From contig NZ_JABBCQ020000006.1 of assembly GCF_012844455.2 (NCBI RefSeq), forward strand, positions 62,001 to 126,000: a stretch of DNA of 64,000 nt. Direction: 5' to 3'. The stretch is from Comamonas suwonensis (GTDB lineage: Bacteria; Pseudomonadota; Gammaproteobacteria; Burkholderiales; Burkholderiaceae_C). This document shows positions 1-64,000 of this stretch, piece by piece. Each line of letters opens with the position of its first letter. Within the stretch, counting starts at the first letter, position 1. The notes beneath the pieces are model-generated. The model was not told where the DNA came from. It searched no databases and saw only the letters and a list, made by a program, of their open reading frames with translations. A program made the position numbers and the translations under genes.

Positions 1-110
1 GCGTGTGCGTGGGGCGCGATGGGCAAGTTCATATACAGACCGGCAGCAACGGCAAGCTCTGGGTGGGCGGCCACACCGTCACCGTGGTCAGCGGCTCGGT
101 GCTGCTCTGA
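1..110 (+). CDS. PhzF family isomerase/epimerase, C-terminal end (partial)
   Basis: The window opens inside a gene whose last 35 codons are visible, in the frame that starts at base 3 and ends in TGA. The residues include GRDGQVHIQTG and LWVGGHTVTVVSG, which resemble the C-terminal strand pair of PhzF-family proteins (typically GRDGxVxV...VWVGGxAVTV). These proteins are cytoplasmic, diaminopimelate-epimerase-fold isomerases, mostly of unknown substrate. The N-terminus and any active-site residues lie outside the window, so the family call rests on a short match. A hairpin terminator follows within 20 bp. Confidence 0.6.
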   Translation, partial: VCVGRDGQVHIQTGSNGKLWVGGHTVTVVSGSVLL

Positions 111-128
111 GATCAGCACTCGTCAAAG

Positions 129-166
129 AAAAAGGCCAGACACCTATTCGGGTGCCTGGCCTTTTT
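129..166. terminator. Bidirectional Rho-independent terminator
   Basis: An A5 tract, a stem GGCCAGACACC, a short loop, the matching arm GGTGCCTGGCC (one A-C mismatch) and a T5 tract. The A-run on one side and T-run on the other let it serve both the PhzF-like gene and the convergent ilvE gene. Confidence 0.85.
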
Positions 167-180
167 GAATCCGAACCCTA

Positions 181-1281
181 TCAGGCGTCCAGGCGCACCA
201 GCCAGCCGTGGCGGTCTGCGGCGCGGCCGTACTGGATGTCGGTCAGTTCCTTGCGCAGCGCCAGGGTGACTTCGCCAGCAGGCGCATTCAGGTCACCCAC
301 GGAGAAATCCTTGCCCTTGAGCTGGCCGATGGGAGTGATGACGGCAGCCGTGCCGCAGGCAAACACTTCGGTGATGTCGCCGCTGGCCACGCCTTGCTTC
401 CACTCATCGGCAGACACCTTGCGCTCTTCCACAGTCATGCCACGGTCGCGTGCCAGTTGCAGGATGGAGTCACGTGTGATGCCCTCCAGAATGCTGCCCG
501 ACAGCGCGGGGGTCACCAGCTTGTTTTCCTTGCCGTAGACCAGGAACACATTCATGCCGCCCAGCTCTTCCAGGTACTTGCCTTCGGCAGGATCCAGGAA
601 CAGCACCTGCGAGCAGCCGTTTTCATAGGCTTGCTCCTGGGGCAGCAAGGAAGCGGCATAGTTGCCACCGCACTTGGCTGCGCCTGTGCCGCCCTTGGCA
701 GCACGGGCAAAGTCGGTCGACAACCAGATCGCCACGGGAGCCACGCCCTTGGCAAAGTAGGGACCTGCAGGGCTGGCGATCACGTAGTAGCTGGCCTTGT
801 GCGCGCTGCGTACGCCCAGAAAGACTTCGTCGCCAATAATGAAGGGGCGCAGGTACAGGCTGGCTTCTTCACCGCCGGGCACCCAGTCCTTATCCACCGC
901 AATGATTTGCTTGAGCGATTCCACAAAGATGTCAACCGGCAGCTCGGGCAAGGCCAGGCGCTTGGCAGAGCGCTGCATGCGCTGGGCATTGGCCGTGGGG
1001 CGGAAGGTCCAGATCGAGCCGTCGGAGTGGCGGTATGCCTTGATGCCTTCAAAAATTTCCTGGCCGTAGTGCAGCACGGCAGCGGCGGGGTCCAGCGAGA
1101 TGGGGCCATAGGGCATCACTTCGGCGTCATGCCAGCCGGCTTCCTTTTCCCATCGCACCGCAACCATGTGGTCGGTAAAGTGCAGGCCAAAACCCGGCTT
1201 CTCAAGAATCTTGTCGCGCGCTTCGGCGCTGCGTGGGTGGCTCGAAGCAGTCAGCTTGAACTTGGTGGCAGAGGTAGACAC
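181..1281 (-). CDS. ilvE: Branched-chain amino acid aminotransferase
   Basis: A cytoplasmic PLP enzyme of fold-type IV that performs the last step of Val, Leu and Ile synthesis and the first step of their breakdown. The 366-residue protein matches the long BCAT form. The PLP lysine lies in GTGAAKCGGNYA (about K203), and EELGGMNVF follows near residue 240. I chose GTG 1281 because GGAAGGA lies 8 bases upstream and the protein then begins STSATKFKL. An in-frame ATG eight codons earlier (1305) has no clear Shine-Dalgarno. The gene appears to be transcribed alone. It converges on the shared terminator and is followed upstream by about 217 bp of non-coding sequence before fbpC. Confidence 0.93.
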   Translation of the reverse strand: MSTSATKFKLTASSHPRSAEARDKILEKPGFGLHFTDHMVAVRWEKEAGWHDAEVMPYGPISLDPAAAVLHYGQEIFEGIKAYRHSDGSIWTFRPTANAQRMQRSAKRLALPELPVDIFVESLKQIIAVDKDWVPGGEEASLYLRPFIIGDEVFLGVRSAHKASYYVIASPAGPYFAKGVAPVAIWLSTDFARAAKGGTGAAKCGGNYAASLLPQEQAYENGCSQVLFLDPAEGKYLEELGGMNVFLVYGKENKLVTPALSGSILEGITRDSILQLARDRGMTVEERKVSADEWKQGVASGDITEVFACGTAAVITPIGQLKGKDFSVGDLNAPAGEVTLALRKELTDIQYGRAADRHGWLVRLDA

Positions 1282-1498
1282 GGGACGATTCCTTCCAGAA
1301 GGCATGAGGGCAATGCACCGGCACCGGCAGGGCGCCATGGCAGTTTGTAAGGGCACCGCACAGCGAAGCCGCGCAGCAAGGCCGACAGCGTAGCATGGCA
1401 TTTTTTGGTTCTTTACAGAATCGCGTGGATACCGGAGCAAGTGTGGCGAACTTTCCCCCAGTGCAGCCCAGTACGTGTCCACTCAGCAGAAGTATTTG

Positions 1499-2161
1499 CT
1501 AACTTTTCGCAAACGGCGTCATGTGACAAATCTGATCGGCCATGGTTTCGGCCTCTTGCGCGTTGTGCGTGACCAGAATGGCGGTCTGGCCTGCGGCACG
1601 CAGAATGTCGCGCACTTCCAGCGTCAGACGCTCGCGCGTGGCGGCATCCAGATTGGAGAACGGCTCATCGAGCAGCAGCAAGGCGGGGGACGGAGCCAGC
1701 GCCCGCGCCAGCGCAATGCGCTGCTGCTGCCCGCCGGACAACTCATGCGGGAACTTGGCCCCGGCATCGCCCAGCCCCACCACGGCCAGAAGCTCATTCA
1801 CACGCTTTTCGCGCTCGGCCTTGCTGCTGTGGCGCAGGCCAAAACCCACGTTCTGCACGGCGCTCAAGTGAGGGAACAGGCCGTACTCCTGAAACATCAT
1901 GCCCACATGGCGCTGCTCGGGCGGCAGATGGGTTCCGGGGCCTGACAGCAGCCGCTCGCCCAAATGGATGCTGCCCGCACGCACGGGTTCAAACCCCGCA
2001 ATGGCGCGTAGAACCGATGTCTTGCCACAGCCCGAGGGGCCAAGCAGGCTGGCAATATGGCCGGCAGGCACCTGCAGGTCAAAGCCCTGCAGCACGGTGT
2101 GCAGACCCTTAGGGGCGGCATAGCCCAGATGCAGCTGTGCAATATGTAGTGAGGCGGTCAT
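1499..2161 (-). CDS. fbpC: Ferric iron ABC transporter ATPase, short form (FbpC-like)
   Basis: The ATPase subunit that would energise the adjacent FbpB permease for uptake of periplasmic Fe3+. All core motifs are present: Walker A GPSGCGKT (41-48), Q-loop MMFQEYGLF (88-96), signature LSGGQQQR (141-148), Walker B LLLLDEP (161-167) and the H-loop LVTHN (196-200). The protein stops at residue 220, just after the H-loop helix. Typical FbpC proteins are about 350 residues with a C-terminal regulatory beta-barrel, which is absent here. No remnant of that domain is readable in the 200 bp that follow. It is the third gene of the fbp cluster, separated from fbpB by a family A repeat. It may be a functional minimal ATPase or a truncation. 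Confidence 0.82.
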   Translation of the reverse strand: MTASLHIAQLHLGYAAPKGLHTVLQGFDLQVPAGHIASLLGPSGCGKTSVLRAIAGFEPVRAGSIHLGERLLSGPGTHLPPEQRHVGMMFQEYGLFPHLSAVQNVGFGLRHSSKAEREKRVNELLAVVGLGDAGAKFPHELSGGQQQRIALARALAPSPALLLLDEPFSNLDAATRERLTLEVRDILRAAGQTAILVTHNAQEAETMADQICHMTPFAKS

Positions 2162-2170
2162 GCTGTTACT

Positions 2171-2223
2171 TCAATTTCAATAGCTGTTTGCACAATACCA
2201 ATAAGCGCTTGACGCCAATTTCA
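2171..2223 (+). repeat. Family A palindromic repeat, copy 1
   Basis: Fills the gap between fbpB and fbpC. It contains CAATAGCTG, then ATAAGCGCTTGACGCC and an AATTTCA flank. The first AGCGCTT arm is degenerate here. Confidence 0.55.
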
Positions 2224-2229
2224 TGCAAA

Positions 2230-3882
2230 TCATTGCTGAGCATTCGACAGTTGCGAGCGGGCCAGCAGCATGACGGGGATCAGCCCCGCCACCACGATAC
2301 ACAGCGCAGCAATCGCACCCTCTTCATAGGTGCCGCGTGCGGCCTCGGCATACAGCCAGGTGGCCAGGGTGTCAAAGTCCGCCGGGCGCAGCAGCAATGT
2401 GGCGGGCAGCTCTTTCATGGCATCGACAAACACCAGCATGGCGCTGGTGGCCACGGCCGGGCGCAGCAGCGGCAGGTGGACGCGGCGCAGTGTGGCCAGC
2501 CGCCCTTCGCCCAGCAGGCGCGAGGCTTGCTCCAGCGTGGGCGGTATGCGGGCCAGCCCGGCCTCAATGCCGCCTACCGGCATGACCAGAAAGCGAATCA
2601 CGCAGGCCACCACCAGCACCACGCCCAGCCCCATCAGAGGCAGGCCTTCTGCACCAAACAGACTGGCCAGCCCTGCATCCAGCGCCAGCGCGGGCGTCAG
2701 CAGGCCAATGGCCAGCACGGTGCCCGGCACGGCATAGCCCAGAGCCGCCACCTGCGCCGGCCAGCGCGATGGCGCCCGGGTGCTGATGCCGGTGCGTGTG
2801 GACCATGCCACCACCAGGCCCGCAGCCACGGCAATCACGGTCACGCCCGCTGCCAGCCCCAGCGTATTGAACAGGCTTGACACCAGCCCCTCAGAAATAC
2901 CGGTGCCCTGCGCAAAGCGCTTGCCGCTTTCCCATGCCAGATAGGCGGCAGGGGCGACAAAGCCAATCAGCACAGGCGCGCTGCAAAGCAGCGTGGCCAG
3001 CCATGCGCTGTAGCCGGGCAGGCGATGCGATTCAATGCCGCGCATGCGCTGGGCAGAGCCAAAGCGCTGGCGGCTGCGGCCTCTGCGCTCCAGCCAGACC
3101 AGGGCCACCACGGCCAGCAGCATGGAGCAGGCAATCTGCGCTGCGCCGGCCAGGTCCGAGCGCGTAATCCAGGTCGTATACACCGACACGGTCAGCGTGT
3201 GCACGCCCAGAAATTCCGATGCGCCAATGTCGTTCAGCGTCTCCAGCAGCGCCAGACTCAGGCCCACGGCCAGCGCCGGCCGCGCCATGGGCAGGGCTAC
3301 GCGCCAGAAAGCGCCCCAGCGCGTTTCACCCAGCGAACGCGCGGCTTCCATCAAATGCGCGGGCTGGGTCATGAACATGGCCCGCGCCGTCATATACACA
3401 TAGGGGTAGAGCGTGAAACCCAGCACAAAGATCGCGCCACCCATGGAGCGCAGATCCGGCAAACGCCACTGGCGCGGGCTGTCATACCCCAGCACCCAGC
3501 GCAGCGCGCCCTGCACCGGACCAATGGGATGTAGCAAATCAAGATACGAAAAAGCGACGATATAAGCCGGCATCGCCAGCGGCAGCAGCAGTGCCCAGTG
3601 CAGCCAGCGCCGCCCCGGAAAATCATAGGCCGTCACCAGCCATGCGCAGCCCGTTCCCACCAGCAGCACCAGCAGGCCCACCCCCGTCAGCAGCAAGGCC
3701 GTGTTGATGGCGGCATCGGGCAGCACATAACGCAGCAGGTTCTGCCAGTGCGCAAAATCGGCCCCCAGTGCCAGCCACGCCAGCGAAGCAATGGGCGCGA
3801 ACACCCCCAGCGCAATCAACCAGCTTGCGCCCTGCCACACCGGCCCGACGGGCCGCAGCCCTGAACGAAGAAAAGAAAACAT
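2230..3882 (-). CDS. fbpB: Ferric iron ABC transporter permease (FbpB-like)
   Basis: An inner-membrane permease of about 550 residues made of two fused binding-protein-dependent transport domains, the usual layout of FbpB/SfuB proteins. Hydrophobic segments fill both halves. Each half has an EAA-type cytoplasmic loop: MEAARSLGETRWGAFWRVALP in the first half, and a related one, EQASRLLGEGRLATLRRV, in the second. I start it at ATG 3882 (MFSFLRSGLRP), which gives the expected cytoplasmic lead into the first helix. An upstream ATG at 3927 falls next to a family B repeat and lacks a ribosome site. It lies between fbpA and fbpC on the same strand. A family B repeat separates it from fbpA, so expression may be attenuated there. 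Confidence 0.87.
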   Translation of the reverse strand: MFSFLRSGLRPVGPVWQGASWLIALGVFAPIASLAWLALGADFAHWQNLLRYVLPDAAINTALLLTGVGLLVLLVGTGCAWLVTAYDFPGRRWLHWALLLPLAMPAYIVAFSYLDLLHPIGPVQGALRWVLGYDSPRQWRLPDLRSMGGAIFVLGFTLYPYVYMTARAMFMTQPAHLMEAARSLGETRWGAFWRVALPMARPALAVGLSLALLETLNDIGASEFLGVHTLTVSVYTTWITRSDLAGAAQIACSMLLAVVALVWLERRGRSRQRFGSAQRMRGIESHRLPGYSAWLATLLCSAPVLIGFVAPAAYLAWESGKRFAQGTGISEGLVSSLFNTLGLAAGVTVIAVAAGLVVAWSTRTGISTRAPSRWPAQVAALGYAVPGTVLAIGLLTPALALDAGLASLFGAEGLPLMGLGVVLVVACVIRFLVMPVGGIEAGLARIPPTLEQASRLLGEGRLATLRRVHLPLLRPAVATSAMLVFVDAMKELPATLLLRPADFDTLATWLYAEAARGTYEEGAIAALCIVVAGLIPVMLLARSQLSNAQQ

Positions 3883-3935
3883 CAAAAAATTAGAAATGGA
3901 AACGGCCCTTGAACAGGCATGCTCCATCAAAGGAA

Positions 3936-4030
3936 CACCGAGCAAGAGCCGCCTCGCAGCGAAGGTGTTGCCTCCTCCCGCATTGCGAAGCAAGAGCGAG
4001 AGAGGGGAAGCGGCAAGCCGCTCAGGGGTG
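3936..4030 (-). repeat. Family B post-stop repeat, copy 1
   Basis: Read on the minus strand it starts two bases after the fbpA stop codon: CACCCCTGAGCGG, GCTTGCCGC, CTTCCCCTC, then CTTCGCTGCGAGGCGG and CTCTTGCTCGGTG. The same blocks in the same order occur after four other genes in this window. Confidence 0.8.
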
Positions 4031-4031
4031 C

Positions 4032-5060
4032 TTATTTGTCAAAGCCGACCTTGTCGACCAGCAAGCTAGCCGCCTTGCGGTGCTTGGCAATCTCAGCCAG
4101 TGGCAGCGGGTCAATCTTGATTTCGCCAATGTTCTGGGCCACGACGGGGTCCAGCGCCACGCCCTTGCGCACGGGGTGCTCGTAGTTAGCCTGTGCGTAC
4201 ATGTTCTGGGCCGGTTCGGACACCAGGAACTCCAGCAGCTTCACCGCATTGGCGCGGTTAGGCGCGTGCTTGGCCACCGATGCACCGCTGATATTAATGT
4301 GCGTGCCGCTCTTGGGGTCGTTGAAAGTAGGCTTGATGACCTTGATGGAATCGCCCCACTTGCGTGCATCCGAACCTTCCTTCGCCGCCTTCATATGGCC
4401 AACGTAGTAGGTGTTGCCCAGACCTACATCACAGATGCCGCCCAGAATGTCACGGGCAATGTCGCGGTCCCCGCCGGTGGCCTTGCGGGCCAGGTTGGCC
4501 TTGACGCCCTTGAGCCACTGCTCGGTCTGTGCTTCGCCATCATGGGCAATCATGGCCGCAATCAGCGCCGTGCTGTAGGGGTGCTGACCAGCGCGCGAGC
4601 AGACCTTGCCCTTGAACTGAGGCTTGGCCAGGTCTTCATAGCGGAAGCTGCCGATCTTCATGTCTTTATCGGCATACAGCACGCGGGCACGCATGGACAG
4701 CGCAAACCACTGATTGCCCGCATCGCGCAACTGAGCGGGAATGGCCGACTCCAGCGCCGCCGACTTGACGGGCTGGGTCACGCCGCCATCGACCAGATCC
4801 AGCAGATTGCCAATGTCCACTGTCATCAACACATCGGCGGGCGAACGCTCGCCTTCGGCCTTGACGCGCTCCAGCAAGCCATCTTTGATGAAAACAGTCT
4901 TCACGCCCACCTTGGTCTGGGTTGTGAAGGCAGCCAGCAGCGGCTGAATCAGCGCGGGCTCGCGCGTGGTGTAGAGGGTGATGTCCTCAGCGTGAGCGGA
5001 CAGCGCAGGAGCGCACAAGCTGGCAACGGCGGCCAGTGCAAACAGGGGACGTCGAAACAT
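4032..5060 (-). CDS. fbpA: Periplasmic ferric iron-binding protein (FbpA-like)
   Basis: A class of periplasmic Fe3+-binding protein that delivers iron to FbpB/FbpC. The 342-residue precursor starts at ATG 5060 with TGGAG upstream and has a classical signal peptide (FALAAVASLCAPALSAHAED, cleavage near residue 24). The mature part begins ITLYTTREPALIQPLL, as in iron-binding family members. It carries the tyrosine pair GNTYY (Y218, Y219), which in characterised FbpA proteins coordinates iron. It is the first gene of the fbp cluster. A 17-bp inverted repeat and a weak Fur-like site lie upstream, suggesting iron-dependent control, but that is inference. Confidence 0.9.
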   Translation of the reverse strand: MFRRPLFALAAVASLCAPALSAHAEDITLYTTREPALIQPLLAAFTTQTKVGVKTVFIKDGLLERVKAEGERSPADVLMTVDIGNLLDLVDGGVTQPVKSAALESAIPAQLRDAGNQWFALSMRARVLYADKDMKIGSFRYEDLAKPQFKGKVCSRAGQHPYSTALIAAMIAHDGEAQTEQWLKGVKANLARKATGGDRDIARDILGGICDVGLGNTYYVGHMKAAKEGSDARKWGDSIKVIKPTFNDPKSGTHINISGASVAKHAPNRANAVKLLEFLVSEPAQNMYAQANYEHPVRKGVALDPVVAQNIGEIKIDPLPLAEIAKHRKAASLLVDKVGFDK

Positions 5061-5094
5061 GGAAGGCTCCAGAGGGTGAAAGCAGCAGACACAA

Positions 5095-5185
5095 AAAAAC
5101 ACGCTCCGCTTCAGAACCCCAAAGGCCTCCTTCCAGCTAAGTGCAAGAGGGCCATGAGTTAGTACCGAAAGCGGAGCGTGTTTTT
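5095..5185 (-). other. 17-bp perfect inverted repeat in the fbpA leader
   Basis: AAAAACACGCTCCGCTT (5095-5111) is perfectly complementary to the arm at 5169-5185, with a 57-nt spacer. On the fbpA strand the second arm runs into a T tract about 25 bases before the fbpA ribosome site. This gives the layout of a terminator or a structured 5' leader. The spacer holds an imperfect inner pairing (GGCC.CTC with GAGGCC). It could be an attenuator or a terminator for an upstream transcript. Confidence 0.6.
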
Positions 5186-5192
5186 ATGCTTT

Positions 5193-5207
5193 TGAGAATC
5201 GCTCGCA
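5193..5207. promoter_or_regulatory. Possible Fur half-site upstream of fbpA
   Basis: TGAGAATCGCTCGCA matches one 7-bp arm of the Fur 7-1-7 motif well (TGAGAAT against TGATAAT), but the second arm poorly. Position upstream of an iron-uptake cluster is the main reason to list it. Confidence 0.25.
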
Positions 5208-5360
5208 TCCATCTTAACCGAACGATGGGGTCCCCCTTGGCACCCAACCCGGATGGCGGATACGGTAATGCGAACCAGTCCACATGCACGCTGTCACCCA
5301 AGCGCCAGCAGGTCGCAGGCATGACAGCGCCGCCAGCGGCAAAGGCCCAACATCCGCCCC

Positions 5361-6035
5361 ATGGGAACCCTCTACCTTGTGCGCCACGGCCAGGCCTCGT
5401 TTGGCGCGGATGATTACGACCAGCTCAGCCCACGCGGCCAGGACCAGTCCGTGCGCCTGGGCGCGTACTGGCGCGAACGGGGTCTAACGTTTGACGCCGT
5501 CTATGCCGGCACGCTCAAGCGCCACCAGCAAACGCTGGCCGGCATTGTTCAAGGCCTGGAAGGATCCATGCCGGCGACACAGAGCAGACCCGGCCTCAAT
5601 GAATACGACAGCGAGGCACTGCTGCGCGCCATTCACCCCGCACCGCTGCCAAAGCCCGATACCCCCGAGCTGTACCGCCATCACTTTCGACTGCTGTGCG
5701 ACGCACTGGCGCAGTGGATGGGCGGCACCATCAGCCCCGAAAGCATGCCGGACTGGAACGGCTTTTCAGACGGAGTGCATCAGGTGCTGGAAGAAATACG
5801 CCACGAGCACAGCGGCCAGAACGTGCTGCTGATCAGCAGCGGCGGCCCCATCTCTACGGCCGTGGGTCAGGTGCTTGGCACATCGCCCGAGGTGACGATT
5901 GCCCTCAATATGCGGCTGCGCAATATTGCGGTGACGGAGTTCACCATCAGCCCCAAGCGCCTGATGCTCCAAGCCTTCAACACGCTCAATCACCTGGACA
6001 GCCAGGAGCACCGCGCCTGGATTACCAACGCCTGA
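5361..6035 (+). CDS. Histidine phosphatase family protein
   Basis: A cytoplasmic phosphatase of the phosphoglycerate-mutase-like superfamily, 224 residues. The phosphohistidine motif LVRHGQ sits at residues 6-11 (R8, H9). A second conserved arginine region is in AGTLKRHQQT, and the late catalytic region reads VLLISSGGPIS, where SSGGP takes the place of the usual SHGG. That lost second histidine makes the catalytic assignment uncertain. The start ATG gives MGTLYLVRHGQ, the normal spacing for the family, although no strong ribosome site is visible. It is divergent from fbpA. Substrate unknown. Confidence 0.8.
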   Translation: MGTLYLVRHGQASFGADDYDQLSPRGQDQSVRLGAYWRERGLTFDAVYAGTLKRHQQTLAGIVQGLEGSMPATQSRPGLNEYDSEALLRAIHPAPLPKPDTPELYRHHFRLLCDALAQWMGGTISPESMPDWNGFSDGVHQVLEEIRHEHSGQNVLLISSGGPISTAVGQVLGTSPEVTIALNMRLRNIAVTEFTISPKRLMLQAFNTLNHLDSQEHRAWITNA

Positions 6036-6083
6036 TCGCCCTCAAGCCTAGAGCAGACAAGCGCAAAGTGCTACAAGTCCTGC

Positions 6084-6545
6084 ATGGACTCCCTCTTTCT
6101 CACACTCGGTGATACGGCGCTGACCCTGGGTATCGGTTCTCGGCAACACCCTCTACCCATAGGCATTGCCACCTTGGTCAAGGCCTTCCGTCAGCGCATG
6201 CCCAGCGCGCTGGCACTGGAAAATGCGATCGCCGATGTGGAGGATGCCGTGATGCCTGCAGGACAATGGCTGCCCGCTGGCGCCAGCCTTCTGCAAACAG
6301 CAGATCCGTTGCTGCTTCAACTCATCCACAGTGCTACTGGCAACCCTCAAGCCACACAGGCATCGCGCGAGGCGATCGAGAATCTGTTTGAGGTGCTGGC
6401 CCGCCAGTCCCTGCAACCCGGCCATGTCGATGCGCAGTTGCCGCAAAGTCCGGAATTTGCCGCCGCCCTGCTGATACTGCGTGAAGCCATGCATCACTGG
6501 GGAATGAGCACCCTGCAAGCACGCAGTAACCAGCCATTCCCTTGA
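6084..6545 (+). CDS. Conserved-looking hypothetical protein
   Basis: A 153-residue soluble protein with no signal peptide or membrane segment and no motif I recognise. It is rich in Ala, Leu and Gln with a helical look (ALALENAIADVEDAV; EAIENLFEVLARQSL). It begins 48 bp after the histidine phosphatase and probably shares its transcript. The codon use matches neighbouring genes, which supports it being real. Function unknown. Confidence 0.6.
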   Translation: MDSLFLTLGDTALTLGIGSRQHPLPIGIATLVKAFRQRMPSALALENAIADVEDAVMPAGQWLPAGASLLQTADPLLLQLIHSATGNPQATQASREAIENLFEVLARQSLQPGHVDAQLPQSPEFAAALLILREAMHHWGMSTLQARSNQPFP

Positions 6546-6634
6546 GGCATAGCAGTCAGAACGCTTTACGGCTGCCTCGCGGCATTTTTCGGCGGCACAC
6601 TGTCTGCATAAAAGTTTCAGACAGAAGGACAAGC

Positions 6635-7621
6635 ATGAAACGCCGCAGTTTTACCCATTCCCTGATCAGTGCCGCAGCGGGGGCTGCCCTGCTGACCGGG
6701 TTTGTCACCAGCGCGCAGGCCGAAGGCCTCTCCAACCGCCCCATTCGCATCGTCGTGCCTTTTGGCGCAGGCGGTGTGGCCGATGTGACGGCTCGCGTGG
6801 TCGCGCAGCAGCTCTCTACGCAGCTGGGCCAGCCCGTGGTGATTGACAACAAGCCCAGCGCGGGCGGCATTGTGGCCGCGGATACCGTGGCCAAGTCCGC
6901 GCCAGACGGCCACACCCTGTTCCTCATGTCCAACGGCAGCGCCGTGACGGTCAATCTGTTCAACAACTTGCCCTTCGACATGGTCAAGGACTTTACGCCC
7001 GTGTCCACACTGGGCTACTTTGACATTGGTGTGATTACCGATGCCAAGTCGCCCTTCAAAAACCTGGGCGAGCTGGTGAGCTACGCCAAGGCCAACCCCG
7101 GCAAGCTGAACCTGGGCAGCATCAATGTGGGCAGCACCCAGCACCTGGCGGCCGAGCTGTTCAAAACCACCGCCGGTATCGACGCGCAGATCGTGCCCTT
7201 CAACGGCACACCCGCCGTGGTGACCGCCCTGCGCGGCAAGCAGGTGGATGCGGCGGTGGAAATTCTTACGCCCATCATGGGCCAGATCAACGCCAAGGCC
7301 GTGAACCTGCTGGCGGTGACAGGCGAGAAGCGCTCGCCCCTGCTCCCCGCTGTGCCTACAGCGCAAGAATCTGGCGTCAAAGGCTTTGTGGCTTCTTCAT
7401 GGAATGCGCTGGCCGCGCCATCCAAGACTCCAGCCGCTGTGATTGCGCGCCTGAACAAAGAAATCACCGCCGCGATGAACAGCCCCGAAGTGACCAAAAA
7501 GCTGCGCGAGCTGAATGTGCAGGCGCAGGCCAGCACGCCCGAGCAGACCGCCAAACTGCTGCAATCCGAAATCAAACGCTGGGGCGATGTCATCACCACA
7601 GCCAAGATTCCAAAGCAGTGA
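6635..7621 (+). CDS. Tripartite tricarboxylate transporter substrate-binding protein (Bug family)
   Basis: A periplasmic solute receptor, 328 residues. It starts at ATG 6635, with AAGGA 5 bases upstream and a signal peptide ending TSAQAEG. Bug signatures are present: RPIRIVVPFGAGGVADVTAR after the signal, VVIDNKPSAGG, AKSAPDGHTLFL, and P.F..L.ELV.YAKANPGKLN in the middle. These proteins bind carboxylates or aromatic acids for a TctAB permease. No permease gene is nearby, which is usual for the expanded Bug families of Comamonadaceae. A ligand cannot be named. Confidence 0.92.
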   Translation: MKRRSFTHSLISAAAGAALLTGFVTSAQAEGLSNRPIRIVVPFGAGGVADVTARVVAQQLSTQLGQPVVIDNKPSAGGIVAADTVAKSAPDGHTLFLMSNGSAVTVNLFNNLPFDMVKDFTPVSTLGYFDIGVITDAKSPFKNLGELVSYAKANPGKLNLGSINVGSTQHLAAELFKTTAGIDAQIVPFNGTPAVVTALRGKQVDAAVEILTPIMGQINAKAVNLLAVTGEKRSPLLPAVPTAQESGVKGFVASSWNALAAPSKTPAAVIARLNKEITAAMNSPEVTKKLRELNVQAQASTPEQTAKLLQSEIKRWGDVITTAKIPKQ

Positions 7622-7637
7622 TGCCAACCACTATGCT

Positions 7638-7675
7638 TTTTGTAGCGTGTAGCGCTTGAAAAAATTGAACTTCAA
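7638..7675 (+). repeat. Degenerate family A repeat, copy 2
   Basis: TTTTTGTAGCGTGTAGCGCTTGAAAAAATTGAAC resembles the left half of the family A element (TAGC..., TAGCGCTTGA). The right half is not recognisable. Confidence 0.35.
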
Positions 7676-7680
7676 TACAA

Positions 7681-7704
7681 AACAGCCTGCAAATGCAGGC
7701 TGTT
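7681..7704. terminator. Hairpin between convergent Bug and creatininase-like genes
   Basis: AACAGCCTGC, loop AAAT, GCAGGCTGTT: a perfect 10-bp stem. The flanks are A-rich on the left and TTATTG on the right, so it could end transcription in either direction, but the T tract is weak. Confidence 0.6.
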
Positions 7705-7726
7705 ATTGCGTGAGCCACTCCTGAAT

Positions 7727-8581
7727 TCAAAGCGGCTGGGGTTTTTTCTCCACTGTGCTCAAGGGCAGATCGTGAATCTCGCCCAGCAACTTGACCAATC
7801 CCTCAGCCGATGACTGCACCATGGCCGCGCCGCGCTCTACCGTTGCGGCAATAGCGTTGCCTGCGGCACCGGCGGGGTTGTAATCCTCCATCGCCCAGCC
7901 CAGCTTGGCGCTGCGGCCATTGCCGATCAAGTGATATTTGCCGGCCCGCACTTCAGAGGTGGATGCGAAATTCTGCGCCCTCTCCATGTGCACGGTCTCG
8001 GGCGCGAGGTGCAGCATCATCGAGGTCTCCACCTCGCCGCCATGCACGCCAAAACGGTGCTCATGCGCGCAGAACTGCTGGTTGGCGGCATCGTCCACCA
8101 GCCCGAACCAGCTGGCGCTGTAGACCAGCAGGCCGTGCTTAATGCGCAGCTCGCGTGCCACCACATCCATCACGCTGACCTGACCGCCATGGCCGTTGAG
8201 CAGCAACAGCTTTCTGACCCCGGCACGTGCCACGCAAGCGCCTAGCTCCGTCCACAGCGCAATCAGCGTGGTGGGCTGCAAAGTCAAAGTGCCTGCGTAA
8301 TTGGTGTGTTCGACGGAAAAACCTATGTTCTGCGGCGGCAAGAACAGCACGGGCAAGTCTGCAGGCAACAACGGAAGTGCTTGGGCAATCACGCCATCAA
8401 TCAGGCTGGCATCCACCGACAGCGGCAGGTGCGGGCCATGCTGCTCCACCGCGCCCACGGGCAGCACGGCCACCGTGTCTGCGGCCAGCCCGCTGGTCTG
8501 TGCCTGGGCAAAGTCGTAGGCAGAGGCCTGCGCCCAAAAGCGCGAGGGCCAGCGTGCAGAAGAAGACGGGATATTGCTCAT
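7727..8581 (-). CDS. Creatininase family amidohydrolase
   Basis: A cytoplasmic metal-dependent amidohydrolase of about 284 residues. The creatininase family metal motifs are visible: LPVGAVEQHGPHLPLSVDAS (Glu, His and Asp ligands), NGHGG, and HGGEVETSMML with its conserved Glu. Family members hydrolyse creatinine, 3-dehydro-scyllo-inosose or formamide-type intermediates, and the sequence does not tell which. Both ATG 8581 and ATG 8590 are possible starts, and neither has a good ribosome site. The gene converges with the Bug gene and is divergent from the MATE pump. Confidence 0.85.
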   Translation of the reverse strand: MSNIPSSSARWPSRFWAQASAYDFAQAQTSGLAADTVAVLPVGAVEQHGPHLPLSVDASLIDGVIAQALPLLPADLPVLFLPPQNIGFSVEHTNYAGTLTLQPTTLIALWTELGACVARAGVRKLLLLNGHGGQVSVMDVVARELRIKHGLLVYSASWFGLVDDAANQQFCAHEHRFGVHGGEVETSMMLHLAPETVHMERAQNFASTSEVRAGKYHLIGNGRSAKLGWAMEDYNPAGAAGNAIAATVERGAAMVQSSAEGLVKLLGEIHDLPLSTVEKKPQPL

Positions 8582-8678
8582 ACCCCGCATCGTAGCTGCG
8601 CCAGCCGCTCACGGCGAGGTCAGGGCTCAGGCATCAGTCCGGCAAGCACGGCGGCGCGACCTCCTTCACAATCATCCG

Positions 8679-10274
8679 ATGCCTGAAGCCACAACCAGCG
8701 CGCAGCGCCAGAACACATCCACAGACACATCCCGGGCAGCGGCCAGGCCGCAAACCCGTGATCTAACCCAGGGTCCCATTGCCAGCACCTTGCTGGTCTT
8801 TGCCCTGCCCATACTCGCGGGCAATGTGCTGCAGTCGCTCAATGGCTCGGTCAATGCCATCTGGGTCGGCGGCCACCTGGGCGAAGCCGCCCTGACGGCC
8901 ACCGCCAATGCCAACAATGTGATGTTCGCGCTGATCGGTGCGGTGTTCGGCATCAGCATGGCGACCAACATCCTGATCGCCCAGAGCATGGGAGCCCACA
9001 ACATCGGCCAGGCCAAGCGCGTGCTGGGCACCAGCGCCACGTTTTTTGGCGTGGTTTCGCTGCTGATCGCCTTATTGGGCTGGCCGCTATCGCGCCATCT
9101 CATGCAGTGGATGAGCACGCCCGAGGCCGCCCTGCCGCTGGCCGAGGCCTATCTGCAGGTCATCTTTCTGGCGATTCCCCTGCTGTTCATGTTCAGCTTT
9201 GTGACGGCCGCCTTGCGCGGTGCCGGGGACACCAGGACGCCGTTCTGGTTTTTGCTCATCGTCGTGGCGCTGGACATGGCGCTCAACCCCTTGCTGATCT
9301 TTGGCTGGGGGCCCGTTCCGCGCATGGGCATCCAGGGCTCGGCGGTGGCCACGCTGATTGCCAACGGGGTGAGCTTTTTTGCCCTGCTGGGCTGGCTGCG
9401 CTTTCGCCGTCACCCGCTGTGGATAGGCCGCCGACAGCTGGGCCTGTTCAAGCCCGATCTGACCATCGTGCGCACCCTGGTCGTCAAGGGCCTGCCCATG
9501 GGCGTGCAGATTGTGATGATCTCGCTGGCCATGATCGCCATGATTTCCATGGTCAACGAGCATGGCGTGCAGACGGCATCGGCCTACAGCGCCGCGTTGC
9601 AGCTGTGGACCTATGTGCAAATGCCGGCCATGGCCATTGGTGCCGCCTGCTCCTCCATGGCCGCGCAGAACGTGGGTGCGGGCCTGTGGAAGCGCGTGGA
9701 TGCCACGGCCCGCGCAGGCATGCTGACCAATATTCTGCTGACGGGCGGGCTCATCGTCCTTATCGTGCTGCTGGATCGCTATGTACTGGGCTGGTTTCTG
9801 CCCACCGGCAGCGCATCGCTGGAGGTGGCTCGCCACCTCAACCACATTGCGATTGGCTCCTTCCTGTTCTTTGGCGTGACCTTTGTGCTGTCTGGCGTGG
9901 TGCGTGCCACGGGTGCGGTGCTGGCCCCCATGCTGATTCTGGGCATCGCCATGTGGGGCATTCGCGTGCCAGCGGCCCGGTTTCTGCAGCCAGTGCTGGG
10001 TGTGGACGCCCTATGGTGGAGCTTCCCCATCAGCTCGGCCGCTTCGGTGGTCATGATTCTGGCCTATTACCGCTGGGGCAACTGGCGCAAGGCCGAGATG
10101 CTGCCCCGTGCGGCAACGGTGGCCACGGAACCCCCAACCACTCAACCAGATGCAACCCATTCTTTGAACTGCGATGCGCTGCTGGCGCAGTCTCCCGCCA
10201 GCGACAGCGTGGCCATTCCTGCCGAGGTAGCTGGCCAGCCGCCCGGGCCGGTGGCCAATCAGGCGAAGTCTTAG
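8679..10274 (+). CDS. MATE family efflux transporter
   Basis: An inner-membrane multidrug/toxin exporter with about twelve hydrophobic segments, 531 residues from ATG 8679. The start of the first MATE domain is typical: LTQGPIASTLLVFALPILAGNVLQSL, followed by WVGGHLGEAALTA. The second half begins KGLPMGVQIVMISLAMIAM. The last 60 residues are a hydrophilic tail rich in Thr, Pro and Ala, unusual in length for the family. The reading frame stays open upstream to 8574, but that part is hydrophilic, overlaps the divergent gene and adds no family homology. A family C repeat follows the stop. Confidence 0.9.
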   Translation: MPEATTSAQRQNTSTDTSRAAARPQTRDLTQGPIASTLLVFALPILAGNVLQSLNGSVNAIWVGGHLGEAALTATANANNVMFALIGAVFGISMATNILIAQSMGAHNIGQAKRVLGTSATFFGVVSLLIALLGWPLSRHLMQWMSTPEAALPLAEAYLQVIFLAIPLLFMFSFVTAALRGAGDTRTPFWFLLIVVALDMALNPLLIFGWGPVPRMGIQGSAVATLIANGVSFFALLGWLRFRRHPLWIGRRQLGLFKPDLTIVRTLVVKGLPMGVQIVMISLAMIAMISMVNEHGVQTASAYSAALQLWTYVQMPAMAIGAACSSMAAQNVGAGLWKRVDATARAGMLTNILLTGGLIVLIVLLDRYVLGWFLPTGSASLEVARHLNHIAIGSFLFFGVTFVLSGVVRATGAVLAPMLILGIAMWGIRVPAARFLQPVLGVDALWWSFPISSAASVVMILAYYRWGNWRKAEMLPRAATVATEPPTTQPDATHSLNCDALLAQSPASDSVAIPAEVAGQPPGPVANQAKS

Positions 10275-10311
10275 AGCGACTAACACTACCCAGGGTTGCA
10301 TTTGAGACGAG

Positions 10312-10386
10312 GCGCGAAGCCGCAGGCGGTACAGAAGTACAACAAGGCGAAGCAACGGCTGATCAAGGGTTGTGTTCGCCGCTCTT
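10312..10386. repeat. Family C repeat, copy 1
   Basis: GCGCGAAGCCGCAGGCGG, ACAGAAGTACAACAAGGCGA, AGCAACGGCTGATCAAGG, TTGTGTTCGCCG. This order of blocks recurs at about 15.1 kb with roughly 70 percent identity by eye. It lies between the MATE and DsbD-family genes. Confidence 0.65.
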
Positions 10387-10469
10387 AATCTGCTCATACA
10401 GCCTTCACCTTGGCGGCGCATACTGCCTGACTGGAACCAAATAGCGCAACCCAGCTCCAAACACAGGTC

Positions 10470-12776
10470 ATGCCGTCTCTTCCAATCCTCCCTCGCCTCA
10501 ATCTCAGCCCCAGACTCAGCCCGTTCGTTCTGTGGTTTTTTGCATTGATTTTGATAGCTACCAGCGCTTTACCTATAAGCGCCAGAGCACAAATCAACCT
10601 GGGTTTATCCAGCAGCAAAACCAGCACCTCGGCCGCCGTGGTGCAGACACCACGCGTGCGCGCCGAATTGGTGGCGCAAGCGCCCGATGGGATTGCCGCA
10701 GGCCAGACCTTCTGGCTGGGCCTCAAGCTGGCCCATGAGCCCGACTGGCACACCTACTGGAAGAACGCCGGCGACTCCGGCTTGCCCACCGAACTGCAGT
10801 GGCAGCTTCCCGCCGGTCTGAGCGCTGGAGCCATTGACTGGCCCACGCCCCACGCCCTGCGCGTAGGCCCGCTGGTCAATTACGGCTACGAAAACACCGT
10901 GCTGCTGCCCATTCCGGTCAAGGTTGCCAGCGACTTCAAGGCGCCTGAATCCGGCATGGTGGAGGTACGCCTGTCGGCCAGCTGGCTGATCTGCCGCGTG
11001 GAATGCATTCCCGAAAGCGGAGAGTTCGCGCTGCAGATTCCCGTGGGCGGCAGCACCGCCACCCATAGCGAAGACTTCTTCAAGGCGCAAGCCCAGCTGC
11101 CTGCAGCGCTGAGCGATAACGGCAAGGCCAGCATTCAAGCCGATGCCAATGCAGCCAAGGGCACGGTGCTGGATGACCGCATCAGCCTGCGCGTCACAGG
11201 CCTGCCAGCCGCCCTTCAGGGCAAGACGCTGGAGTTCTACCCCGAAAACGCCGAAACCTTCAGGCATGCCGCCGAGTCCGGCAAGGACTGGCAGCAGCGC
11301 TGGGAGGGCAATGTGTGGGTGGCTGAGGGCATCCCGCTGTCTGACATGCGTGGCGAAACGCCCAAGCAACTGGCCATCGTCATCGCGCTCGCCAACAAGG
11401 ACCGCATCGCAGCGATGGGCAAGGGCGAGCCCATTGCCTGGCGCAGCACGCTGGATGTATCGGGGCAATGGACGCCTGCCATGATGGCCAGCGTCTCCCC
11501 CGCTCTGGCCGCTGCGCTTGAAGCCAACAAAAATACGGCGGCTGCACCGGCCCCCACCAGCGCCAGCAACACCGGTATCTGGGCCGCACTGCTGGGCGGA
11601 TTGATTGGCGGGCTGATTCTCAACCTCATGCCCTGCGTGTTTCCCGTGCTGGCCATCAAGGTGCTGGGCTTTGCGGGTCATGGCCAGAATCGTCGTGCTC
11701 AAAAAATAAGCGGTCTGGCCTATACCGCTGGTGTGGTGCTGTCATTTGTAGCGCTGGGCGCGCTGCTGCTGGGCCTGCGCGCTGCGGGCCAGCAGCTGGG
11801 CTGGGGCTTTCAGCTGCAGTCACCCATTGTCGTGTCACTGCTGGCGACGCTGTTCACCGTGCTGGGGCTGAATCTGGCAGGGCTGTTTGAGTTTGGCAGC
11901 CTGCTGCCCAGCCATATCGCCAGTGCACAGGCGCGCAACCCGGTGCTGGACTCCTTCCTCTCCGGCGTGCTGGCCGTGGCCATTGCATCGCCCTGCACGG
12001 CCCCGTTCATGGGCGCCTCTCTGGGTTTTGCGATTGACATGCCCTCCGCACAGGCGCTGACGGTGTTTGCCGCCCTGGGCGTTGGCATGGTTCTGCCTTA
12101 TCTGCTGGCCAGTTTTGTGCCCGCCGTAGTCAGCTGGCTGCCCCGCCCCGGCGCGTGGATGGAGACCTTCCGCCGCGCCATGGCCTTCCCCATGTTTGCG
12201 ACCGTGGTCTGGCTGGTGTGGGTGCTGGGCCACCAGAGCGGCATGGACGCAGCAGCTGCCCTGCTGGCCCTGCTGCTGGTACTGGCCGCGCTGATCTGGG
12301 CACTGGGCCTGAGCGGCAAAAGCCGTCTGGCACTCAGCGCCATCGCTGTGCTGCTGGTGGCGGGTGTAGGCTATTACGCCGCCCCTCTGATCACCGCGCC
12401 GCCGGCAGAGCCGGCACAGGCGCAGAACGGCGAAGGCCAACTATGGCAGCCGTGGACGGCTGACAAGGTTCAGTCTCTGCAAGCGGCCAATCAGCCCGTG
12501 TTTGTGGACTTTACCGCCGCATGGTGCGTGACCTGTCAGGTCAACAAGCGCACCACGCTCAGCCATGCGGATGTACTGGCCGCTTTTGAGCAGCACAAAG
12601 TGCAACTGCTGCGCGCCGACTGGACAAGGCAGGATCCGGCCATTACCCAGGCCCTGCATGCGCTGGGCCGTAGCGGCGTACCGGTCTATGTGCTGTATGT
12701 GCCAGGCAAACCGCCCGTGGTGATGAGCGAGCTTCTGTCCAAGAGCGAGGTACTGGACGCACTGCAGAAAATTTAG
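10470..12776 (+). CDS. DsbD-family protein-disulfide reductase
   Basis: A membrane electron shuttle that carries reducing power from cytoplasmic thioredoxin to periplasmic proteins. Order: signal peptide (1-40, cleavage ISARA/Q); an N-terminal DsbD-like domain containing the cysteine pair ICRVECIPESGEF; a polytopic core with NLMPCVFPVL and ASPCTAPF, the paired membrane cysteines; and a C-terminal thioredoxin domain with AAWCVTCQ. At 768 residues it is longer than E. coli DsbD (about 565) and has a larger N-terminal domain, closer to ScsB-like proteins. Its signal peptide is encoded by a family A repeat. It converges with a VOC gene. Confidence 0.9.
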   Translation: MPSLPILPRLNLSPRLSPFVLWFFALILIATSALPISARAQINLGLSSSKTSTSAAVVQTPRVRAELVAQAPDGIAAGQTFWLGLKLAHEPDWHTYWKNAGDSGLPTELQWQLPAGLSAGAIDWPTPHALRVGPLVNYGYENTVLLPIPVKVASDFKAPESGMVEVRLSASWLICRVECIPESGEFALQIPVGGSTATHSEDFFKAQAQLPAALSDNGKASIQADANAAKGTVLDDRISLRVTGLPAALQGKTLEFYPENAETFRHAAESGKDWQQRWEGNVWVAEGIPLSDMRGETPKQLAIVIALANKDRIAAMGKGEPIAWRSTLDVSGQWTPAMMASVSPALAAALEANKNTAAAPAPTSASNTGIWAALLGGLIGGLILNLMPCVFPVLAIKVLGFAGHGQNRRAQKISGLAYTAGVVLSFVALGALLLGLRAAGQQLGWGFQLQSPIVVSLLATLFTVLGLNLAGLFEFGSLLPSHIASAQARNPVLDSFLSGVLAVAIASPCTAPFMGASLGFAIDMPSAQALTVFAALGVGMVLPYLLASFVPAVVSWLPRPGAWMETFRRAMAFPMFATVVWLVWVLGHQSGMDAAAALLALLLVLAALIWALGLSGKSRLALSAIAVLLVAGVGYYAAPLITAPPAEPAQAQNGEGQLWQPWTADKVQSLQAANQPVFVDFTAAWCVTCQVNKRTTLSHADVLAAFEQHKVQLLRADWTRQDPAITQALHALGRSGVPVYVLYVPGKPPVVMSELLSKSEVLDALQKI
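10549..10595 (+). repeat. Family A repeat inside the DsbD-family signal peptide
   Basis: TTTTGATAGCTACCAGCGCTTT, then ATAAGCGCCAGAGC and an AAATCA flank. It is in frame and encodes residues 28-42 (IATSALPISARA/QI), that is the end of the hydrophobic region and the signal-peptidase site. Confidence 0.75.
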
Positions 12777-12789
12777 CTAGCCGGCCTTC

Positions 12790-13176
12790 TCAGACCTGCG
12801 CCAGTTCCTCGTGCAGGCAGAGATAGTTGCCCTCCGTGTCCTTGAACCAGGCGGCCTTTTCGGAACCCAGCACACAGACATGGTTGACGGTCTTGAAGTC
12901 CGGGAAGTCGTAGTCCTCAAACACCACGCCCCGGCTTTTCAGCGCCTCAATGCTCGCCACGATATCGGGCACTTGGAAGCTGATGGCCGTGTGCTCGGCC
13001 TTGGTCCCGCCCGGCTTAGGGAACAAGGCCAGAGCACTGCCGCCAACCTGGTAGACAAACTTCCCGTCGGGTCGCAGCGCCCCCGGTTGCAGCCCCAGAC
13101 ACTCTTCGTAAAAAGCGCGGGCACGCACCATATCGATGACCGGCAGCATCGTCGTCACAGCGGAATGGCTCAGCAT
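12790..13176 (-). CDS. VOC/glyoxalase-fold protein
   Basis: A small cytoplasmic protein (128 residues) of the vicinal-oxygen-chelate superfamily. It shows the paired beta-alpha-beta pattern: TMLPVIDMVRARAFYEECLG at the N-terminus and WFKDTEGNYLCLHEEL at the C-terminus. Family members include isomerases, dioxygenases and antibiotic-binding proteins. The substrate is not evident. ATG 13176 has a strong AAAGGAG site 6 bases upstream, so the longer open frame upstream is not used. The gene converges with the DsbD-family gene, only 13 bp apart. Confidence 0.85.
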   Translation of the reverse strand: MLSHSAVTTMLPVIDMVRARAFYEECLGLQPGALRPDGKFVYQVGGSALALFPKPGGTKAEHTAISFQVPDIVASIEALKSRGVVFEDYDFPDFKTVNHVCVLGSEKAAWFKDTEGNYLCLHEELAQV

Positions 13177-13479
13177 AGAAGCTCCTTTGCTCGGCGCTGC
13201 GGGAGCATGGCCCTGAGTCGAGCAAGCCAAGCTTAGCCCCGGCTTTGCGCAGGAGCCAGAGCGATACCGGCGAATGAACTGGGTGCAATCAACTTTACGA
13301 CTGTGCACATCGGCCGCATGCGGCAGGCAGCATCAGGCGCAGCAGCCCTATGGCACAAACAGGGTAAACGTTCTAGACTGGAGTTGCCCACAAGCCAGGC
13401 TCCACCGCAGTTTCCAGCCTCTGCCAGCCATGCATGCTCTGTCCACTGCGGCCCGCCTGAACAGCACAGGAGGTCAGCC
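13177..13479. other. Divergent intergenic region
   Basis: About 300 bp between two divergent genes. No coding frame with convincing codon use, no repeat family copy and no clear hairpin was seen. It presumably holds both promoters. Confidence 0.5.
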
Positions 13480-13995
13480 ATGCATATCAGTCTGCTCCAT
13501 TCGTCGCCCCATCAACGCCATTGCCTGCTGCGTGCGCTGGCACTGGCCAGTCTGGCCATTGCAGGCATCGCCTTGCCGTTTGTCTGGGACTTTCTTGCCG
13601 CGATCAACAGCATGCCCAAGATGCACTGGCTGCAGCAAATGCTGGAGCAAATGCCTGCCGCCAGCTGGCTGATGATGTTTGTCTGGGGCGGAGCCATTCC
13701 TCTGGTCTTGCTACACAGCCTGCAGCAGACGCCTAGCCACAAGCTGCGCACTGTAGTGCTGATGATGGTACTGATGTGGATTGCCGTCACCTGGTACGTA
13801 CACATGCCCGCCAGCAACCAGTGCACCATGCTGTACGAGTCATGGGAATGGGCCTGCTCCGTTCTGCAATGGGGCTTCAGCATGAGCCTGCTGCTGGCGA
13901 TTGCGGCCTATGCCTTCCTGATGCTGGGACTGGTGATCAGCTCACTGGGCCAGCTGTCAGAAGGCATGGAGGATGAAAAAAGCCACGCAGCCTGA
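13480..13995 (+). CDS. Hypothetical inner-membrane protein
   Basis: 171 residues with about four hydrophobic segments (roughly 17-38, 60-78, 84-104 and 124-152). The start ATG 13480 is set by an excellent AGGAGGT site. Two cysteines lie in the predicted periplasmic loop (NQCTMLYESWEWACSVL). The C-terminus is short and acidic (EGMEDEK). No family recognised. A strong terminator follows, so it is a single-gene unit. Confidence 0.75.
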   Translation: MHISLLHSSPHQRHCLLRALALASLAIAGIALPFVWDFLAAINSMPKMHWLQQMLEQMPAASWLMMFVWGGAIPLVLLHSLQQTPSHKLRTVVLMMVLMWIAVTWYVHMPASNQCTMLYESWEWACSVLQWGFSMSLLLAIAAYAFLMLGLVISSLGQLSEGMEDEKSHAA

Positions 13996-14017
13996 AATCC
14001 GCTGCGCCTGAACCCAC

Positions 14018-14047
14018 AAGCCTGCGGTGATTGCCGCAGGCTTTTTT
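14018..14047 (+). terminator. Rho-independent terminator
   Basis: AAGCCTGCGG, loop TGATTG, CCGCAGGCTT followed by T6. It closes the membrane protein gene and sits between convergent genes. Confidence 0.9.
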
Positions 14048-14061
14048 GATTCAAACTGCAC

Positions 14062-14916
14062 TCAGTTCTTGATACGGCCAAACAGGCGGCGATAGCGCGA
14101 TGGCAAATCCTGCATTCGCATCATGATGGGCAGGTCTGCCGTGTTGAAGTCGCAATCCCAGGCCGGAGCCCCCAGCACCTTGGCGCCAGCGCGCAGATAG
14201 CCCTGAATCAGCGCGGGCGGCTCAACTTGCAAAGCATCGACCGACACATCACTGATGTGCGCCAACTCTTCAGGCAGGGCCACACGCGGGCGAACCTGCA
14301 GCCCAGCCTCGGCCAGGTGGGTTTGGCGCAGTTGCTGCCAGATGCGCGCCGGGCCTTCACCATGGGCCAGACCTGGATACTGCATGGGAATACTGGCACA
14401 GCCCACCATGGCTTCGAGCTGGTTACGCTGCATGAACTCTGCCAGAGCGCCCCACAGCGCCAGAATCACGCCGCCCTGACGGTGCTCTGCATGTACGCAG
14501 CTACGGCCCAGCTCCACCATTTGGTCACGCCAGCCGTTGATGGGGGTCAGATCGAATTCCTGATCACTGTACAGACCTCCGGCACGACGGGCCTGTGCGG
14601 GCGTCAGCAGCCGGTAAGTGCCAATCACCTTGTTCTGCACTTCATCGCAGATCATCAGATGCTCGCAAAAGTCGTCGAAAAAGTCGATATCGTGGCCGGC
14701 CACAGGCGTCTGCAGCACAGCGCCCATTTCCTCGGCAAAGACCTGGTAGCGCAGGCGCTGAGCCTGCCTCACTTCATCCAGATGTCTAGCCCAGCGCACC
14801 TGCAAGCGCAAAGCGGGCGCTGCCGCATGCGCGGGACTAGGGAGAGAAGCAAGCGGCGATCTCGATGCCGAAGCCTGGGATGTGGTAATCGCCTCAAGTA
14901 TCTCGGGATGCCTCAT
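14062..14916 (-). CDS. OlsB-like GNAT acyltransferase (ornithine lipid synthesis, probable)
   Basis: 284 residues of the hemolysin/OlsB branch of the GNAT fold. These enzymes add a 3-hydroxyacyl chain from acyl-ACP to ornithine to make lyso-ornithine lipid at the inner membrane. Family features: VRQAQRLRYQVFAEEMGA, DIDFFDDFCEHLMICD, VIGTYRLL, ELGRSCVHAEHRQGGVILALWG (the acyl-donor binding loop) and GCASIPM. The first 30 residues are a Ser/Ala-rich extension. No olsA partner is adjacent, so the ornithine-lipid role is inferred from the family only. Confidence 0.8.
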   Translation of the reverse strand: MRHPEILEAITTSQASASRSPLASLPSPAHAAAPALRLQVRWARHLDEVRQAQRLRYQVFAEEMGAVLQTPVAGHDIDFFDDFCEHLMICDEVQNKVIGTYRLLTPAQARRAGGLYSDQEFDLTPINGWRDQMVELGRSCVHAEHRQGGVILALWGALAEFMQRNQLEAMVGCASIPMQYPGLAHGEGPARIWQQLRQTHLAEAGLQVRPRVALPEELAHISDVSVDALQVEPPALIQGYLRAGAKVLGAPAWDCDFNTADLPIMMRMQDLPSRYRRLFGRIKN

Positions 14917-15056
14917 GCCTGCTTACCTCTCGATGTTGGACGCAGTCGGCGGCCTGCCTGTGCCACACAGTATGTCTGCGTGCCCTCATTGTGAAAAATG
15001 CAAATGAAGCCTGCATGGCAGTTGCATGACGTTTGCGTGACGCCCCTCCCTGAAAG

Positions 15057-15131
15057 CCGCGAAGCCGCAAACAGTGCGAAAGTACTGGCAAGCGACACAA
15101 CGACATATCAAGGCTTGTATTCGCGGGTCTA
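15057..15131. repeat. Family C repeat, copy 2
   Basis: CCGCGAAGCCGCAAACAG, GCGAAAGTACTGGCAAGCGA, CACAACGACATATCAAGG, CTTGTATTCGCGGGTCT. It aligns block by block with the copy at 10.3 kb and lies upstream of hemE. Confidence 0.65.
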
Positions 15132-15213
15132 AAAAAGCCACATCACCCAGAGGTGTGGATTGCTGCTCGGGAATGTGGTGAATAGAAAAGCCAGAGTGGG
15201 CGACAATCAAGCC

Positions 15214-16329
15214 ATGAGCTTCGCCCCCCTGACCAATGACACCTTCCTGCGCGCATGCCGTCGCCAGGCTACTGACTACACGCCCCTGTGGCTGATGCGC
15301 CAGGCGGGACGTTACCTGCCTGAATACAAAGCTACCCGCGCCAAGGCAGGGAGCTTCATGGGCCTGGCCACCAATGTGGACTACGCCACCGAAGTGACGC
15401 TGCAGCCGCTGGAGCGCTTCCCGCTTGATGCAGCCATTCTGTTCAGCGACATCCTCACCGTGCCTGACGCCATGGGCCTGGGCCTGACGTTTGCCGAAGG
15501 CGAAGGTCCACGCTTTGCCAATGTCGTACGCGACGAGGCCGCAGTGGCTGCGCTGGCTGTGCCCGATATGGACAAGCTGCGCTATGTGTTTGATGCCGTC
15601 ACCAGCATCCGCAAGGCGCTGAATGGCCGCGTGCCACTGATCGGTTTTTCGGGCAGCCCCTGGACGCTGGCCTGCTACATGACCGAAGGCAAAGGCAGCG
15701 ACGACTACCGCACTGTCAAGTCCATGATGTACTCGCGCCCCGACCTGATGCACCGTATTCTGGAAGTCAACGCCGACAGCGTGGCCCAGTACCTGAATGC
15801 CCAGATCGACGCAGGTGCTCAGGCCGTGATGATTTTTGACAGCTGGGGGGGCGTGCTGGCCGACGGTGCTTTCCAGGAATTCAGCCTGACCTATACCAAG
15901 CGCGTGCTGGCCCAGCTCAAGCGCACCGGTGTGGACGGCACCGATGTGCCCCGTCTGGTCTTCACCAAGGGCGGCGGCATCTGGCTGGATGACATGAAGG
16001 ATCTGGACTGCGAAGTGCTGGGTCTGGACTGGACTGCCAATCTGGGCAAGGCTCGCGCCATTGTCGGCGGCCAGGTCGGTGGTCCCGGCAAGGCACTGCA
16101 AGGCAATATCGATCCCAACGTGCTGTTTGCAGCCCCAGAGCAAGTCGCCGCACAGGCCCGCGCCGTGCTGGATAGCTTTGGCAAGCCCCACACAGACCGC
16201 AGTACCACCGGCCCCACCCACATCTTCAATCTGGGTCACGGCATCAGCCAGTTCACCCCGCCTGAGCATGTGGCCGCGCTGGTCGAGGCGGTGCACAGCC
16301 ACTCGCGCCTGCTGCGCACACAGGGCTAA
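15214..16329 (+). CDS. hemE: Uroporphyrinogen decarboxylase
   Basis: A cytoplasmic heme-pathway enzyme that decarboxylates the four acetate side chains of uroporphyrinogen III to give coproporphyrinogen III. The 371-residue protein carries the signature [15 protein letters not shown] near the N-terminus, the conserved aspartate region [22 protein letters not shown], and the C-terminal FNLGHGI. ATG 15214 ([14 protein letters not shown]) gives the normal family start. A long hairpin follows the stop codon. Confidence 0.97.
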
Positions 16330-16337
16330 ACCGAACC

Positions 16338-16380
16338 AGCAACAAGTGCCTACGCGCATCGCGAAATGGCACTTGCTGCT
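16338..16380 (+). terminator. Long hairpin downstream of hemE
   Basis: A 13-bp stem: AGCAACAAGTGCC pairs with GGCACTTGCTGCT (one wobble), with an inner CGCG-CAT-CGCG hairpin in the loop. It has no T tract, so it may be a processing or stability structure rather than an intrinsic terminator. A second short stem (GCCCGG...CCGGGC) lies at 16398-16414. Confidence 0.55.
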
Positions 16381-16526
16381 CACTTTCTGAGCTTTGAGCC
16401 CGGTTTCCCCGGGCTAACGACTCAGTCAGCCAAAAGGTTATTGCGCGACAATCGCTTGCTCCTAGCGCAACAAAATCAAAGCAAGCCTTTGATTTAAAAG
16501 AATTAAATTTCAGACCCCGAGAAATG

Positions 16527-16556
16527 AAGCGCCAACGAGGTTTGGCGCTTTTTTAT
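16527..16556 (+). terminator. Rho-independent terminator in the hemE-priA gap
   Basis: AAGCGCCAA, 6-nt loop, TTGGCGCTT followed by a long T-rich tract. It lies about 200 bp after hemE, and no gene is seen between the two. Confidence 0.85.
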
Positions 16557-16589
16557 TTTTTCTTGTGGCTCTCGCTTGATAGATAAAAG

Positions 16590-16935
16590 TTATCCACACG
16601 CATCGCTTTAAAAGCCGCACAGTCCCTTGCAAGTGCTTGGATTAATGCTATTTATTAAGGAGTTGCAGACTTTGCGCAGGAGTTTGCACGCATTTAGGTT
16701 TAGGGAGCTTCTCGGTTGACAGCAGCGCCCCGCCTGATTTATGCACAGATGTGGCAAAGCAGACTTCTTGTAAGCGCTTGACCTAGCAAAGTTTCCAAAG
16801 ACACGGAAATCAAATATAAGTATTTGTTTTATATATATTTTTTAGTCCACCAGATCTGTTGCAGATTGACTAACTTCAGACTTAAAAGTTGAGAGCGTCA
16901 CCTTCGGCCTATTTTTCCTCACAAAGTTATCCACA
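16590..16935. promoter_or_regulatory. DnaA-box cluster with AT-rich stretch upstream of priA
   Basis: Two exact consensus DnaA boxes TTATCCACA (16590-16598 and 16927-16935), plus TTATGCACA (16739-16747) with one mismatch. Between them lies a strongly AT-rich run (about 16808-16850, including TTTTATATATATTTTTT). The roughly 690-bp gap between hemE and priA has no coding frame worth calling. The layout is like a DnaA-binding locus: an origin, a titration site or a DnaA-controlled promoter of priA. Which of these cannot be told from the sequence. Confidence 0.5.
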
Positions 16936-17021
16936 GACCGCAAAGCCTTTGCAGGCCTCAAAATCTGCTATAGCTCTGAGAACATCGGCCAGACCGATGA
17001 CTCCAACCCTTCTTCCCGCAC

Positions 17022-19199
<2,178 letters not shown>

Positions 19200-19215
19200 G
19201 ACCTCTGACTTCAAG

Positions 19216-20515
<1,300 letters not shown>

Positions 20516-20517
20516 GC

Positions 20518-20612
20518 CCTCCTACTGAGCCGCTGATGCGGCTTCCCCTCAAGGGGACGGCAGCCTTTGCCGCGAGACGGCTCTTGCTGGCTGCCTCTTT
20601 GCGGGTCCATGC
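20518..20612 (+). repeat. Family B post-stop repeat, copy 2
   Basis: Begins two bases after the asparaginase stop: CTACTGAGCCGCTGATGCGG, CTTCCCCTCAAGGGGACGG, CAGCCTTTGCCGCGAGACGG, CTCTTGCTGGCTGCCTCT. Confidence 0.8.
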
Positions 20613-20637
20613 TTGATTTCAGCTTAGAGGTCAAAAC

Positions 20638-20681
20638 AGCGGCTTGTGCAGGTGGTACTTGCACAAGCCGCTATTGTTTTT
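20638..20681. terminator. Strong terminator between convergent genes
   Basis: AGCGGCTTGTGCA, 9-nt loop, TGCACAAGCCGCT: a perfect 13-bp stem followed by ATTGTTTTT on the plus strand. On the minus strand it is followed by GTTTTGA, so it may also serve the AEC permease. Confidence 0.85.
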
Positions 20682-20682
20682 G

Positions 20683-21633
20683 CTAGACCATCAAAGCCAC
20701 GGCAGCGGAAAAGGTCAGAAACGCCAAACTGGTCGAGACCAAGATGATGCGTGCCACACGGCCACTGTGAGCAGCGTAGCGGTCGGTCAGCAGCGAGACA
20801 TTGCTGGCGGATGGCAGTGCAGCCAGCAGCACCAGCACAACCAGTGTTTCGTGGCTCAGCGAGAGGCCCATGGCCATGGCGCTCATACCCACAGCCCAGA
20901 CCAGCAGCGGGTGAATGATGAGTTTGGCCAGTGCAATCGGCACATAGTCACGCGCGGCCACGCGCTCGTGGCTATTCATTTGAGAGCGGGCCAGCACCGC
21001 GCCAATGGTGAACAGCGCGACGGGAGAGGCGGCCCCGGCCAGCATGGCCACGGTTTTATCCACCGGGCCGGGCAGCACCCAGCCCATGGCCGATGCCAGA
21101 CCGCCCAGCAAGATGGACCACGGCATGGGGTTGGCAGCCATGCCCTTGAGCGAGCTGCGCACCGCAGTCCAGACACCTTGCCCACCCGCCAGATCCAGCC
21201 TCGACAGCGCGATGCAGGCGGAGGTGGTGATGACCATGTCGATGGCCATGGTGACAATGATCGGCCCCGTACTTTGTGCTCCCAGCAGGGCTGCCAGCAT
21301 GGGCACCCCCATGAAGCCGGTATTGGGAAAGGCGGCGACCAGTGCGCCAAAGGCTGCATCGTTCCAGCCCATGCGCCTGCGGGTCAGCAACACCGTGGCG
21401 CCCACCATCGCAGCGGCGCACAGCAGGTAGACCAGGGTGACGTTGATATCCAACAGCTGATGAATGGGCGTCTGCGCGCCAAAGCGATACAGCATGCAGG
21501 GCAGCGCAAAGAACAGCACAAAGGCGTTCAGGCCGGGAATCGCCGCCTGCGGCAGTACGCCGCGCCAGGTGGCAATAAATCCGCAGGCCACCAAGGCAAA
21601 GAAGGGGAAGGTGATAAGTAGTACGGACAGCAC
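20683..21633 (-). CDS. AEC family transporter (auxin efflux carrier-like)
   Basis: An inner-membrane permease of the AEC family, about 316 residues with ten hydrophobic segments. Family features: N-terminal FFALVACGFIATWRGVLP, LNAFVLFFALPCMLYR, and AAFPNTGFMGVPML. The C-terminal half contains ALPSASNVSLLTDRY. Bacterial members export or take up small carboxylates, and the substrate is not evident here. The start is uncertain: GTG 21633 gives the usual length but lacks a ribosome site, and an in-frame TTG at 21639 is an alternative. The longer frame to 21726 adds a basic segment without homology. Confidence 0.85.
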   Translation of the reverse strand: MLSVLLITFPFFALVACGFIATWRGVLPQAAIPGLNAFVLFFALPCMLYRFGAQTPIHQLLDINVTLVYLLCAAAMVGATVLLTRRRMGWNDAAFGALVAAFPNTGFMGVPMLAALLGAQSTGPIIVTMAIDMVITTSACIALSRLDLAGGQGVWTAVRSSLKGMAANPMPWSILLGGLASAMGWVLPGPVDKTVAMLAGAASPVALFTIGAVLARSQMNSHERVAARDYVPIALAKLIIHPLLVWAVGMSAMAMGLSLSHETLVVLVLLAALPSASNVSLLTDRYAAHSGRVARIILVSTSLAFLTFSAAVALMV

Positions 21634-21704
21634 GCACAAATTGTGACAGCGCTCAGGTTTCGCTCTTACTCCTGCGCCATGAAAAAAATTCAGCCGGAGG
21701 CATA

Positions 21705-21737
21705 CCCAAAAACAAAGCCTGCACAAGGCAGGCTTTT
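21705..21737 (-). terminator. Terminator of the roadblock-GTPase operon
   Basis: Read on the minus strand: AAAGCCTGC, loop CTTGT, GCAGGCTTT, then GTTTTTGGG. It lies 23 bp after the last gene of the operon. Confidence 0.85.
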
Positions 21738-21759
21738 CCAGGCGGCAGAACTGAGCACC

Positions 21760-22119
21760 TCAGATCTTGAGCTCTTTCTCCACTTCAGCCACTTTGCGGC
21801 GAGCCAGAGCCAGGTTGGCACGGGACTTGTCCAGCACCAGATAAAAGAACACACCGTCGTTGGCAGACACGGGACGGATGATGTGGTACTGCTTTCCCAG
21901 CGTAATCAGGATGTCGTCGATCTGATCGTTCAGGTTCAGCATGCGCATGGTCTTGAGCTTGGCACGCACCACTTCGGTGTTACCAGCAGCGGCCAGCTCC
22001 ATGTCCACTCCACCTCCGACGCTCCCCATCAGCATGCCGCTAGTACTGTCGACCAGTGCACCACAAATGGAGCCGTCAGATGTCATCAGAGCGTTCAGAG
22101 AATCTTGAATAGAGGGCAT
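21760..22119 (-). CDS. Roadblock/LC7 domain protein (second of the operon)
   Basis: 119 residues forming a single roadblock/LC7 fold: MPSIQDSLNALMTSDGSICGALVDSTSG, then LMGSVGGGVDMELAAAG, and the final strand-helix HIIRPVSANDGVFFYLVLDKSRANLALARRKVAEVE. Bacterial roadblock proteins such as MglB bind small GTPases and act as their GAPs or scaffolds. It is the last gene of the operon, 85 bp after the first roadblock gene and followed by a good terminator. It is only distantly similar to its neighbour, which suggests a heterodimer or distinct roles. Confidence 0.85.
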   Translation of the reverse strand: MPSIQDSLNALMTSDGSICGALVDSTSGMLMGSVGGGVDMELAAAGNTEVVRAKLKTMRMLNLNDQIDDILITLGKQYHIIRPVSANDGVFFYLVLDKSRANLALARRKVAEVEKELKI

Positions 22120-22204
22120 AAATCCACCTTATAAAAAAGCAAGACAAGGAACCCACGCAACCACTGCGCATACTTTCAAACACAGAACCCCGGTGCGCCT
22201 GTTT

Positions 22205-22603
22205 TCAGGGCAGGAACCCGGTTGAAACCTCACCCGCCGCCCAGAGTGCACGGCCTAGCAAGGCGTTCTGATCGACAACCAGACAGAGAACGGCCGGGAA
22301 TGACCCGTTCACCGCCTGGAAAACCACCGTGCCCGACTCCGTCTCAAACGTCAGGCGCCGGCAATCCTTGTGACTGATTTCATTGGCCACGGCCTTGGCC
22401 ATGGCCATCAGCGACCCGGCCATGGCGGACAGTCGCTCGGTAGGCAATTCACTGCGAATGCGCAACGCCGTAATCTCGAACCCGTCAGGGGTGCAGAGCA
22501 ACGCAATGTGCACGCCAGATACAGGGGCCACCACACGCGACAGAATTTCTTGGCCGGCCTCAATGACATGAGTCGGGATCACAAAAGGAGTATGGTTTTT
22601 CAT
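22205..22603 (-). CDS. Roadblock/LC7 domain protein (first of the operon)
   Basis: 132 residues with the roadblock pattern: IEAGQEILSRVVAPVSGVHIALLCTPDGFEI, then LSAMAGSLMAMAKAVANEIS and a strand VLCLVVDQNALLGRALWAAGEV. It starts on an ATGA overlap with the stop of the GTPase gene, so the two are translationally coupled. A direct partnership with the GTPase is therefore likely, in the manner of MglA-MglB, but that is inference from context and family. Confidence 0.85.
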   Translation of the reverse strand: MKNHTPFVIPTHVIEAGQEILSRVVAPVSGVHIALLCTPDGFEITALRIRSELPTERLSAMAGSLMAMAKAVANEISHKDCRRLTFETESGTVVFQAVNGSFPAVLCLVVDQNALLGRALWAAGEVSTGFLP

Positions 22604-23163
22604 AGGGTCTGACTTTGCAGGGACAGCAGCGATGCCAGCACACCGAGGGCGTCCAGCATCTGCTGGCGATCACGGGGATCGGCTTCGACAATGGGCACAA
22701 CGTCATGGCCCTTGGCCATCAGGGCCGCACTGAAAGCTTCCAGCTGCGCCCCGTTGGCGGTGCGGCAGCTGAGGAGAATCATCAAAGGCGCAGCGTCCAG
22801 CTCCGCCGCACCGGTCAGCATCTCGGAGGCGTATTCCACGGCATCCGCATCATTGACATCAACCATCAGCAGTGCGCCCACCGAGGCAGACAGCACCCAG
22901 CGTCGCACAAAGTCAAAACGGTCCTGACCAGGGCTGCCTACGAGCTGCAGACGTTCACCAGAGCCCAGATCAATTTCGCCAAACTCGGCACCAACAGTCG
23001 TGAACTCTTTGGCGTGTGCGCCTTTGTCCAGATTACGAACATCACTGCCCGCCATGAGTTCTCCGCAAAGACTGCGCAAAGCCGTGGTCTTGCCTATGCC
23101 CATAGGCCCTAAAAGGCTCACCCGCATCAGGCCTTGGCCAGGCTGGGGCATAAAAGGTGTCAT
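22600..23163 (-). CDS. Small Ras-like GTPase (MglA/SRPRB-like)
   Basis: 187 residues. Walker A GPMGIGKTT (19-27), a threonine in the switch I region (EFTTVGAEFGEIDL), and switch II LVGSPGQDRFDFVRRW, the GxPGQxRF form found in bacterial GTPases coupled to roadblock proteins. The expected guanine-specifying NKxD is not present: the region reads LMILLSCRTANGAQ. The start ATG 23163 has GGAGG 6 bases upstream and overlaps the stop of the preceding gene (ATGA). The 15 extra codons of the longer frame lie inside that gene. It acts in the cytoplasm, and its cell process is unknown. Confidence 0.85.
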   Translation of the reverse strand: MTPFMPQPGQGLMRVSLLGPMGIGKTTALRSLCGELMAGSDVRNLDKGAHAKEFTTVGAEFGEIDLGSGERLQLVGSPGQDRFDFVRRWVLSASVGALLMVDVNDADAVEYASEMLTGAAELDAAPLMILLSCRTANGAQLEAFSAALMAKGHDVVPIVEADPRDRQQMLDALGVLASLLSLQSQTL

Positions 23164-23897
23164 GAACGTCCTCCGCGCGTAATCCAGCCCGTCAACTTGC
23201 TCACCCATTGGCGCGTGACCGACGTAGCTGGCTGCGTTTTTGTTGATATGGGCGCTGCAGACGTCTCCTGAGAGCTACGCAAACTGCAGCGCAATACGGC
23301 CTGAACCTGAGGTCGAGACAACAGGGTCAACAATTGAGACATTTCAATGCCCGAATGATCGCTGATGGACTTGGCATCAATCGGCCCGCGTGACAACAGC
23401 GCCAGCACCCGCATATTCTGTGCGGTGTTCGCACTGCCAGGCAATGCGACCCACGAGCGCAGCTGAAAGCGGTGCATGCAGTCAAAGCCTTGCTGCTGAA
23501 GATCATCCAGAGCCCGCTGCAAAGTCAGCGTGACGCTGACTTTTTGGCGAGCCCTCCAGTCCATGAGAAAGACTGCCGCACGATCGAGCATGTCAATCAG
23601 ATCGGACAGCGTGAAGTCCACATCCAGGTGAGCGGCCCAACCTTGCGAAGAGCGACCCAGCGGCTGCATCGCTGCCTCTCCACCCACGTAAACCACACAG
23701 GGAGCCTTTGTCTCGTCTTTCGACACCTGAGGCGCAAAGCCTTCAAGTACCAGTACTTCTGCCGAATGCCTGGGCACCTGGCGCCAACCAGACAGTGACT
23801 TGCGTGCAGCCACAGCAAACAGAGACTCAAAGCGCTGCTGTACAGCAGGCGTCCAGAGCTCTGCAGCCAAGCTTACTTCACCAATGGTTCTCGCCAT
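23160..23897 (-). CDS. Uncharacterised protein heading the roadblock-GTPase operon
   Basis: 245 residues, no signal peptide or membrane segment, no family recognised. The N-terminal part (about 1-105) alternates strands and helices (CVVYVGGEAAMQ; DLIDMLDRAAVFLMDW). The C-terminal part contains VLALLSRGPIDAKSISDHSG and MSQLLTLLSRPQVQAVLRCS, which reads like a winged-helix fold, and ends in a Ser/Thr-rich linker and basic tail. ATG 23897 has AGGG about 8 bases upstream. Its stop overlaps the GTPase start, so it is made together with the GTPase and may be a regulator, effector or exchange factor. Confidence 0.75.
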   Translation of the reverse strand: MARTIGEVSLAAELWTPAVQQRFESLFAVAARKSLSGWRQVPRHSAEVLVLEGFAPQVSKDETKAPCVVYVGGEAAMQPLGRSSQGWAAHLDVDFTLSDLIDMLDRAAVFLMDWRARQKVSVTLTLQRALDDLQQQGFDCMHRFQLRSWVALPGSANTAQNMRVLALLSRGPIDAKSISDHSGIEMSQLLTLLSRPQVQAVLRCSLRSSQETSAAPISTKTQPATSVTRQWVSKLTGWITRGGRS

Positions 23898-24179
23898 GCA
23901 GAGCACCCTAACTGTGATAGAAAAAATAAATAGCCCATATCAAACCATAGCAAATTCACTTGATACTCGGCATATTCAGTCAGACATTACACAATCTTTC
24001 ACACTACAAAACTAACACCTTATTACAACTAATTATTAGAGCTACGCGCACTCACCAATGTAGGTAAAACGCTCACTGTGTCCCTTCTTTTTGTCAGTTG
24101 TGAGAAGCGCGATCAGAGCTGTTCTCAGTGAGGCGGTATGCTGCCAGTCCTTGTTTTTGATGATGGGTCACTCTGCGTC

Positions 24180-26252
24180 ATGTCCGTTGGTCTCAATCTC
24201 GCTCAGCTTCAGGCCGTGCATTACACCGAAGGTCCCTGCCTTGTTCTGGCCGGTGCCGGCTCGGGCAAGACCCGTGTGATTACGCACAAGATCGGCCGCC
24301 TGATCGAGACCGGTCTGGCACCCCGCCGCATTGCGGCCATTACCTTTACCAACAAGGCTGCGGCTGAAATGCGCGAACGCGCTGCCGGGCTGATTGGCCG
24401 GCAGGCCAAGGAAGTGCTGATCTGCACCTTCCACTCACTGGGCGTGCGCATGGTACGCGAGGATGGCCATATCCTCGGCCTCAAGCCCAAGTTCAGCATT
24501 CTGGATACCGACGATGTGACCGGCATTCTGAAAGACTGCGCCGGGGTCACCACCGATGTGGCTACTGCTCGTCAGTGGCAGTGGACTATCAGCGGCTGGA
24601 AAAACAACGGCTGGGACAGCCGCAAGGCGCTGGCCATGGCCCAGGACGACAACGAGCGCAGCACCGCCCTCATCATGCAGCGCTACGAAGAGCGCCTGAC
24701 CGCTTACCAGAGCGTGGACTTTGACGACCTGATCGGCATGCCCATGCGCCTGCTCAAAGGCCACCCAGAAGTACGTGAGAAATGGCAGCGTCTGCTGGGC
24801 CATGTGCTGGTCGATGAATATCAAGACACCAACGCCACGCAATACGATTTACTGAAGATGCTGGTGGGCGAGCGCGGCCACTTCACGGCCGTGGGTGACG
24901 ATGACCAGAGCATCTACGGCTGGCGCGGTGCCACGCTGGACAATCTGAAGAAGCTGCCGGTCGATTTTCCGCAGCTCAAGATCATCAAGCTGGAGCAGAA
25001 CTATCGCTCCACCAGTGCTATTTTGCGGGCAGCCAACAATGTGATCGGCCCCAACCCCAAGCTGTTTCCCAAGACGCTGTTCTCTGAACTGGGTGAGGGC
25101 GAGCCCGTGCGCATCGTCGACTGCGACACCGAAGAGCATGAAGCCGAGCGCGCAGTGGCCCGTATTCAGGGGCTGCGAGCCAGCATGAACCCGCAGCCGG
25201 CGTGGAAGGATTTCGCCATCCTCTACCGAGCCAACCACCAGGCCAAACCGTTTGAAAAGGCGCTGCGCAAGGCCAGCATTCCGTACAAGGTCTCAGGCGG
25301 CACCAGCTTCTTTGACCGGGCGGAAATCAAGGACCTGTGCGCCTGGTTCCGCCTCTGGATCAACAACGACGATGACCCGGCGTTTCTGCGCTCCATCGGC
25401 ACACCCAAACGTGGCATTGGCCACACCACGTTAGGCAAGCTGGGCGAATTCTCAGGCGCACACAAACTGAGCATGTTTGGCGCGCTGTTCAACGCCATGC
25501 TGGAAGACGCCTTGCCCAAGAAGGCCTTCGAGAGCCTGCTGGAGTTTGGACGTTACATCAACGACCTGGAGTATCGCGCTCGCCATACCTTGGGAGTCGA
25601 TGCTTCTCGTGCCTTTTTGATGGACTGGCTCAAGGAAATTGGCTACGAACAGTATCTGTACGACAGCGAAGACAGTGAGTCCGTAGCCGCTGCTCGCTGG
25701 AGCAATGTGCTGGAGTTCTGCGACTGGATGGCACAGCGCGCTGGCGGCAAGATTGAAGATGCCGCAGGCACGACCACAGAGACCGAAGTCAAGAGCCTGT
25801 TGGAGGTCTCACAGAACATCGCCTTGCTTTCGACTATCAGCGAACGGGAAAAAGAGCAGGACATGGTCGTGCTCTCCACCCTGCACGCCTCCAAAGGTCT
25901 GGAGTGGCCGCATGTCATGCAGGTCGGCGTAACCGAGGGAATGCTGCCTTTCAAGCTCGACGATGACAACGGCAAGCAGCAAAAGGTCAGCGATGAAACA
26001 GCGGCCCGCCTGCAGGAAGAGCGCCGCCTGATGTACGTGGGCATCACCCGCGCCCAGCGCACGCTGGCCGTCAGCTGGACCAAACGCCGTAAGAAGGGCC
26101 GCGAAATGGTGGCCTGCATGCCAAGCCGCTTTATCAAAGAGATGGGACTGGACGCGGCCACCGCCAAGGAAGACCCGCGCGAAAAGCTGCGCAAACTGCG
26201 CGAAGAATTTGCCGCACGCAAAAGCCCTGCCGTACCGGGCGCGGCCAACTGA
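24180..26252 (+). CDS. rep: Rep-type ATP-dependent DNA helicase
   Basis: A superfamily 1A 3'-5' helicase, 690 residues. Motifs in order: LNLAQLQAVHY (Q motif), LAGAGSGKTRV (Walker A), TFTNKAAAEMRER, VLVDEYQDTNATQY (motif II), GDDDQSIYGWRGA (motif III), LEQNYRST (IV), LHASKGLEWPHV (V) and YVGITRAQRTLAVSW (VI). Length and the DEYQDTN form fit Rep better than UvrD or PcrA. The C-terminal tail is short. An in-frame ATG at 24138 has GAGG 5 bases upstream and would add 14 residues; I prefer 24180 by family alignment. It is divergent from the roadblock-GTPase operon across an AT-rich gap of about 280 bp. Confidence 0.93.
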   Translation: MSVGLNLAQLQAVHYTEGPCLVLAGAGSGKTRVITHKIGRLIETGLAPRRIAAITFTNKAAAEMRERAAGLIGRQAKEVLICTFHSLGVRMVREDGHILGLKPKFSILDTDDVTGILKDCAGVTTDVATARQWQWTISGWKNNGWDSRKALAMAQDDNERSTALIMQRYEERLTAYQSVDFDDLIGMPMRLLKGHPEVREKWQRLLGHVLVDEYQDTNATQYDLLKMLVGERGHFTAVGDDDQSIYGWRGATLDNLKKLPVDFPQLKIIKLEQNYRSTSAILRAANNVIGPNPKLFPKTLFSELGEGEPVRIVDCDTEEHEAERAVARIQGLRASMNPQPAWKDFAILYRANHQAKPFEKALRKASIPYKVSGGTSFFDRAEIKDLCAWFRLWINNDDDPAFLRSIGTPKRGIGHTTLGKLGEFSGAHKLSMFGALFNAMLEDALPKKAFESLLEFGRYINDLEYRARHTLGVDASRAFLMDWLKEIGYEQYLYDSEDSESVAAARWSNVLEFCDWMAQRAGGKIEDAAGTTTETEVKSLLEVSQNIALLSTISEREKEQDMVVLSTLHASKGLEWPHVMQVGVTEGMLPFKLDDDNGKQQKVSDETAARLQEERRLMYVGITRAQRTLAVSWTKRRKKGREMVACMPSRFIKEMGLDAATAKEDPREKLRKLREEFAARKSPAVPGAAN

Positions 26253-26260
26253 TACCGAAC

Positions 26261-26689
26261 ATGACTCTGAAAACTCTGCTTTTCATAGCTGCAAGCGCTT
26301 GTGCAACGGGCGCTTGGGCGCAATTTGATGCAAGTATCACCAGCGCTTGCCCGCAAGACTGGCAGATGTCCGACAAGCAACTGCAAGGCGAATGGCTAGG
26401 CTCAATCAAAGGCAGTGACGAAAGCATTCTTATCGTCCTGGGGCCGCACCCTGAGTGGGAGGGCAATGTCAAAGGCCGCATCAGCCGCCCCGGCAGCAAC
26501 CACCCCATGGTGGGCGATGTGAACCAAGGCTCTGTTACGCTGGAAGAAAGCGCAGATGGCTCACGCATCACCGGCACCTGGCTCGGCGAGGTCACGGAAG
26601 GCAGCTGCGGCACAGAAATTCACGGCAGTTACCTAGAGGGAGAAGATGCTCCACCTCATGCGTTCATCATGCGCAAGGCCAAGCCTTGA
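26261..26689 (+). CDS. Small secreted protein of unknown function
   Basis: 142 residues with a short signal peptide (FIAASACATGAWA/Q, cleavage after residue 20) that is encoded by a family A repeat. The mature part looks like a small beta-rich domain: LQGEWLGSIKGSDESILIVLG and ITGTWLGEVTEGSCGTEIHGSY, where the two GxWLG strands suggest an internal duplication. Two cysteines may form a disulfide. It starts 8 bp after rep and is 50 bp ahead of pldA. Function unknown. Confidence 0.75.
   Translation: MTLKTLLFIAASACATGAWAQFDASITSACPQDWQMSDKQLQGEWLGSIKGSDESILIVLGPHPEWEGNVKGRISRPGSNHPMVGDVNQGSVTLEESADGSRITGTWLGEVTEGSCGTEIHGSYLEGEDAPPHAFIMRKAKP
26281..26326 (+). repeat. Family A repeat inside a signal peptide (second case)
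   Basis: TTTCATAGCTGCAAGCGCTTGTGC, then GGGCGCTTGGGCGCAATTTGA. It is in frame, encodes residues 8-22, and uses the same reading frame as the copy in the DsbD-family gene, including the A-x-A/Q cleavage site. Confidence 0.75.
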
Positions 26690-26739
26690 ACAGCTCCTGA
26701 TGCAGTCCTTGGCAACCCGCCCGAAACCCCTTTGACCCC

Positions 26740-27924
26740 ATGAGCCAACGTCCCCTCGCACTGCACCCATTGACCCTGAGCATCAGCCTGGCGCTGATGA
26801 CCGGCCTGACTCCATCCATAGCCAGCAGCGCTGAAACACCGCCCCCAGAAAACTGGCAGCAATGCGCCGCCACCACCAGCAATACCGATCGCCTGGCCTG
26901 CTTTGATGCCTGGGCACTCAAGCAAAATCCGCAAATCCCCCCACCGGCAACCACCTGGGTCGCGCCTCTAGCCAGCGCACAGGAACCCGTTGCGCTGGCT
27001 CCCGTCAGCAATGCCGCACCCGTGATCGCCGTGACCGAAACCGGCCTGGCCCTGACGCCCACCAACGGCGGCTGCCGCGACCCGCGCTACAGCGAAATGT
27101 CGCGCTACTTTGAGCTGGAGCCTGGCTCTGACTGCGGCACTTTCAACTTCCGCGGCTACCGGCCCATGTCCGTCTCCGTGGTCGTCGGCGATGAGGTCAA
27201 CCAACAGCCCTACTCGCCAAGCCGTGGCTTGGCCACTGAGCAGCCGTATCAGAAGCATGAAATGCGACTGCAGCTCTCGGCACGTACCAAGATTGCCTCT
27301 GGGCTGCTGACCGGTCCCACATCGCCCGGCAAGGACTCGCTGTGGTTTGGCTATTCTCAGCAGTCTTACTGGCAGCTGTTCAACAGCGACATCTCGCGCC
27401 CATTCCGCACCACGGACCATGAGCCCGAAGTCTTCTACGTCTACCCCACAGACGCCAAGTTGCCCTTTGGCTGGCGCTGGCGCTATTCCGGCATCGGACT
27501 CGTGCACCAGTCCAACGGCCAGAGCAACCCGCTCTCACGCAGCTGGAACCGCTGGTACCTGATGACAGGGGCAGAGCTGGACAACCGCTGGCAGGTCAAC
27601 GCCAAGATCTGGAAGCGCATGAAAGAAAGCGCGCTGGAAGACGACAACCCCTACATTCAGGACTACATCGGCCGTGGCGAAATCAAGCTGGGCTGGAACG
27701 TCAACCAGCAAAACTACCTGAGTCTGACCGCACGCGGCTCGTTGGGCCAGGGCAAGGGCTCGGGTCGCGTTGAGTGGCTGCGCACACTGGGCGAAGGCTG
27801 GAACGGCGGCAAGAGCAATCTGCGCCTGCATGTGCAGCTGTTCAGCGGCTATGGCGACAGCCTGATTGACTACAACAAAAAACGTACAGTCTTGAGCGTA
27901 GGCCTGAGCCTGCTGGACTTTTAA
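26740..27924 (+). CDS. pldA: Outer-membrane phospholipase A
   Basis: A beta-barrel acyl hydrolase of the outer membrane that removes acyl chains from mislocalised phospholipids. 394 residues with a signal peptide (ending about SIASSAE) and a Pro/Ala-rich periplasmic segment of about 80 residues before the barrel. The catalytic motif GLVHQSNGQS gives H256 and S258, and N270 in SRSWNR lies 12 residues later, the same spacing as the His-Ser-Asn triad of E. coli PldA. The final residue is Phe (LSLLDF), as expected for BAM recognition. It converges with the esterase gene. Confidence 0.93.
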   Translation: MSQRPLALHPLTLSISLALMTGLTPSIASSAETPPPENWQQCAATTSNTDRLACFDAWALKQNPQIPPPATTWVAPLASAQEPVALAPVSNAAPVIAVTETGLALTPTNGGCRDPRYSEMSRYFELEPGSDCGTFNFRGYRPMSVSVVVGDEVNQQPYSPSRGLATEQPYQKHEMRLQLSARTKIASGLLTGPTSPGKDSLWFGYSQQSYWQLFNSDISRPFRTTDHEPEVFYVYPTDAKLPFGWRWRYSGIGLVHQSNGQSNPLSRSWNRWYLMTGAELDNRWQVNAKIWKRMKESALEDDNPYIQDYIGRGEIKLGWNVNQQNYLSLTARGSLGQGKGSGRVEWLRTLGEGWNGGKSNLRLHVQLFSGYGDSLIDYNKKRTVLSVGLSLLDF

Positions 27925-27940
27925 ACGCAGCAGTCGGGCT

Positions 27941-28612
27941 TCAGGTCAGAAAACCCGAAGCCTTGACCTGCGCCACCAGCAAATCCGTAAACCGGGCATA
28001 GCCAGCGGCATTGGCATGCACCTGATCAGCGCGCAACGCGCTATCGCTGAGTACATGGCTCCAGGCATCGGCCAGCAGCGGCACCTTCTTGTCTTCGGCC
28101 AGTGCTTTGTAGATAGCGTGATCTTTCATGCGCCCGGTCAGCGCGGCACTCAGGCTCAGCTCAGGTACGGCCACCAGCAGCACGGGAATGGCTTGGCTTT
28201 TGCACACCTGCAGCATGCCGTTGATATCGGCCTGCACCGCTTGCGCGCTCTTGCGCTGCAGCCAGTCATTGCCACCAGCACACAAGATCACCAAGGCTGG
28301 CTGATGCTCATCAATCAAACCGGGCAGTCGCGCTGCAATCTGGCTGCTGGTCTCGCCAGAGATACCGGCATTCACCACCTTCCAGCCCGTGCGCTCAGCC
28401 AGCACGCTGGGGTAGGCCGTGTCCGCACTGGCACCCACGCCTTGCGTCAAAGAATCGCCCAGCGCCAGCACCGTTGAACCTGCGGAAATGGCCGCGGCTT
28501 TAGGCACTTTTTTCCCGCAAGCCGTCAGCAACATGCTGCTGCCCGCCACGACTGCAGCGGCACGAAAACCTTGAAGAACATGGCGTCGGTACGGGTCAAA
28601 TATCGGCTTCAT
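27941..28612 (-). CDS. Lipoprotein GDSL esterase/arylesterase (TesA-like)
   Basis: A SGNH-hydrolase of 223 residues. Catalytic blocks: LALGDSLTQG (nucleophile Ser), AGISGETSSQ (Gly block), LCAGGNDWL (Asn block) and DQVHANAAGY (Asp-His). The N-terminus RRHVLQGFRAAAVVAGSS with LLTACGKK is a twin-arginine-like lipoprotein signal, so the enzyme is probably anchored by a lipidated Cys. The characterised TesA relatives are soluble periplasmic enzymes. ATG 28612 has GAGAG upstream, and the longer frame adds no homology. The substrate is unknown. Confidence 0.87.
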   Translation of the reverse strand: MKPIFDPYRRHVLQGFRAAAVVAGSSMLLTACGKKVPKAAAISAGSTVLALGDSLTQGVGASADTAYPSVLAERTGWKVVNAGISGETSSQIAARLPGLIDEHQPALVILCAGGNDWLQRKSAQAVQADINGMLQVCKSQAIPVLLVAVPELSLSAALTGRMKDHAIYKALAEDKKVPLLADAWSHVLSDSALRADQVHANAAGYARFTDLLVAQVKASGFLT

Positions 28613-28734
28613 GGCATCTCTCAAAACAGTGGAATGGCAGCGACGGGGAAAGCCCCTTTCTCTCCGAGGATAGCTCAGCCCCCGCGATCCAAACCATGCA
28701 TTGCTGCACAACAGAAAAACAGCAAAGCAGCAGC

Positions 28735-28769
28735 CATAAAAAAGCCGCTGCAGCCAAAGCGCAGCGGCT
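28735..28769 (-). terminator. Terminator of the aromatic CoA operon
   Basis: On the minus strand: AGCCGCTGC, loop GCTTTGGCT, GCAGCGGCT followed by T5-6 and A. It lies about 20 bp after the RidA-family stop and ends the seven-gene operon. Confidence 0.88.
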
Positions 28770-28789
28770 ATGCAAGATCAGGCGGGTAA

Positions 28790-29182
28790 TCAGTCTGGGA
28801 GCACGGCCGTCACCTCAATTTCGACCTTGGCCCGGTCTTCAATCAGCGCGGCCACCTGCACCGCCGTCATGGCCACGCTGAAGGAGCCGATCAGCTCGCG
28901 GTAAGCCTTGCCAATCTCGACCTGCTGGGCCAGATAGTCCTTCTTGTCGGTGATATACCAGGTCATGCGCACAATGTGCTCTGGCTTGGCCCCACCTGCC
29001 GCCAGCACCTCCACAATGTTCTGCATGGCCTGCCGGGCCTGACCCGCCAGATCATCGGTGTGGAACTGTCCGTGTGCATCCCAGCCGATCATGCCGGCCA
29101 CATAAATCTGGCGACCACTCACGGCCACGCCATTCGCATATCCCTTGGGCCGGGGCCAGCCCGGTGGCAGCAGTACTTGCAT
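28790..29182 (-). CDS. RidA/YjgF family protein, last gene of the aromatic CoA operon
   Basis: 130 residues of the chorismate-mutase-like Rid fold: YANGVAVSGRQIYVAGMIGWDA at the start and KVEIEVTAVLPD at the end. Classical RidA proteins hydrolyse reactive enamines and imines with a conserved Arg in a block like ARSCVEV. Here the block reads AMTAVQVAAL, so that Arg is missing and this belongs to a non-archetypal Rid subgroup. AGGAGCTGAAC places its ribosome site across the stop of the thioesterase gene. Context suggests it handles a nitrogen-containing pathway intermediate, but this is inference. Confidence 0.85.
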   Translation of the reverse strand: MQVLLPPGWPRPKGYANGVAVSGRQIYVAGMIGWDAHGQFHTDDLAGQARQAMQNIVEVLAAGGAKPEHIVRMTWYITDKKDYLAQQVEIGKAYRELIGSFSVAMTAVQVAALIEDRAKVEIEVTAVLPD

Positions 29183-29184
29183 GT

Positions 29185-29646
29185 TCAGCTCCTGTTTTCT
29201 GATGGATTAGATGAACTCGACCAGCGCTCCATGGCCTGGCGTATATGAGAGGGAACATTGATGGCCTGATGCGTCTGCAGACTCGTGAAGACCAGCACCT
29301 TCTGCGCTGCGACACGCAACTGGCCATCCGGCCCGGTGCAGTCCAGCGCCAGCGTCAATGAACGGTTACCCAGCTTGCGGATGCTCAGGCCCATATTCAC
29401 CCTCTCACCCATGCGGGTGATAGCGCGGAAATCGCACTCCAGATGAACAATGGGCAGGCCCACTTTGTCAGTCTGCAGCATGTGCGCATAGCTCACGCCC
29501 AGCGCTTGATCGAACCAGTCTTCCACCAGTCCGTTAAACAGCACCAGATACTGCGGAAAGAAGATGATGCCCGCCGGATCGCAGTGCGCAAATCGAATTG
29601 GCACCTGCACCGCAAAGCGCTTTGAATTCATCGTCACGTCATTCAT
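29185..29646 (-). CDS. Acyl-CoA thioesterase, 4-hydroxybenzoyl-CoA type
   Basis: A hot-dog-fold thioesterase of 153 residues. The catalytic block FAHCDPAGIIFFPQYL matches the aspartate-containing motif of 4-hydroxybenzoyl-CoA thioesterases. It probably releases CoA from stalled or by-product aromatic thioesters in the pathway encoded by this operon. ATG 29646 has AAAGAG upstream; a TTG six codons earlier is possible. It is 2 bp from the RidA-family gene. Confidence 0.87.
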   Translation of the reverse strand: MNDVTMNSKRFAVQVPIRFAHCDPAGIIFFPQYLVLFNGLVEDWFDQALGVSYAHMLQTDKVGLPIVHLECDFRAITRMGERVNMGLSIRKLGNRSLTLALDCTGPDGQLRVAAQKVLVFTSLQTHQAINVPSHIRQAMERWSSSSNPSENRS

Positions 29647-29665
29647 ACAAACCAGCTCTTTCAAT

Positions 29666-29728
29666 CAAAACAGCCTGCAGCGCTCACCAGTCCTGCGTAG
29701 GCAGCTTTTAAAAACATAGCAATCAGGT
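29666..29728 (-). repeat. Degenerate family A repeat, copy 6
   Basis: On the minus strand: GATTGCTATG, AAAAGCTGCCTACGCAGG, then GAGCGCTGCAGGCTGTTTTGA. Its right end matches the AGCGCTnnAGGCTG part of the family; the left is eroded. It fills the gap between the ligase and thioesterase genes. Confidence 0.45.
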
Positions 29729-31345
29729 TTCATGCAGGCGAAAGCGCTGCAGCTTTCCCGTGGCCGTACGCGGCAGCTGGGCTACAAACTGCACCGCGCG
29801 CGGATATTTGTAAGGGGCCACCGTGCTCTTCACAAAATCCTGCAGCTCCATGCCCAAGGCATCGCTTGCGGCATAGCCTGCGCGCAGCACCACAAAGGCT
29901 TTGACGATCTGGCCGCGCTCGCTGTCTGGCACGCCAATCACGGCGCATTCAGCCACTGCGGCGTGCTGCATCAGCGCCTCTTCCACCTCGGGTGCGGCGA
30001 TGTTGTAACCCGCCGAAATAATCATGTCGTCCGTGCGCGCCTGGTAGATGAAGTAGCCGTCTTCGTCCATCAAATACGCATCGCCCGTCAGGTTCCAGCC
30101 CCGGCTTACATAATTGGTCTGGCGGCTGTCATTCAGGTAGCGGCAGCCCGTAGGTCCTTTTACCGCCAGCTTGCCCACGGTGCCTGCAGGAAGCTCATGA
30201 CCATCGTTACCCACCACCTTGGCGTGGTAGCCGGGTACCGCCTTGCCGGTGGCACCGGGGCGCGCATCTTCTTCGCGGTGCGAGATGAAGATGTGCAGCA
30301 TCTCCGTCGATCCAAGGCCGTCGATGATTTCAATGCCCGTGGCGGCCTTCCACAAGGCGCGTGTCGATGCTGTCAATGCCTCGCCGGCTGAAACGCATTT
30401 GCGCAACCTAGTTCTGCGCACGCGCTCGCTTTGCTGCGCCATGACGCGGTACGACGTGGGTGCGGTAAACATCACCGTGGCACCAAATTTTTCCAGCCCA
30501 TCAACCAGTTGCATGGGTCCGGCTTTTTCGAGCAAGACCATGCTCGCGCCAATGGCCATGGGGAACAGCACTTGCCCGCCCAGACCAAAGGTAAACGCCA
30601 GCGGCGGACTGCCAATGAACACATCGTCGGCATTGGCGCGCAGCGTGCTCACCGGCCAGCAGGCGCACACCGCCATCACATCGCGGTGAAAGTGCATGGT
30701 GGCTTTGGGGATGCCCGTGGTGCCCGAGGTAAAGCCCAGCAAGCAAGTGTCTGTCGCAGCCGTATCGACGGCGTTGAACTGTGCCGATGCTGCCTGCATC
30801 AAGGGCTCCAGCGCATTGGCCGCATCATGGCTGTTGAAGAACAGCACATGCTGCAGAACCGCGCATTTGTCTTTGGCACCCAATACCTCGGTGCGCAAAG
30901 CCTCGTCGCACAGCGCATGGCTGATCTGCGCAATATCGACAATGGTGGACAGCTCCTTGGCCCGCAGCAGCGGCATGGCGGCCACTGCCACGCCGCCAGC
31001 TTTCATGACGCCAAACCAGCTGGCCACCATCATCGGGTTGTTGGGCGCGCACAGCAGCACGCGGTTGCCGGGCACCAGGCCTTGCTGCACCAGCACATTG
31101 GCAATGCGGTTGGCTTTTTCCTGCAGCTCGGAATAAGTCCAGCGCACGCCTTCGGCCTGAATGCAGAGACGCTCACCTCGCCCTTCGCGCACATGCTTGT
31201 CGAGCAATTCCACCGCACAGTTCAATCGCTCGGGGAATTGCAGCGCGGGCAACTCGAAGAGGAACTCGGGCTGCAGCTCGGGCGGCGGCAGATGGTCAGC
31301 CGCAAAGGTATCGATATGCGCGGTGTACGACACGGTGTTCGACAT
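29723..31345 (-). CDS. Benzoate-CoA ligase family enzyme (probable 2-aminobenzoate-CoA ligase)
   Basis: An adenylate-forming ligase of 540 residues that activates an aromatic acid to its CoA thioester with ATP. Motifs: FTSGTTGIPKATMH (A3), DGLGSTEMLHIF (A5), TGDAYLMDEDGY (A7), RTDDMIISAGYNIAAPEVE (A8) and PRTATGKLQRF (A10, catalytic Lys). The sequence resembles the benzoate/2-aminobenzoate group more than general fatty-acid ligases. Linkage to the monooxygenase/reductase gene supports 2-aminobenzoate (anthranilate), with salicylate or benzoate as alternatives. GGAG lies 4 bases before the ATG. Confidence 0.87.
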   Translation of the reverse strand: MSNTVSYTAHIDTFAADHLPPPELQPEFLFELPALQFPERLNCAVELLDKHVREGRGERLCIQAEGVRWTYSELQEKANRIANVLVQQGLVPGNRVLLCAPNNPMMVASWFGVMKAGGVAVAAMPLLRAKELSTIVDIAQISHALCDEALRTEVLGAKDKCAVLQHVLFFNSHDAANALEPLMQAASAQFNAVDTAATDTCLLGFTSGTTGIPKATMHFHRDVMAVCACWPVSTLRANADDVFIGSPPLAFTFGLGGQVLFPMAIGASMVLLEKAGPMQLVDGLEKFGATVMFTAPTSYRVMAQQSERVRRTRLRKCVSAGEALTASTRALWKAATGIEIIDGLGSTEMLHIFISHREEDARPGATGKAVPGYHAKVVGNDGHELPAGTVGKLAVKGPTGCRYLNDSRQTNYVSRGWNLTGDAYLMDEDGYFIYQARTDDMIISAGYNIAAPEVEEALMQHAAVAECAVIGVPDSERGQIVKAFVVLRAGYAASDALGMELQDFVKSTVAPYKYPRAVQFVAQLPRTATGKLQRFRLHET

Positions 31346-31363
31346 GACTCCGACCTTTCAGGC

Positions 31364-31413
31364 AAAAACAGGCTCTAGCGCTTTAGCTACGAGCGGTATC
31401 AGCTATGGTTTTT
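31364..31413 (-). repeat. Family A repeat overlapping the acyl-CoA dehydrogenase stop
   Basis: On the minus strand: AAAAACCATAGCTGATACCG, CTCGTAGCTAAAGCGC, TAGAGCCTGTTTTT. The TGA of the dehydrogenase gene lies inside the element, in CATAGCTGA. Confidence 0.7.
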
Positions 31414-32562
31414 GATGACATCGCGCCCAATGATGAGCTGCTGCACCTCGGTCGCACCTTCGTAGATGCGCAGGGCGCGAATCTCGCGGTACAGGCGCTC
31501 TACCGGCTGCTCGCTGACCACGCCCAGCCCACCCCAGATTTGCACCGCCGCATCAATCACCTGCTGGGCGTTTTCCGTCGCCGTCATCTTGGCCATCGCC
31601 GCTTCGCGCGTCACGTTCTCGCCTTGGTCACGCATCCATGCCGCGCGATAGGTCAGCAGCGCGGCGCTGTCGATCTGCGTCGCCATCTGCGCAATCTTGG
31701 CCTGCGTCAGCTGAAAATCCGCCAGCACGCCATTGAACATCTTGCGCGTGGTAACCCGGTGCAAGGCCTCGTCCATCGCCCTGCGTGCAAAGCCCAGCGA
31801 TGCGGCGGCCACTGAGGTGCGAAATACATCCAGCGTGCGCATGGCGACCTTGAATCCTTCACCCGCCGCGCCCACGCGCTGGCTCACAGGCACGCGACAG
31901 TTGGTGAACCGGAGCCGTGCCAGAGGGTGCGGTGCAATCACATGAATGCGCTCGGCAATTTCAAAGCCGGGCGTGCCGGCCTCCACAATCAGCGCGGATA
32001 TGCCGCGTGCGCCCGGTGCCTCGCCCGTGCGGACAAAGACGACATAGATATCGGCAATGCCGCCGTTAGAGATCCAAGTCTTCTCGCCATTGATGACGTA
32101 GTGATCACCATCCAGCGTGGCCTCGCAAGCCATGGCAGCGACATCAGAGCCTGCATCAGGCTCTGACAACGCAAAGGCCGCAATCGCACCGCCTTTAGCG
32201 ACGCGTGTCAGGTTGCGCTTTTTCTGCTCTGCTGTACCCGCCAGCGATATGGCGCCAGAACCCAGCCCTTGCATGGCAAACGCAAAATCGGCCAGTCCGC
32301 TGTGCCGCGCCAGCGTTTCACGAATCAGGCAAATGGCGCGCGTATCGATCTGCTCACCCGCGCCGCCATAGGCCTTACCCGCCACGGCATGCCTGAGCCA
32401 GCCCGCCTCGCCCAGCGCCTTGACCAGTTGCCTGCATTCGGCATCCACGTCGGAGCCATGTCCATGCTCTATGTTCTTCGTCGCCCAGGCATCCAGAGAC
32501 TGCGCCAGACGGGCGTGGTGGGGCTCAAAAAAAGGCCATTTCAGATAGCTGCTGTCTGCCAT
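31399..32562 (-). CDS. Acyl-CoA dehydrogenase of the aromatic CoA operon
   Basis: A 387-residue FAD enzyme. Domain features: [17 protein letters not shown] (flavin and substrate strand), [18 protein letters not shown], and [35 protein letters not shown], where the Glu of YEGATE is the usual catalytic base. In this operon it would oxidise a ring or ring-cleavage CoA thioester during beta-oxidation-like steps. ATG 32562 has AAGGGA upstream and lies one base after the preceding gene's stop. Its own stop codon is supplied by a family A repeat. Confidence 0.9.
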
Positions 32563-32563
32563 G

Positions 32564-33418
32564 TCAATTCCCTTCGAACTGAGGCTTTTGCTTGGCCACA
32601 AAGGCGTGGTATGCCCGCGAGAAATCTTCGGTCAGCATGCAGATGGCCTGCGCCTGCGCCTCGGCCTCAATGGCTTGCTCAATCGTCATGGCCCATTCCT
32701 GGTGCAGCATGGTCTTGGTGATGCCATTGGCAAAGCTTGGGCCTGCAGCCAGATCGGCAGCCAGCTTCTGCGCCTCGGCCAGCACGGCTTCAGGCTCGCA
32801 CAGGCGGTTAAAGAAGCCCCAGCGTTCGCCCTCTTCACCACCCAGACTGCGGCCGGTATAGAGCAACTCGCTGGCACGCCCTTGCCCAATGATGCGTGGC
32901 AAAAATGCACAAGCACCCATGTCGCAGCCCGCCAGCCCCACGCGATTGAACAGGAAGGCCGTCTTGCTGCGCGCCGTTGCCAAGCGCATGTCTGACGCCA
33001 TGGCCATGATGGCACCCGCACCGGCACACACACCATCCACCGCAGCGATGATAGGCTGCGGGCAGGCGCGCATCATCTTGACCAGCTCGCCCGTCATGCG
33101 GGTGAACATCAGCAATTCAGGGGCCTTCAATGCCACCAGCGGGCCGATGATTTCATGCACATCGCCACCCGAACAGAAATTGCCACCCGAGCCCACCAGC
33201 ACCACCGCTTTCACATCGGTGGCCCACTTCAGGTTGTGAAAAAGGTCGCGTAGCTCGGCGTATGACTCAAATGTCAGCGGGTTCTTTCGCTCAGGCCGAT
33301 TTAGCGTGATCGTCGCCACGCCATCTGCCACCTGCCACTGAAAGTGCGTGGCCTGATAGCCAGCCAGCGGCTTGTGGTTGCCAGCGACCAGCGCCGGGTC
33401 GATTTGGTATTCACTCAT
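32564..33418 (-). CDS. Enoyl-CoA hydratase/isomerase family protein
   Basis: A crotonase-fold enzyme of 284 residues. The oxyanion-hole blocks are [15 protein letters not shown] and [19 protein letters not shown], and [18 protein letters not shown] marks the CoA-binding start. The active-site region [18 protein letters not shown] has a duplicated Glu pattern typical of some ring-processing members. It presumably hydrates or cleaves a cyclic CoA intermediate. ATG 33418 has AAAGG upstream. A family B repeat and about 140 bp separate it from the SDR gene. Confidence 0.88.
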
Positions 33419-33477
33419 AACAACCTTTCTGTTCATTTCGTCCGATTTCTCGAAATACCCACAGCCTCAGCCAGTGG

Positions 33478-33552
33478 CACCGAGCAAGAGCCGCCCCGCA
33501 GCAACGAAGGTGTCATCCCCTTGAGGGGAAGCCGCAAAGCGGCTAAGGGGCT
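33478..33552 (-). repeat. Family B post-stop repeat, copy 3 (short)
   Basis: On the minus strand it starts a few bases after the SDR stop: AGCCCCTTAGCCGCTTTGCGG, CTTCCCCTCAAGGGGATGAC, ACCTTCGTTGCTGCGGGGCGG, CTCTTGCTCGGTG. It lies inside the operon, between two co-directional genes. Confidence 0.8.
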
Positions 33553-33559
33553 CATTGAT

Positions 33560-34330
33560 TCACATCACTTCGCCTCCGGCGACGGCTATGGACTGGCCCG
33601 TGATACTGGCCGCGCCTTTACCGCAAAGCCACAGCACCGCATCAGCCACTTCTTGCGGCTGCACCAGCCGACCTTGCGGGTTGCTTTTGACGAACTCGGC
33701 CAGTGCCTCATCGGCACTGCGGCCAGTTTTCTCCACCACGCGCTCGATGCTGGTTCTGACCATGTCCGTTTCGGTATAGCCGGGGCACACCGCGTTCACG
33801 GTGATTCCTTTTTTGGCGTACTCCAGCGCCAGCGCTCGCGTCAGACCCACCACACCATGCTTGGCCGCCACATACGCCGCCACATAGGCATAGCCCACCA
33901 GCCCTGCGGTGCTGGCCACGTTGACGATGCGGCCCCAGCCAGCAGCAGCCATGCCAGGCAGCACTTGTTGCATGCAAAGCATGGTGCCGGTGAGGTTGAC
34001 GGCCAGCATCTGCTGCCAGTGCGCGGCGTCCATCTTCATGAACGGTGTGCTGCTGGCTTGGCCTGCGTTGTTGACCAGAATATTGATAGCACCTTGCGCT
34101 TTGATCGCCTGGGAAAACGCCGCTTTGACCTCTGATTCATTCGCTACATCGGCCAGCACTATCTGGCAGCGGCCGGGGTGCTCATCCGACATTGTCTGCA
34201 GTGGCTCGGCACGCCGCCCCAGCACCGTGACGCGTGCACCGCTGGCCAGAAGCTGGCGGGCGATGGCCGCGCCAATGCCTTGACCAGCACCGGTCACCAA
34301 AGCATGTTGATCGCTTAAATCACGCGTCAT
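33560..34330 (-). CDS. SDR family dehydrogenase (3-hydroxyacyl-CoA type)
   Basis: A short-chain dehydrogenase of 256 residues. Cofactor motif [12 protein letters not shown], catalytic Ser in NVASTAG and YVAAK (Tyr, Lys). The sequence continues [15 protein letters not shown], common in FabG-like hydroxyacyl-CoA dehydrogenases. It probably oxidises or reduces a hydroxy/keto CoA thioester of the pathway. Its start overlaps the end of the monooxygenase/reductase gene by four bases (ATGA), indicating translational coupling and a directly linked reaction step. Confidence 0.9.
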
Positions 34331-36639
34331 TTATTAGCCTTCTCACGTTCAAACAGGCTTTCCATCTGGCGCTTGCCCGCGTAGTACTGCTTGGGCCAGG
34401 CGATGGCGGTGTAGCCAATCTTGGCAGCCTCGGTCAACGTCCACGCCGGGTTGGCGAGATGCGGGCGCGCCACGGCGCACAAGTCGGCTCTGCCTGCGGC
34501 GATGATGCTGTTCGCGTGATCCGCCTCGCTGATCGCACCCACGGCCATGGTGGCAATACCGGCTTCTTGCCGGACGCGGTCGGCAAACGGGGTCTGGTAC
34601 ATACGGCCAAAAACGGGCCTTTCGAGCTTGCTGACTTGACCGGAGGAGCAGTCGATCAAGTCTGCGCCTGCAGCCTTGAAGGCCTTGGCAATCGCCACCG
34701 CATCTTCCGGCGTGGTGCCGCCTGGCACCCAGTCGTGGGCCGAGATACGCACGGACATGGGCTTGTCTTTCGGCCACACGGCACGTACAGCCCTGAACAC
34801 CTCCAGCGGGTAGCGCAAGCGGTTTTCCAGACTGCCGCCGTATTCATCGCTTCGGTGATTGGTCAGTGGCGAGATAAAGCTCGACAGCAGATACCCGTGC
34901 GCGCAGTGCAGCTCCAGCCAGTCCACGCCAATGTCAGCCGCCATCTGCGCACCCTGCACAAACTGCTGCAGCACCTCGTCCATATCGGTACGGGTCATGG
35001 CTTTGGATATCTGGCTGACGCCTTGCAGGTATTGCTGCTCCGACGCGGCCATGATGGGCCAGTTGTCTTGCTCCAACGGTAGATCGGTACCATCCCACGC
35101 CAGCCGGGTCGATGCCTTGGCGCCGGCATGGCCGATTTGCATGGCGAACTTGGCATCGGTATGGGTATGAATCCAGTCGCTGATGCGCTTCCAGCCTTGC
35201 TTTTGTTCGTCGGAATAGGTCCCTGGGCAACCGGGGGTGATACGGCCCTCGGGGCTGACGCAGGCCATCTCGGCAAACACCAGACCGGCACCGCCCATGG
35301 CCCGTGCACCCAGGTGCATCAAGTGGTAATCGCCGGGCACGCCATCGACCGCGGAGTACTGCGCCATGGGCGAGACCACGATGCGGTTCTTGAGCGTGAG
35401 ACTGCGCAGCCTGTAGGGCAAAAACATGGGCGGCGGCGCTTTGCCTTGCGTCTGCACACCATTCTTTGCGGCCAGCCATTGCTCGTAGCCGCCCAGCCAC
35501 TCTGCATCGCGCAGACGGAGGTTCTCGTGGCTAATGCGCTGACTACGCGTCAGCATGGAGTACATGAACTGTTCAGGCTCCAGCTGGTCGCAATAGCGCT
35601 TGCCGCAGACCTCAAACCATTCCATCGCATTCCAGGCCGCATTCTGAATGCGCAACGTCTCCACACGCCGCGCCTCCTGGTAAGCAGTCAGCACCGCCGG
35701 GATTTGTGCCGGCACATCGCCCATCTGCTGGAACTGGCGGGCCAACTCAATGGCATCTTCAATCGCCAGCTTGGTGCCAGAGCCAATCGCAAAGTGCGCC
35801 GTGTGTACCGCATCGCCCATCAGCACCACATGGCTGCCCTTGGCATTACGCAGCCACCATTGATCGCACACCACGCGCTGAAAGTTGATCCACGCCGAGC
35901 CCCGCAGATGGCGGGCATTGGTCATCAGCTTTTCGCCTTGCAGATTGTCTGCAAACAGCTTTTCGCAGAAGGCGATGGACTGCTCCTGGTCCGCGGTATC
36001 CAGGCCGCTGGCTTTCCAGGTTTCTTCCGTGGTCTCGACAATGAAGGTCGACGTCTCGTCGTCAAACTTGTAGATATGCGCCTGAAACCAGCCGTGTTCG
36101 GTGCGAACAAAGTCAAACGTAAACGCCTCGTACACCTTCTTGGTTCCCAGCCAGATAAAGCGGTTGGGGCGGGTAACGATATCGGGCTTGAAAATATCGG
36201 CGTGCAGCGAGCGGATACGCGAGTTCACGCCATCGCTGGCGATGATGAGGTCGGCATCCGCATAGTCTTCATCGCTTTGTGCATCCGTCTCGAAGACGAG
36301 CTTGACGTCGAGCTGCTCACAGCGCGCTTGCAGAATGTTCAGCAGGTGCTTGCGTCCAATGCCCACAAAACCATGGCCGCCAGAGCGAATCTTGCGCCCC
36401 TTGAACAACAGCTCGATGTCGTCCCAGTGGTTGAACGCCTGCTCCACCTGCGCAGCGGTGACGGGGTCCCAGTCGCGCATATTGTCCATGGTGGCATCGG
36501 AGAACACCACACCCCAGCCAAAGGTGTCGTAGGGCTTGTTGCGCTCCACCACCGTCACATCATGGGCCGGGTTCATCTGCTTCATCAGCAGTGCGAAGTA
36601 AAGGCCAGCGGGGCCACCACCTATGCAGACAATTTTCAT
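34327..36639 (-). CDS. 2-Aminobenzoyl-CoA monooxygenase/reductase-like fusion (or salicylyl-CoA 5-hydroxylase)
   Basis: A 770-residue fusion of two flavoprotein modules. Residues about 1-380 form an FAD aromatic hydroxylase ([49 protein letters not shown]). Residues about 395-770 form an old-yellow-enzyme reductase ([49 protein letters not shown]). The same two-part architecture is known from 2-aminobenzoyl-CoA monooxygenase/reductase of Azoarcus evansii, which hydroxylates and then reduces the ring. The related salicylyl-CoA 5-hydroxylase shares the architecture, so the substrate is not fixed by sequence. ATG 36648 is an alternative start three codons earlier. Confidence 0.88.
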
Positions 36640-36662
36640 GACAGCCATCCGCTCCAGACACG

Positions 36663-36708
36663 TTGAAAAATTACTTTATGTCTAAATTATTGATGTTTGA
36701 AATTTTCA
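36663..36708. promoter_or_regulatory. Possible operator in the divergent MarR/operon promoter
   Basis: AT-rich interval between the divergent MarR gene and the aromatic operon. TTGAAAAATT (36663-36672) and AAATTTTCA (36700-36708) form an imperfect dyad about 27 bp apart. It is a plausible MarR-controlled promoter region, not a proven operator. Confidence 0.3.
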
Positions 36709-36747
36709 CTAAAATCAGGCCAAACCCTGAATCACAAAAATCTCAGC

Positions 36748-37281
36748 ATGAGCACCATGCCACCTATGGCCCAAAAAAACTTGGATACATCCATCCCCAC
36801 GCCTGAAGCCTTGGGGCGCGAAGCCGGTCTGTCGCATGACGACCATCAGGCCGTGCGCCTGTGGCTGCGCCTGCTGACTTGCAGCACGCAGATCGAGCAA
36901 CTGATTCGCACGCAGCTGCGCAATGAATTCGGCACCACCTTGCCGCGCTTTGACTATCTGGCCCAGCTCAGCCGCTTCCCCAAAGGGCTGCGCATGAAAA
37001 CGCTGTCTGAGTACCTGATGGTGACTGGCGGCAATGTGACGGGATTGACCGACCAGCTGGTCGCCGAAGGCTGGGTGGAACGCGTGGCCGATGAAGAAGA
37101 TCGCCGCTCCATGACGGTGCGGCTGACGCGGACAGGGAAAAAGCAATTCAAAACCATGGCTGCTGCGCATGAGCAATGGCTTGAGCAGTTGCTGGCCCCG
37201 CTGGGCGGCAAGAATACCCATGCGCTGTACGAGCAACTGGGGCGCCTAAGACAGGTGCTGAGCGTCCCGGAAAGCGACTGA
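36748..37281 (+). CDS. MarR family transcriptional regulator
   Basis: 177 residues with the MarR winged helix: TLPRFDYLAQLSRFPKGLRMKTLSEYLMVTGGNVTGLTDQLVAEGWVER followed by the wing DEEDRRSMTVRLTRTGK. It is transcribed divergently from the aromatic CoA operon, so it most likely represses it and is released by an aromatic acid or CoA thioester. ATG 36748 is preferred, though ATG 36757 and 36766 are also possible and the ribosome site is weak. Confidence 0.88.
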   Translation: MSTMPPMAQKNLDTSIPTPEALGREAGLSHDDHQAVRLWLRLLTCSTQIEQLIRTQLRNEFGTTLPRFDYLAQLSRFPKGLRMKTLSEYLMVTGGNVTGLTDQLVAEGWVERVADEEDRRSMTVRLTRTGKKQFKTMAAAHEQWLEQLLAPLGGKNTHALYEQLGRLRQVLSVPESD

Positions 37282-37377
37282 AACTCGCGCCAAGGCCGAA
37301 AAACACCCTCTTTCAGGCGATTTCGTAGAGAATCCCTGCACGCAGTCTTGCGCGCCACAGGCTTGAGGGCATGCTTC

Positions 37378-37809
37378 ATGGATTTACTGCATCTGATGTA
37401 TCAGCTCAGATCGGGGCACTACTATCTCTACGACATGCGTGATGCGCCCAATGCCATCACGGGTGAGCGCCCTTACCGCCTCAAGACCGAGCTGGTCGCC
37501 ATTGCTTTTGATCGCATCACAGGCCGCGTGCACCAGCACGGCCCCCCCACCCGCATACATTCATGGGCCATGGGTGCGCAGCGCCGCCTGCGCATGGCGG
37601 GCGACTGGGAAGCTGCAGACCGGCTGGTTGTGGTGTCAGGCCCGCTGCCTGAAGAAGAAATCAACAAATGCCTGCGCGTGCAGGGCTACTGCCGCTGGAT
37701 GCTGATGCGCCTTGCCAGCATGCCGCATGGCAAGTTGAATGCCCGCCGCAACGCCGGCCACAGCAGCTGGCAAAGGCGCGAATCCAGCCAGCAGCGTCGA
37801 GCGGCATGA
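37378..37809 (+). CDS. Hypothetical protein
   Basis: 143 residues, basic, without signal peptide or membrane segment. It reads as a small folded domain (HYYLYDMRDAPNAIT; YRLKTELVAIAFDRITGRVHQHG) followed by a helical segment and a basic Arg/Gln/Ser-rich tail. No family recognised. ATG 37378 has GAGGG upstream. Gene order suggests independent transcription, with a family A repeat after the stop. Confidence 0.55.
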   Translation: MDLLHLMYQLRSGHYYLYDMRDAPNAITGERPYRLKTELVAIAFDRITGRVHQHGPPTRIHSWAMGAQRRLRMAGDWEAADRLVVVSGPLPEEEINKCLRVQGYCRWMLMRLASMPHGKLNARRNAGHSSWQRRESSQQRRAA

Positions 37810-37819
37810 TTAAGTAGCA

Positions 37820-37869
37820 AACAAGCCTCAAGCGCTTATTCATCAAGCGCAAGAAGCTATCAAATCAGG
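37820..37869 (-). repeat. Family A repeat, copy 8 (well conserved)
   Basis: On the minus strand: TTTGATAGCTTCTTGCGCTTG, ATGAATAAGCGCTTGAGGCTTGTTT. One of the copies closest to the consensus. It lies between convergent genes. Confidence 0.8.
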
Positions 37870-37872
37870 ACT

Positions 37873-38337
37873 TTATTCTTCTCCGGGATCTTCCTCGGCA
37901 TCCCGCTCTTCTGGCATTTTGACGATCATCACCGGCAAGCCGCTATGTCGCGCCACTTCGCGTGAGACCGAGCCAATCAGAATGCTGCCCAGCCCCCCCT
38001 TGCCCGTGGCACCGATAAGGATCATCTCGCACTCGGTACTCGTGGCAATATCGATCAGGGTGTTGGCCTCTTCACCCAGACTGATCTCGACTTCATAAGA
38101 GGCTCCAGCCGCTCTGAGCAGCTCCTGAGCGGGTGCTACTAGGTCCATGCCTGCATCGATGCTTGCATTGGCAATCAGGTCGGAGTCCGTCGTCGCCAGC
38201 TCCAGCAGCGTTGCCTCTTTTTGCACATGAGCTATGACAAAGTGAGCATCCAGCCCATTCTTCAACAGCTTGATGCCCTGGCGTACTGCCTCAATCGAAA
38301 CATCCGACCCATCAACCGCAATCATAATTTTGAGCAT
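37873..38337 (-). CDS. Universal stress protein (UspA family)
   Basis: A cytoplasmic UspA-fold protein of 154 residues. It begins MLKIMIAVDGSDVSIEAVRQ and has the ATP-binding pattern GATGKGGLGSILIGSVS, the G-x2-G-x9-G(S/T) motif, so it should bind ATP. The C-terminus is acidic (EERDAEEDPGEE). AGGAG lies 7 bases before the ATG. It is divergent from tgt, 120 bp apart. Confidence 0.92.
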   Translation of the reverse strand: MLKIMIAVDGSDVSIEAVRQGIKLLKNGLDAHFVIAHVQKEATLLELATTDSDLIANASIDAGMDLVAPAQELLRAAGASYEVEISLGEEANTLIDIATSTECEMILIGATGKGGLGSILIGSVSREVARHSGLPVMIVKMPEERDAEEDPGEE

Positions 38338-38452
38338 GGCTTTCTCCTGTTCGAAGTGAGCCCCAGTGTAGGCGCAGGCAACAAAGACGGGTTGCGAATC
38401 TGGGGCAAGCAGCGGCTATTGCAGCAGCCCTCCCGGGCATCTGGGAAAATAG

Positions 38453-39631
<1,179 letters not shown>

Positions 39632-39674
39632 CGGTTTATGGGCATCAGCCCACTATCTGCTGCAACACTCTCCC

Positions 39675-39703
39675 AAAAGCCAGAGCAAGTCTCTGGCTTT
39701 TTT
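39675..39703 (+). terminator. Rho-independent terminator of tgt
   Basis: AAAAGCCAGAG, loop CAAGT, CTCTGGCTTTT with further T residues. A textbook 11-bp stem. Confidence 0.9.
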
Positions 39704-39921
39704 CCGCCCTCAGGCTTCTACCCTCTTTGAGCGTCATTACTGGTGTCAATTGAAATCAATAGTCAATAAAACCTTTAAATGCCCCATCAAAGCCTGCAGG
39801 CCGACATGATTTTTATTGAAACAGGTCACACTCCGTCCAACTAAATCGCGCCATGGCCAGTCACAAGGCCCAAATGCAGACCTTGTCCATAGATTTCAGA
39901 TAGCTCGCTCGCTGCATTTGT

Positions 39922-41348
39922 ATGACTGACACCTCTTCATCTCCGCTGCAGACCATGACGTCGCCACAAGCCCCGAAAACAAGCACGTGGACTGCCGCCT
40001 TCGCTCTGGGTGGTATGGTTTTTGTGGCGGCCTGGCTGGGCATCTGGGGCCGCCCTATGGGCTTTCTCTCCGCCATCTGGCCGGCCAACGCCTGCTACTG
40101 GGGCTGCTGCTGCAAAAGCCCGACTGGGTGCGCCCGGGCGCTGCTGTAGGCGTCGCCATCGGTTACATATCTGCCGACCTGATCACAGGCAGCCGCCCTG
40201 AGGTTGCCGTGCTGCTCAGCCTCGCCAATATGGCCGGTGTCGGTGCGGCATGGATGTTGATGCACAAGCAGGCCTTTGCCACCTTGTTCATGCAGCGCCA
40301 GTCCTCGGCCCTGCTGCTGTTCATGGGCACGGGGCTGAGCGCGCTGACCTCTGCTGCCATTGGCGGGCCGGTATTGACCGTCTTCTTCAACACTCCGCCC
40401 CTGCAGGCGTTTTCGATGTGGTTTGGCGGCGAGTGGCTGAACTACATGATTTTTCTGCCCATGATTCTGGGCTGGCCGACCCGCAAGCTGGGCGGCCCTG
40501 ACTCAGACAGGCGGCATCCGCTGCTGCGCGCCATGCCCGTGTTTGCGGTCATTGCGCTTGAACTCACCAGCTACGGGCTGGGCGGCCCGGGCGCTCTGGC
40601 CTTTTCTCTGCCCGCACTGCTGTGGTGCGCGTTGAGTTACCGAATCTTCACCCTGACGGTGATTACCGCCGCGCTATGCCTGAGCAAGATCGTGGCCATC
40701 TCGCTGGGCTCGTTTGACTTTACGCCTGCGCACTTTCTGGAGACGGTGTCGTTCCGCATGGGGCTGAGCATGCTGGTGCTGGGCCCACTGGCCGTAGCCG
40801 GCTCACACATGGCGCGCACCGAGCTGATGCGCCAGCTGCGCCATGCCGCCAATCACGACTCTCTGACGGATATGCTGGCGCGTGGTGCCTTCTTGAAGCA
40901 AGGCCAGCGTATTCTGGAGCGCTGCAAGCATGACCACCAGTCCGTCGCCATCCTCATGCTGGATCTTGATCACTTCAAGCAGATCAACGACAGCTACGGC
41001 CATGCCGGTGGCGACCAATTGCTGCGCAGCTTCAGCCACACACTGGCTCAGGTGCTGCGCGGGCAAGACATTGTGGGCCGCATGGGTGGAGAAGAATTTG
41101 CGGTGGTTCTGCCCCATGTGGACAGCAAGGCAGCACTGGAGATTGCCGAGCGCATCAATCAGGCCACCAGAACCCTGCGCGTGCCCGCTGGTGAGCAGAC
41201 CATCTCCGCCACCGTCAGCATTGGGCTGGTGCATATCGCCAAGCCGGGAGAACACCAAGATCTGGACATGCTGCTGCAGCACGCCGATCAGGCTCTGTAT
41301 GACGCCAAGGCCGCAGGCCGTGATCGCGTCGAGGCGCGGCTGTTGTAA
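39922..41348 (+). pseudogene. MASE1-like membrane sensor diguanylate cyclase, broken by a one-base frameshift
   Basis: Two overlapping frames together make one protein. The first (39922 on) reads TAAFALGGMVFVAAWLGIWG and FLSAIWPANA, then falls into CYWGCCCKS and stops at 40149. The second frame picks up exactly at LLLGLLLQKPDWVRPGAAVG. Restoring one C at 40091-40092 would join PANA to LLLGLLL. The rest is a seven- to eight-helix sensor domain and a C-terminal GGDEF domain: LDLDHFKQINDSYGH, GRMGGEEFAVVL (active GGEEF) and an ALYDAKAAGRDRV end. If the frameshift is real, the protein lacks its first two helices. It could also be a sequencing error. Confidence 0.75.
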
Positions 41349-41369
41349 GCCGCGCTCTCACTTTTTCTT

Positions 41370-42494
41370 TCAGCCAGCCCCTGAGGCTGCACTGTCTGGT
41401 TTGCGGTCAGCGTTCGTCTGAGCTTCCATGGCGGCCTGCGCGGTCAGATCGGTAAACACCTTGCTGGCAGAGCTGCCGCAGCTATGGCAAAAGCGGGCAA
41501 ATGCGCTCTTGCGGGTATGGCAGTTGCCACAATGGTCAAACAGGCCAATGCCGCAATGGGGGCAGAAATCGATCTCGGTGTTCTTAAGATCCACGGGGCG
41601 CTCACAGCCGGGGCACACGCTCTTGGCCAGTCGCTCCAGCGCCACGTCGTAACTCAGCTCCTCGCGACGCTGCACTTCGGGCAAGGCTTCCTGCAGCTTT
41701 TGCTTTTCAAGATAGCGATTCAGCGCGACGATGGCATAGCGCCCCAGCAACACCGTGACCAGAATGCCCACGATGTAGCGCACATAGCCACCGTAGTCGG
41801 GCAGATAAGGCACCAGCTCGACAAAGAAAGCAAACAGCGCAAAAAAGATAAAGCCCCAGACAAACGGCCACCAGGTGCTCTTGCGCTTTTTGGCAAACAG
41901 CCAGCCCGCCAGCACCAGCAAGGGCAGGGTAATGGCCAAACGGAAGAGGAAAACACGCAGCTCGCTGGCGCGGGCGGCGGCCTGATATTGCGGATAGGCC
42001 TGATCACGCAAGCCGCTCATCTCAGACTCGGCAGCCGAGAGCGCCTGCGAAGCTTCCAGACTTTTCATCGACTCCTGCTCAAGCACCTGGCGAGCCTTGC
42101 TCTCGCTTTGCTTGAGCTCATCCAGTGCCTTGGTGCGTGCAATCAGTTCGGCATCTTGCTCGGGACGCTCCGTAGCACGCCGAGTGGCAATCCAGTTATC
42201 AAATGTCTCGCGCGCCGATTGATAGCGTGAGCGCTCTGCGTCGTATTTGAGCTGTGCCTTGTCCTGCGCTTTGGATGTCGCACTGGACAGCTTTTGCGCC
42301 TTGTCGATTTCCGCCTGCACCCGCTGCGCGTCGGCCTGCGCAATAAAGGACTCGACTTCCAGCGAATGATTGGGTTGCGGCAAATTGCCGACCACCAGTC
42401 CGCCAAGGCCGATCAGAAAAAAGGCAAACGCCAGCGCTACCAGCCACAGGCCGCGTCGAAACCATTTTTCGGGCAAGCGCAGAGATTTACTCAT
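41370..42494 (-). CDS. Coiled-coil membrane protein with C-terminal zinc ribbons
   Basis: 374 residues in four parts: an N-terminal membrane segment (about 14-36); a long coiled coil (about 45-165, rich in Gln, Ala, Glu and Arg); two or three membrane segments (about 182-250); and a cytoplasmic tail with paired cysteine knuckles CPGC, CPHC, CGNC and CHSC, which look like two zinc ribbons. The pattern suggests a periplasmic coiled coil anchored at both ends and a zinc-ribbon tail. GAGGAG lies 9 bases before the ATG. No family recognised. It converges with the diguanylate cyclase. Confidence 0.75.
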   Translation of the reverse strand: MSKSLRLPEKWFRRGLWLVALAFAFFLIGLGGLVVGNLPQPNHSLEVESFIAQADAQRVQAEIDKAQKLSSATSKAQDKAQLKYDAERSRYQSARETFDNWIATRRATERPEQDAELIARTKALDELKQSESKARQVLEQESMKSLEASQALSAAESEMSGLRDQAYPQYQAAARASELRVFLFRLAITLPLLVLAGWLFAKKRKSTWWPFVWGFIFFALFAFFVELVPYLPDYGGYVRYIVGILVTVLLGRYAIVALNRYLEKQKLQEALPEVQRREELSYDVALERLAKSVCPGCERPVDLKNTEIDFCPHCGIGLFDHCGNCHTRKSAFARFCHSCGSSASKVFTDLTAQAAMEAQTNADRKPDSAASGAG

Positions 42495-42566
42495 GACCAG
42501 TTACTCCTCAATCAATAGCGGCCAACGCAATACAAAAAAGGGCGGGAAGCCCGTTCGGCCTTGAAT

Positions 42567-43424
42567 TTATTGCACCACACGCACCGCAGCGGCCATCTGC
42601 GTGCGCTGCAGCCACTGGGTGACGGAATCCACCGTGACCGTCTCGATCCGACTGGCATAGCGCTTGTCATTCGGATGATCATCAAACGCGATATTGGCGG
42701 CCGTCATGCGGCCACCCAGTCGCGAAAAAGCGCGGATGATGAGCGAGCTGGGCTCATAGCCCTTTGCCTGCAGCCATGCCTGCGCCTGTGCACGGTTTTG
42801 AATGACATGGGGATCCATAGCCGCAGCCAATGTCTCTGTCGCCCACTGGTTGGACTGCTGGTACTTCATACCCCATACATAACTGACCATGCTGTAGGGC
42901 TCAGTTTGCAAGCGCAGCACTGAAGGCGCCGTCAAAAAATTGAACAATGCTTGCTGCACCGCAGGCACAGGCACCTGAATGACGGCCTCATAGCGCCACA
43001 TATCGTCGAGGAAGAACTCGCCCAGCCCCTGCCGGTACACATGCCCGCCCGCCGTGCCGCATTCGTTGAGCTTATGCGCTACACGCCATGGACCTGCGGG
43101 CGTTTTGTAGGCCCAGCCATAGTGTGAGTACTTGAGGTCGTACTTGCTCAAGTCCTGCCCCTGCCTGGCCAGAAGCACCACCTGTGTGCCGTTTTTCTGA
43201 AACTCGGCATCCAGCGCCTTGGATGTGCGCGCCGCCAGATTGAGGCCCTTGGCCATGACCTCGGGCGTCAGCGGACGATTTTCACAGCTGCGTCCAGCCT
43301 CTGCCGAACCTGCCCATGCGATGAGCGCCGCGCCCAGCGCCAGTACCAATGGGCGAGAAAAATGCGAGCGGGTGCGCAGCATGGGGGCCATGGCCTGCAC
43401 GATGCAGGTGTTTTCTTCTGTCAT
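42567..43424 (-). CDS. DUF2145-like secreted protein
   Basis: 285 residues with a signal peptide (LVLALGAALIAWAGSAEAG). The mature part matches my memory of the DUF2145 pattern: SCENRPLTPEVMAKGLNLA, QVVLLARQGQDLSKYDLKYSH and YVWGMKYQQSNQWATETLAAA. The function of this family is unknown; the conserved Cys, His and Glu residues hint at a hydrolase. It is the second gene of a two-gene unit with the small secreted protein upstream, 22 bp apart. Confidence 0.75.
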   Translation of the reverse strand: MTEENTCIVQAMAPMLRTRSHFSRPLVLALGAALIAWAGSAEAGRSCENRPLTPEVMAKGLNLAARTSKALDAEFQKNGTQVVLLARQGQDLSKYDLKYSHYGWAYKTPAGPWRVAHKLNECGTAGGHVYRQGLGEFFLDDMWRYEAVIQVPVPAVQQALFNFLTAPSVLRLQTEPYSMVSYVWGMKYQQSNQWATETLAAAMDPHVIQNRAQAQAWLQAKGYEPSSLIIRAFSRLGGRMTAANIAFDDHPNDKRYASRIETVTVDSVTQWLQRTQMAAAVRVVQ

Positions 43425-43446
43425 ACGAGTCTCCGGTCAGGCTGGG

Positions 43447-43911
43447 TTACAGACGCTCGTTGTGCATCAGCGACTTGCCGATTTCATTGGGGATAAAGGC
43501 CAGCACCTTGCCAGCGGCAGACAAAATCACGCCCGCAGCCGTGGCACTGGTCTGCACCACTGTGCCGACACCGACCGACAGCGCACCGGCAGCCTGTCCC
43601 GAGACCTTGACCACGGCTGAAGTGCCGTCGGCCACATTTTTGAGCACATAGGTCACGCCGGTGGCGCTGCTCTCTACCGCCTCGATCACCACGGATGCAC
43701 CGGCTGCCGACAGAAACAGGGGAATAGCCACGACTTCCTCCGAAGCACCACCGGATACCGCTGCAACCACCGAGGCCACAGGCAAGGCCGACAGCACCAG
43801 AGAGGCTTCGCTCTGGGCGTGGGCCACGCCACCGCCCAACAGAGCAAAGGCGGCGCCCAGTGCGCAAAGACTGTTGCGAAGAGGACGGAGAAAGGTCAAG
43901 GCGTTGATCAC
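43447..43911 (-). CDS. Small Ala/Val/Ser-rich exported protein
   Basis: 154 residues with a signal peptide (ALGAAFALLGGGVAHAQ/S). The mature part is strikingly low-complexity, rich in Ala, Val, Ser and Gly, and alternates in a pattern that suggests amphipathic or hydrophobic repeats (VLSALPVASVVAAVSGG; QTSATAAGVILSAAGKVLAF). It sits directly before the DUF2145-like gene, so the two products may act together in the periplasm. No function assigned. Confidence 0.7.
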   Translation of the reverse strand: MINALTFLRPLRNSLCALGAAFALLGGGVAHAQSEASLVLSALPVASVVAAVSGGASEEVVAIPLFLSAAGASVVIEAVESSATGVTYVLKNVADGTSAVVKVSGQAAGALSVGVGTVVQTSATAAGVILSAAGKVLAFIPNEIGKSLMHNERL

Positions 43912-44140
43912 AGAGGGCTCCCGGGTGTTGTTGCAATATGTCGCCGCTTTTTTGCCGCGACGAACGAATCATCTATGGGCCGACAGAATTCGCCGGCCAA
44001 TTTGTCAAAATATGCGTGTTGCAGATCTGTCAGTACCGCCAATCGATACTTCTTACCGAATTCAGACCATGTCACCGAATCCGGCACTGCATCTTGCCCT
44101 GTTCCCGCGCCCACAACTTTTAAAAATCATCAGGCACATC

Positions 44141-44911
44141 ATGCGAATGGACTCCGAACAATGCGCAGTGCGCAGTTATTGGCTCAAGCCAAGGTATCTG
44201 GCCGCACTTTGCTCGGCGGCGCTGACACTGCCGGGCATAGGCCATGCCCAGGGCGATGTCATCGCGGCTTTCTCGCAGACGCCCATTGGTCCTTTGGGCG
44301 CCCCTTGGCACTTTGCCACCCTCCCCAACAAAAGCCCCACGGAATACAGCGTGGTGGAAAAGGATGGAGAGCACGTGCTGCGCGTAAGCACCCATGATGC
44401 CTACGGCAATATGGTGCACACCTTGCACCAGACACCGACACCCAGTCTGCAGTTGCAATGGCGCTGGCGGGTCGATCAACTCATCGACAAAGCTGATATC
44501 AAAACCAGAGCGGGTGATGACTCTCCCATCAAGCTTTGCGTGTCTTTTGACTTTGATAAATCGCAGCTGAGTCTGGGCGAACGCACGAAACTGAGACTAG
44601 GCAAGATCAGCACGGGTGAGGACATTCCGGCCGAGACACTTTGCTATATCTGGGACAACAAGCTGCCGGTGGGCACAGCGCAGCACAACGCCTTTACCCA
44701 CCGCATGCGCTACATCGTCTTGCAAAGCGGCAGCGCCAGCAAAGGCCAGTGGGTAAAGGAGCAACGCAATGTGGCTGCGGACTACCAACAGGTCTTTGGC
44801 GATGAATCGCAGACCATGCCCATGGTGATTGGATTGACCATTTCGGCGGACTCCGACAACACCCATGGCGAGGGGATCGCGTACATGGGCGATATCCATC
44901 TGCGTCCCTGA
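44141..44911 (+). CDS. DUF3047-like exported protein
   Basis: 256 residues. ATG 44141 is chosen because it gives a signal peptide (YLAALCSAALTLPGIGHAQG), whereas the frame upstream reads through low-quality coding. The mature part resembles DUF3047: FATLPNKSPTEYSVVEKDGEHVLRVS, WRWRVDQLIDKADIKTRAGDD and IGLTISADSDNTHGEGIAYMGDI. This looks like a periplasmic beta-sandwich carbohydrate-binding-like fold. No function known. It is divergent from the Ala-rich gene and converges with the MFS-acyltransferase gene. Confidence 0.8.
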   Translation: MRMDSEQCAVRSYWLKPRYLAALCSAALTLPGIGHAQGDVIAAFSQTPIGPLGAPWHFATLPNKSPTEYSVVEKDGEHVLRVSTHDAYGNMVHTLHQTPTPSLQLQWRWRVDQLIDKADIKTRAGDDSPIKLCVSFDFDKSQLSLGERTKLRLGKISTGEDIPAETLCYIWDNKLPVGTAQHNAFTHRMRYIVLQSGSASKGQWVKEQRNVAADYQQVFGDESQTMPMVIGLTISADSDNTHGEGIAYMGDIHLRP

Positions 44912-44923
44912 TTTCGCTCCTAC

Positions 44924-46891
44924 TCAGCCGCGCTGCAGCAAATCAGCCACGCGCTGCTGCAGCAAACCGGGGGTGACCCCGACGGCAGGCACCGGCTCAC
45001 CCACCTCCAGCCCCACGCGGTTGAACAACCCACGACGCATGGGTTTGACCATGGCCACGTTTTTGCCACCGCGCAGCTCAATACGGCTGAAGTACGAACC
45101 CCAGAGATTGGTCAATGCCATGGGGACAATGGGCACATCCAGACCTTCAGCCTTGGCGTGTTCCAGAATCTTCATGACGCCTCCCTTGAAGGGCTGCAGC
45201 TCGCCATTGGAGGTGATGCCACCCTCTGGGAAGATGGCCAGCAAATCACCCTCGCGCAGCACCTCGGCAGCACGGGCAAACGCGGCTTCATAGGTCGCTG
45301 GGTCTTCCTTGTGCGGCGCAATAGGAATGGCCTTGGCCAGCTTGAACAACCAGCCCAGCACGGGTGCCTGAAAGATGCGGTGATCCATCACAAAGTGAAT
45401 GGGTCGCGGGCTGGCCGCCATGAGCAAGATGGCATCGACAAAGCTCACATGGTTGCAGACCAGCAGGGCTGCCCCTTCGCGCGGAATATTCTGCTCGCCA
45501 CGCACCTTGAAGCGATAGACAAAGTGCGTGATGACCCAGGCCACAAAACGCAGCAAATATTCGGGCACCAGCAAGAACACATAGAGCGCCACGATGGCAT
45601 TGGCAATGCCAGTCATCAGGAACACCTGCGGAATGGTGCAGCCCGCTGCCAGCAGCGCACCTGCCAGCACAGCAGAGGCAATCATGAACAGCGCGTTCAG
45701 GATGTTGTTGGCCGCAATAATGCGTGCACGGTGCGTGGGCAGGCTGCGCATCTGAATCAGCGCATACATGGGCACGCTGTAAATGCCGGCAGACAGTGCC
45801 AGCATGCCCAGGTCCACCATCACGCGCCAGTTTTTATGCTGGGCAAAAAAGGCCCCCACCCCCATCAGCTCTGACGGCGGTAGCGCCCGGGTGGCAAAGT
45901 ACAGATCTATGGCAAACACACTCATGCCAATGGCGCCCAGTGGCACCAGACCAATCTCGACCTGACGGCGGCTGAATACCTCGCACAGCAGCGAACCAAT
46001 GCCAATGCCTACCGAGAAAATCACCAGCAGCAGCGATGCGACATGCTCGTCGCCATGCAGCACTTCTTTGGCAAAGCTGGGGAACTGCGAAAGAAACACC
46101 GCGCCAAAGAACCACATCCAGCTGATGCCCAGCAGCGATCGAAACACCACCACATTGCCATGCGCCAGCTTGAGATTGCGCCATGTCTCGGTAATGGGAT
46201 TCCAGTTGATGACCAGACCAGGATCGGTGGCCGGTGCGTGGGGGATGAACTGCGCGCAGATGCGACCCACCACGGCCAAGGCCACGCAGGCTATGGCCAC
46301 CTGCATATGCCCCACTTCAGGCACAGCAATCAGCAAGCCGCCAGCGACTTGCCCCAGCAAGATGGCGACGAAAGTGCCCATCTCCACCATGCCATTGCCG
46401 CCGGTCAGCTCACGGTCGTTCAGCACCTGCGGCAGATAGGCAAATTTGACGGGGCCAAACAGCGTGGAGTGCAGGCCCATGAGAAAGACACACAGCAGCA
46501 GGACGGGCACATTCGCTTCGACAAAACCCCAGGCCGCGATCAGCATGATGCCGATCTCCAGGTTCTTGACCAGGCGGAACATGCGCGTCTTGTCCCACTT
46601 GTCGGTCAACTGCCCCGAGGTGGCAGAAAACAGCAGGTACGGCAGCGTGAACAACGCACCAATCACCAACCCCGCCATGGAGGGAGGCAGCCAGGAGACA
46701 CTGAGCTGGTACGTCACCATCACCGTGAAAGCGAACTTGAACAGATTGTCATTGCCCGCACCAGCAAACTGCGTCCAGAAAAACGGCGCAAAGCGGCGCT
46801 GGCCCAGCAAGGCAAACTGATTGGGGTGGGCCTGTGTCTCTGTGAGTAGATCTGCGGTGGCGGCCTGCTCGCCGGTCGGCGTGGAATTCAT
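44924..46891 (-). CDS. MFS transporter fused to 1-acylglycerol-phosphate-type acyltransferase
   Basis: 655 residues. The N-terminal 430 form a twelve-segment MFS permease like LplT (FFWTQFAGAGNDNLFKFAF; FGPVKFAYLPQVL). The C-terminal 220 form a PlsC-type acyltransferase with NHVSFVDAIL (HX4D) and AIFPEGGITSNGEL. LplT-Aas systems flip lysophospholipids inward and re-acylate them. In many bacteria the fusion also has an acyl-ACP synthetase domain; here the protein stops after the acyltransferase. AAGGGAG precedes the ATG. It probably recycles lysophospholipids at the inner membrane, which would complement PldA elsewhere in this window. Confidence 0.9.
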   Translation of the reverse strand: MNSTPTGEQAATADLLTETQAHPNQFALLGQRRFAPFFWTQFAGAGNDNLFKFAFTVMVTYQLSVSWLPPSMAGLVIGALFTLPYLLFSATSGQLTDKWDKTRMFRLVKNLEIGIMLIAAWGFVEANVPVLLLCVFLMGLHSTLFGPVKFAYLPQVLNDRELTGGNGMVEMGTFVAILLGQVAGGLLIAVPEVGHMQVAIACVALAVVGRICAQFIPHAPATDPGLVINWNPITETWRNLKLAHGNVVVFRSLLGISWMWFFGAVFLSQFPSFAKEVLHGDEHVASLLLVIFSVGIGIGSLLCEVFSRRQVEIGLVPLGAIGMSVFAIDLYFATRALPPSELMGVGAFFAQHKNWRVMVDLGMLALSAGIYSVPMYALIQMRSLPTHRARIIAANNILNALFMIASAVLAGALLAAGCTIPQVFLMTGIANAIVALYVFLLVPEYLLRFVAWVITHFVYRFKVRGEQNIPREGAALLVCNHVSFVDAILLMAASPRPIHFVMDHRIFQAPVLGWLFKLAKAIPIAPHKEDPATYEAAFARAAEVLREGDLLAIFPEGGITSNGELQPFKGGVMKILEHAKAEGLDVPIVPMALTNLWGSYFSRIELRGGKNVAMVKPMRRGLFNRVGLEVGEPVPAVGVTPGLLQQRVADLLQRG

Positions 46892-46948
46892 GTATCTCTC
46901 CCTTTTGCGCTGCAGGCATTGTGCCTATTTGCTCAGATCTTTTTGTAG

Positions 46949-47000
46949 GTTTTATGCCGCAAGCGCTTGATGAACATGCGAAAGCCGCTATGAAAATCAT
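46949..47000 (-). repeat. Family A repeat, copy 9
   Basis: On the minus strand: GATTTTCATAGCGGCTTTCG, CATGTTCATCAAGCGCTTGCGGC, ATAAAACC. It lies just after the ceramidase-like gene. Confidence 0.75.
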
Positions 47001-47004
47001 TGTT

Positions 47005-47811
47005 TCAATGAACGTTCTCACGCCACAGGTGTAAAGCACGCAGCACTGGCAGTGCCGCAGCCGCTGCCACCCAGTGCTTGAGGCTGTGGCCCGACACCCA
47101 ATGCGCGGTGACATCAAACACATCGCTGTCCGACATCTCCAGCAGCTTGGCCACGGCATATAGCCCAATCACCCAGCCCAGCTCCACCGGCAGTGCATTG
47201 CGGCGCGGTGCCATAAAGGCCAGCCCAAAAATAATGAGCATGCCGCCTGCCTGCACCAGCACCCATGGCAAGAGATTACTGGTTTGCGCCCAGACTGCCA
47301 CACTGATAGGTGCGGCCAGCAGCATCACCACCGCCGTTACGCGGGCACTGATATCGTCCACCCGGGTCTGCACTGCCAGGCCCAGCAAGCCGGCAAAGGC
47401 CACGCTCATGCCCAAACGGTCCCAGACCAGCGTCGCGTTCTGCGGTGCCCAGTGATAAAGGGCCGAGCCTGCGCTAGAGCACAGCAAGCCCGCAAAAAAC
47501 AACGCACACAGGGCGCGAGCCGTGCCGTTCAGACGTTGATAGTCGGCACGCCACAGCAGGGAAAAACCGGCAAGCCCGGCCGCCAGAAAGCCCAGATTAC
47601 TCAGCACATCCGCCGCATGGGGCAGGCCCGCCCAGCCGCGCTGATCGGCAAACGCGTGGTAGCTCTCTGACTGGGCCATGCCGGGCATGAGCAACGCCAG
47701 CGTGAGCAAAAAGGCCATGCCGCCAAACAGCGCAAAGCGCTGCTCCAGCGAGCCCGAGGCTTCAGAGGCGGTGATCTCCACCACGGCGGCGGTTGAGGGG
47801 GTCAGGCGCAT
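47005..47811 (-). CDS. Polytopic membrane protein resembling alkaline ceramidase (CREST superfamily)
   Basis: 268 residues with about seven hydrophobic segments. Conserved polar residues inside helices recall the metal site of CREST hydrolases: SESYHAFADQR, LPHAADVLSNLGF, SSAGSALYHWAPQNATLVWDRLGM and DVTAHWVSGHSLKHWVAAAAA. The several His, Ser and Asp residues could be zinc ligands and a catalytic serine. Substrate unknown; a membrane lipid amide hydrolase is one possibility. ATG 47811 has AAGGAG 8 bases upstream. It is divergent from the HTH regulator. Confidence 0.75.
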   Translation of the reverse strand: MRLTPSTAAVVEITASEASGSLEQRFALFGGMAFLLTLALLMPGMAQSESYHAFADQRGWAGLPHAADVLSNLGFLAAGLAGFSLLWRADYQRLNGTARALCALFFAGLLCSSAGSALYHWAPQNATLVWDRLGMSVAFAGLLGLAVQTRVDDISARVTAVVMLLAAPISVAVWAQTSNLLPWVLVQAGGMLIIFGLAFMAPRRNALPVELGWVIGLYAVAKLLEMSDSDVFDVTAHWVSGHSLKHWVAAAAALPVLRALHLWRENVH

Positions 47812-47928
47812 GGCGCGGCTCCTTGTTCGTGTTGACTGCCACGCAGTATGAAAATTCGCCACTCAACCGGCATCAATCTTCTACACTTGCCCTACATCGC
47901 TGCACCAGCAGTACAACCAATCGATACC

Positions 47929-48660
47929 ATGAGCACGACTGCCGACCTCGTTACCGCCATCAAGAAGGAACTCAAGGCCGCCCAGATGACCTATGCCGAC
48001 CTGGCCAAGGCCATCGATATGGCGGAGTCCAGCGTCAAGCGCATGCTGGCCAAGGGCGATATGCCGCTGTCGCGGATTGATGAAATTTGCCGTGCCCTGC
48101 ATCTGGACTTTGCCGATCTGGCGCGCAGCGTGGCCGACAGCCGCCCGCTGCTGCAGCAGATCACGCGCGAGCAGGAGATTGCCGTAGTGGCTGACCGCAA
48201 GCTGCTGCTTACCGCCATCTGCGTACTCAGCCAGTGGACGTTGGAGCAAATCGTCGCCACCTACCGCATCAGCGAACCCGAAGGCATTGGCTACCTGGCG
48301 CAATTGGACCGCATCGGCATCATCGAGCTGCGCCCCGGCAACCGCTACAAGCTGCGCCTGGCCAAGACCTTCCGCTGGCAGACCAATGGCCCGGTAATGG
48401 ACTTCTTCCGCGAGAACGCCGTGCTCGATTACTTTGGCGGCACGTTTGCGGGCGAGGACGAAACCATGCTTCTGGTGCACGGCTCCATCACCCCCGGCAA
48501 CGCCCCCGCCTTTGTGGAACGCATACAGCGCATCGGCCAGGACTTCTCTCAGCAGCATCTGCAAGACCAGCGCCTTGGACCCAACAAGCTGGACGGCTAC
48601 ACGCTGGTGCTGGGGATGCGCAAATGGGAGCTGCCCGCCTTTGCCACGCTGCGCCGTTAA
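47929..48660 (+). CDS. XRE-family helix-turn-helix protein with large C-terminal domain
   Basis: 243 residues. The N-terminal 70 form a phage-Cro-like HTH (MTYADLAKAIDMAESSVKRMLAKGDMPLSRIDEICRALHLDFADLAR). The remaining 170 residues form a domain I do not recognise, with a possible wing (IGYLAQLDRIGIIELRPGNRYKLRLAKTFRW) and a later segment ETMLLVHGSITPGNAPAFVERI. It probably regulates transcription; its target may be the divergent ceramidase-like gene. ATG 47929 gives the natural HTH start. Confidence 0.82.
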   Translation: MSTTADLVTAIKKELKAAQMTYADLAKAIDMAESSVKRMLAKGDMPLSRIDEICRALHLDFADLARSVADSRPLLQQITREQEIAVVADRKLLLTAICVLSQWTLEQIVATYRISEPEGIGYLAQLDRIGIIELRPGNRYKLRLAKTFRWQTNGPVMDFFRENAVLDYFGGTFAGEDETMLLVHGSITPGNAPAFVERIQRIGQDFSQQHLQDQRLGPNKLDGYTLVLGMRKWELPAFATLRR

Positions 48661-48683
48661 GCCGCGGGCGCAAGAACTACTGA

Positions 48684-48730
48684 ATTCATAGCTACCAGCG
48701 CTTACAAACAAAGCGCTTAAGGCCAATTAC
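48684..48730 (+). repeat. Family A repeat, copy 10
   Basis: ATTCATAGCTACCAGCGCTTAC, AAACAAAGCGCTTAAGGCCAATTAC. It follows the HTH gene by about 24 bp. Confidence 0.75.
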
Positions 48731-48866
48731 ATACAAACTTCACCGAGCAGACACACAAGATTGCAAGACTTCGCAAAGCGGCAACCGGCGGTTGACGCTG
48801 GCCTTCCATCATTGAGACCAAGGGATGCCTGAACCGGCACCCCAACTACCCATGAAGGAGGCAAGC

Positions 48867-49271
48867 ATGCTGTCAATTCGCACCACTGTTCAAACCATCG
48901 TCGGCGCAGGCGCAATGGCCCTGCTGGGTCTGGTTGGCACGGCTCAGGCCCAAAGCCCTCACTGGGCTCCAGCCAGCCAGGGCTCTTATGTCACCGTGCA
49001 ATTCAATGCACCGCCCGCTCCCCGCTATGAAGCCGTTCCCGCACCCCGCCGTGGTCATGTCTGGGCTCCCGGTTACTGGGAACCGCGCGGCCACCGCCAT
49101 GTATGGCGTGCAGGCCACTGGGTCCAGTCGCGCCCCGGCTATGTGTACCGTCAACCCACCTGGAAGCATCACGGCAACCGCTGGGATTACCAAGGCAGCC
49201 GCTGGGATCGTGATGGCGACGGCGTGCCCAACCGCCACGACCGCAATCCCAACAATCCTCACCGCCGCTAA
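48867..49271 (+). CDS. YXWGXW repeat-type exported protein
   Basis: 134 residues with a signal peptide (MALLGLVGTAQAQ/S). The mature part is rich in Trp, Tyr, His, Arg and Pro: HVWAPGYWEPRGHRHVWRAGHW and RWDYQGSRWDRDGDGVPNRHDR. The W.PGYW...W..GHW unit is characteristic of the YXWGXW repeat lipoprotein/secreted family, and the DRDGDGVPNRHD end is a calcium-binding-like Asp-rich loop. Function unknown; such proteins are cell-envelope associated. GAAGGAGG lies 5-6 bases before the ATG. Confidence 0.85.
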   Translation: MLSIRTTVQTIVGAGAMALLGLVGTAQAQSPHWAPASQGSYVTVQFNAPPAPRYEAVPAPRRGHVWAPGYWEPRGHRHVWRAGHWVQSRPGYVYRQPTWKHHGNRWDYQGSRWDRDGDGVPNRHDRNPNNPHRR

Positions 49272-49335
49272 ATTGCCTCTACCCCTCCTCTGCTGACGCC
49301 CCTGGATTCGAGTCATCTGGTGTCAGCGGATTTCA

Positions 49336-49367
49336 GGCCTGTACCGCCTTGGTGCAGGCTTTTTTTC
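49336..49367 (+). terminator. Rho-independent terminator
   Basis: GCCTGTACC, loop GCCTT, GGTGCAGGC followed by T7. A further stem, GCTGACGCC with GGTGTCAGC, precedes it. Confidence 0.85.
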
Positions 49368-49469
49368 ATTTACCCACACAGGCTTCATGCCGCATAAGCA
49401 TATAAAAGCGAGGCATTAAACAACATTCACAATGAGCGCATTCCATCGTTCATCTGGTCATCAATCACC

Positions 49470-50486
49470 ATGCGCTTGCTGCCTCGCTCTTTTACTGCTT
49501 CCCGCGTTCTTGCAACCGCTGCCGCATGCGCCCTGATTCCTCTGGTCAGCCAAGCGGCAGACCACGGCGCAGCAAACTATCCGCACCAGCCCATCACCAT
49601 GATCATGGGCTTTAACGCCGGCTCGGGTGTGGACGTGATCGGCCGCGTGGCACAAGAGCCGCTGGGCAAGCTGCTGGGCCAGCCCATCATCATTGACTAC
49701 AAGACCGGCGCGGCCGGCAATATCGGCAGTGAGTACGTGGCCCGCGCCAAGCCAGATGGCTACACCATCTACTTCGGCACCGCAGCCACCCACGGCAGCA
49801 ATGCATCGCTTTACAAAAAGCTGCCCTTTGATGTGGAAACCGACTTTGTGCCCGTCGCACCGCTGGTGGATGTGGCCAATGTGCTGACCATCAATCCCAA
49901 TGTCATCAACGTCAAGAACCTCAAAGAGTTTGTTGACGAGATCAAGGCCAACCCCGGAAAGTACAACTACGCCTCCACAGGTAACGGCGCAGGCACGCAC
50001 ATGGCGTTTGCCGAGTTCAACTCCCGTCTGGGCCTGAACATGGTGCACGTGCCCTACAAGGGCGGCCCCGAAGCCATCACCTCTGTGCTGCGCGGCGAGA
50101 CCTGCTGCATCATGAATCAGGTGCAGACCGTTCTGAGCCACTACAAGGCTGGCAAGGTGCGCCTGCTGGGCGTGACCACGGCCAAGCCCGTGGAAGCCGT
50201 CAAGGAAGTGCCCACCATTGCCGCCAGCGGTCTTCCCGGCACCAAGGGCTTTAACAGCTCCATCTGGTTCGGCATCTTCGCTCCCAAGGGCACCGATCCG
50301 GTCATCATCAAAAAGATCAACACCGCTGTCAATGACGTTTTGAACCAGCCCGAAGTGCGCGAGCGCTTTGTCTCTCAGGGCAACACCATTCGCGAGGAAT
50401 CGCCCGAGCAGTTCAAAAAGACTGTGCACGACGACCGCATCAAGTGGGCCAAGGTGGTGAAGGACGCCAAAATAACGATTGATTGA
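49470..50486 (+). CDS. Tripartite tricarboxylate transporter substrate-binding protein (Bug family)
   Basis: 338 residues with a signal peptide (ATAAACALIPLVSQA/A). Bug features: YPHQPITMIMGFNAGSGVDVIGR, IIIDYKTGAAGNIGSEYVARAKPDGYT, and the mid-protein block ANPGKYNYASTGNGAGTHMAFAEF. The binding site region shows GGPEAITSVLRGETCC, an unusual double Cys. It is followed by an FMO-like gene and a CMD-domain gene on the same strand, so it may bring in the substrate those enzymes act on. No TctAB is nearby. Confidence 0.92.
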   Translation: MRLLPRSFTASRVLATAAACALIPLVSQAADHGAANYPHQPITMIMGFNAGSGVDVIGRVAQEPLGKLLGQPIIIDYKTGAAGNIGSEYVARAKPDGYTIYFGTAATHGSNASLYKKLPFDVETDFVPVAPLVDVANVLTINPNVINVKNLKEFVDEIKANPGKYNYASTGNGAGTHMAFAEFNSRLGLNMVHVPYKGGPEAITSVLRGETCCIMNQVQTVLSHYKAGKVRLLGVTTAKPVEAVKEVPTIAASGLPGTKGFNSSIWFGIFAPKGTDPVIIKKINTAVNDVLNQPEVRERFVSQGNTIREESPEQFKKTVHDDRIKWAKVVKDAKITID

Positions 50487-50492
50487 GTGAAC

Positions 50493-50590
50493 ACCCCTGA
50501 GGCGCTTTGCGCCTTCCGCCTCTTTCGCCGGGAGGGGGGGCGACCGCCTCGCTGCGAGACGGCTCTTGCTCGCTGTTCCTGATTGGGGCC
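50493..50590 (+). repeat. Family B post-stop repeat, copy 4
   Basis: Begins 6 bases after the Bug stop: ACCCCTGAGGCGCTTTGCGCC, TTCCGCCTCTTTCGCCGGG, then CCGCCTCGCTGCGAGACGG, CTCTTGCTCGCTGTTCCTG. Confidence 0.8.
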
Positions 50591-50687
50591 GCGCCAGCTT
50601 CAGAGGTTGTGCACTTCAGTGTTAAGTTCTTAGGATTGTTTTGATGCGCCTGCCGCCCCAAGCCGCAGGCGCTTTTGGGTTTTAGCT

Positions 50688-52151
50688 ATGTCAATTTCAC
50701 CTTCTACGGCGGCCTCCGCTGCGGGACTTGCAGCGCTGGAAGAACGCCTGCGCGATGATCTAATCACGCTGGGCTGGCCTGCCAAGGCCTGGATTTCTCC
50801 CGCCACCCGCAATGACCGCCCCGTGCATGACGTGATCGTCATTGGCGCAGGGCAAGCCGGGCTGGCTCTCAGCATGGCGCTGCAGCAAGTCGGCATCAAG
50901 CCGGTGCTGCTGGACCAATCCCCGCTGGACTTTGAAGGCCCCTGGGCCACCACGGCGCGCATGGAAACGCTGCGCTCACCCAAGGAGCTGACCGGCCCGG
51001 CCATGGGCGTTCCATCGCTGTCCTTCCGAGCATGGTTCATCGCCCAGTTCGGCAGGGATGCATGGACGGCGCTGGACAAAATTCCCCGCCTGCAATGGAT
51101 GGACTACCTGCGCTGGTACCGCCGCGTGACGAATGCCGATGTACGCAACGGCCACGAAGTCGTCGCCGTGCGCCCGCAAGCCGATGGCGTGGTGGAAGTC
51201 GATGTCAAGGCCAACAACGTCGTCGCCACCTGGCAGGCCCGTCGCCTGGTGCTGGCCACAGGCCGTGATGGTCTGGGCGGTGCCAGCATTCCCGCCTTTA
51301 TGCAGGGTGTGGACAAAAAACTGTGGGCGCACTCATCCGACGAGATGGACTACGCCACGCTGGCCGGCAAGCATGTGGGCGTGGTGGGTGCCGGTGCATC
51401 GGCCATGGACAGTGCTGCGACGGCGCTTGAGAGCGGTGCCACCAGCGTTGACATGCTGATTCGCCGCAGCCAGCTGCCGCAGATCAACAAGTCCAAAGGC
51501 TCGGGCGTGCCCGGCCTGACCCACGGCCAGTACCTGCTGCCCGACGCGTGGAAATGGCGCATTCGCCATTACATCAATGCTCAGCAAGTGCCGCCGCCCC
51601 ATGGCAGCACACTGCGCGTATCGCGCCACAGCAATGCCTTCTTCAACTTGGGCACAGCCGTGCAAGGCGTTGAGCAATTGGGCAGCAAGCTGCATGTGCA
51701 GACCAACAGCGGCGTGTTTGTGCTGGACTTTCTCATCATCTCCACCGGCTTTGCCGTGGACTGGAAGCTGCGTCCCGAGTTCTCCGACATCGCCCCGCAT
51801 GTCAAGCTGTGGAATAGCCGCTTCACCCCCGAAGCAGGGGATGAGGACGCCGAGCTGTCGGCCTCACCCGATCTGGGTGCGCTGTTCGAGTTTCAGGGCG
51901 AGCTGCCCGGTCTCGACCACATTCACTGCTTCTGCTACCCCGCTGCGCTCTCCCACGGCACGGTGTCTGGCGATATTCCCGCCATCAGCGATGGGGCGCG
52001 CAAGCTGGCCCAGGGTTTAGCCTCCGTCATCTACCGCGACGATATTGAGCAGCACTTTGCCAAGCTGCAAGCCTATGCAGAGCCTGAGCTGGATGGCACC
52101 GAATGGACTGCCGCCGACAGCGCGGCACGCATTCGCCAACTTCAACAATAA
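50688..52151 (+). CDS. Flavin-containing monooxygenase-like protein
   Basis: 487 residues. FAD motif VIVIGAGQAGLALSMALQQ near residues 47-65 and a second dinucleotide motif HVGVVGAGASAMDSAATA near 225, the two-Rossmann layout of FMO/BVMO-type enzymes. The FMO fingerprint (FxGxxxHxxxF) is not obvious. The N-terminal 40 residues form an extra helix. It would use NADPH and O2 to oxygenate a small substrate. It is 14 bp ahead of the CMD-domain gene and probably translated with it. Confidence 0.85.
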   Translation: MSISPSTAASAAGLAALEERLRDDLITLGWPAKAWISPATRNDRPVHDVIVIGAGQAGLALSMALQQVGIKPVLLDQSPLDFEGPWATTARMETLRSPKELTGPAMGVPSLSFRAWFIAQFGRDAWTALDKIPRLQWMDYLRWYRRVTNADVRNGHEVVAVRPQADGVVEVDVKANNVVATWQARRLVLATGRDGLGGASIPAFMQGVDKKLWAHSSDEMDYATLAGKHVGVVGAGASAMDSAATALESGATSVDMLIRRSQLPQINKSKGSGVPGLTHGQYLLPDAWKWRIRHYINAQQVPPPHGSTLRVSRHSNAFFNLGTAVQGVEQLGSKLHVQTNSGVFVLDFLIISTGFAVDWKLRPEFSDIAPHVKLWNSRFTPEAGDEDAELSASPDLGALFEFQGELPGLDHIHCFCYPAALSHGTVSGDIPAISDGARKLAQGLASVIYRDDIEQHFAKLQAYAEPELDGTEWTAADSAARIRQLQQ

Positions 52152-52165
52152 GTAAGAGACCGCAC

Positions 52166-53332
52166 ATGACAGACACCACCACAGACACGATCGACCGTCT
52201 GGCTGGCCTTGCCCAAGGCGACCCCAGCTTCACCACCCGCCACGAACGCGAAAAAGTGGCTCTGGCCACGCAGGCCTGCGAAGACCTGCTGCTGGGCAGT
52301 CAGCTGGACAGCGCGCTGACCCAGGCCGAGCGTCTGGTGCTGGCTGCAGAGCAGGCCCGCGTCAGCGGCGTGGCCGCGCTGGAGGCCGACTATCGCGCCC
52401 GTGCCGAGGCACTGAGCGATGCCATCACCCCCGAGCTGCGCACCATTCTTGAGCAGCCCGACGCCCAAACCGGCAACGCCCGCATGGATGCCATGCTGCA
52501 CTTTGTGCGCACGCTGGCCCTGAACCCCGCTAAGAGCGATCAGGCCGCGCTGCTGGCCATTCCTACGGCAGGCTTGTCACTCAACGACACCGTGTTGCTG
52601 GCCCAGCTGATTGGCTTTGTGGCATATCAGGCCCGTCTGCTGGTCGGCGTCAAGGCCATGAGCGACATGGGTGGCGTGGACTATGCCCCTGCAGCCGAAC
52701 CCGCAGCCACAGCGCCCTTTGTGCACCCTGCCAATCTGCCGCCCCCCGGCGAGCCGCTGCGCCGCAACGGCTTTACCAGCGAAACGCTGGACTGGAAGGC
52801 CTGGCTGGAAGTGCTGAGCCCCGACACCGCCACGCCCGAACAGCAGCATGTGCTGGAGGTCAGCCACCCCAAGGCCAAGACCATGGACTTTTACCTGCTG
52901 CTGGCCCGCCAGCCACAGGTGCTGCTGGAACGCTCACAGGCCTTCAATGCCATCATGTATGCACCCGGCGGCCTGTCCCGCGCCGAGCGCGAAGTGGCGG
53001 CCACTGCCGTGTCGCGCTCCAACGGCTGCGTGTATTGCGCATCTGTCCACGCCCAGCGCTTTGAGCAGCTGGCCAAGCGCAATGATGTGATGGCCCAGAT
53101 GTTTGACGACCCCGACACCGCCGGCACCAACGCCCGCGAGCGCGCCATCATTCAGTCGTCACTGGTGCTAACCCGTGCACCCGGCAGCTTTGGCGTGCAG
53201 AACGTGCAGCCGCTGCGCGATGCCGGTCTGAGCGATCTGGAGATCCTGGACATGCTGCACTCGGCAGCACTGTTTGGCTGGGCCAACCGCTTGATGCTGA
53301 ACCTGGGCGTAGAGATTTACGTCTCCCCCTGA
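52166..53332 (+). CDS. CMD/AhpD-domain protein (two-domain)
   Basis: 388 residues with two helical halves. The second half carries RSNGCVYCASVHAQRF, the CxxC-x3-H active site of carboxymuconolactone decarboxylase/AhpD-type proteins, followed by LVLTRAPGSFGVQNVQPLRDAGLSDLEILDMLHSAALFGWANRL. The first half is the partner domain without cysteines. Members are peroxidase-like or act beside flavoproteins. The stop codon is the TGA of a family B repeat, so the last residues SP come from the repeat. GTAAGAGA lies upstream of ATG 52166. Confidence 0.87.
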   Translation: MTDTTTDTIDRLAGLAQGDPSFTTRHEREKVALATQACEDLLLGSQLDSALTQAERLVLAAEQARVSGVAALEADYRARAEALSDAITPELRTILEQPDAQTGNARMDAMLHFVRTLALNPAKSDQAALLAIPTAGLSLNDTVLLAQLIGFVAYQARLLVGVKAMSDMGGVDYAPAAEPAATAPFVHPANLPPPGEPLRRNGFTSETLDWKAWLEVLSPDTATPEQQHVLEVSHPKAKTMDFYLLLARQPQVLLERSQAFNAIMYAPGGLSRAEREVAATAVSRSNGCVYCASVHAQRFEQLAKRNDVMAQMFDDPDTAGTNARERAIIQSSLVLTRAPGSFGVQNVQPLRDAGLSDLEILDMLHSAALFGWANRLMLNLGVEIYVSP

Positions 53333-53442
53333 GCGGCTTTGCCGCTTCCCCTCTCTCTACGCGCCGTACGCTACGTTAGGGGGGATGATGCCATCGCCGC
53401 GAGGCGGCTCTTGCACGGCATCTCTGCTTTCGGGCCATGCCA
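53327..53442 (+). repeat. Family B post-stop repeat, copy 5, overlapping the CMD stop codon
   Basis: CCCCTGAGCGGCTTTGCCG, CTTCCCCTCTCTCTACG, then ATCGCCGCGAGGCGG, CTCTTGCACGGCATCTCTGC. The TGA stop of the upstream gene is the TGA in CCCCTGAGCGG. Confidence 0.8.
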
Positions 53443-53462
53443 GTTTCTGGCGTGGCTTTTCT

Positions 53463-53557
53463 TTTTTGATAGCTGCTAGCGCTTTTAAATCCTTGGATTG
53501 ATGGCAAATATGCGCTGAAGCTCTCTGAAATCGAGCGCTAGAAGCTATTAAATTCAG
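53463..53557. repeat. Long family A element with terminal inverted repeats
   Basis: GATAGCTGCTAGCGCTT (53468-53484) and GAGCGCTAGAAGCTAT (53533-53548) form near-perfect inverted ends around about 48 bp containing an internal TGCGCTGAAGCTC. Short copies elsewhere may derive from such an element by loss of the middle. Confidence 0.75.
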
Positions 53558-54822
53558 AGCTGCTTTCCGGTAAATACCGTGAGCACTCCCGCCAGCTGAT
53601 GCACGCGTGCGTCCATCAGCTGCGCCTCTGTCACCAGGCCGATCAGGGGCACAGGGCCTAGTGCGTGGCGCAGCAGCTTCAGCTCGGCATCGTCACTACC
53701 AAACAACTCGCTGCCCCGGCCTTTGCTGCTCATGTAAATCGCGCCGCGTATGTGCAGCGGCGCTTGCTGCTCGTTCACGGATTCGGGGCCTGCATCAGCA
53801 AAATCGGGTTGCAGCGCATCTTTCAGGGCCGCCCCCATCTGCATCAGTTCGTGGCGTGCTGCATGGCGCTGGCGCTGGCAGAAGATCACCGTGTTATCCG
53901 GCTCTATGGATGCAGACAGCGCCACCCCCTGGCGCACTGGGTCGAGCCCCACGATATGCAACACCTGCGCCTCATCGGTCAGCGCGCCGCGCTCCAGCCC
54001 TCGCCCCAGGGGGGCAATAGCGGCCAATGTCTTGCGCAGCTCAGACAACGCCGCTTGCCAGCCCCCGCCAGCGCTGGAGCGAGCTTCCACATCCAGCAAT
54101 TGCAGCAAGCGCGGCAGAGCGGGCTCGCCCTCCAGCTCTAGCAGCATCGGGCCCCTGGCTTCTGTAATCTCGATTCCGGCACCCAGTGGCGCGCAGCCCT
54201 GCGCAATCCGCGAAAAACAGCCCACATCGCTATCAAAAGCCACGCCAGAGAAGCCTGCATGAAAGACGCCTGCCGCCGCTTCTGCGCGCAGGCGCGGCAG
54301 GTCTTCGGCGCGGCAGGCGAACTGCACACCATCCTCTGCACCCAATGCGCCAAACAGATTGCCAGAGGTCGTGCGCTCAGACAGCTCCAGCAGCAGCTCG
54401 GCCAGATCGGTCTGGTCGATGCTGGAATGCACCAGCGCCGAATGCGCCTCAAACCCCGCCTCTGCACCCAGCATGGCCAGCGGCGCAACGCCGGAGTAAA
54501 CGCGGTAATGCGCGGCAGGTACATCCAGCAGCATGACAGCCAGCGATGAGTCCTCGTTGTATTCATGCTCCATGGCCAGCACCGCATGGCCCGAGCCGCC
54601 CGCCCAGTCCGTGACCTGCGGCAACTCGCGTGCCAGCAGCGCCAGCAACTGCTGGGCGTGGGGTGCCAGTTTTTGCGAAACATACGCCAACCCCAGACGG
54701 TAGGGCTGCTGCTTTTGCTGCGGCGACAGGCGCAGCAACTGGCCACGCAGCTGCTGCACGACTTGCTCTACGGCAGAGCGCCAGTTCGGGTCACTGGCAT
54801 GACCGACGGGAAACAATGACAT
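53554..54822 (-). CDS. FIST-domain protein (FIST_N and FIST_C)
   Basis: 422 residues without signal peptide or membrane segment. It begins MSLFPVGHASDPNWRSAVEQ, a usual FIST N-terminus, and the middle reads LAMEHEYNEDSSLAVMLLDVPAAHYRVYSG. The C-terminal half contains AAHEL-type helices and GRGSELFGSDDAELKLLRHALG, matching FIST_C. FIST proteins are proposed ligand sensors linked to signal transduction and other cell processes. Here it stands next to a PhaM-like gene, 70 bp away, with no kinase or cyclase nearby. AGGAGGG lies upstream of ATG 54822. The longer frame upstream is low-complexity and lies in the neighbouring gene. Confidence 0.85.
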   Translation of the reverse strand: MSLFPVGHASDPNWRSAVEQVVQQLRGQLLRLSPQQKQQPYRLGLAYVSQKLAPHAQQLLALLARELPQVTDWAGGSGHAVLAMEHEYNEDSSLAVMLLDVPAAHYRVYSGVAPLAMLGAEAGFEAHSALVHSSIDQTDLAELLLELSERTTSGNLFGALGAEDGVQFACRAEDLPRLRAEAAAGVFHAGFSGVAFDSDVGCFSRIAQGCAPLGAGIEITEARGPMLLELEGEPALPRLLQLLDVEARSSAGGGWQAALSELRKTLAAIAPLGRGLERGALTDEAQVLHIVGLDPVRQGVALSASIEPDNTVIFCQRQRHAARHELMQMGAALKDALQPDFADAGPESVNEQQAPLHIRGAIYMSSKGRGSELFGSDDAELKLLRHALGPVPLIGLVTEAQLMDARVHQLAGVLTVFTGKQL

Positions 54823-54892
54823 AAGCCCTCCTGTCCTTGCTGGCGTGGATGCGCTGGCACCACGATTTTCACCCCTCTTGGCCTTTAACGGG

Positions 54893-55825
54893 TCAAGACT
54901 TACGCGGTGATGCAGAGGCTTTTGCTGCCGGTTTTTTGGCTGCAGGGCTCTTGGATGCGGCGGTTTTGGTGGCGGTCTTTTTAGTCGCAGAGGTTGCAGC
55001 CGTTGTTTTACGCGCTGCGCTCTTGGGTGTAGGCTTTTTCGCCGCTGCCGCATCAGGCTTGGCGGTAGCCTCTGCGCCACCAGCTGAAGCTGTTGCAGCG
55101 CCCGCGCCAAACTGGCTGGCCTGCGCCATGACCTTTTCCATGGCGGTCTTGGCAAAGCCGCTGGCTGCCTCGGTCGCGCGCTGTGCGGCAGCTATGGTCT
55201 GTGGCGGCACAGGCTCGGCCATGGCCTTGGCGGCAATCTGCTGAAACTGCTGCGTCAGCGCCCCCCACCATTGCATGGCCTGACCCATTGCCGCCTGAGA
55301 GGCTTTTTCAGTCTGGCCACTGGCGGGCTCATCAGCGGCCTGTGCCTTTTGTTCATTTTGCGATGCGGCCTGAGGTTCAGGTTCGGGCTGCGGCTCAACC
55401 TTGGGGGCGGGCTCAGGTTCAGGCTCCGCCTTGGCACTACCGCCCCACATGGGCCAGCCGCCATGGCTGCTTGCACTGGCGGCCTTCGCAGCGTCAGCCG
55501 CCGCCGCGCCCGGGAAGGGAAAAGACTTGGCCAGCTCGCTCATGCTGACGTTCATGTCCTTCAGGGTTGAAAGCGTCATGCGCTGTACTTCCAGCGCCTG
55601 AATGGTGGCATTGAGAGCACGCCCGTTTTGCTCCAGCCAGAACTGCACGGCTTTCAGCTCGGCAATGCGTTTATCCACCTCTTCCACGCTCACGGTAGGA
55701 GCCACCCATTGCGGCACGCGGCCCATGGGACTGGATGCAGTGCCAGCGCTTTGCGCCAGCCCCTGCAGAAAATCAAAGCCCGGAATGAATTTGCCAAAAC
55801 CAAATGCCGATGCGTCGCCGCTCAT
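54893..55825 (-). CDS. phaM: PhaM-like polyhydroxyalkanoate granule protein
   Basis: 310 residues. N-terminal part: FGFGKFIPGFDFLQGLAQS, then a helical region VEEVDKRIAELKAVQFWLEQN and LEVQRMTLSTLKDMN, matching PhaM of Ralstonia, which binds PHA synthase PhaC and the nucleoid. A Pro/Glu/Ala-rich linker follows (about 130-165), then a Met/Gln-rich amphipathic segment and a Lys/Ala-rich histone H1-like tail (KKTATKTAASKSPAAKK) for DNA binding. It probably attaches PHA granules to the chromosome and activates the synthase. The start has GGAGA 5-6 bases upstream. Confidence 0.88.
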   Translation of the reverse strand: MSGDASAFGFGKFIPGFDFLQGLAQSAGTASSPMGRVPQWVAPTVSVEEVDKRIAELKAVQFWLEQNGRALNATIQALEVQRMTLSTLKDMNVSMSELAKSFPFPGAAAADAAKAASASSHGGWPMWGGSAKAEPEPEPAPKVEPQPEPEPQAASQNEQKAQAADEPASGQTEKASQAAMGQAMQWWGALTQQFQQIAAKAMAEPVPPQTIAAAQRATEAASGFAKTAMEKVMAQASQFGAGAATASAGGAEATAKPDAAAAKKPTPKSAARKTTAATSATKKTATKTAASKSPAAKKPAAKASASPRKS

Positions 55826-55853
55826 AGTGCTCTCCACTGCAGGGATGGGTACC

Positions 55854-55888
55854 AGTCTCCGTATCCAGACCGCTCTGGATACGGGACT
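55854..55888. other. Strong hairpin between phaM and the PCuAC gene
   Basis: AGTC-(T)-CCGTATCCAGA, loop CCGC, TCTGGATACGGGACT: a 15-bp stem with one bulged T. It lies about 30 bp upstream of the phaM start, and on the same strand it is about 60 bp after the PCuAC stop. It has no T tract, so it may be an operator or a processing site. Confidence 0.6.
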
Positions 55889-55950
55889 AGCTTACTGCAC
55901 AAGCACTGTTTGCTGCAAACAAAGGAGCAGGCCGCTCCCCAGTCCAGACA

Positions 55951-56460
55951 TCAATGCTGATGGTCGCCATGCCCCGCGTGCGAATGCCCGCCGGCACCCG
56001 CGGCACCGGAGGGTGCGGCCATGCGCACCGGCACCTGCAGGCTCAGGCGCGAGACAGCGCCCTTGGCATCTTTGAACACCAGCGTGATGGGCACTTGCGT
56101 ATCTTTGACCAGCGGTGCCTTCAGCTGCTGCAGCATCAGGTGATAGCCGCCAGGCTTGAGGTCCACCGCCACGCCCTTGGGCAATTCCAGGGCCTCAATG
56201 GCGCGCATGCGCATCACATCGCCGTCCATCTTCATCTCATGCACCTCGGCCACGGCGGCAGCAGACGTTTCCACGCCCACCAGCTTGAGCGGCTCTTGAG
56301 CCGTCAGGCGCATGAAAACACCCGAAGCCTGCTGCCCCTGCACGCTGGCGCGCGCCCAGACGTTGTCAGCCTTCACATGAGCGGCATCGGCATGGGCAAG
56401 AGCCGCCCCGGAAACCATCAACGAACCCAGAGCCAGCACGGTAAAACGACGCATATTCAT
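55951..56460 (-). CDS. Periplasmic copper chaperone PCu(A)C
   Basis: 169 residues with a signal peptide (GSLMVSGAALAHADA). The Cu(I)-binding motif is EVHEMKMDGDVMRMR...GYHLMLQQLK, the H(M)-x10-M-x21-H-x-M pattern. PCu(A)C delivers copper to cytochrome oxidase CuA together with Sco. The tail ends in a His-rich patch (GGHSHAGHGDHQH), which may bind further copper. ATG 56460 has GGAGAA upstream. It is the second gene of a copper-linked pair with the DUF2946-like gene. Confidence 0.92.
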   Translation of the reverse strand: MNMRRFTVLALGSLMVSGAALAHADAAHVKADNVWARASVQGQQASGVFMRLTAQEPLKLVGVETSAAAVAEVHEMKMDGDVMRMRAIEALELPKGVAVDLKPGGYHLMLQQLKAPLVKDTQVPITLVFKDAKGAVSRLSLQVPVRMAAPSGAAGAGGHSHAGHGDHQH

Positions 56461-56487
56461 GAAATCTTCTCCATTCAAATTCAAGAC

Positions 56488-56536
56488 AAATCAGGCTGTA
56501 GCGCTTATCAATCAAGCACTTGCAGCTATGGTTTTG
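56488..56536 (-). repeat. Family A repeat overlapping the DUF2946-like stop codon
   Basis: On the minus strand: AAAACCATAGCTGCAAGTGCTTG, ATTGATAAGCGCTACAGGCTGATTT-like end (CTACAGCCTGATTT). The TGA of the gene is in GTGCTTGA, so its last residues TIAASA are encoded by the repeat. Confidence 0.75.
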
Positions 56537-56916
56537 AGAGTTTCAAACGGCGGTGCACGCACAGGTGGCAAAAGGCGGACCAAGACCCGGCTGACGACGG
56601 ACGCCCACTGGGGCGCAGCCAGGATCGCTCCGCCCCAGCTCAGACGCTGCTGGCGCGCAGGCGGCGGGGCCAGCAACGGCAGGCACAGCGCGCAATCGAG
56701 GCCATGCGGCAAGGCCGATGCCTCGTCGCTGGCAGGGCTGGGCACCCAATGCGTGGAACCTGTGGCGCTGCATAGCGCCTCCCAGCCCGCTGGCGGCGTG
56801 GCTCTGGCAAACGGTGCCGCCACGCTAGTCAGCAGCACGCACAACCAGGCCGCCAGCACCCAGCGGGTGAGCGGCACCGCAGCGTTCTGCGGATGATGGA
56901 AGGTGCGCCAATGCAT
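56512..56916 (-). CDS. DUF2946-like exported/membrane protein
   Basis: 134 residues with a signal peptide or N-terminal anchor (WVLAAWLCVLLTSVAAPFARA). The mature part contains ALCSATGSTHW and GLDCALCLPLLAPP, the CxxC-type cysteine pattern seen in DUF2946 proteins, which are often linked to copper genes. It is directly upstream of PCu(A)C on the same strand. The C-terminus (TIAASA) is contributed by a family A repeat. ATG 56916 is chosen because the longer frame lacks a hydrophobic start. A copper-related role is inferred from context. Confidence 0.75.
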   Translation of the reverse strand: MHWRTFHHPQNAAVPLTRWVLAAWLCVLLTSVAAPFARATPPAGWEALCSATGSTHWVPSPASDEASALPHGLDCALCLPLLAPPPARQQRLSWGGAILAAPQWASVVSRVLVRLLPPVRAPPFETLKTIAASA

Positions 56917-57018
56917 GCAGCGATTGTAGAAGCCGCACCGGTATCCGCTTGGTGACGCAAGTCTGGCGGCACTTGCCTCTACCATGGGGGTTCCAACTAC
57001 CTATTTCAGGAGACAAGC

Positions 57019-57678
57019 ATGCTGACTCTCTGCGGCTTTTCGGCCAGCAACTACTACAACAAAGTCAAGCTGGCCTTGATGGAAAAGCAGATTCCCTTTG
57101 CCGAAGAGCTGGCCTGGCTGGGCAAGACCAACCCCGCTGAATCGCCGCTGGGGAAGGTGCCCTATCTGCGCACCCAGCATGGAGCCATCAGCGAATCCGA
57201 GGCCATCATTGAGTATGTGGAGACACTGTCCTCCAACGTGCCGCTGATACCCGCAGACCCCTTTGCCGCTGCCAAGGTGCGCGAGCTGTGCGTGTACCTG
57301 AACCTGCACCTGGAGCTGGTCGCCCGCAACCTCTACCCCCAGGCCTTCTTCGGCGGCAAGATCAGCGATGGCACGCGCGACAAAACACTGGAACAGCTGA
57401 AAAAAAACATTGCCGGCTTTGCCCAGCTGGCCCGCTTTGATACGCCCTTTATCGCTGGCGACACCTTCAGCATTGCCGACTGCAGCGCCATCGTTCACCT
57501 GCCCCTCATTAGCAACGCCAGCAAAATCATGGGCGGCACCGACCTGCTGGCCGAGCTGCCTGTCGCCGACTACCTGGCCCGCATGAGCGAACGCCCCACG
57601 GTGCAAAAAATCAACGCCGACCGCAAAGCCAACACGGTCGAGCTGATGGAGCGCGTCAAGGCCCAATCGGCACGCTGA
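57019..57678 (+). CDS. Glutathione S-transferase family protein
   Basis: 219 residues. N-terminal thioredoxin-like domain (MLTLCGFSASNYYNKVKLALMEK; SPLGKVPYLRT; ISESEAIIEYVE, the glutathione gamma-glutamyl site) and C-terminal helical domain with IAGDTFSIADCSAIVHLPL (the N-capping box S/T-x-x-D). Ribosome site AGGAGA before ATG 57019. It is divergent from the copper pair. Substrate unknown. Confidence 0.92.
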   Translation: MLTLCGFSASNYYNKVKLALMEKQIPFAEELAWLGKTNPAESPLGKVPYLRTQHGAISESEAIIEYVETLSSNVPLIPADPFAAAKVRELCVYLNLHLELVARNLYPQAFFGGKISDGTRDKTLEQLKKNIAGFAQLARFDTPFIAGDTFSIADCSAIVHLPLISNASKIMGGTDLLAELPVADYLARMSERPTVQKINADRKANTVELMERVKAQSAR

Positions 57679-57721
57679 TTGCCGAGAATCTGAAGCAGGC
57701 AATGCTACGCTTGCAAGCACT

Positions 57722-58135
57722 ATGCAAAGCCTGTTTCATCTCGCCTATCACGTCACCGACCTGGACGAGGCCCGCCGCTTCTACGGCGGCATCCTCGGCT
57801 GCCGCGAAGGCCGCAGCACCGACACCTGGGTCGACTTCGACTTCTTCGGTCACCAGATCTCCCTGCACCTGGGCCAGCCCTTCGCCGTGGCCAACACCGG
57901 CAAGGTCGGCAACCACATGGTGCCCATGCCCCACCTGGGCGTGATTCTGCTCAAGCCCGACTGGCTGGCACTGGCCGAGCGCCTGAAGGCCGCCAACACC
58001 GAGTTCATTCTGGCGCCACAGGTTCGCTTTGAGGGTGAGCCCGGCGAGCAATGGACCATGTTCTTTACCGACCCCAGCGGCAATCCGATTGAGGTCAAGG
58101 GCTTTGCAAACTGGGAAGCGGTGTACGAGCACTGA
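57722..58135 (+). CDS. VOC/glyoxalase-fold protein
   Basis: 137 residues of the VOC superfamily: LFHLAYHVTDLDEARRFYGGIL with its metal-site His, FDFFGHQISLHLG and FTDPSGNPIEVKGF with the usual Glu. Metal ligands seem to be H8, H53-type and E122, so it may be an active metal enzyme. It begins 43 bp after the GST gene and likely shares its transcript. Substrate unknown. Confidence 0.88.
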   Translation: MQSLFHLAYHVTDLDEARRFYGGILGCREGRSTDTWVDFDFFGHQISLHLGQPFAVANTGKVGNHMVPMPHLGVILLKPDWLALAERLKAANTEFILAPQVRFEGEPGEQWTMFFTDPSGNPIEVKGFANWEAVYEH

Positions 58136-58177
58136 GGTCATGCGCAAGCACAAACCCTCACGCAAGCGCTGAAACCC

Positions 58178-58411
58178 ATGGCCGCTCCCCGCAAGGCACT
58201 TCCAGACATTGATCCGCAGCGCTGCACGGGTTGCGGCTGGTGCATCGGCGTATGCCCACCGCATGTGCTGTCGCTGCAGACTCAAACGCCTACCGGCTTC
58301 GGCCCCAAGCGCTCCACTCTGCACGATGCGCCGGGCTGCACAGGTTGCGCGCTGTGTGCCGTGCGCTGCCCGTTTGATGCCATTCAGATGGTGAAAATCA
58401 TCAAGCTGTAG
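58178..58411 (+). CDS. Small ferredoxin with two 4Fe-4S motifs
   Basis: 77 residues with CTGCGWCIGVCPP and CTGCALCAVRCPF, two complete [4Fe-4S] motifs. It is a soluble cytoplasmic electron carrier of the bacterial 8Fe type. It follows the VOC gene by 42 bp and may be cotranscribed. Partner enzyme not evident from the neighbourhood. Confidence 0.9.
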   Translation: MAAPRKALPDIDPQRCTGCGWCIGVCPPHVLSLQTQTPTGFGPKRSTLHDAPGCTGCALCAVRCPFDAIQMVKIIKL

Positions 58412-58451
58412 CGGGCAGAAAATGCGAACGGAAGCTGATTCTGTCCTCGCA

Positions 58452-60548
58452 TCAATGAGACGCAGTGCCCTCCAAAAACCCCAGCAAACCGCTGCTGCGC
58501 TGCGTAGGGCTGCCCATGGCCGAGCCCAGCAAGCCCGGCACTTCGGACCATAGCGAAAACGCCTTGCGCGCCCGTGTGATGCCGGTGTAGACCAGCTCGC
58601 GGCTGAGCACGCTACCGCCTTGCCTGGACAGCACCAGCGCCGTGTGTTCAAACTCCGAACCCTGGCTTTTGTGCACCGTCAGCGCAAACGCGGTTTCCAC
58701 ATGCGCTAGGCGTGCGGTGCTGACGTGGTGCAGCTGCTCGCCCTGCAAAAAGTACACGCGCAGCCGCGCCGGGTCGGCAAAGCTGGGCAGGGCCATGCCG
58801 ATATCGCCGTTGAACACGCCCAGCTGGGCGTCGTTGCGCGTCACCATCACCGGCCGTCCCATGTACCACTCGCCATCTTTGCGAATGGCACCGCGTTGAT
58901 CCAATTGCGCCTCTATGGCGCGGTTCAGGCCGGCCACGCCCCAGTCACCCTCGCGCACGGCGCACAGCAGGCGATAGCGGTCAAAGGCGGTTAGCACCGC
59001 CTTTACCCAATTCTGGTGTTCCACTTCCGCAGCAAAGCGCTGGCCCCGGCCCTGTGCCAGCACTTCGGTATACAGCGCATAGCTGGCAGTGTTGCCACGG
59101 CCTTGCACGGCGCTGCGCACCACCGCCTCCACCGCGCCGCCTTCGCGCGCCCATAGCTCGGCGTTCAGACCCGATTGGGTTTGCGCATTCAGCAACGCCG
59201 ACGCACCGGGGGCATCGCCCGCATTCACGGCCAGTGCCAGCTGGCCGATGGGGCCGCCAAAGCGCCGGCTTTCACGCAGCATGACGGTGTGCTGGGCCAG
59301 CGGCAGCGCCGCTGCACGCGCCTTGAATGAATCGGGCAGGACTTGGCCCGCTACGCGTTCGGCATATGCCAGCGTGTCGGCGGTGTAGTGGCCTTGCTGC
59401 GCATCGCGGCACAGGTCACCCAGCACGGCACCGGCCTCGACCGAGGCGAGCTGGTCTTTGTCTCCCAGCAGAATCAACCGCGCCGTGGACGGCAGGGCTT
59501 GCAGCAGCGCGGCCATCATTTCGAGATGAATCATGGATGCCTCATCGACGATGAGCACGTCCACATCCAGCGGGTTGCCCGCATGGTGGGCAAAGCGCCG
59601 CGTATCGGGCCGCGCCCCCAGCAAAGAGTGCAGCGTGCGTGCCGCGCCCATGCGTTTGACCAGTGCTTCCAGATCCAGGTCTTGGCCCACCGCGCCCTTC
59701 AGCTCCAGCAGCGAGCTGTCGATGGATTGCTTGAGCCGCGCCGCCGCCTTTCCCGTGGGCGCGGCCAGCGCCACGCGCAGCTGACCCGCATCCGGGGCGG
59801 TAGCAAACAGCAGCGCCAGCAAGCGGGCGGCGGTATAAGTTTTTCCCGTGCCCGGCCCGCCGGTGATGACGGACAGCCGCCCGCGCAGCGCCAGCGCGCA
59901 GGCCAGCTTTTGCCAGTCCACCCCGTCAGCAGAAGCGTGAAAAAGACGGTTCAACCAGTTGCGCACCAGTGGCTCGTTCACGTCGGTGCCAGCTGTTGCC
60001 GTGCGCTGGGCGATGTGCGCTGCCACATGGCGCTCGTAGTCCCAGTAGCGGCGCATATAAAGCAGCGGCGCAGCACCATCGAGCAGCACCAGAGGCTGGC
60101 CTTGATCCTCGGACGGTTCGCCCGGCGTCACCACGCGCACCACCGGGCTGCGACGCAGGGCCTGCAACCAATCCCCCAGTCTGGAAGGCATCTGCTCCCA
60201 CAGTGATAGCTGCACAGGCATAGCATCTTTGGGCCAGCCCAGGATTTCATTGGGATTGTGCGCCAGCGCCTGCAGCGGCAGGCAGCTGTGGCCCCGCCCT
60301 TCCATCTGCGCCAGCACGGCAGTGGCGATCAGCAGCGCAGGTTCGGCGTCTGCATCTTGCTCGGCCACAAAGGCGGCCAGGGCGCTGTCCAGCCGGCGCA
60401 GCAAGCCGGCATCGGCCAGGCGCTCCAGCGCTGCCAGCAGGTCGGCGGTCGTCAGGGTGATCGTGTCGCCGTCTTCGGTGGCGGCCGTTGATGCGGCGGT
60501 GGCAAACAGGTCCAGCGTTTGCAGATCGGCTTTGCGGCGGCCCTTCAT
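58452..60548 (-). CDS. recD: Exodeoxyribonuclease V alpha subunit (RecD)
   Basis: The 5'-3' helicase subunit of RecBCD, 698 residues. Walker A ITGGPGTGKTYTA, motif II LIVDEASMIHLEMM, motif III ILLGDKDQLASVEAG, and the motif VI end FALTVHKSQGSEFEHTALVL and REL VYTGITRARKA. N-terminal domain of about 200 residues precedes the helicase core. Its ATG overlaps the recB stop by four bases (ATGA), so recB-recD are translationally coupled. It converges with the ferredoxin gene. Confidence 0.95.
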   Translation of the reverse strand: MKGRRKADLQTLDLFATAASTAATEDGDTITLTTADLLAALERLADAGLLRRLDSALAAFVAEQDADAEPALLIATAVLAQMEGRGHSCLPLQALAHNPNEILGWPKDAMPVQLSLWEQMPSRLGDWLQALRRSPVVRVVTPGEPSEDQGQPLVLLDGAAPLLYMRRYWDYERHVAAHIAQRTATAGTDVNEPLVRNWLNRLFHASADGVDWQKLACALALRGRLSVITGGPGTGKTYTAARLLALLFATAPDAGQLRVALAAPTGKAAARLKQSIDSSLLELKGAVGQDLDLEALVKRMGAARTLHSLLGARPDTRRFAHHAGNPLDVDVLIVDEASMIHLEMMAALLQALPSTARLILLGDKDQLASVEAGAVLGDLCRDAQQGHYTADTLAYAERVAGQVLPDSFKARAAALPLAQHTVMLRESRRFGGPIGQLALAVNAGDAPGASALLNAQTQSGLNAELWAREGGAVEAVVRSAVQGRGNTASYALYTEVLAQGRGQRFAAEVEHQNWVKAVLTAFDRYRLLCAVREGDWGVAGLNRAIEAQLDQRGAIRKDGEWYMGRPVMVTRNDAQLGVFNGDIGMALPSFADPARLRVYFLQGEQLHHVSTARLAHVETAFALTVHKSQGSEFEHTALVLSRQGGSVLSRELVYTGITRARKAFSLWSEVPGLLGSAMGSPTQRSSGLLGFLEGTASH

Positions 60549-63500
60549 GGCTGCACCTCCTCGGGGTGTAGGGTCTCGTCACTGAGCAACGCGTTCAAGC
60601 CATCGAGCAGCGCCAGCGGCGGTGCCAGCACATGCATGCCGGCGGCGTCGCCATCCAGCCCACGCATGAAATAGTAGAGCGCGCCGCCCAGCTGCTGGGC
60701 GGGGTCGTAGCAATCACCCAAACGGCTTTGCAGCAGGCGGTGCAGCGCCAGCAGGTAGAGTGCGGCCTGCACGTCGTAACGATGCTCCAGCATGGCGTGG
60801 GCCAGTGCGTCGGGCGTATAGGCCGCCGCTTCCGTGCCCAGATGGTTGGTTTTGTAATCCAGCACCCAGTAGCGCCCACCGTGGCTGAAAACCAGGTCGG
60901 CAAAGCCCATCAGCATGCCGTGCAGCTCACGCTCGGGCAGAGAAGGGCGAGGCTGGCCCGGCAAGATGTGCTGGCGGCACAGGGCATCGATGCGCTGGGC
61001 CGACAGGCGCTGCGCAGGCAGCCAGAATTCCATCTCGGGCAGCAAGGCTTCGCCCTGCCCCAGCTGAGCCAGCGATACGTCAATCGGTGCCAGCGGCTGG
61101 TGCACCGCAGCGCGCAGCCACTGCAAGGTGTCTGCCGCCTGCTCTTTGCGACCTGCGCGTTCACAGCGGCGCAGCAGGCGCGCGGCCAAGGGTTCGCTGG
61201 CCTCGGGGTCCTCCTCGGCTTGCAGTGCAAAGTCTTCGCCCGCCAGCCATTCCATCTGGTCATGCAGAAAATTCCCCACCACGGGGCCACGCATAAAACG
61301 GTGCCACACGGCTGCATCGCTGCGTGCACCCGCAGCCAAGGGCATGGCGGTGATGGCGCTCAAATCCAGCACGCCGTCGCCTGCGCTGTCGGCCTGCAAG
61401 GCGCGCTCATCTTCGGCCGGGTTTTGTGCGGCCACAGGCAGCACCGGCAAGCTGGGCGCGGCCATGGCGCGGGTCAGCGACGAGAAACTGCCGATGCCCC
61501 AGCGGCGGTCAAACTGCGCGTTGTACAAGGGGGCATCGATCAAGGCAGGCAATGCGCGCGCTGGCACATAGCGGGTGGGAACGGGCAGATCAGCTGGCAG
61601 ATCGATCACCGCAATGTGCGGGCAGTTGTCGCTCAACTGCTGCACGCTGGCGCGCCAGCCTGCTACGGATTGTGAAGCGCCACCCGCAAGCAGGTAGCCC
61701 GCTGCACCCTGTTCATTCACACAACTCTTGCTGCTACCGCGCTTCATCGGAGCCAGCCCCATCCACAACGCATGGCGCGGGCGGGTCAATGCCACGTACA
61801 GCAGGCGCAGGTCTTCGCGCAGACGCTCCTTGTCGGCCTGCTCCAGCTGCGCATCGCTGTAATCCAGCACCAGCTCACGCGCCGGCGCGCCGTCCACCAG
61901 CACGGGCAGCGACAGGTAAGCCGCCTTGCCGTCCACCGGTCGAAAGCTGCCCCCGAACGGCAGGCAAACCACCGGATATTCCAGCCCCTTGCTCTTGTGC
62001 ACGGTGACGACCTTGACCAGATCGGCGTCCGATTCGAGCCGCACAATTTGCGCATCGCCCGTCGCCCCCGGCGTTTCGATCTGCGTGGCCAGCCAGCGGA
62101 TCAGCGCCTGCTCGCCCTCCAGCTGGGCGCTGGCGCTTTGCAGCAGTTCGGCCAGGTGCAGGTAGTTGGTCAGGCGACGCTCGCCCCCCATGTCAACCAG
62201 CCAGCGCGCGGGCAATTCAAAGCGGTACAGCGTCTGGCGCAACATAGCCAGCACGCCCAGCCGCAACCAGAGGCTGTGCAGCTCTTTCAACTGCTCGCTG
62301 CGCGCATCAAAGGCCTCATCGTCGCTGGCCAGCCAGGCCAGTTCGTCAAACGACAAGCCCATCATCTGTGTCGCCAAACCAGCGCGTGCGGCCAGCCCAT
62401 CCAGCGGCGTGGCCACAGCGCGCAACCACAGCAGCAAGTCCTGCGCTTCGTCGCTGGCAAACACCGAGTCCTGGTCGGACAGATAGACCGATGCCACATT
62501 GCGTCTGGCCAGTGCGCGGCGCACGGCGGCAGCTTCTTTGCCGGTGCGCACCAGCACGGCGATATCGGCCGGGCGCATGGGCTGCAGCGGCTTACCGTCT
62601 TCTGCAAAGCCTGTGCCTTCGTCCATCAGCCACTGCACGATCTGGCTGGCGCAAAACTCCGCCCCACGGCGGCGGATGTCGTCGTTGCTGAGTGGTGCTC
62701 TGGGTTCATCGGCGCCTTCGTCCCACGCCACCGTCAGCGCGGCCATGGGCTGGCTGCCTTGCACCAGTATTTCACGGCGACCATTGGCTTTGACTGGGTC
62801 AAACGGCAGCGGACTCGATGCTCCTGCGCGGAACATGAAGGCGCCTTCTCCATCCCGCGTTTCGGCCTGCACAAACCACTGGTTGACGGCATCGACCAGC
62901 GCCTGTGTCGAGCGGAAGTTGGTGTCCAGCACATAGTGGCGGCCCTCGGTCGCCGTGCGGGCCTGCAGGTAGCTATAAATGTCCGCACCGCGAAAGCCGT
63001 AGATGGATTGCTTGGGGTCGCCAATCAACAGCAAGGCACTTTCCGGGCTGTTGTATGCCGTTTGATAAATCTGGTCAAACAAGCGGTATTGCAGCGGCGA
63101 GGTATCTTGAAACTCGTCAATCAATGCCACCGGATACTGGGCCAGGATGCTGGCGCGCAGGGCGGGGCCGTTGTCGCCTGCCAGCGCGGCGTCCAGCCGC
63201 TGCAGCATGTCGGCAAAGCCAAAAGTACCGGCCTGGCGCTTGAGCCACAGCAGGCGCTGCTGCACATGGACAGCGGCATGCAGGCGCAGCGCCACGCCAG
63301 GGGCAGGCAAGGCATCCAGTGCTTGCAGCAACTGCGCCAGCTCCGCAAATTCGGTGGGCAGCAGCAAGTCCATGGTCGAGCCCTTGAAGGCCTCGGCCAT
63401 GCCTTCGGGGCACAGGCGCTTGCGGGCGGAATCGCTCAGCTCCAGCAGCTGGTTCAGCGGGTCTTGTGCCCACGCAGTAATGCGGGCGAACCAGTCTGTG

Positions 63501-64000
63501 TAGTAGCGCGCCTGCAGCTTGCGCTTGTCCCATAGCGCGCCGCGGCCATCCAGCTCGCCTTCCACCCAGTGCAGCAGTCGCTCGGCCTTGCCCACCCAGC
63601 CATCGGCTAAGCCTTGCAACGTCTGGATCCGCACTGCTTGCGCCTGCGCAATGCAATCGGCCAGCGATCCGGCACCTGCCGCAGCCGGTACGGTTTCGCG
63701 CAGCAGCGCCTGCATGTCTTTGACCAGCGCATGCACGTCGGGCCATACGTTCAGCGCAGCTTCCAGCACTTCGCCAGACAGTGGGTAGCACTGCTGGCGC
63801 CAGTAGTCCTGTGCGGCCTCGGTCTGGCGCTGGCTTTCATCGGCCTCCAGCGCTTCATCAAACAGGTTGCCGCTGTCAAAAGCATGTTCGCGCAGCATGC
63901 GCTGGCACCAGGCGTCAATGGTGTGGATGGCAGCATCATCCATGCACTGCGCAGCCATATCGAGCCGCCATGCGGCAGTGTTGCGCGCATTGCCTTCGGG
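60545..64000 (-). CDS. recB: Exodeoxyribonuclease V beta subunit (RecB), N-terminus beyond the window
   Basis: The frame is open to the window edge, giving about 1151 residues of a protein that is normally about 1200. The visible part begins around the IDAWCQRMLREHAF helix of the 1A/1B region and includes VALIDEFQDTSPLQYRLFDQIY (motif II), LLIGDPKQSIYGFRGADI (motif III), TNFRST (IV), VVTVHKSKGLEYPVV (V) and LYVALTRPRHALWM (VI). The C-terminal nuclease domain has GFADLVFSHGGRYWVLDYKTNHLG (D-x-K catalytic pair). Walker A is outside. It is followed immediately by recD. Confidence 0.95.
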   Translation of the reverse strand, partial: PEGNARNTAAWRLDMAAQCMDDAAIHTIDAWCQRMLREHAFDSGNLFDEALEADESQRQTEAAQDYWRQQCYPLSGEVLEAALNVWPDVHALVKDMQALLRETVPAAAGAGSLADCIAQAQAVRIQTLQGLADGWVGKAERLLHWVEGELDGRGALWDKRKLQARYYTDWFARITAWAQDPLNQLLELSDSARKRLCPEGMAEAFKGSTMDLLLPTEFAELAQLLQALDALPAPGVALRLHAAVHVQQRLLWLKRQAGTFGFADMLQRLDAALAGDNGPALRASILAQYPVALIDEFQDTSPLQYRLFDQIYQTAYNSPESALLLIGDPKQSIYGFRGADIYSYLQARTATEGRHYVLDTNFRSTQALVDAVNQWFVQAETRDGEGAFMFRAGASSPLPFDPVKANGRREILVQGSQPMAALTVAWDEGADEPRAPLSNDDIRRRGAEFCASQIVQWLMDEGTGFAEDGKPLQPMRPADIAVLVRTGKEAAAVRRALARRNVASVYLSDQDSVFASDEAQDLLLWLRAVATPLDGLAARAGLATQMMGLSFDELAWLASDDEAFDARSEQLKELHSLWLRLGVLAMLRQTLYRFELPARWLVDMGGERRLTNYLHLAELLQSASAQLEGEQALIRWLATQIETPGATGDAQIVRLESDADLVKVVTVHKSKGLEYPVVCLPFGGSFRPVDGKAAYLSLPVLVDGAPARELVLDYSDAQLEQADKERLREDLRLLYVALTRPRHALWMGLAPMKRGSSKSCVNEQGAAGYLLAGGASQSVAGWRASVQQLSDNCPHIAVIDLPADLPVPTRYVPARALPALIDAPLYNAQFDRRWGIGSFSSLTRAMAAPSLPVLPVAAQNPAEDERALQADSAGDGVLDLSAITAMPLAAGARSDAAVWHRFMRGPVVGNFLHDQMEWLAGEDFALQAEEDPEASEPLAARLLRRCERAGRKEQAADTLQWLRAAVHQPLAPIDVSLAQLGQGEALLPEMEFWLPAQRLSAQRIDALCRQHILPGQPRPSLPERELHGMLMGFADLVFSHGGRYWVLDYKTNHLGTEAAAYTPDALAHAMLEHRYDVQAALYLLALHRLLQSRLGDCYDPAQQLGGALYYFMRGLDGDAAGMHVLAPPLALLDGLNALLSDETLHPEEVQP

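Follow-up and report, generated by a model that had tools for sequence, protein, structure and literature searches.

The window analysed here, a stretch of 64,000 nucleotides of Comamonas suwonensis DNA, holds two genes that carry a copy of the same short repeat, family A, near their 5' ends (Table 1). The N-terminus of the dsbD-type ORF reads ...ALILIATSALPISARA/QINL, with the repeat supplying the codons ATA GCT ACC AGC GCT TTA CCT ATA AGC GCC AGA GCA CAA, while that of the 142-aa ORF reads MTLKTLLFIAASACATGAWA/QFDA, with the codons ATA GCT GCA AGC GCT TGT GCA ACG GGC GCT TGG GCG CAA. The core of the family, ATAGCTNNNAGCGCTT, is set in T-rich flanks and often has an inverted half-site after it; this core matches exactly at 10554 in dsbD and at 26285 in the 142-aa ORF, and in each the ATA is an in-frame codon. 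Gene calls came from a codon-usage script plus ORF extensions, and without the extensions both signal peptides are cut off.

Table 1. Family A copies and their two signal-peptide host genes in the window
Feature	Position	Strand	Score or basis
dsbD-type gene, 768 aa	10470..12776	+	ORF; Pfam DsbD_N, DsbD_TM, Thioredoxin_7; predicted N-terminal signal peptide
Motif copy in predicted dsbD signal peptide	10542..10590	+	40.1 bits (78-copy profile); counterparts in other species and genera
Intergenic copy upstream of ORF 19277-20515	19217..19269	-	22.0 bits (78-copy profile)
Gene for putative secreted protein, 142 aa	26261..26689	+	ORF; no Pfam or NCBIfam match; 41 of 53 genus genomes, including its own
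Motif copy in predicted 142-aa signal peptide	26272..26331	+	33.2 bits (78-copy profile); orthologs
Weak intergenic copy	29665..29719	-	14.9 bits (8-copy profile)
Copy in short spacer; overlaps end of called gene 31399-32562	31362..31415	-	19.4 bits (78-copy profile)
Intergenic copy between convergent genes	37818..37872	-	37.1 bits (78-copy profile); gene calls
Intergenic copy, strong only with the 8-copy profile (own seed there)	46948..47004	-	38.7 bits
Intergenic copy, seed of both profiles	48676..48732	+	40.2 bits (78-copy profile)
Two copies in opposite orientation between convergent genes	53460..53560	.	25.9 and 25.1 bits (78-copy profile); gene calls
Intergenic copy	56484..56541	-	36.9 bits (78-copy profile)

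An earlier note on this DNA had observed that two unrelated genes use the repeat in one and the same frame at their N-termini, where it codes for the last part of the hydrophobic region and for the cleavage site, and in this we concur. One product has DsbD domains, while Pfam and NCBIfam matches were sought for the other and none were found; both copies read I-A-x-S-A and lead into an A-x-A/Q site, and a cupredoxin-like protein, L291, has a third copy of this type (22.4 bits) at its start. Sequence and orthologs are in keeping with the basic start, the hydrophobic core and the A-x-A site of a Sec signal peptide, and the A-x-A/Q ends of the orthologs likewise suggest that the dsbD and 142-aa segments are export signals. 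That the two copies share a frame is to be expected from the stop codons and the chemistry of the residues, since of the sense frames one contains an unavoidable TAG and another is polar. Signal peptides would host the motif because its remaining sense frame, [L/F]-I-A-x-S-A-x-x-x-S/G-A-x-A, already has the composition typical of a signal-peptide end; within proteins, it is the antisense frame, A-L-x-A-I-K, that would fit helices.

Family A is strongly over-represented across the genome, as uptake sequences are. The 16-nt pattern has 95 exact matches in the 4.72-Mb genome and its reversal none, and a 29-nt pattern allowing up to 3 mismatches gives 377 matches (palindromes counting on both strands) against 1 for its control. 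We built one profile from 8 other copies in the window, leaving out those of dsbD and the 142-aa gene, and another from 78 copies that have an exact core and lie outside called ORFs, with at least one palindrome among them counted on both strands. The former finds the dsbD and 142-aa copies with E=6.3e-7 and E=1.2e-8 (64 kb searched), and the latter ranks them second and fifth among the window hits. At 10 bits or more the 78-copy profile gives 406 hits, a tally to which overlapping loci and the two strands contribute repeatedly, against 0 in 772 kb of reversed sequence, and 3 hits in 119,756 bases of motif-poor genomes. The copy at 46948..47004 scores 9.2 bits with this profile on the minus strand and 11.2 on the other. 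Among relatives with both flanks found, the copy at 19217..19269 keeps its orientation in all six (10.9 to 31.8 bits) and that at 29665..29719 scores 11.6 to 29.4 bits in five of six. A scan for further in-gene copies in the relatives' stretches gave only the dsbD of one genome, G022.

The motif codons of dsbD are conserved beyond the protein's need. In orthologs not chosen by motif, from several genera of the Comamonadaceae, the isoleucine position of the signal peptide is ATA in 40 of 42 cases, against 57 of 1701 isoleucine codons elsewhere in these genes. The sample comprised 110 dsbD loci, 96 of them distinct with a cleavage call and the rest duplicates or without a call, and for a few loci (L122, L127, L242) the rule put the cleavage site in the wrong place. 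ATA is also kept in 14 of 14 dsbD and 15 of 16 142-aa motif-bearing orthologs, the best other ATA column reaching 3/14 and 3/16, although this comparison is partly circular, as the set was picked by a motif-like pattern. An overall matched test of synonymous conservation gave p=0.0076 for dsbD and a weak p=0.086 for the 142-aa gene, and the rare-codon comparison was made after this result had been seen. In the 142-aa copy, GCC and GCA vary more than elsewhere and AGC is about as constant as elsewhere.

The conserved codons are rare in these genes, so that selection for rare codons in signal peptides, with a merely chance likeness to the repeat, might be considered. We think this very improbable, as a profile built without the dsbD and 142-aa copies still scores them at 40.1 and 33.2 bits, the motif-free dsbD orthologs use ordinary codons in their signal peptides, and the same AT-rich codons recur in an internal stretch of lpxB.

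Presence of the signal-peptide copies goes with motif abundance in the genome, kinship being ignored. At 12 bits or more, the dsbD copy is found in 13 of 20 motif-rich and 0 of 10 motif-poor genomes, and the 142-aa copy in 14 of 18 and 0 of 12, leaving 7/20 and 4/18 motif-rich genomes without one. The lpxB motif does not track abundance (Spearman p=0.20, in the 30 best of 52 genomes); a copy of at least 15 bits is present in 9 of the 20 motif-rich genomes and in 4 of the 10 motif-poor ones.

The earlier note had gone on to suggest that insertion of the repeat can create signal peptides, and here we part from it. Ortholog loci were the 30 best of 41 (142-aa), 53 (dsbD), 45 (mutase) and 52 (lpxB) matching genomes. 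In 15 of the 17 dsbD orthologs lacking the motif, the alignment has no gap across the 16 residues that the motif encodes, and a signal-peptide end is kept. Spacers with and without the motif, compared by eye, do not differ consistently in length. Creation of the signal peptides by insertion is not supported, and we reject it on gap-free orthologs, those of the internal copies below included, and on spacer lengths. The 142-aa comparison is less clean, with 13 of 16 motif-free orthologs gap-free over the motif residues, and in five of the 16 (G001, G002, G033, G051, G052) the residues aligned there do not form a signal peptide, which leaves no basis for comparing the N-termini. The note had also named what would count against it, namely distant orthologs showing the same palindrome only as codons for a common signal peptide, with no relation to the intergenic copies. 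The first half is borne out, other genera having the same DNA at the same dsbD codons, but the second is not, since this DNA belongs to the family of the intergenic copies. Taken as a whole, the earlier interpretation is partly supported.

Two copies inside proteins also argue against insertion. Nine in-gene copies were set against solved structures (LpxB, methylmalonyl-CoA mutase, PgeF, ThiL, RarA, the DnaE-like L061, DprA, a FDH fusion linker and HemD), from organisms that we take to be E. coli and human; names such as asparaginase, DnaE2 and PgeF are presumed. The LpxB copy is gap-free over the motif against 5w8n, and a 171-aa LpxB query matches end to end in all 52 matching genomes, in 51 over exactly 513 nt, while motif strength ranges from 37.8 bits to none in the 30 best of these. 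The mutase copy is gap-free against 8gju, the query matches over exactly 603 nt in each of 45 matching genomes, and in the relative G035 motif-free DNA encodes 30 residues identical to those of G000. Elsewhere the picture is mixed: the unaligned stretch at the PgeF copy is about 30 residues longer than in the homolog and ThiL has 7 extra residues, both compatible with insertion; in RarA the region of the copy is 5 residues shorter, with one extra; L061 has two single gaps; DprA has a 4-residue indel just past the copy; and the FDH fusion linker and HemD are uninformative on insertion. Gain and loss by point mutation in coding DNA, as expected of uptake sequences, is found in two genes, mutase and LpxB, with PgeF and ThiL not fitting cleanly. 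Comparison with related species suggests that copies arise and fade by single-letter changes, not by insertion, and the copies in the mutase and LpxB clearly arose in place.

It might still be argued that an ancient REP- or MITE-like palindromic element was inserted in or beside genes, gave dsbD its signal-peptide end and now only decays. The motif is indeed palindromic, mostly intergenic and present in hundreds of copies, as REP/BIME elements associated with RAYT are, the dsbD copy is common to several genera, and there are the extra residues of PgeF and ThiL. Rickettsia palindromic elements and enterobacterial or Yersinia MITEs are likewise palindromic repeats translated within genes, and the signal peptide of Yersinia YPO1552 is said to be partly repeat-formed (PMC2229807). 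Those elements are described as insertions, however, whereas the clearest family A cases leave length unchanged: genes longer by the element were not seen in LpxB, the mutase or 15 of 17 motif-free dsbD comparisons, with PgeF and ThiL as exceptions, and motif-free spacers are not consistently shorter. Unlike REP/BIME, family A has no visible link to Y1_Tnp, and two of its in-gene copies clearly arose in place. The one Y1_Tnp gene found in the genome has no adjoining motif copy (best 3.7 bits), and Y1_Tnp matches occur in 47 of 53 genomes, motif-rich and motif-poor alike, so that copies flanking a RAYT gene and following it in number were not found. We consider an inserted element unlikely. Mobilisation by RAYT was rejected, as no association of the motif with a Y1_Tnp gene was seen.

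A second alternative is an RNA hairpin, either a 3'-end terminator or an mRNA stabiliser, selected as structure, with the signal-peptide copies incidental. Intergenic copies do cluster at convergent gene ends: 49 lie in convergent, 84 in co-directional and 4 in divergent spacers, against 77, 273 and 69 control spacers from the same loci, motif-bearing ones included (a further 12 lie in spacers of more than 600 bp, and 3 lack two flanking genes). Three intergenic copies fold better than shuffles (z -2.7 to -3.2), as does the dsbD copy (z -2.6). Against this, the copies inside the mutase, lpxB and L061 retain their sequence although their folding is no better than that of shuffled sequence (z -0.5 to 0.8), that of the window's 142-aa gene folds weakly (z -1.2), covariation is weak (one pair, z 3.3), and 18 of the 29 in-gene copies in the census are antisense. 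The census is a sample to which a model that had been trained on copies in signal peptides contributed 73 additional places, and this biases the signal-peptide share upward. In the four loci submitted to Rfam, no family matched at E values up to 1. A hairpin selected as such seems to us decidedly unlikely.

We think it probable, with some reserve, that in the Comamonadaceae family A serves as a DNA recognition motif dispersed over the whole genome, gained and lost by point substitution and retained at the DNA level, rather than an inserting mobile element. Some DNA-reading process would keep it, most likely sequence-biased DNA uptake, as with the USS of Pasteurellaceae and the DUS of Neisseriaceae, and less likely a chromosome-organising protein. 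A site for such a chromosome-organising or nucleoid protein, in place of uptake machinery, would equally account for in-place evolution, genome-wide presence and half-site symmetry; we know of no such protein for this motif, and regard this as conceivable, if rather unlikely.

By analogy, we hypothesize that uptake is the role of the recognition motif. DNA uptake sequences favour the uptake of the DNA that bears them, or transformation with it, and have a dedicated receptor, such as ComP; to our knowledge no uptake-type signal outside the Neisseriaceae and Pasteurellaceae preceded this candidate. Like family A, USS and DUS have hundreds or more copies (nearly 1,500 for the DUS of Neisseria), intergenic inverted pairs capable of forming hairpins and orientation-biased intragenic copies, according to PMC2346458. 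Beside this likeness stand the in-place change and frame bias of family A within genes. Unlike USS and DUS, with their 10-12 bp, family A has a core of about 16 bp and a long inverted partner, is present in fewer copies and belongs to another bacterial family. The best reading would be that the motif shapes proteins as uptake sequences do. More tentatively, it is possible that an uptake-type signal acts throughout the Comamonadaceae and has rewritten protein sequences in place, that the rare-codon DNA of dsbD was frozen before Comamonas, Acidovorax, Rhodoferax and Ramlibacter split, and that lineages losing the system erased the motif while keeping the signal peptide.

Should the recognition-motif reading prove correct, the choice of codons, and even of residues, in conserved enzymes and export signals throughout a bacterial family is imposed by a signal at the level of DNA, and an apparent mobile-repeat insertion is really a motif that evolves in situ. 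The dsbD, lpxB and mutase genes would then be testable hosts for measuring how far a recognition motif constrains a proteome, and a well-studied environmental family would have, in this motif, a candidate signal for transformation. Literature searches with the motif strings, and with "DNA uptake sequence" and "Comamonadaceae", found no paper, and the names sought were absent from both RepRanger (PMC12306157) and the GTAG-REP paper (PMC3733652). The exact 29-nt motif also occurs in 48 stretches of viral contigs, in a collection described as holding 2.9 million contigs.

Exact patterns and profile searches bear out the earlier note in that the two signal-peptide copies, in dsbD and in the gene for a 142-aa secreted protein, are real and are both members of one repeat family, whose consensus, drawn from 78 copies with an exact core that lie outside called ORFs, is nnncTntnaAtTtgATAGCTgCtAGCGCTTgatnnatAAGCGCTagAggCnatTTTnattnn. 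The window is part of a 4.72-Mb genome (G000). Controls for the motif searches (reversed pattern, reversed sequence, motif-poor genomes) were clean. A census of copies scoring at least 14 bits, which is a sample, gave 196 distinct copies, of which 152 lie between genes, 29 within ORFs and 15 at gene edges.

On the sense strand, frame 1 reads the obligatory TAG of ATAGCT, frame 2 gives a polar S-x-x-R and frame 3 gives I-A-x-S-A. Among the 30 best loci, the I-A-x-S-A frame is open for at least 13 codons in 18, with readings like MLFIAASALGISATCQF, and 16 of those 18 are not the two signal peptides. The resemblance to a signal peptide is thus inherent in the motif. The in-ORF copies of the census comprise 11 sense and 18 antisense copies. 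Eight of the sense copies are in the I-A-x-S-A frame, three of these belonging to the signal peptides of dsbD, the 142-aa protein and locus L291, and the other three are one 55-aa ORF, one start extension and one 14.8-bit match; the antisense copies use the A-L-x-A-I-K frame in 15 cases and another frame in 3. The exact matches, a less biased set, number 95: nine copies are wholly within a long ORF, two of these in signal peptides; another two matches are a single palindrome within a 55-aa ORF, and an overlap of 3 to 26 bases with an ORF or ORF extension is seen in six.

The earlier note had also proposed that insertion of the element can create signal peptides. As the origin of the dsbD signal peptide this finds no support, since 15 of 17 motif-free orthologs are gap-free over the 16 motif-coded residues (for example LMAAGAFSTGAGAQIR, genome G052). 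Motif-free orthologs of the 142-aa protein are gap-free over the motif-coded residues in 13 of 16 (for example LIAAGALASVVQAQNS, G043), a comparison that is uninformative in five of the 16 (G001, G002, G033, G051 and G052), where the aligned stretch is not signal peptide. An excerpt of PMC2229807 describes a Yersinia repeat that makes up part of a signal peptide, which is a precedent for the signal-peptide idea but differs in that the repeat was inserted there.

The strongest evidence against insertion comes from the copies inside enzymes. The LpxB copy aligns gap-free with solved LpxB 5w8n (which we take to be from E. coli); the 171-aa query has full-length matches in all 52 matching genomes of the genus, over exactly 513 nt in 51 and 519 nt in G031, and motif scores in the 30 orthologs read extend from 37.8 bits down to none. 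The methylmalonyl-CoA mutase copy shows no gap against mitochondrial mutase 8gju (presumably human), every one of the 45 matching genomes gives a match of exactly 603 nt, and the G035 mutase has the same 30 residues in different codons, with the motif absent. Counter to change in place, the motif copies of PgeF and ThiL coincide with extra residues relative to solved homologs; comparisons for RarA, L061 (a DNA polymerase III alpha-like locus), DprA, FDH and HemD were shorter, near gap-free or uninformative. The nine in-gene copies so compared are thus two clean gap-free, two near, one shorter, two longer and two uninformative.

The isoleucine 12 residues before the first mature residue of DsbD is ATA in 40 of the 42 orthologs having Ile there, with GCT as the next codon in 32 of 42; elsewhere in the same genes ATA accounts for 57 of 1701 Ile codons. 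The profile finds the dsbD copy in Acidovorax, Simplicispira, Giesbergeria, Ramlibacter and C. odontotermitis loci (18.7-45.1 bits), while just ATA GCT is retained in Rhodoferax and Polaromonas, and ATA GCA in some Variovorax. In motif-bearing orthologs (14 dsbD, 16 142-aa), which were picked by a motif-like pattern and make the comparison partly circular, ATA and GCT are constant in 70-100% of pairs vs 0-29% elsewhere, as are TTA, TTG and AGA of dsbD (n=14). AGC showed no clear difference from elsewhere in the motif-bearing orthologs, and in the 142-aa copy GCC and GCA are more variable than elsewhere (n=16). The codon comparisons point to maintenance of the motif as DNA.

With up to 3 mismatches allowed and the two strands summed, the 53 genomes of the genus each give between 1 and 389 counts of the 29-nt pattern; 31 genomes have at least 50 and 22 fewer than 50. 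Among the 30 orthologs read per gene, signal-peptide copies occur only in genomes with at least 50 counts: at 12 bits or more and with kinship ignored, the 142-aa copy is found in 14/18 motif-rich vs 0/12 motif-poor genomes and the dsbD copy in 13/20 vs 0/10. The mutase copy follows suit (5/20 vs 0/10; Spearman p=0.0035). The LpxB copy was not related to abundance (9/20 vs 4/10, p=0.20), and vestiges such as GCT ATT AAA ATA GTA are seen in motif-poor genomes. Of 200 genomes from the wider family, 151 contain one match or more, mostly a handful and close to control counts, and large numbers are restricted to certain genera. In four genomes (G007, G024, G048 and G049; loci L134-L137) dsbD is more divergent (63-65% identity) and motif-free, although the 142-aa protein is as close there as in motif-bearing species (74-77%); replacement of the dsbD gene is possible in these genomes.

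Between genes, the motif is enriched in convergent spacers and depleted in divergent ones: 49 copies are in convergent, 84 in co-directional, 4 in divergent and 12 in long spacers, vs 77, 273 and 69 of the first three classes among control spacers. The window's copies often have counterparts in relatives with unchanged position and orientation. Better folding than in shuffles was seen for three intergenic copies and the dsbD copy (z -2.6 to -3.2) and for the G034 142-aa copy (z -2.5; the window's own is weaker, z -1.2). One Acidovorax dsbD copy folded no better than shuffles (z -0.7). The mutase, lpxB and L061 copies likewise fold no better than shuffles, so that within genes it seems to be the sequence that is kept rather than a hairpin.

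The most likely reading is of a recognition motif that accumulates by point mutation and is maintained by a DNA-level process, lost in some lineages. Uptake sequences behave likewise, building up by point mutation under DNA-level maintenance, and we hypothesize that the motif may be an uptake signal. The motif also shares with uptake sequences an orientation bias inside genes and inverted pairs between them, features that an excerpt of PMC2346458 gives for those sequences. A chromosome-organising protein as the reader of the motif would make much the same predictions. In-gene hosts include the DNA recombination and replication genes L305 (DprA), L079 (RarA) and L061; the same excerpt cites this gene class as favoured by uptake sequences.

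Features of the window and of single loci, with positions
Feature	Position	Strand	Remarks
dsbD gene	10470-12776	+	motif copy in signal peptide
142-aa secreted-protein gene	26261-26689	+	motif copy in signal peptide
Locus L291			160-residue cupredoxin-like protein; motif copy in signal peptide, 22.4 bits
Gene in locus L315	24-2492		antisense motif copy, less usual frame, 32.5 bits
ORF	19277-20515		presumably an asparaginase-like gene
Conserved stretch	19280-19390		upstream part of that ORF; ~80-100 bases near-identical in several species
Second repeat (family D9)	10310-10388, 15055-15133		79 nt, 72% identical
Third repeat (families D4 and D10)	20551-20601, 50533-50583, 53378-53428		around GCCGCGAGACGGCTCTTGC
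ATAGCCAGCAGCGCTG	26818-26833		N-terminus of the gene after the 142-aa gene; two mismatches from half-site

The ATAGCCAGCAGCGCTG site is absent from the profile matches of the window. The L315 gene resembles BREX PglX methyltransferases, with a score below the family's curated cut-off. The conserved stretch upstream in the asparaginase-like ORF is better conserved than the spacer beyond, and might be a leader with a regulatory role or an extended N-terminus of that gene.
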